Origin: a virus
Length of the DNA stretch: 20,029 nt
IMG/VR virus record: IMGVR_UViG_3300042937_000460
Span: 1-20,029 of that record
Reading direction: 5' to 3' (one strand)
This document shows, in pieces, positions 1 through 20,029 of the stretch. A program made the translations under genes and the position numbers. The notes under the pieces were generated by a model. The model did not search any database. It was not told the origin of the DNA and worked only from the letters and a program-made list of their open reading frames with translations. How positions within the stretch are numbered: the stretch's first letter is position 1; each line of letters starts with the position of its first letter.

Positions 1-1664
1 TGTATACGATTAAGCTTTAAAAAGTCATTAGCAGATCCTACTTGTTTTGTTATTTCTGATGCTGCTGTTGCTAAATCATTATTTAAAAATGCTTCACGAG
101 CTTTAGCTAGATTAATATCTTTACCTGTTAATAATTGTGCTTCAAACTCTTTTGATATAGAAGATTCAAAATCTAAAAATGAGTCTGCTATAGAGTCTAA
201 TTGTTTTAACTCCATACCCATAGCTTTAACAGTAACTAATGATTTAGTTAAGTTAGCTGGATATTTTGCAAATTGAAGACCTAAATAACCCCCTAGACTA
301 GTAGCCTCTTTTAATATTTGTTTATTTTGAAGTTGAATTCCAGTAGCATCTTTTAATCCTTCAACTTGAGCTAAAACACTTTTAACTACATCTTTAGAAC
401 TTTGTCCTGTAATAGTAGACGCCTCAACTATTTCTTTTCTAGTATCTAATTCTAAGCCAGCAATGTCTTTCAACATTATATTAGTCTCAAGCTGTTCTGT
501 AGTAAGTCTATTAACTACTCCTAATTCATTAGATAACTCTACTTGGGATAATAAAAGTTTTTTCGAATTAGTAAAAATATTACCTGAGTTAAAGGATATA
601 TTTTGAAACTCTCTATTTAAAGCTCTTGCTTCTGACGATGATAGATTTAAATCTCTACCTGCTTTTATTATTTTATCATCAACTCCAATTATTAGATCTA
701 ATACAGCAGAAAAACCGTCTATTAAACCGCCTATAAGTCCACCTACTAAAGGTATATTTCTAGCCAAACTTGATAAATTAGAAGTTAATCCTCTAACTAT
801 ATTAGAAGAATCCTCTGTCATACCTGCTAAGAAATTTCCAGCTGAAGCAGCAGCGTCTCCAACTTTTGTAAGGCCTTTTTCAACAAGTTTATATGCCCCA
901 ACTACTGCACCAGTAAGTAAAATAGGATCTTTAAATGTTTCAGAAATAGCGTCTCCTATTGTTGAAGTTACAGCTTTAAATTTATTTCCAAAAGTAAGAC
1001 TCTCATTTTCATCTTTGAGATCCCTAGCTTTTTCAACCATTTTTTCATACGCCTTAGTACCAAATCCTAATGTTTGAGATATTTTTCCTAAAGCCAATCC
1101 TGTAAATCCTACTTCTGATTTAATCTCTTTTTCTAATTCTAATTCCTCTTTTAAAAAATTTACATTTTCTGCAGCTACTTTATTTGATTGTAAAGCTGCG
1201 GCATAACGCATTTGATCTATATTAAAATCTTGTTCATTTTTTCTGATCTTAGTTTCTAAAATTCGTAATTCGGCACTTAAACTATCATATAATGCTGTAT
1301 TTCCTTGCAACCTGGCTCTTCTTATCTCATCTTCTTTTGTTGCTCTAATACCTAAATTTTTTACATAATCTTCTGATTCTTGTTTTTGAAGATCAGACAT
1401 AGATTGTTGAAGCCTATTTAATTTGATTTGAGTTAACGCTTCTTTTTCTTTACCTTTTTGAAACTCTTTTTGAATGTCTTTAGTATTAATAGACTCTTTA
1501 TTAAGAGCTTTAACTTTTGCAATAGACGAGTCTCTTAAATCATTTATTTGAGATAAAAGATTTATAGATTTGTTTAATTCTTGATTAGAATTTCCTAAAC
1601 CTTTTCTATAGTCTCTTATTGAAGATTCTAATTCTTTTCCTATATCTAATTGATCTTGTACCAT
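1..1664 (-). CDS. Tail tape-measure protein, 3' part cut by window edge
   Basis: The frame is open from the ATG at 1664 to the left edge, giving 554 residues with no stop, so the C-terminal part lies outside the window. Residues about 1-190 are highly charged and rich in Lys, Glu, Gln and Leu, as expected for a long coiled coil. After that come Gly/Ala-rich hydrophobic stretches near residues 250-270 and 285-325 (including NIPLVGGLIGGLIDGF), then a mixed helical region with LTGKDINLAKAREAF. A long coiled coil with hydrophobic patches, placed directly after tube and tail-chaperone genes, is the usual picture of a tape measure that sets tail length and is ejected with the DNA. The assignment rests on composition and gene order, since I recognise no catalytic motif. 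A late-promoter-like motif lies 18 bases upstream of the start. Confidence 0.8.
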   Translation of the reverse strand, partial: MVQDQLDIGKELESSIRDYRKGLGNSNQELNKSINLLSQINDLRDSSIAKVKALNKESINTKDIQKEFQKGKEKEALTQIKLNRLQQSMSDLQKQESEDYVKNLGIRATKEDEIRRARLQGNTALYDSLSAELRILETKIRKNEQDFNIDQMRYAAALQSNKVAAENVNFLKEELELEKEIKSEVGFTGLALGKISQTLGFGTKAYEKMVEKARDLKDENESLTFGNKFKAVTSTIGDAISETFKDPILLTGAVVGAYKLVEKGLTKVGDAAASAGNFLAGMTEDSSNIVRGLTSNLSSLARNIPLVGGLIGGLIDGFSAVLDLIIGVDDKIIKAGRDLNLSSSEARALNREFQNISFNSGNIFTNSKKLLLSQVELSNELGVVNRLTTEQLETNIMLKDIAGLELDTRKEIVEASTITGQSSKDVVKSVLAQVEGLKDATGIQLQNKQILKEATSLGGYLGLQFAKYPANLTKSLVTVKAMGMELKQLDSIADSFLDFESSISKEFEAQLLTGKDINLAKAREAFLNNDLATAASEITKQVGSANDFLKLNRI

Positions 1665-1682
1665 TTATTAGTATTACCTACG

Positions 1683-1693
1683 AATAAATATTT
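1683..1693 (-). promoter_or_regulatory. Putative late promoter of the tape-measure gene
   Basis: The coding strand reads AAATATTTATT, a close match to the window's ATATTTATWA motif. It lies 18 bases before the tape-measure ATG and overlaps the stop codon of the preceding small ORF. Confidence 0.45.
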
Positions 1694-1949
1694 ACTTTTT
1701 GTTTTTTACTTTAGAAACAAATGTAGGTTCTTCTAATTTAGATTTTACAACATCCGGGATTTTGAATTTACTCATGTCAGTCTTGTTTGTAACTTGCTGA
1801 CGATCTTGATTTCTGATCTCTTCTACTTTTTCTAGATAGTCGTTGATCTTTTTAAGATTAAAACGTCTTTTTGAAACGTCCATATTCCAAACCTCAGAAT
1901 AGGTAAAGCCCCCACCTCCGTGATAGGTGAGCTCAAATACCTCTGTCAT
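1692..1949 (-). CDS. Small tail-assembly ORF in gp51 position; probably the frameshifted extension of the upstream gene
   Basis: This ORF encodes 85 residues from the ATG at 1949. It has an aromatic/Gly-rich N-terminus (FELTYHGGGGFTYSEVWNM), a basic RRF motif and a Lys-rich tail. Only 10 bases separate the stop of the gp26-like gene from this ATG, and no Shine-Dalgarno sequence is present. The frame stays open upstream of the ATG through the T9 tract at 1978-1986, adding F-PGADYRSAF before the Met. It can therefore be reached by a -2 or +1 shift from the upstream gene, giving a fusion of about 345 residues. The position between a gp26-like gene and the tape measure matches T4 gene 51 and the tail-assembly chaperone extensions of other phages. 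Whether it is made alone, as a fusion, or both is not decided by sequence. I recall similar YHGGGGF...RRF segments in other phage tail genes but cannot search here. Confidence 0.72.
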   Translation of the reverse strand: MTEVFELTYHGGGGFTYSEVWNMDVSKRRFNLKKINDYLEKVEEIRNQDRQQVTNKTDMSKFKIPDVVKSKLEEPTFVSKVKNKK

Positions 1950-1953
1950 GAAT

Positions 1954-1986
1954 GCGGACCTATAGTCCGCTCCCGGGAAAAAAAAA
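1954..1986 (-). promoter_or_regulatory. Putative programmed frameshift signal (T9 slippery run plus hairpin)
   Basis: Coding-strand TTTTTTTTT (1986-1978) encodes Phe-Phe-Phe and is followed by the 7-base spacer CCCGGGA. A perfect 6-bp stem GCGGAC/GTCCGC (1970-1965 with 1959-1954) then closes a TATAG loop that contains the zero-frame stop. Spacer length and stem placement are typical of backward-slippage sites. A -1 shift stops at 1948-1946, whereas -2 or +1 enters the 1692-1949 ORF. A homopolymer sequencing error is the main alternative. Confidence 0.6.
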
Positions 1987-2727
1987 TTCTGCGCTCATAG
2001 GCAGATCTACTTTTACAATCTCTCCATCAGATAGGGAGACATCTATTTTCATTATGACATCCGGAGTTATAGAAGCTATGTATTTTCGAAGTTCGATAGA
2101 ATCCATGGCTAAAAGGTGTCCATCATCAATAAAATCTCTAACTGATTTAACTGAATAGTCTCCATTAATAGCTACAATCTGGTGCTTTAATCTAGTTGAA
2201 ATACCTCCGGCTTCTAGACCTAGGTTCTTTTTAACACCTTTTATTTCATCATCTATTTTTTTATCGTCAACTACAGTTAGTAGTTTAAAGGTTACTGTAT
2301 TTCCTGATTTAGGAAGTTTAAATTCAAACTCATTTTTATTACTAAATAAAGACCAATCTGGTTGTTTATACTCTAAATTTTGTAGGTCTGCAACTACTTT
2401 TTCTTCTTCACCCGTATTTGGGTTTTTATACATAAAAGAATAGTCTTTACCATAAGATAAGATTCTAGCCGCGATCAGTAAGCCATTCCTGTCACCCAAG
2501 GTTAGGTCTTCATAATTAATTGGTGATTTTATTAGACTCTTGAGCATCTTCTCAATGGCGAGGCCCTGGCGCAACAGGTTAACGTTTGTGAGGATGTCTT
2601 CCTCTTTAGCCGTCATATATTTCATCTCTACTTGGCCAGATGATAGCGCATTTTCTTTTGGGTATAAAAGACCTTTAGAAGGTAGGTCAATTAATTCTGT
2701 TGGTACTGTAAACTTTTGTTCAGACAT
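1960..2727 (-). CDS. T4 gp26-like baseplate hub / tail chaperone protein
   Basis: This 255-residue protein starts at the ATG at 2727. Its N-terminus (LPSKGLLYPKENALSSGQVEMKYMTAKEEDILTN) has the 'LPS-G--Y ... KYMTAKEED-LTN' pattern of the T4 baseplate family typified by gp26, to which I assign it. In T4, gp26 belongs to the genes needed for baseplate hub assembly. Its place just before the tape measure also fits a tail-assembly chaperone role. The rest of the chain is mixed alpha/beta with no enzyme motif. A strong terminator (2774-2798) and a late-promoter-like motif (2741-2750) sit upstream, so it begins a new transcription unit. The 3' end carries a T9 run and hairpin, described separately, that may shift part of the ribosomes into the next ORF. 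Confidence 0.85.
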   Translation of the reverse strand: MSEQKFTVPTELIDLPSKGLLYPKENALSSGQVEMKYMTAKEEDILTNVNLLRQGLAIEKMLKSLIKSPINYEDLTLGDRNGLLIAARILSYGKDYSFMYKNPNTGEEEKVVADLQNLEYKQPDWSLFSNKNEFEFKLPKSGNTVTFKLLTVVDDKKIDDEIKGVKKNLGLEAGGISTRLKHQIVAINGDYSVKSVRDFIDDGHLLAMDSIELRKYIASITPDVIMKIDVSLSDGEIVKVDLPMSAEFFFPGSGL

Positions 2728-2740
2728 AAAACGTATTTAT

Positions 2741-2750
2741 TTATAAATAT
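2741..2750 (-). promoter_or_regulatory. Putative late promoter of the gp26-like gene
   Basis: The coding strand reads ATATTTATAA, 13 bases before the ATG at 2727. Here the surrounding sequence also contains a T4-style TATAAATA on the coding strand (2745-2738), because the region is palindromic. Confidence 0.5.
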
Positions 2751-2773
2751 AAGAATAATTAATTTTATAAAAT

Positions 2774-2798
2774 AAAAAAAGCCTCTAGTAATAGAGGC
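2774..2798 (-). terminator. Rho-independent terminator after the tail tube gene
   Basis: On the coding strand a perfect stem GCCTCTA/TAGAGGC (2798-2792 with 2787-2781) with a 4-base loop is followed by seven T (2780-2774). It lies 25 bases past the tube stop codon and before the next promoter motif. Confidence 0.88.
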
Positions 2799-2822
2799 CT
2801 TTCTTTTAAGTATATAATTATT

Positions 2823-3308
2823 CTAGTAGTTAAGTACGCAATAATCCATTCCTATTGACAAAGTCAATTCAGTTGGATCAGATGTTGACCAGTCATAGTT
2901 TCCAAAAGTAGCTTCTTTAATGAAAGCACCTTTAATAATCCACTCACTTACAATATCACCTACTGGACCTAAGATAGACAAGTTAAGATCTTTCTTATAA
3001 AAGTCAGAATAACCATCACGACCAGTTACTGATTCATGGTGTAGACGTACCCACTCCATTACAGCTTGTTGGCCTGAAGGAGATACAGGGTTATAGAGTG
3101 CTAAGCTCATATCTCTCCATTCAGCTTTACCTTTTATCTTACGATAAACGTTGATATGGTCGAGTTTGATCTCATTTAAAGTTACACCTGGTGCGTCTGC
3201 CTTCTTAATCATATAAGAAGGAATACCATCAATGTACATCACAAATCTGTTTGATACTGTAGGTTCAAACGCGGTGAACATTATTTCATTAGGATCCAAT
3301 ACTGGCAT
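2823..3308 (-). CDS. Tail tube protein (T4 gp19-like)
   Basis: This 161-residue protein has the size and layout of the phage tail tube family: a beta-strand-rich start (NRFVMYIDGIPSYMIKKADAPG), a central RKIKGKAEWRDMSLALYNP segment, and a C-terminal WIIKGAFIKEATFGNYDW...TELTLSIGMDYCVL strand. Proteins of this family stack as hexameric rings inside the sheath to form the DNA channel. The start at 3308 is the only Met near the family's usual N-terminus. The gene has its own promoter-like motif upstream (3331-3340) and a strong terminator downstream, so it appears to be a single-gene unit, as fits a protein needed in many copies. It is separated from the sheath gene by one extra ORF. Confidence 0.92.
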   Translation of the reverse strand: MPVLDPNEIMFTAFEPTVSNRFVMYIDGIPSYMIKKADAPGVTLNEIKLDHINVYRKIKGKAEWRDMSLALYNPVSPSGQQAVMEWVRLHHESVTGRDGYSDFYKKDLNLSILGPVGDIVSEWIIKGAFIKEATFGNYDWSTSDPTELTLSIGMDYCVLNY

Positions 3309-3330
3309 TGTATGTTAAGTTTTATTCTAC

Positions 3331-3340
3331 TTATAAATAT
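3331..3340 (-). promoter_or_regulatory. Putative late promoter of the tail tube gene
   Basis: The coding strand reads ATATTTATAA, 22 bases before the tube ATG, which is the longest spacing of the set. A weak 5-bp hairpin (3339-3352) overlaps its upstream side. Confidence 0.5.
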
Positions 3341-3352
3341 TCGACAACGAAT

Positions 3353-3874
3353 TTATTTATCTTCTTCTTTTTTCTTCTCTTCAAAAAAACGAGTATCTGT
3401 AGATCCAGAACCTGTTTTTTGATCAAGAGATTTTCTAGCTTCAGGATCTTGTTTAATTTTATCAGCAATCATTTTAGCAATGCCAGTAATTCCTCCAACA
3501 GTTGCAAGAAAACCAGCGTTATCTTTTGCAATATCTATTGCTGGACCTATGGATTTCATCACCATGTCTAATACTTCTGATTCTTCTACTTTTTCTTTTT
3601 CTTCTACTTTAGGAGCATTCTCCATTTCTTGAATCTTACTAGAAAGCTTTTTATGTGCAGCTTTAAGTTCTTCTAAAGAATGACCTTTCTTTTTATCATC
3701 TTTCATTTCTTCTACTTTTTTCATTCCGTCTTTAGGAAGTTTTTTTTCTTTCACAACTGTCCAGTCACCATAGGTTTTACCACCTTTTTTGGCTTCAGTC
3801 AATGTCAATTGCTTTTTTACACTCTCGTATAAGTTAGCAGGTACTTTAATTCTTAAAATTGTATTATCGTTCAT
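3353..3874 (-). CDS. Lys/Glu-rich protein of unknown function between sheath and tube
   Basis: This 173-residue protein has no family I can name. The N-terminus (residues 6-30: ILRIKVPANLYESVKKQLTLTEAK) looks like a small folded element. It is followed by a very charged Lys/Glu stretch (about 40-100) likely to be helical or coiled coil, then an uncharged, Gly/Ala/Ile-rich segment (about 105-140, including GFLATVGGITGIAKMIADKI) that could be an amphipathic or membrane-associating helix, and finally a charged tail. The ATG lies 17 bases after the sheath stop with no promoter motif between, so it is probably co-transcribed with the sheath. A minor virion component or tail-assembly helper is plausible from its place only. 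Confidence 0.75.
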   Translation of the reverse strand: MNDNTILRIKVPANLYESVKKQLTLTEAKKGGKTYGDWTVVKEKKLPKDGMKKVEEMKDDKKKGHSLEELKAAHKKLSSKIQEMENAPKVEEKEKVEESEVLDMVMKSIGPAIDIAKDNAGFLATVGGITGIAKMIADKIKQDPEARKSLDQKTGSGSTDTRFFEEKKKEEDK

Positions 3875-3891
3875 CCTAAGTTTGTTTTATT

Positions 3892-5925
3892 TTATTGACC
3901 AAATGTTGTGCCAGTTGGAAGAATGTTGAAGTCAAGTTGTATGAATTCCGCAGTCTTTGTAGGCTGTAAGTATATTGTACCAACCAATTGGTTACGATCT
4001 ACCACGTCTGGTGTGTTATTAGTCTCGTCCATTACTACTTGGAATGCATAAAGACCTTGTCTTTGTTGTACTGATTCTAAGTATGGATTAACTTGATTTA
4101 AGAATTTGTTTCTTGTTACCTGAGTATTTGGTTCGAATACGATGGTTTCACCGATTTGACCTATATAATCTTTAAGAGCAATCAACAATCTTCTTACATT
4201 TACTCTATCAAGAGCAGATGGTTTTTGTTGAAGAGTCTTTTGACCGTATATTACTGTGCCAACTCCAGGGAATGTAGCGATTGGGTTAACTTTACCTTGA
4301 TAAAGTAAATTCCTATCGTTAACAGTTAATTTTCTTTCTGGTTGAAGTACTGTAGATAGAGCGCCTCTGTTAAGACCTGCGGGTGCAAACCACTCAGCAG
4401 ATACTTTATCGTTATATTCGTAAACTGCTGGTACTAGTGTAGAAGCAGGAACGAAGTTTATTTTACCAGTCTCGCGGCTTCTAATTTGTACCCACGGCCA
4501 ATAAGTTGCTCCGTAAGAGTTATCATAAGAAACTGCTTGACCAATTACTGTGTTTATTTGTTGGCCATAAGTTACCATGTCTACTACAGCTATAGCGTCT
4601 CCTCTATCTTGAGCAAGGTTTAAAATACTATTTATTGTAGAAGATGCATTTGTGCTATTCAAACCTGGAGCATAAATAACATTAAAGTCATATGCATCTT
4701 GATTACCAAGAAGGTTAATAGCTACAGCGTAATCGGCTGGATGTATACCTTGAATATTGGTTGTTGGAGTTGCAACTACTGAATTTGCAGCTGGTATTGA
4801 TTCAAAGAAATTTACTGCAGCTTTACCAAAAGAACCAAAGATTGCTCCACTAGCACTACCAAAAGCACCTTGAGCAGATCCAGATCCTAATTGAGGAAGT
4901 GAAGATGTATATTGATTTTGAGCAACACCAGTTTGATCAAAGTATCCAGGAGTAGGAAGGTTAACAGACTTAACTCTTACATAACGGCTCTTATTTTGAT
5001 AAGATCCTGTAGTTTGTAAATAGTAGTCTCCAGTTGAATCTGTACGAACACTTAAAGTTTGATCACCAATTACGTATGCAATATAATTATTTTGATTTGG
5101 ATCTAATGAAAGATTATTCCAAGTTTCAAGAATAGTTTTACTATTATTGTAGTCATCACCACGGCGAATAATTAAACTAAACACACCTGAACCAGAATCA
5201 ACTCCGGTTACTTCAAAACGAACATTAGCAGAAGATCCTGATGGTAAAGATCCATCAACAGAAATTCCACCTGTGTTGTTCATTAAATTACCAACAGAAA
5301 GTGTTTCTAATACAAAAGAAACGATATTAGCTCCACCAGAATAAAAAACAGTATTTGATCCAGAAATATAGTAATAAGAATTTCCTATAGATCCGGCTGT
5401 TTTAGAATTAAGGATCATATTAGGACTACTAAAGGATGCAGACGAGTTAGCTGTTGTACTAGCTAGAATAGAAGCTGATACTCTATTATAAACATCTTGA
5501 ACAGTAGATCCTGATAGCGTAAATTGTGCACCATTAATTATTAAGGAATATTGTGCTGCTGCTGCACTTGTTAAATCCAATGTGGCAGTAGCTGTTGCAG
5601 TTGTCGTACTTGTTTCTACGTTAGAAGTAGCAGGCTCATAAGAACCAGAAGCTACTCTAGTAACAAGAAGAGAATCTCCACCTTGTTCAAAATAGTTAAG
5701 TGCTGCAATAGATGTAAGATATTCGTAGTTAGCTCCACCAGAAACAAACGCTCCTCCAAAAAGGGCTTTATATTCTGAATAAGAAGTTACTATTGTTGGA
5801 ATATTTACTGGACCAATTACTGTAGGACCTAAAAGAGCTGCACCAGCAGCAATTGGACCTTGTGTTATTTGGGATAGATCGTTTTCATTTAAGAAAACTC
5901 CTGGGCTAATAAGTGTTTCGGCCAT
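3892..5925 (-). CDS. Contractile tail sheath protein (T4 gp18-like)
   Basis: This 677-residue protein is close to the length of T4 gp18. The N-terminus (SPGVFLNENDLSQITQGP..AALLGPTVIGPVNIPTIVTSYSEYKALFGG) is the conserved sheath opening that joins neighbouring subunits. Residues about 95-340 are a Ser/Thr/Ala-rich beta insertion, likely the surface-exposed variable domains. The conserved C-terminal half contains WPWVQIRS, FVPASTLVPAVYEYND, a GVGTVIYGQKTL segment and RRLLIALKDYIGQIGETIVFEPN, all typical of the sheath core. The protein surrounds the tube and contracts to drive it through the host envelope. A late-promoter-like motif at 5945-5954 precedes it and no terminator follows, so the 173-residue gene downstream is probably on the same transcript. 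Confidence 0.95.
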   Translation of the reverse strand: MAETLISPGVFLNENDLSQITQGPIAAGAALLGPTVIGPVNIPTIVTSYSEYKALFGGAFVSGGANYEYLTSIAALNYFEQGGDSLLVTRVASGSYEPATSNVETSTTTATATATLDLTSAAAAQYSLIINGAQFTLSGSTVQDVYNRVSASILASTTANSSASFSSPNMILNSKTAGSIGNSYYYISGSNTVFYSGGANIVSFVLETLSVGNLMNNTGGISVDGSLPSGSSANVRFEVTGVDSGSGVFSLIIRRGDDYNNSKTILETWNNLSLDPNQNNYIAYVIGDQTLSVRTDSTGDYYLQTTGSYQNKSRYVRVKSVNLPTPGYFDQTGVAQNQYTSSLPQLGSGSAQGAFGSASGAIFGSFGKAAVNFFESIPAANSVVATPTTNIQGIHPADYAVAINLLGNQDAYDFNVIYAPGLNSTNASSTINSILNLAQDRGDAIAVVDMVTYGQQINTVIGQAVSYDNSYGATYWPWVQIRSRETGKINFVPASTLVPAVYEYNDKVSAEWFAPAGLNRGALSTVLQPERKLTVNDRNLLYQGKVNPIATFPGVGTVIYGQKTLQQKPSALDRVNVRRLLIALKDYIGQIGETIVFEPNTQVTRNKFLNQVNPYLESVQQRQGLYAFQVVMDETNNTPDVVDRNQLVGTIYLQPTKTAEFIQLDFNILPTGTTFGQ

Positions 5926-5944
5926 TTATGTTAGTTTTTTCTAG

Positions 5945-5954
5945 TAATAAATAT
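5945..5954 (-). promoter_or_regulatory. Putative late promoter of the sheath gene
   Basis: The coding strand reads ATATTTATTA, 19 bases before the sheath ATG, in the 50-base gap after the small coiled-coil gene. Confidence 0.5.
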
Positions 5955-5975
5955 CAACCCTTTATTCAAAACACT

Positions 5976-6212
5976 TTATTGAAATTCTCCGGTTTCTATA
6001 TTTATGTTGATGTTTCCGTATTTATCTTTTAGTTCTTCAAAAAGTAAACCTTCAGACTTTTTTAAATCTTTGATTTTTTGTTTTTGATCTTCCATCAACA
6101 ATTCTAAAACTGTCTTTTGATATTGTAGCTCTCCTAATGCAGATGCAATTTCTAAAGAGTCTTTTCTAACTTGATGTAACCTTTCTAATTCGTTTTCTGT
6201 AAGCTTTGCCAT
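5976..6212 (-). CDS. Small coiled-coil phage protein, function unknown
   Basis: This 78-residue protein is almost wholly helical: Leu/Ile-rich heptads run from about residue 6 to 62 with many Glu, Gln and Lys, predicting a coiled coil. It ends with DKYGNININIETGEFQ, a short beta-like tail. Small coiled-coil proteins ending in 'G-INIETGEF' are, as far as I recall, common in tailed-phage structural regions, but no function is established that I know of. The gene has its own promoter motif (6225-6234) and lies just upstream of the sheath. A role as a minor virion or assembly factor is inferred from context only. Confidence 0.8.
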   Translation of the reverse strand: MAKLTENELERLHQVRKDSLEIASALGELQYQKTVLELLMEDQKQKIKDLKKSEGLLFEELKDKYGNININIETGEFQ

Positions 6213-6224
6213 AACGTAGTTTTA

Positions 6225-6234
6225 TAATAAATAT
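6225..6234 (-). promoter_or_regulatory. Putative late promoter of the coiled-coil gene
   Basis: The coding strand reads ATATTTATTA, 12 bases before the ATG at 6212. A terminator for the preceding gene lies just upstream at 6249-6280. Confidence 0.5.
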
Positions 6235-6248
6235 ATAATCTGTTGTGA

Positions 6249-6280
6249 GAAATAAAATAGCTCTCCAATTATAGAGAGCT
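6249..6280 (-). terminator. Rho-independent terminator after the small membrane-protein gene
   Basis: A 7-bp stem AGCTCTC/GAGAGCT (6280-6274 with 6265-6259) with an 8-base loop is followed on the coding strand by ATTTTATTT. It could also work on the opposite strand, where the stem is followed by TTATTTTTTT, but no plus-strand gene is present. Confidence 0.75.
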
Positions 6281-6310
6281 TATTTTTTTATATTAAAAAA
6301 CAAAGTCGAT

Positions 6311-6574
6311 TTATTTAGTTGCTTTCTTTTTAGGAGCCGCTTTTTTTACTAACTTCTTTGCTTCTTTTAGCTCTTCTATTTGTTGTACGCTAGCAATAGC
6401 TTTACTTTTAACCGGAATAGTTTCTGACTCTGGTTGTGCATGATAGAATGGATCAAACGTTGGATTCTTTGGGGATGTACCTTTACTAACTTCTTCTACT
6501 TTGCTTTTTCTAGAAGTGGCTATGAAGTATGCAGCAACACCTGCAACGACCAATAATAAAATAATCTGTAACAT
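6311..6574 (-). CDS. Small single-pass membrane protein with Lys-rich tail
   Basis: This 87-residue protein has residues 2-19 (LQIILLLVVAGVAAYFIA) forming one clear transmembrane helix, followed immediately by basic residues SRKSK, so the bulk of the chain should stay on the cytoplasmic side. The rest is hydrophilic, with a Pro-containing middle part (FDPFYHAQPESE) and a very basic Ala/Lys-rich end (AKKLVKKAAPKKKATK). No signal cleavage site or lipobox is seen. It is flanked by its own promoter motif and a terminator. The function is unknown. A lysis or envelope role is possible for any small phage membrane protein but nothing here proves it. Confidence 0.78.
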   Translation of the reverse strand: MLQIILLLVVAGVAAYFIATSRKSKVEEVSKGTSPKNPTFDPFYHAQPESETIPVKSKAIASVQQIEELKEAKKLVKKAAPKKKATK

Positions 6575-6589
6575 AAAATAGTTATTTAT

Positions 6590-6599
6590 TTATAAATAT
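6590..6599 (-). promoter_or_regulatory. Putative late promoter of the membrane-protein gene
   Basis: The coding strand reads ATATTTATAA, 15 bases before the ATG at 6574, directly after the hairpin that follows the 59-residue gene. Confidence 0.5.
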
Positions 6600-6629
6600 A
6601 TGAAAATAAGAGAAAAATAAATCTCTTAT
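6600..6629 (-). terminator. Weak hairpin terminator overlapping the stop of the 59-residue gene
   Basis: An 8-bp stem ATAAGAGA/TCTCTTAT (6629-6622 with 6613-6606) with an 8-base T-rich loop is followed by TTTCAT on the coding strand. The TAA stop of the small gene is inside the stem. The low GC content makes it weaker than the other terminators. Confidence 0.55.
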
Positions 6630-6805
6630 CCAATTTGTACTACTCTATATTGACGACCAGTAGGATCGACTAATTGTAGTTCGTCAGCTTTTGCTTGAGC
6701 TTCTTCTTGAGTAGGGTATTCATAGATGGGATCTTCTGGGTTTAATCTAGCTACCCAAATTTGATCATTTCCTGGTATAAACTGCATTTGTACTTGATAA
6801 ATCAT
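6626..6805 (-). CDS. Small 59-residue phage protein, function unknown
   Basis: An ATG at 6805 opens a 59-codon frame ending in TAA at 6626. The product begins MIYQVQMQFIPGNDQIWVAR, continues through NPEDPIYEYPTQEEAQAKAD and ends in GRQYRVVQIG. The layout is strand, loop, a short helix around the Gln/Glu/Ala-rich part, and a final strand, resembling the small alpha/beta 'YPTQEEAQAKADEL' proteins often seen in phages. Its reality is supported by the promoter motif 14 bases upstream, the hairpin at its stop, and the fact that it exactly fills an otherwise empty gap. I cannot give it a function. Confidence 0.75.
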   Translation of the reverse strand: MIYQVQMQFIPGNDQIWVARLNPEDPIYEYPTQEEAQAKADELQLVDPTGRQYRVVQIG

Positions 6806-6819
6806 AAATTGTTATTTTA

Positions 6820-6829
6820 TTATAAATAT
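6820..6829 (-). promoter_or_regulatory. Putative late promoter of the 59-residue gene
   Basis: The coding strand reads ATATTTATAA, 14 bases before the ATG at 6805. Confidence 0.5.
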
Positions 6830-6835
6830 TGTGAC

Positions 6836-6861
6836 TAAATTTAAGAAAATAATTAAATTTA
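6836..6861 (-). terminator. AT-only hairpin after the Thr-linker gene, possible weak terminator
   Basis: A perfect 9-bp stem TAAATTTAA/TTAAATTTA (6861-6853 with 6844-6836) with an 8-base loop begins four bases after the stop codon. It has no GC pair and no clean T run, so the terminator function is uncertain. Confidence 0.3.
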
Positions 6862-6864
6862 TTT

Positions 6865-8070
6865 TTAAAATCTGGAGTTGTATTCATCAAATACACTAAC
6901 ATATTCTGGACCCTCAAAAGCAACACCAGAAGATGCTGTAGTAAAAAGTAAAGCCCCTATATGAAAAGCAGAATACTCTGGAAGGTTAGGTGTACCTATT
7001 TGATCTACAACTTGATAATCCATTTCTCCTGCTGTATCTGCTCCAATCCTACCGGTCCTCGAACCAACAAGTACAGGTCCAGGAACACTAAAATTGTACG
7101 CATCAATAGTACTAAACGCCTCTCCAAGTCCTGATGGATATCTTGCAACCTTATACACTATAAAATACCAATCACCTAAAATTACATTTCCTACTTGTGA
7201 TTCAAGAATTTTTCTACTATTTCTTATTGTATATCCTCTAATAGTTCCTGTTAATGAAGAAGTTGGATTTGCGTGAGCTACTAATCGTATTCCATTTAAT
7301 CTACCAGAAGAATTATCTTTTCTTCCAAGCATTTCAAATATACCGCCTTCTTTATCTGCTGCTGTTTGGCCTGGGTAACTATCTACCCATTTATTTATTC
7401 GAATTACTACACCCAACCAATAGGATTTGTTATATAAATTTATTAAAGAAGTTAATTCTCCATTATCATCTAAAGTTTGATGATCATAACCAACATTTTG
7501 ATTTAAAACTAAAGCTTGAGACACACCACTTCCTGTAATTTGAACGTATCCTATACCAGAAACATTATTAGATTGTAAATCATATGCATTAATTGTTCCT
7601 AAATTATCTAAAAATCCATTTGCTGGATTATAACTACTGCTATATGGATCAAATTTCAAAAGAAATTGATTTCCTGTAGATGCTGCAGTAGTAGTAGTAG
7701 TTGTAGTACTTGTAGTAGTAGTTGTTGTTGTCGTTGGTGTAAATGGATCTCCTGTGCAATCAAAAAAATTACTATAATCACATAAAGGGCCACTTATATT
7801 TGTTATTTGTATTCCTGTTAAACTATAACCAGTTGGAGTATCCACAACTTGGCTTGATCCAGAAATTAAAGTTACTGTTGATGTTCCTGATCCTGGTGTA
7901 TCGTCTTGCCAATCATATGTAATGTCAACATCACAATTTACAGGGTATACAGCAGTTGATTTACATTCTTGAAGAAAACTTCTAAATCTAACAGTTTCTC
8001 CAATAGCTCCTATTATTCCAGTTTTAATAGCAATACTATAATTTGTACCTATTAATGTTACAAAGTACAT
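6865..8070 (-). CDS. Probable virion/adhesin protein with Thr-rich linker and lectin-like C-terminal domain
   Basis: This 401-residue protein has two parts. The N-terminal part, residues 1-110, is beta-rich with four Cys (36, 46, 97, 105). A linker at 111-128 is almost pure threonine (one Pro, one Ser). The C-terminal part, residues about 135-401, begins FLLKFDPYSSSYNPANGFLDNLG and contains YWLGVVIRINKW, LGDWYFIVYKVARYP and a final AFHIGALLFTT strand. This pattern of strands resembles concanavalin/LamG-like sugar-binding sandwiches, though I cannot confirm the family. It lies 10 bases after the 212-residue gene without its own promoter motif, so it is probably co-transcribed with the two genes before it. 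Context suggests a receptor-binding or virion-decorating protein. The Thr linker is a possible O-glycosylation site. Confidence 0.72.
   Translation of the reverse strand: MYFVTLIGTNYSIAIKTGIIGAIGETVRFRSFLQECKSTAVYPVNCDVDITYDWQDDTPGSGTSTVTLISGSSQVVDTPTGYSLTGIQITNISGPLCDYSNFFDCTGDPFTPTTTTTTTTSTTTTTTTAASTGNQFLLKFDPYSSSYNPANGFLDNLGTINAYDLQSNNVSGIGYVQITGSGVSQALVLNQNVGYDHQTLDDNGELTSLINLYNKSYWLGVVIRINKWVDSYPGQTAADKEGGIFEMLGRKDNSSGRLNGIRLVAHANPTSSLTGTIRGYTIRNSRKILESQVGNVILGDWYFIVYKVARYPSGLGEAFSTIDAYNFSVPGPVLVGSRTGRIGADTAGEMDYQVVDQIGTPNLPEYSAFHIGALLFTTASSGVAFEGPEYVSVFDEYNSRF
7687..7740 (-). repeat. Thr-codon triplet tract (Thr-rich linker)
   Basis: There are eighteen codons, sixteen of them ACN Thr, with one CCA and one AGT. 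Runs of ACT and ACA make it an imperfect trinucleotide repeat that could change length by in-frame slippage without breaking the gene. Confidence 0.85.
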
Positions 8071-8080
8071 AATTTAAAAA

Positions 8081-8719
8081 TTAATTTATATTAGGTATAC
8101 AATAATTTCCATACAATACAAAATAGACGTATTGTCCAAGACTAGCAGTGTATCTATAGTCCCAACTAAACTCCATATTAATATCACCTGTATAAGGTGA
8201 AAAAGAATGTCCAGATGCTGTTATAAATTGCCAATTTCCTGAGCCCGTGCCATTTGATTCCCAAGGTTTACCATAATAAACATAAAGATCTTCTGAATAA
8301 TTTTCTGCGCTACCTGAAATTGATATAAATAATATTCTATTTTGTGTTCCTACATTAACTGGTATCATTGTAGACGGAGTACAATATTCATTAGAAACAT
8401 GACTATATATATATTCTCCATATCCAATTTGATCTGACATTGATTCAGAATGATTATATCCATACCATACACTCATAGAATTATTAAGATATGGATCTAA
8501 TCTAGATGCAGTACTTACTCCTGATGGGCCAAAATTTTGTAAATAACGTAAATTTATAGGTGAATATATATTAGATAGTATTGTATTATTTAAAGAAATT
8601 GATTCTGAATTCCAACCGCCTGCAGTCCAATCACTCATAGCATATTTAGGAGCTAAACTTTGAGAAGTTTCTACTCTTACATTATCAAATGATATTTGAC
8701 CGCTTGAAGGAAGTGCCAT
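8081..8719 (-). CDS. Probable minor virion protein with LPSSGxISF-type N-terminus
   Basis: This 212-residue protein starts MALPSSGQISFDNVRVETSQSLAP. Short 'LPSSG-ISF-(D/S)(I/V)' starts are common on virion and tail-fibre proteins of tailed phages and probably serve as an attachment element. The rest is rich in Tyr, Ser, Asn and Trp, with beta-strand character and a pair of late Cys, and has no enzyme motif. Such composition is usual for secreted or surface-exposed beta domains. It lies 14 bases after the 114-residue gene and 10 bases before the Thr-linker gene, so the three likely form one operon. A role on the virion surface is inferred from context and from the N-terminal pattern. Confidence 0.68.
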   Translation of the reverse strand: MALPSSGQISFDNVRVETSQSLAPKYAMSDWTAGGWNSESISLNNTILSNIYSPINLRYLQNFGPSGVSTASRLDPYLNNSMSVWYGYNHSESMSDQIGYGEYIYSHVSNEYCTPSTMIPVNVGTQNRILFISISGSAENYSEDLYVYYGKPWESNGTGSGNWQFITASGHSFSPYTGDINMEFSWDYRYTASLGQYVYFVLYGNYCIPNIN

Positions 8720-8733
8720 AACTATTTAGTTTA

Positions 8734-9078
8734 TTATTGTGGTTGTGGATTACTTAACCAAGGTGCTTGTTCAATTAATACAGGAGGATTAATTTGATTT
8801 TCTATTTGTTGAGCTACGTTAGCTTCATAGTTTTGCATACTAGCTGTACCCATTGACGCAGTCATCCAATTATATACTATATCATAAGTTAGATCATTAA
8901 AAGGAATAAATAATGATCCTGTTTCATAAGTAACTCCTTGAGTTCCTATTACTGAGCCTTGATAAGATCCTGTAGATCCATAAAGTTGCCAATGTACTAA
9001 GAATACTACATTATCTTCGCCAGATGCCGTAGGATACGCTTCTAGTGGATTGAAATTCCAATTGTAAGTTATTGCCAT
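8734..9078 (-). CDS. Small conserved-looking phage protein downstream of the tail fibre
   Basis: This 114-residue protein starts MAITYNWNFNPLEAYPTASGEDNVVFLVHWQLYG, followed by GSVIGTQGVTYETGSLFIPFNDLTYDIVYNWM and a helical AQQIENQINPPV ending in a Pro-rich tail. It has a small beta domain followed by a C-terminal helix. I recall a widespread phage family with this 'AITY-W---LE-YP ... VVF-VHW' layout and a 'QI--QI-PP' end, without a known function. The ATG is one base past the fibre stop. A promoter-like motif for this gene is embedded in the last fibre codons. A link to fibre assembly is only suggested by position. Confidence 0.78.
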   Translation of the reverse strand: MAITYNWNFNPLEAYPTASGEDNVVFLVHWQLYGSTGSYQGSVIGTQGVTYETGSLFIPFNDLTYDIVYNWMTASMGTASMQNYEANVAQQIENQINPPVLIEQAPWLSNPQPQ

Positions 9079-9079
9079 A

Positions 9080-12000
9080 TTATTTGCTTTGTAATAAATA
9101 TTTTAATTCGTCTATCTGTTTTTGTTGTTCTTTTATTGCTTCTACTAGTAATGCTGTTATGCTTTTATCTCTTAAAGATAATAAACCATTTTCATTTTCT
9201 CTAACTAATTCAGGGAGTATTTCTTTTACTTCTTGAGCTATAAATCCAATATCATCTTTTATACCTGTCATTTTACTTATTTCTGTATCTTCTTTCCATG
9301 TAAAAGATACACCTTGAAGTTTTATGACTTTATCTAAAGATCCGGTTAGAGGTTTAATATTTGTTTTAAGAGTAATGTCTGATGGGGACCCATAAGCTAC
9401 TAAGTCTCCGGCAGCCGTTAATGTACCAGTAGAACTTATTAATACTTTAGCAACATTATCAACATAAAATTTATATTGATCATCTGAATGAAACATCAAA
9501 GTACTAGATTCAATTCCTATACCATATGATGTTGTTGCTGTAGCTGCTTTATATAATAATATTTGATAATCAGTAAAGTTACTAAATCCCCCTGCGCTTA
9601 CATTATTACCTATTTGAAGTTGACACGCAGGAGAAGCATCTCCTATTCCTACTCTACCGTAAAAATAAGTATGATTTGATGTACCTCCATTTATTGTTAA
9701 GTAAGTATGAGAATCATCTCTTATATCACTTCTAAATCTTACGGTATTTTGAAAATAAGATCCTCCTGTAGAATTAGCATAAAAATAACCTGTTCCATTT
9801 ACTACTAAACCACCAGCATCTCCATTAAGATATATACCATTTGTATTTGATATATAAAGTGAACTTCCTCCTATAGATCCGTTAACATCTAAGGTGTAAG
9901 ATGGAGAAGCTGTAGACCCTACACTAATACCACCTCCTAAAGGTTGTAATGAAAGAGGATAAGCTATATCAGCTACTGAACCATGACGCATTTGAAGCCA
10001 TCCATAAAAAGGAGAATTTTCATATACTCCAAATGTTAAAGCAGTTGTTGCTGTTGATTTAATAACTATAGCGCCTGTTGGTGATGTGCCAGATAATGTT
10101 GGAGTGTTATTACTATCTATTTGTAATTTACCTGTTGGAGATGTAACTCCGATACCAACATTACCACTACCATTAATAGTTACTCTTTGTGATGCAGCAA
10201 AATTATCATAAATAGCAAAATTACTACTTGCATCTATGCCTATACCATAAGTTATTGATGTCTGAGAACTTGCTTGGATTGTTATAGCATTATTGCTTGC
10301 TGCTCCTGTATTAATTTGTAATTTTCCAACTGATGGTGTTGTAGTACCTATACCAACATTACCTCCTGCAGGTTGTAAACTTAAAGCATTTGTATTATAA
10401 ATATATTTTAATAAGTTATTACCGGCCGTACCATAAAAATTTATAGTATCTGCAGAATCATAATTTGATTGTATATCAAAATAATAAGTAGCTGGTGAGC
10501 TTGCTGTAGAGAGTCTAAGTACAGCTCCATTACCTTGTATTTCTAGTTTTTGAGCAGGAGTTGTAGTACCTATACCTACATTGCCATTATTTATATTATA
10601 GTATGTTGTTCCTCCTGTAGAAGATATATTATATCCTGGTGAACATGGATGTTCTAAAACTGTAGAACTATATGCAGGGGTAGTTGTAAAAATAAAAGTT
10701 TCACTATTAAGTGGAAATAATTCTACATAAACAGTTGTTGGATTAGGTACCGCATTTGTAGTTTTTATAGCTATATCAAAATTAGCATCATTATCACTAG
10801 TTATTTTTACAGTAATAGGAACATAAAGTCCAGAAAAACTTTGTATTACAATATCTTGAGAATGGTTTACTAAAATTTCAATAGTAGAATTAATAACAAC
10901 ATTATTAGAAGTACCATGGACTGTCATTCTTATACCTGCTGCTAAATTATCTCCAGTAACATTACCTATATTAACATAGGCACTACTTGTAATATTTGAT
11001 ACTGTATTTTTATATCTTCTAGATGCAAATTGATTAGTTCCAAAAGACATTTCACTACCAGAAATAGTACCATCAACTTCTAATTTTGATGTTGGATTTG
11101 TAGTACCTATACCTACATTACCACCATTTAATATAGTAAATCTCCATTGTCCACTTGAGTAAACTCCAAATGCACTTGTTGACGTAGTACTTTGAAGTCC
11201 AACAAATACATCTTCTGAGCCATCATTGCCTGTTAACCAAAATCCAGGGGTTGTAGATGTATCAGACCTAAACTTAAGTCTTCCTATTACATCTAATTTT
11301 TGATTGGGAGTTGTATTATTTATACCAACATTACCTCCATTTAAAATAGTAACTTTAGAACCTCCTGCTGTTTGTAGTTGTATATTATATCCTTGATTAT
11401 TTAATACCGTATCTCCTGTCGAACTATCGTATAATTTTAATGTAGTAAAATTAGCGGCTCCAATTGTTCCATAAGCATTACCTTGACCAATTACTGCATT
11501 ATTTGATATAGATAAAATTCCATTTACTTGTAAAGATCCTGTAGGAGAAGTTGTACCTATACCAACGTTTCCATTACTTCTCCAAGACATTACGTCAGTA
11601 ATGGTAGCTGTATCAGTGTTTGATAATCGTAAATCTAATTGCACTCTGGTATTTACACTATCAGCTTGCCAACGAGACATATCAAACGCAGCTAATCCAC
11701 TATAAACTACTCCACTAGTTCCATCTCGTAATAAAGAAAGAACATTAGTTCTAGATGCAGTTTGGTCAACCCCAATAGAGGTTATTATTGCGCCTGTGTT
11801 AGTGAAAGTATGACTTGATAGATCAGAAAGAGCTACTCCAGTGTGTAATCTTGCAAGAGGGCTTGTAGTACCTATACCTAGATTTGTACCATCAAAAATA
11901 AGATTAGCTTCGGCATTTGCTGCATTAGCAGTACCATCTGAAGTTAATACTCTATTATCTACTGGATTTGCTACTGTGTTAAATCCTGTTCCTGAAGATC

Positions 12001-15000
12001 CGCTACTTCCTGATGATCCTGTACTGCCACTTGAACCACTAGATCCACTAGAGCCTGAAGATCCTCTTGTACCTGATGAACCAGAACTTCCAGAAGATCC
12101 ACTAGATCCTGTACTACCTGATGAGCCGCTACTTCCTGTACTACCGCTACTACCTGAACTTCCTGTTGAGCCACTTGAACCAGAAGATCCACTAGAGCCT
12201 GAAGATCCTCTTGTACCTGATGAACCAGAACTTCCAGAAGATCCACTAGATCCTGATGAACCTGTTGTTCCGCTAGAGCCTGAGCTTCCTGTAGTACCTG
12301 ATGTTCCAGATGTGCCACTAGATCCTGATGAGCCAGTAGTTCCTGAGCTACCTGATGTACCTGAAGATCCTGATGATCCTGCAGATCCAGAAGTGCCAGA
12401 TGAGCCAGATGAACCTGTTGTACCAGATGAGCCAGATGAGCCTGTTGTTCCACTAGAGCCAGAGCTACCTGATGTTCCTGATGATCCACGAGTACCTGAG
12501 GTACCAGAACTTCCTGATGTGCCTGCTGTTCCACTAGAACCTGAAGATCCTGCAGTGCCTGCGCTTCCTGCTGATCCTGCAGTACCTGAACTTCCTGAGC
12601 TACCACTTGTTCCAGATGTGCCTGAGCTACCACTTGTTCCAGATGAACCACTAGAGCCAGATGTTCCACTAGATCCTGCAGCCGCTAACCATGTAGAACC
12701 GTTAAATCTGTAGATATTATTGTCTGTGCTATTATAATATATTTGCCCTGCTGAGGTTCCTATTGGATTGGCAGCCGATACCGGTATTCTTAGAGAGCCT
12801 GTTATAGAAACAGATCCGGTAAACTGATGCGTATTAGTTAATAAAGACCCATTAACACTTGAACCAGTAATAAATTCTCTAGAAGAAGTTACTTCTTGTA
12901 CATTTAAAGTTTGAGCTACAATGTTTCCAACAACTGTAAGAGTTGTACCATCAAAAGTTAGATTGGCTTCTGCGTTTGCTGTATTAGTTGTACCTAATGA
13001 CGTTAATATTCTATTATCTGCTGGATTTGTGATAGTATTAAATCCAGTACCTGATGTGCCACTGGAACCACTACTTCCTGATGTACCAGATGATCCTGAA
13101 CTACCTGTAGTACCTGAAGATCCAGCAGAGCCAGTTGTTCCGCTAGAGCCTGAAGATCCAGATGTGCCTGTACTACCAGAGCTTCCTGATGTGCCAGCAC
13201 TACCGCTACTTCCAGTTGTACCGCTTGAACCAGAAGATCCTGCTGTGCCTGAAGATCCTGAACTACCAGATGTACCAGCTGATCCAGAGGAGCCAGATGT
13301 TCCTGAACTTCCTGATGAACCTGCAGTACCTGCGCTACCTGATGATCCAGATGTTCCACTAGATCCAGAAGTACCCGATGTTCCTGTACTACCTGATGAA
13401 CCTGTTGTTCCGCTAGAGCCACTGCTACCTGTTGTGCCAGAAGATCCTGAGGAGCCAGTAGTTCCACTTGAACCAGATGATCCTGATGTACCTGTGCTAC
13501 CTGATGATCCTGATGTTCCTGATGATCCACGAGTACCTGAAGTACCAGAACTTCCTGATGTTCCTGCAGTGCCTGCACTACCAGAAGTTCCAGATGTTCC
13601 TGAAGATCCTGACGAACCAGTTGTTCCACTAGAGCCTGAACTACCTGCTGTTCCGGCGCTGCCACTACTACCTGATGTTCCTGAGCTTCCAGATGAACCA
13701 GCGGTTCCTGCACTACCTGCGGATCCCGATGTGCCACTTGATCCAGATGAACCTGTAGTACCACTAGAGCCAGAGCTACCTGATGTTCCTGATGATCCAC
13801 GAGTACCTGATGTTCCTGAACTACCGCTACTGCCTGACGTTCCACTTGATCCAGCACTACCAGTTGTACCAGAGCTACCAGATGAACCAGTTGTTCCGCT
13901 AGAGCCTGAGCTTCCTGTAGTACCACTAGAACCTGCACTACCTGATGTTCCAGATGTTCCTGAACTACCTGATGTTCCAGATGTTCCTGAACTACCTGAT
14001 GTGCCTGTTGAACCAGAGCTACCACTAGTTCCAGTTGATCCAGAAGTGCCGCTAGAACCAGAGGTTCCTGATGAACCTGCGGCTGCTAACCAAGTAGAGC
14101 CATTAAATCTGTAGATATTGTTATCTGTACTGTTATAATATATTTGACCTGCAGATGTACCAACAGGATTGGCTGCTGATACAGGTATTCTTAAAGATCC
14201 TGTTATAGAAACAGAACCAGTAAATTGATGAGTGTTTGTTAGTAGAGATCCATTAACAGTTGATCCTGTAACGTATTCTCTTGACGACGTTACTTCTTGT
14301 ACATTTAAAGTCTGAGCTACAATATTGCCAACAACCGTAAGTGTTGTGCCATCAAAAGTTAGATTAGCCTCGGCATTTGCTGTATTTGTAGTTCCAAGTG
14401 ATGTTAATATTCTATTATCAGCAGGATTTGTTATTGTGTTAAATCCTGTACCTGATGTACCGCTAGAACCACTGCTTCCTGAAGTACCAGCAGTTCCACT
14501 AGATCCACTACTACCTGTTGTACCAGCAGAACCAGAACTACCAGATGTTCCTGTACTTCCAGAAGAGCCTGATATTCCAGAAGATCCAGAGCTACCTGAT
14601 GTTCCAGAAGATCCTGATGAGCCTGTTGTTCCACTTGAGCCAGATGAACCTGTTGTACCTGAACTTCCTGATGAGCCAGTTGTTCCAGAAGATCCCGAGC
14701 TACCTGAAGATCCTGTACTACCAGAACTTCCTGATGTACCACTAGATCCTCTAGTTCCAGATGTTCCTGAACTTCCAGATGTACCTGCAGTACCTGAGCT
14801 GCCAGAAGAACCTGATGTGCCACTAGATCCTGATGAGCCAGTTGTTCCACTAGAACCAGAGCTACCAGTAGTGCCGCTTGATCCCGAACTTCCAGATGTA
14901 CCTGCAGTTCCTGCACTACCAGATGTACCACTAGTACCTGCTGAGCCAGATGATCCTGTAGTACCGCTTGAACCGCTACTTCCAGTTGTGCCTGAACTTC

Positions 15001-16783
15001 CACTACTACCTGAAGTACCAGATGTTCCTGAACTGCCTGATGAACCTGCGGTACCAGTACTACCAGATGAGCCAGATGTTCCACTTGATCCAGACGAGCC
15101 AGATGTTCCTGAACTACCTGATGAACCACCACTACCAGAAGTACCGGTTGATCCTGATGTACCAGATGAACCAGAAGATCCAGTTGTACCAGATGAACCA
15201 GAAGATCCAGTTGTACCAGATGATCCGCTACTACCTGAAGTACCTGTGCTACCAGATGAACCAGAAGTTCCAGAGCTTCCTGCGGTGCCAGAGGTACCGC
15301 TAGTACCAGAAGTTGCGGCAGTAAATGATGTACCGTTTATAGTTAGTGATCCTGTTATAGAAACAGAACCTGTAAATTCATGAGTATTACTTAATTCACT
15401 ACCAAATATAGTCGATCCAGTTACAAAATCTGTTGAAGAAGTTATAACTTGCGCAACTATAGTTTGAGCTGTAAGCGTTCCTGTTATTAAAACATTAGAG
15501 GCAGTTATATTCTGTCTAACAAAAAAGTTATCTGCTGATGATGCTGTTAAAGCATTTATTGCCCAACTAGAAGTGCCAAATAAAGATCCAGTAATACCTT
15601 GAGATACTATAAGCGAACCTGTAATTATTCCATTACCTGTTACTTGGAATCTAGATCCAAAATCACTAGTTTGTCCAACTATTAAATTACCGCCAAGCCA
15701 AGTAGAAGTTGTTGATGTATTACCAATCCAAGTTCTATTTGAATCACTTCCGGTTACACCTACAGATATATTACCAATAAAAATATTATTTTCTCCTGTA
15801 GTATTATTATTTACTCCAGTGCCATACCCCGCTCTATATCCTATAGCAGTATTATTATTACCAGTTGTACTACCTAATAAAGCTTGCAAACCCATTGCAA
15901 CATTATTAGATCCAGATATATTGCTTACTAAAGCAGAAGTTCCTACTGCAACATTAGAAGATCCTACTGCGTTTAGATAAAGAGATCTCCATCCTACTGC
16001 AGTATTATTATTAGATGTATTTAAGTGTAATGATTGATATCCAACTGCTGTATTGCCTGCTCCTACTATACTGGAACTGAGTGCTTGAGTTCCTATTGCA
16101 GTATTTTGAATTCCTGAAGTATTACTTAAAAGCGCCCTATCTCCAATAGCCAGATTAGATACGTTACCTCCACCTTTACCAATACTAATACTATTTATAC
16201 GCGCATCAAAACTACTAGTTAAGTTATCTACTATAGCACTAGAACCAGAAATATATGAAGCAGATATAGAATTTAAAACAAAAGATGCAGTTTGTGCATT
16301 AATTGCCCAACTTGCAGTTCCTTGTAAAGAACCTGTAAGTCCTTGAGTAGATATAATAGATCCGGTTACTTGAAATATAGAACTACCTGTATCATAAAAA
16401 AGATTAGCGGAAGCAGACGCGTTATTAGTACTGCCATCTGAAAGTAAAACTCTTCCTTGTAAAGGATCTGCTATTGTATTAAAACCTGTTCCTGAGGTTC
16501 CAGACGAGCCAGAGGATCCACTTGAGCCTGACGTACCATTTGCGCCAGATGTACCTGATGTACCGTTTGCTCCAGAAGTGCCCGATGATCCATTTGCGCC
16601 TGATGTACCTGAAGATCCATTTGTTCCACCAGTTCCACCGCCACCACCTGCGCCATAATAAAAGTTACCTTCTTCATCTGAAACTACTGTTCTAGTAGCT
16701 GAATTGTTTTCATTCAGATTAACTTTAAGAGTATTGAACCTGGCGTTACCGTCTTGTTTTGGCGCTTCTATACGAAATCCCAT
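9080..16783 (-). CDS. Giant tail fibre with Gly-Ser/Thr triplet segments, YadA-like head repeats and S74 chaperone
   Basis: This 2567-residue protein is probably a trimer that reaches from the tail to the host. In order: residues 1-47, virion-anchoring start; 48-100, 491-780, 903-1247 and 1370-1600, Gly-X-Y triplets made almost only of SSG, TSG, TTG and AG units; 100-490, beta region with YadA-head-like repeats (about 208-335, e.g. NTAIGTQAL, NTAVGYQSL); 781-902 and 1248-1369, two nearly identical connecting modules; about 1600-2450, some nine 'GNVGIGTTxPxxKLxV' repeats; 2468-2567, a peptidase S74 intramolecular chaperone. The S74 dyad is visible as Ser2468 and Lys2473 in SDITLKTNI, so self-cleavage before Ser2468 is expected, followed by a coiled-coil end. 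A promoter motif (with one mismatch) precedes the gene. The glycosyltransferase fusion ends 32 bases upstream. Confidence 0.93.
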   Translation of the reverse strand: MGFRIEAPKQDGNARFNTLKVNLNENNSATRTVVSDEEGNFYYGAGGGGGTGGTNGSSGTSGANGSSGTSGANGTSGTSGANGTSGSSGSSGSSGTSGTGFNTIADPLQGRVLLSDGSTNNASASANLFYDTGSSIFQVTGSIISTQGLTGSLQGTASWAINAQTASFVLNSISASYISGSSAIVDNLTSSFDARINSISIGKGGGNVSNLAIGDRALLSNTSGIQNTAIGTQALSSSIVGAGNTAVGYQSLHLNTSNNNTAVGWRSLYLNAVGSSNVAVGTSALVSNISGSNNVAMGLQALLGSTTGNNNTAIGYRAGYGTGVNNNTTGENNIFIGNISVGVTGSDSNRTWIGNTSTTSTWLGGNLIVGQTSDFGSRFQVTGNGIITGSLIVSQGITGSLFGTSSWAINALTASSADNFFVRQNITASNVLITGTLTAQTIVAQVITSSTDFVTGSTIFGSELSNTHEFTGSVSITGSLTINGTSFTAATSGTSGTSGTAGSSGTSGSSGSTGTSGSSGSSGTTGSSGSSGTTGSSGSSGTSGSTGTSGSGGSSGSSGTSGSSGSSGTSGSSGSTGTAGSSGSSGTSGTSGSSGSSGTTGSSGSSGTTGSSGSAGTSGTSGSAGTAGTSGSSGSSGTTGSSGSSGTTGSSGSSGTSGSSGSSGTAGTSGSSGTSGTRGSSGTSGSSGSTGSSGSSGSSGTTGSSGSSGTTGSSGSSGTTGSSGSSGTSGSSGSSGISGSSGSTGTSGSSGSAGTTGSSGSSGTAGTSGSSGSSGTSGTGFNTITNPADNRILTSLGTTNTANAEANLTFDGTTLTVVGNIVAQTLNVQEVTSSREYVTGSTVNGSLLTNTHQFTGSVSITGSLRIPVSAANPVGTSAGQIYYNSTDNNIYRFNGSTWLAAAGSSGTSGSSGTSGSTGTSGSSGSTGTSGSSGTSGTSGSSGTSGTSGSAGSSGTTGSSGSSGTTGSSGSSGTTGSAGSSGTSGSSGSSGTSGTRGSSGTSGSSGSSGTTGSSGSSGTSGSAGSAGTAGSSGSSGTSGSSGSAGTAGSSGSSGTTGSSGSSGTSGTSGSAGTAGTSGSSGTSGTRGSSGTSGSSGSTGTSGSSGSSGTTGSSGSSGTTGSSGSSGTTGSSGSTGTSGTSGSSGTSGSSGSAGTAGSSGSSGTSGSSGSAGTSGSSGSSGTAGSSGSSGTTGSSGSAGTSGSSGSTGTSGSSGSSGTTGSAGSSGTTGSSGSSGTSGSSGSSGTSGTGFNTITNPADNRILTSLGTTNTANAEANLTFDGTTLTVVGNIVAQTLNVQEVTSSREFITGSSVNGSLLTNTHQFTGSVSITGSLRIPVSAANPIGTSAGQIYYNSTDNNIYRFNGSTWLAAAGSSGTSGSSGSSGTSGSSGTSGTSGSSGSSGTAGSAGSAGTAGSSGSSGTAGTSGSSGTSGTRGSSGTSGSSGSSGTTGSSGSSGTTGSSGSSGTSGSAGSSGSSGTSGSSGTTGSSGSSGTSGTSGTTGSSGSSGTTGSSGSSGSSGSSGSSGTRGSSGSSGSSGSSGSTGSSGSSGSTGSSGSSGSTGSSGSSGSSGSSGTRGSSGSSGSSGSSGSTGSSGSSGSSGTGFNTVANPVDNRVLTSDGTANAANAEANLIFDGTNLGIGTTSPLARLHTGVALSDLSSHTFTNTGAIITSIGVDQTASRTNVLSLLRDGTSGVVYSGLAAFDMSRWQADSVNTRVQLDLRLSNTDTATITDVMSWRSNGNVGIGTTSPTGSLQVNGILSISNNAVIGQGNAYGTIGAANFTTLKLYDSSTGDTVLNNQGYNIQLQTAGGSKVTILNGGNVGINNTTPNQKLDVIGRLKFRSDTSTTPGFWLTGNDGSEDVFVGLQSTTSTSAFGVYSSGQWRFTILNGGNVGIGTTNPTSKLEVDGTISGSEMSFGTNQFASRRYKNTVSNITSSAYVNIGNVTGDNLAAGIRMTVHGTSNNVVINSTIEILVNHSQDIVIQSFSGLYVPITVKITSDNDANFDIAIKTTNAVPNPTTVYVELFPLNSETFIFTTTPAYSSTVLEHPCSPGYNISSTGGTTYYNINNGNVGIGTTTPAQKLEIQGNGAVLRLSTASSPATYYFDIQSNYDSADTINFYGTAGNNLLKYIYNTNALSLQPAGGNVGIGTTTPSVGKLQINTGAASNNAITIQASSQTSITYGIGIDASSNFAIYDNFAASQRVTINGSGNVGIGVTSPTGKLQIDSNNTPTLSGTSPTGAIVIKSTATTALTFGVYENSPFYGWLQMRHGSVADIAYPLSLQPLGGGISVGSTASPSYTLDVNGSIGGSSLYISNTNGIYLNGDAGGLVVNGTGYFYANSTGGSYFQNTVRFRSDIRDDSHTYLTINGGTSNHTYFYGRVGIGDASPACQLQIGNNVSAGGFSNFTDYQILLYKAATATTSYGIGIESSTLMFHSDDQYKFYVDNVAKVLISSTGTLTAAGDLVAYGSPSDITLKTNIKPLTGSLDKVIKLQGVSFTWKEDTEISKMTGIKDDIGFIAQEVKEILPELVRENENGLLSLRDKSITALLVEAIKEQQKQIDELKYLLQSK
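9083..9382 (-). other. Peptidase S74 self-cleaving chaperone domain of the fibre
   Basis: These are the last 100 residues. They start with Ser2468-Asp and have the catalytic Lys five residues later (SDITLK). They continue through FTWK, IGFIAQEV and LPELV, all family hallmarks, and end in a coiled coil of about 25 residues. In characterised S74 proteins the domain trimerises the fibre, then cuts itself off. Confidence 0.88.
9092..9101 (-). promoter_or_regulatory. Putative late promoter inside the 3' end of the fibre gene
   Basis: The coding strand reads ATATTTATTA, 13 bases before the ATG at 9078. The same bases encode the Tyr-Leu-Leu near the fibre C-terminus. It would serve the 114-, 212- and 401-residue genes. 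Confidence 0.45.
11984..12676 (-). repeat. Gly-Ser/Thr triplet segment 4 of the fibre
   Basis: There are 231 codons of Gly-X-Y with X and Y mostly Ser, Thr or Ala and occasional TRG. Proline is absent. Ser and Gly codons vary from unit to unit, so no long exact DNA repeat forms. Confidence 0.9.
12681..13040 (-). repeat. Connecting module B of the fibre (duplicate of 14082-14441)
   Basis: These 120 codons encode a beta module (ITNPADNRIL to STWLAA). It matches module A at 116 of 120 residues by my alignment but differs at about 59 of 360 bases, nearly all synonymous. Confidence 0.88.
13043..14077 (-). repeat. Gly-Ser/Thr triplet segment 3 of the fibre
   Basis: There are 345 codons of Gly-X-Y triplets, the longest of the four segments. 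Nine-residue super-repeats such as SSGSSGTTG recur. It is flanked by modules A and B. Confidence 0.9.
14082..14441 (-). repeat. Connecting module A of the fibre
   Basis: This is the upstream partner of module B, 1401 bases (467 codons) away in the same frame. The four residue differences (Tyr/Phe, Val/Ile, Thr/Ser, Val/Ile) are all conservative. Confidence 0.88.
14444..15313 (-). repeat. Gly-Ser/Thr triplet segment 2 of the fibre
   Basis: There are 290 codons of Gly-X-Y triplets, starting after NGTSFTAA and ending in SGTG-FNTI, the same junction that ends every triplet segment here. Confidence 0.9.
16484..16642 (-). repeat. Gly-Ser/Thr triplet segment 1 of the fibre
   Basis: There are 53 codons, beginning with a Gly-rich run and then SSG, TSG and ANG units. 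It is the shortest segment and the only one with repeated Asn (ANG). Confidence 0.88.
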
Positions 16784-16798
16784 CTTGGACTATCTTTC

Positions 16799-16808
16799 TA
16801 ATACATAT
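16799..16808 (-). promoter_or_regulatory. Putative late promoter of the fibre gene (one mismatch)
   Basis: The coding strand reads ATATGTATTA, one base off the ATATTTATWA motif, 15 bases before the fibre ATG and just past the stop of the glycosyltransferase fusion. Confidence 0.4.
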
Positions 16809-16815
16809 TTGAGAT

Positions 16816-18903
16816 TTATGAATTATTTAGATGTAGACTAATAGCTTTTATAACTTCTTCTCCTGATATTGTTTTACTACACTCAAATTGTCTTTGTGTT
16901 CCTTTATGTTTTGGACACCAATTCCAATCTCCTGGGTCTAGTTGATGTGTATTAAAACAACCTTTGCAGAATCCATCTTTTGTATAAAGTCTAATTGCAT
17001 CTTCAAACTCAGTTATAGGATCAGAAAAACCTGATATTACACACGTTTTTGTTCCTAATGCCCAACTAAGCCAACTAAGACCACTACTAATTCCGATAAA
17101 CATTTGCGACTTTTGTATAGTCTCTATAGTAGTCTCCATACTATTGTCTTTCATATATTCCACTCCTATAGGATTTTTATTTCCCATATATCCGTCTTCT
17201 TCTCTTGAAACTAATACGACTTTATATCCTTCTTTTTTTAGATAGTCGACTACTTTTTGCCACCCTGTTTTATTATTCCAGTATTTAGCTTGAGCTGTAC
17301 TATGAACTGCTATTGATATAATCTTTTCTTTCTTTATACTTTTATCAACTGTTATTCTAGGTCTTAGTTCTTTATATTCTAAACCTAAAATATCAGACGC
17401 TGTTTGTTGAAGAGGAATATGCTTAAAGTCTTTAGGGTTTTTATTATAGTCAATAGTTCCATCTTCATTATAGAACCATCCTATAGTATACATTGCATAA
17501 AGGTTATTAACCGCTTCACCTGGTTTAGCAAACTCAAAATTAGGATATTCTTTTTCAAAGAAGTGATTCCAGAATGTTGAAGTTATTATTTTACAATTAT
17601 GTTTCTTTTGAAACTCTTCTACGTAAGGAAACCATGCTAGTGTATCGCCTAAAGATTTTGAGTCTAGTGCAATATAAACTCTTTTATCTTTTAAGTCTAG
17701 ATTATATTCATACTCATGAATTCCATCAAAAGCTTTTATTTTCCAGTCAACAAAACTTTGTTTGCTAGCTTTAATCCAACAATTAGAAGATATTTTTCCT
17801 GAGTGTAAAACTTCATTCGTTTTGTTATTTATAAAAGACACGTCATAATCTAATTGCTTGCCTCCTACGATTTCAAAGAATGCTGCTTGAATAAAGTTAA
17901 TGTTAAATTGAGGAACAGGTTCTTTTGAAGGTATGGCTAATATATTTGTACTTTCGTAACCTTGTATAAGTTGATCTTTCATAGTGTTAGAATATTTTTT
18001 TAATAGCTCTTTTGTTCTATTCATCCACGATAATTCTAAAGCTGTTGTTTTAGCTAGTTTAGAATATCTGAGGTACTTTATTGGGCTTATTAATTTAGAT
18101 ACAGCTTCTACTATCTGATCTGTATTTCTTTCTACTTTAATTAGACCTTTTAATTCATTATTGTCTTCATATGTTCCTACTACAGGAAGCCTAGATGCCA
18201 TAGCTTCAAGCAACGTTAAATTAGGATGGCCTGCCTCTAATATAGATGCGTGAACAAATATACTATGTTCTTTATATAAGTCTCTTAATTCATCTTCAGT
18301 TAAATCATAAAGAATAGTAAGTTTGTCATAATCAGGAGGAAACTTTTCAAAGTACTTTTTGTTGTTACTAGGCCCTGCTATAGTAATAGGAAGGTCTAAT
18401 TGTTTTGCAGCTTCAATAGCATAACTAAATCCTTTTCTATCTTCAGACTGATCATGAATAAATCCATTATTTGCTACACATAACAATCTATGTTCTTTAA
18501 CTCCTGTAGGAGTAAAATAGTCTGTGTTTACTCCATGAGAAAAGTATTCAGGTATTCCTTCAAAGTAGTCTACTAGGAATTTAGCAGGCACAAATGCTTT
18601 TTTAGCATTCTTTATAGCCTTTAGATTTTCTTTATAGCTACTAGAATCTTTACCATATAAGTAAGCATGGTGATCATGCATAGTGAAGTAATAAGGAATG
18701 CCTCTTTCATGCGCCAGGTTCGCTAGATTTGCCACATGGATGTGTACTATGTCATAGTCGTTTACATCGTCCAGATACGCGATTGTGGAGTCATGGCCTA
18801 GTTTTAGAAGGCAGTTATGTATCTCCCATATAATCTTTTCTACGGCTCCCCAACCATTTGGAGGGATGGGTATTAAACCTGGGGTAACATTGATTATTTT
18901 CAT
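16816..18903 (-). CDS. GT4 glycosyltransferase fused to autotransporter-type O-heptosyltransferase (BAHT/TibC-like)
   Basis: The protein has 695 residues. Residues 1-310 look like a GT-B fold GT4 enzyme: an N-terminal GWGAVEKIIWE segment, a nucleotide-binding half, and HASILEAGHPNLTLLEAMASRLPVVGT, where the two acidic residues (Glu223, Glu233) are nine apart rather than the usual seven. Residues about 335-400 form a beta linker domain (FFEIVGG...NCWIKASK...WKIKAFDG). Residues 405-695 match the bacterial autotransporter heptosyltransferase family: SKSLGDTLAWFPYVEEF, HSTAQAKYWNN (534-544), IGISSGLSWLSWALG (603-617), SGFSDP, then CxxC-x13-C-x11-C (Cys646, 649, 663, 675), the layout of that family's iron-binding finger. 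Known members add heptose to Ser of adhesins. The neighbouring fibre is an obvious candidate substrate. The true donor sugar and acceptor are unknown. The gene starts five bases after the upstream stop, so the two are co-transcribed. Confidence 0.85.
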   Translation of the reverse strand: MKIINVTPGLIPIPPNGWGAVEKIIWEIHNCLLKLGHDSTIAYLDDVNDYDIVHIHVANLANLAHERGIPYYFTMHDHHAYLYGKDSSSYKENLKAIKNAKKAFVPAKFLVDYFEGIPEYFSHGVNTDYFTPTGVKEHRLLCVANNGFIHDQSEDRKGFSYAIEAAKQLDLPITIAGPSNNKKYFEKFPPDYDKLTILYDLTEDELRDLYKEHSIFVHASILEAGHPNLTLLEAMASRLPVVGTYEDNNELKGLIKVERNTDQIVEAVSKLISPIKYLRYSKLAKTTALELSWMNRTKELLKKYSNTMKDQLIQGYESTNILAIPSKEPVPQFNINFIQAAFFEIVGGKQLDYDVSFINNKTNEVLHSGKISSNCWIKASKQSFVDWKIKAFDGIHEYEYNLDLKDKRVYIALDSKSLGDTLAWFPYVEEFQKKHNCKIITSTFWNHFFEKEYPNFEFAKPGEAVNNLYAMYTIGWFYNEDGTIDYNKNPKDFKHIPLQQTASDILGLEYKELRPRITVDKSIKKEKIISIAVHSTAQAKYWNNKTGWQKVVDYLKKEGYKVVLVSREEDGYMGNKNPIGVEYMKDNSMETTIETIQKSQMFIGISSGLSWLSWALGTKTCVISGFSDPITEFEDAIRLYTKDGFCKGCFNTHQLDPGDWNWCPKHKGTQRQFECSKTISGEEVIKAISLHLNNS

Positions 18904-18908
18904 AGTCT

Positions 18909-19886
18909 TTATTTAAATCTAACAAAGCTTTTACTTGTAAGTATTCCTTCTTTAGTATATTTTTTAATGTAGTTTCCTACTGTCATAGTAAATGTATCAC
19001 TATTAGAATCTACTATTTGTGATAAGTATTTTTTAGATAGCGGTAATTTTGTTGATATAATATCGTTTATTGAGAAATTAATATATTCATTAGCATCGCC
19101 GTTATTGTTATTAATATAAACAAACGCTATCTTGTCTGTATTTTCAACTTTTACTAATCGTAATTCAAAAGGATGTGTCATACCGTCTTCTCTAAATGAT
19201 GTTAGTGATGTTTTACTATCTTTAAAATACTCGCTAAAATGAGCACTTTTTATTATCATGATATCATCTAATTTATTTTGGCTTTTTAATGAACAATATA
19301 AAAAATTTTCTAGAATTCCAAAGCTTTTATTTTTAAAGCATTCTTCATTATAGTCATCTATATTTTTACAATTAGGAAAATTATTTAAAAAATAATCAAC
19401 TCCACAACAAAATATATTCGTCTCTAATATAGGGTCAGATTCTAAAGAAAAAAACCAACCATTTTTTTGTTCTAACTCTGATTGTTTAGTAAGACTTTTA
19501 ATTTTTTCAATATCAGATAGTGAATATTCTGAATCTGATTCTATGTAGTAAAATTTAGCATAATAATCTTTTGCAAATCTTAGACCATTTACTATTAATC
19601 TATATATAGCAAATCCAGGATGTGTTGACGATCCTTCTATATATCCTTGGAAGTAAAACTGATCGCAGTCTCCATATATATAAACGTCTTCATTTACAAC
19701 CATTTCATTTCTATAGTCATAGATGTAATAGTTAACCATATTTTGTGTTTCAAAATCCGCAGGATAATGAGTACATAACATGATATCAAAATGCTCTTTT
19801 AAACTTTTTATGCAATTTTTTAATATCTGTTTAGATTTTTCAGAAGAGGGATATGATCCTAATATGACTAAATCTTTTTTTACCAT
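18909..19886 (-). CDS. Possible glycosyltransferase (GT-A-like), not firmly identified
   Basis: This 325-residue protein starts MVKKDLVILGSYPSSEKSKQILKNCIKSL, a Rossmann-like opening of strand, loop and helix. It has two acidic motifs that could bind a metal-sugar nucleotide: YGDCDQFYF (residues 71-79) and YYIESDSEYS (113-122). The second follows a GLRFAKDYYAKF helix in the manner of GT-A enzymes. The C-terminal part (about 245-325) is a separate beta-rich portion with AFVYINNNNGDANEYINFSIND. I do not recognise a named family. A sugar-related job is inferred from these motifs and from being directly upstream of the GT4-heptosyltransferase fusion. Its start overlaps the stop of the gene before it (TAATG), which implies coupled translation. 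No late-promoter motif precedes it. Confidence 0.55.
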   Translation of the reverse strand: MVKKDLVILGSYPSSEKSKQILKNCIKSLKEHFDIMLCTHYPADFETQNMVNYYIYDYRNEMVVNEDVYIYGDCDQFYFQGYIEGSSTHPGFAIYRLIVNGLRFAKDYYAKFYYIESDSEYSLSDIEKIKSLTKQSELEQKNGWFFSLESDPILETNIFCCGVDYFLNNFPNCKNIDDYNEECFKNKSFGILENFLYCSLKSQNKLDDIMIIKSAHFSEYFKDSKTSLTSFREDGMTHPFELRLVKVENTDKIAFVYINNNNGDANEYINFSINDIISTKLPLSKKYLSQIVDSNSDTFTMTVGNYIKKYTKEGILTSKSFVRFK

Positions 19887-20029
19887 TATTTTATTAGATT
19901 AATAAGACAATGATGAGAAGAGTGGTAGTACATAGAATATTTAGACTGTAAAGTATTTATGATATTCTGAGTATCTGGATTGGTTGCTTGTTCTAATATT
20001 ACTATTTGTATTTTTTTAACTGATTCTAT
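19886..20029 (-). CDS. C-terminal fragment of an unidentified protein, cut by window edge
   Basis: The frame is open from the right edge for 47 residues and ends in TAA at 19888-19886. The stop shares its last base with the next gene's ATG (TAATG). The visible end reads VKKIQIVILEQATNPDTQ, then NIINTLQSKYSMYYHSSHH and CLINLIK. The strand-loop-helix start could be a nucleotide-sugar fold fragment, but this is too short to name. The tight overlap argues that it is a real gene in the same operon as the two glycosyltransferase-like genes downstream. Confidence 0.55.
   Translation of the reverse strand: MESVKKIQIVILEQATNPDTQNIINTLQSKYSMYYHSSHHCLINLIK

Follow-up and report, generated by a model that had tools for sequence, protein, structure and literature searches.

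A candidate phage-encoded O-glycosylation system pairing a TibC-like glycosyltransferase with a proline-free collagen-like fibre

The viral DNA analysed here (the window, 20,029 nucleotides, IMG/VR record IMGVR_UViG_3300042937_000460) probably encodes a phage self-glycosylation system, in which a TibC-like enzyme would O-glycosylate, and probably heptosylate, the phage's own proline-free collagen-like fibre. Protein O-heptosylation has mainly been described for gram-negative adhesins. That the enzyme modifies the phage's own fibre was suggested by a first-pass annotation on the basis of gene adjacency and family knowledge, and this reading is now supported by co-occurrence data from sequence comparison: the enzyme family is paired with Gly-Ser/Thr triplet proteins in many phages and in several unrelated bacteria, and the enzyme therefore probably sugar-coats such stretches. 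Both reading frames lie on the minus strand, where the annotation had placed them, with the enzyme gene 32 bp upstream of the fibre gene. The phage of the window is water-borne.

The proposed acceptor is a giant fibre of 2567 aa (9080..16783, minus strand), recognised by the Pfam Collagen model (376 bits), by PHROG tail fibre models and by a C-terminal Peptidase_S74 intramolecular chaperone domain (residues 2468–2528, 9200..9382, minus strand; Pfam 61 bits). Its uninterrupted Gly-X-Y sequence falls into four blocks, all on the minus strand: array 1 (residues 44–100, 19 triplets, 16484..16654), array 2 (residues 493–780, 96 triplets, 14444..15307), array 3 (residues 903–1247, 115 triplets, 13043..14077) and array 4 (residues 1370–1600, 77 triplets, 11984..12676). 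Together they hold 307 triplets, i.e., 921 residues, in agreement with the about 919 proline-free Gly-Ser/Thr codons counted earlier. Ser or Thr occupies X in 301 and Y in 260 of the 307 triplets (91% at X/Y; 561 Ser and Thr residues in the blocks), and Pro is found at none of the 614 X/Y positions. The fibre thus has the long uninterrupted Gly-X-Y runs of collagen-like proteins (up to 115 triplets), but not the proline-rich X/Y positions. A DNA-slippage artefact is ruled out by the 122 different 9-mers among the 307 triplets, and these, together with the mixture of TCN and AGY serine codons, indicate that the repeat is kept at the protein level. Outside the arrays, the Ser/Thr content of the fibre is 24%. 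The YadA-like repeats described earlier are TA(I/V)G units that follow each other at a spacing of 16–17 residues from residue 211 (about residues 211–325, 15809..16153, minus strand), but no Pfam YadA model matches the fibre at E ≤ 1e-3.

The enzyme (695 aa, 16816..18903, minus strand) is a fusion glycosyltransferase. Its N-terminal part (residues 1–310), a separate GT4-type domain, was missed by the first-pass annotation; phrog_33732 and Pfam GT group 1 models delimit this domain at residues 1–314 (17962..18903, minus strand). The C-terminal TibC-like (GT9-type) protein O-glycosyltransferase domain comprises residues 351–689 in the alignment with TibC (16837..17853, minus strand). Pfam matches of the enzyme are Glyco_trans_1_4 (43 bits) and Glyco_transf_9 (30 bits). 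TIGR04414 (hepto_Aah_TibC) scores 291.1 bits, confined to residues 352–688, against a curated cut-off of 200 bits, which upholds the assignment of the enzyme as a homologue of autotransporter O-heptosyltransferases; the LPS heptosyltransferase I model reaches 23.5 bits, and classification as an LPS heptosyltransferase was rejected. TibC is also the best PDB sequence match (phmmer, 2e-58) and the best PDB fold match (4rap/4rb4; E 1e-29, TMt 0.83) of the AlphaFold model (pLDDT 84.6), and the predicted model displays the TibC-like combination of a β-barrel and a GT-B catalytic domain.

The key residues of TibC and the role of its iron-finger cysteines have been described (PMC4358343). In alignment with TibC, the window enzyme keeps D420 (D110 in TibC), T536 (T226), K540 (K230) and W611 (W305), as well as the iron-finger cysteines C646, C649, C663 and C675 (C339, C342, C358 and C370; 16879..16968, minus strand). 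The equivalents of D110, K230 and W305, and the four cysteines, are present in 106/106 aligned homologues. The position of TibC R286, an adenine contact that confers ADP-sugar specificity, is occupied by T592; in the 106-sequence alignment Arg is found there in 9/9 classical sequences and 12/78 phage sequences, and most of the clade, including phages with HldE genes, has Val, Ile, Leu or Ala.

A probable second glycosyltransferase with a GT-A-like fold (325 aa, 18909..19886, minus strand) lies upstream of the enzyme gene at a distance of 5 bp. It has no family match among Pfam and PHROG models; by Foldseek, its AlphaFold model (pLDDT 80) weakly matches GT-A enzymes, including the capsid glycosyltransferase of PBCV-1 (2p6w, E 1e-4), and homologues adjoin the enzyme in five related contigs (L003, L007, L018, L022 and L028). 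Directly after the fibre, in the same operon-like run, follows a DUF7936 protein (8734..9078, minus strand; Pfam 87 bits), an order also seen in L018. Pfam and PHROG matches define a contractile-tail module (1960..5925, minus strand) with baseplate (1960–2727), tube (2823–3308) and sheath (3892–5925), which places the fibre/enzyme cluster in a myovirus tail region; by its sheath, the nearest isolate is Flavobacterium phage immuto. One neighbouring protein in the window has a poly-Thr tract. Neither autotransporter genes (ORFs and Pfam) nor heptose-pathway genes are found in the window.

As an alternative, the first-pass annotation offered a surface protein or glycan of the host as target of the enzyme; such a modification could serve, e.g., superinfection exclusion or receptor masking. 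The gene does lie in clusters of several glycosyltransferases, which in some relatives include sugar-nucleotide enzymes and methyltransferases, and the LPS GT9 heptosyltransferases are distant homologues. We nevertheless regard a host target as very unlikely, and it explains less of the data: the domain falls within the TibC branch, whose enzymes modify proteins, rather than within the LPS branch (291 versus 23.5 bits), the gene is part of the late tail module, and the link to arrays recurs in bacteria outside any phage context.

At the level of sequence, the enzyme clade shows a strong and specific genetic association with repeat proteins of the proline-free Gly-Ser/Thr type, in both phages and bacterial chromosomes. 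Co-occurrence in phages, which had been proposed as a check, holds in both directions against controls. Among the matches listed, the enzyme is present in 21/44 contigs selected for Gly-Ser/Thr array DNA (13/16 at ≥70 kb, the remaining three lacking it), compared with 0/35 (0/9 at ≥70 kb) for control contigs chosen by Pro-type collagen arrays; Fisher's test gives p = 3e-7 for all contigs and 1e-4 for those ≥70 kb, values that overstate independence because the samples are not random but drawn from listed matches and contain related phages. Conversely, Gly-Ser/Thr arrays are present in 17/20 enzyme-bearing viral contigs ≥100 kb among the matches listed, and in 0/9 phages ≥40 kb that have the same sheath but lack the enzyme. 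For phages of the same sheath family, with contig-end arrays lacking the enzyme left aside, the comparison is 2/3 versus 0/74 (p = 0.001, subject to the same caveat on independence). The arrays so set aside, those of L192, L231 and L232, run off the contig edge and are therefore not informative as counter-cases. In one contig of 176 kb (L061), the enzyme is present but an array is not. Relatives of the enzyme are encoded in at least 592 viral stretches. Among isolated phages, Microcystis phage Mel-JY01 has both enzyme and array.

A strict rule of enzyme–fibre adjacency fails in phages: in many relatives (L007–L014, L021–L053 and most members of the stand-alone 385-aa clade) arrays are missing from the 10 kb around the enzyme, and in many the gene lies beside the tail sheath or beside fibres without arrays. 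Such neighbours would suit a reading in which the enzyme acts on other tail or fibre proteins rich in Ser/Thr, or on several proteins of the virion, and the arrays are one target or a minor one, as would the Ser/Thr content of the fibre outside its arrays, the poly-Thr tract in the window and a poly-Ser protein beside one bacterial homologue. We consider this unlikely, since co-occurrence is specific to Ser/Thr-type and not Pro-type arrays, and since the array protein is a small, isolated neighbour of the enzyme in bacterial genomes.

In bacterial chromosomes, stand-alone homologues adjoin secreted Gly-Ser/Thr-repeat proteins. Among Methylococcales with a phage-like homologue, a secreted ORF with Gly-Ser/Thr repeats lies no more than 1.5 kb away in 8/9 genomes, and in the ninth a poly-Ser homologue is found beside the enzyme instead; Methylococcales genomes with classical homologues have Gly-Ser/Thr arrays in 0/6 cases, and the flanking ORFs inspected there are AIDA-like. 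The pairing is also found in Polaromonas, Acidiferrobacterales, a gammaproteobacterium and Schekmanbacteria; each of these has no other array, or very few others, in 2.6–9.2 Mb. Altogether, bacterial pairing occurs on about three separate tree branches. This recurrence, its absence beside classical sister-clade enzymes of the same bacterial order, and the Pro-type control in phages (0/35 among the matches listed) speak against mere hitch-hiking, in which large freshwater phages would be rich in both glycosyltransferases and Ser/Thr-type fibres without a functional link. The interrelated, non-random contig samples would favour hitch-hiking, however, we consider it very unlikely.

With respect to the sugar donor, about 30 phage contigs have genes for an HldE-like adenylyltransferase and kinase (split HldE, NDP-heptose synthesis) that overlap with the enzyme gene or directly adjoin it. 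The contig of an enzyme 61% identical to that of the window (L016) has HldE-II, HldE-I and HldD homologues. A GmhA homologue is found in only 1/35 records (L063), so that phages do not generally have a full heptose pathway, and about half of the HldE-operon contigs tested have no array anywhere. Loss of R286 is not taken as loss of heptose use, because this residue is also missing in the phages whose operon includes HldE.

From these data we infer that the arrays are the acceptor, that Ser and Thr are the acceptor sites and that heptose is the sugar. While the fibre chains remain in the cytoplasm of the host, the TibC-like domain would attach the first sugar, most likely heptose from NDP-heptose, to the hydroxyl groups of Ser and Thr in the Gly-Ser/Thr triplets. 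The glycan may then be extended or diversified by the fused GT4 domain, probably together with the GT-A-like neighbour (18909..19886). A dense sugar coat could take the role of proline and hydroxyproline in other collagens, keeping Gly-X-Y extended and stable, and might also shield these stretches from proteases.

With less assurance, we lean towards a broader reading: a widespread and apparently undescribed system of phages and of several groups of bacteria. Proline-free Gly-Ser/Thr repeats would be hyper-glycosylated with heptose by a sister clade of the autotransporter strand-loop-strand O-heptosyltransferases (BAHT; TibC, Aah), the sugar replacing proline/hydroxyproline as stabiliser of collagen-like rods, and the NDP-heptose pathway would in many cases be supplied by the phage itself. 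The literature consulted held nothing relevant on phage-encoded enzymes of this family. If true, O-heptosylation would gain a new acceptor type and a much larger, phage-centred branch (relatives in at least 592 viral stretches), the stability of Gly-Ser/Thr collagen-like sequence without proline would be explained, and the virus-encoded NDP-heptose enzymes, described as having an open role (PMC11461863), would receive a function.

The window clade has in common with BAHT the predicted fold, the catalytic Asp, the Thr/Lys/Trp donor-site residues, the iron-finger cysteines, a Ser-rich repetitive protein partner and, in many phage relatives, heptose-pathway genes in the operon. It differs in forming a separate sister clade (99% SH-aLRT), in not keeping R286, in having no autotransporter neighbour and in its Gly-Ser/Thr triplet partner, and the window enzyme differs further in its fused GT4 domain. 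Since R286 and the autotransporter partner are absent and the clade is separate, the enzyme is classified as a BAHT-like sister clade and not as a true BAHT. Mycobacteriophage virions, according to work cited in PMC12619734, also bear glycans, referred to as a shield, but on different acceptor proteins, namely capsid and tail-tube subunits. For BclA of Bacillus anthracis/cereus spores, glycosylation has been proposed to stabilise the collagen-like region via hydration (PMC8968730); here the likeness is drawn on the protein, and BclA is a spore-surface protein in contrast to a phage fibre. Mimivirus L230, a collagen lysyl hydroxylase/glucosyltransferase, transfers glucose to hydroxylysine, belongs to another enzyme family and comes from a eukaryotic virus, however, it is likewise of viral origin and glycosylates a protein of the virus that is collagen-like and poor in proline (PMC9614988).

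Reanalysis bears out the gene positions given by the first-pass annotation: both genes are on the minus strand, and the enzyme (16816-18903, 695 aa) is the upstream gene, separated by a 32 bp gap from the fibre (9080-16783). From its N-terminus, the 2567-aa fibre comprises a short array, i.e., an uninterrupted Gly-X-Y run rich in Ser/Thr, YadA-like units, three long arrays separated by two near-identical spacer modules of ~122 aa, and a C-terminal part formed by a non-repeat region and an S74 chaperone. The four arrays total 307 triplets; Ser/Thr fill 91% of X/Y, Arg occurs six times and Pro is absent. A mixture of codons encodes them, and 122 different 9-mers occur. Long plus-strand ORFs with many P-E/D/L/V triplets at 11841-12713, 12921-14114 and 14325-15383 are antisense shadows of these arrays, and constitute an annotation trap. 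A 401-aa protein (6865-8070, minus strand) carries a poly-Thr tract (PTTTTTTTTSTTTTTTT) behind its N-terminal domain, which makes it a possible further acceptor. The tail sheath, 52% identical to that of Flavobacterium phage immuto, provides the best hint to the host; no annotated glycosyltransferase was found in the inspected region of that phage.

Residues 1-310 of the enzyme match GT4 models and residues 352-688 match TIGR04414 (291 bits; cut-off 200), with TibC as the best solved relative (2e-58). TibC is also the best match (E 1e-29, TMt 0.83) of an AlphaFold model computed from 20 phage homologues (pLDDT 84.6, pTM 0.55). The TibC catalytic base D110, donor-site residues T226, K230 and W305, and iron-finger residues C339/342/358/370 (PMC4358343) correspond to D420, to T536, K540 and W611, and to C646/649/663/675, respectively, and the catalytic Asp, Lys and Trp and the four Cys are conserved in 106 of 106 diverse aligned homologues. 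The adenine-contacting R286 of TibC is Thr in the window enzyme and Val in most phages, and P300, which decides heptose stereoselectivity (PMC4358343), is Ser as in Aah. Fusions of the TibC-like domain to various glycosyltransferase-type partners occur elsewhere (loci L062/L063, L054, L074, L136 and L151), the proteins reaching 1527 aa.

A fibre directly adjoining the enzyme is the exception among phages. Among the matches listed, and with kinship ignored, the enzyme is present in 21 of 44 contigs selected solely by a GTS-GSS-GTS DNA pattern (13/16 at ≥70 kb) and in none of 35 picked by a Pro-type collagen pattern (0/9 at ≥70 kb), nearly all of which hold true GPX arrays; this null is informative because the identical enzyme model had succeeded in the preceding search. 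Counted likewise, and scoring a contig as positive at three or more pattern matches, arrays occur in 45/68 enzyme-bearing contigs of ≥40 kb, 28/38 of ≥70 kb and 17/20 of ≥100 kb, a share increasing with contig size, and in none of nine same-sheath contigs lacking the enzyme. In sampled loci, the X/Y positions of Ser/Thr-type arrays near the enzyme are occupied by Ser in 57%, Thr in 25% and Pro in 1% of cases (7093 triplets, from arrays with ≥45% Ser/Thr only). The isolated, complete Microcystis phage Mel-JY01 (PP395634.1; L081) encodes an 805-aa GTS/GSS fibre (635-3052, plus strand), most of which is replaced in the deposited annotation by an antisense ORF (739-2298), and, two genes downstream, a 1227-aa fusion with a TibC-like C-terminal end. 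A 735-kb uncultured phage (LR756501.1; L080) encodes a GT4-TibC-like fusion with a 44-triplet array at a distance of 3.7 kb.

Bacterial chromosomes offer a second view. In Methylobacter, Methylomicrobium, other Methylococcaceae and one MAG each from Polaromonas, Acidiferrobacterales and a gammaproteobacterium, a stand-alone enzyme gene lies ~10 to 1000 bp from a gene for a small protein with GTSGTSG/GSSGSSG runs and an N-terminus that by eye resembles a signal peptide or lipobox; the two are 5 kb apart in a Schekmanbacteria MAG. Whole genomes of 2.6-9.2 Mb contain no other array or only a few more. In the order of Methylobacter luteus, 9 of 301 genomes carry a phage-like homologue (303-327 bits), and in eight of these an array ORF lies within 1.5 kb (p = 1e-7 relative to arrays at any position in the remaining 292 genomes, with 26 background matches), a contrast that is understated because many of the 26 are not Ser/Thr arrays. 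The ninth encodes an exported homologous protein that contains a poly-Ser tract. In the Methylococcales genome G287 (L280, roughly 2700-3700 on the minus strand), a poly-Ser tract replaces the GTS triplets in the partner protein, which suggests that hydroxyl density, not glycine spacing, may be the relevant property. No array adjoins the classical, TibC/Aah-type enzyme (654-663 bits) in the six genomes of the same order that carry it, and the flanking ORFs inspected there look AIDA-like.

A scan based on the TibC-like domain returned at least 592 viral stretches that encode a relative and 28 loci among 84,980 bacterial and archaeal genomes, a comparison biased by search patterns derived from phage proteins. 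A tree of 106 sequences separates the classical enzymes (Escherichia, Pelosinus, Selenomonas, one alphaproteobacterium and the Methylococcales group) from all others, phage and bacterial (SH-aLRT 99% for each clade). Within the latter clade, array-neighboured bacterial homologues need about three placements; the strongly supported branches alone are compatible with a single origin.

As regards the donor, a split HldE, i.e., an adenylyltransferase-like protein and a shortened kinase, is encoded directly 3' of the TibC-like gene at L123 (11026-12160), L134, L148, L129, L181 and ~25 more viral loci. In these ~30 contigs, a stand-alone enzyme gene is followed, with few-base overlaps or none, by genes for 129-aa and 250-aa proteins. 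The former matches rfaE_dom_II best among NCBIfam models (86-103 bits vs 51-71 for glycerol-3-phosphate cytidylyltransferase) and the latter rfaE_dom_I (95-117 bits); both scores lie under the curated cut-offs and the PDB matches of the adenylyltransferase-like protein are cytidylyltransferases, so the donor nucleotide need not be ADP. The contig of L016, a phage related to that of the window and with a 61% identical enzyme, carries both HldE-like genes (HldE-II and HldE-I) and an HldD homologue (169 bits), consecutive at 88.9-90.9 kb (L301:7930-9867) and preceded by a cupin-like protein, and in two contigs, L174 and L182, arrays as well as HldE genes lie in the neighbourhood of the enzyme. 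The window, a 20-kb fragment, contains no donor genes. About half of the HldE-operon contigs tested lack an array, and a different Ser/Thr-rich fibre may serve as acceptor there. Upstream of the L123 cluster lies a 2301-aa fibre (3-6908) with a weak Intein_splicing match at residues 1860-1997 (31 bits, below the Pfam cut-off). According to a commentary (PMC11461863) on the Science 2024 paper by Tang et al., viruses possess functional NDP-heptose enzymes of unclear viral role, and part of this class also yields CDP- and UDP-heptose. This would be compatible with a donor site that lacks R286.

The data show the two genes, their domain make-up, the conservation of the active site, a TibC-like fold by prediction and the association; beyond these, analogy with TibC suggests that an oligomeric enzyme would place sugar on Ser/Thr hydroxyls of the repetitive protein in the cytoplasm. 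The fused GT4 domain would add a second sugar, and a GT-A-like 325-aa neighbour may add another. Judging from array composition, the sugar could stabilise or shield the proline-free Gly-X-Y rod. BclA (PMC8968730) and mimivirus L230 (PMC9614988) provide precedents.
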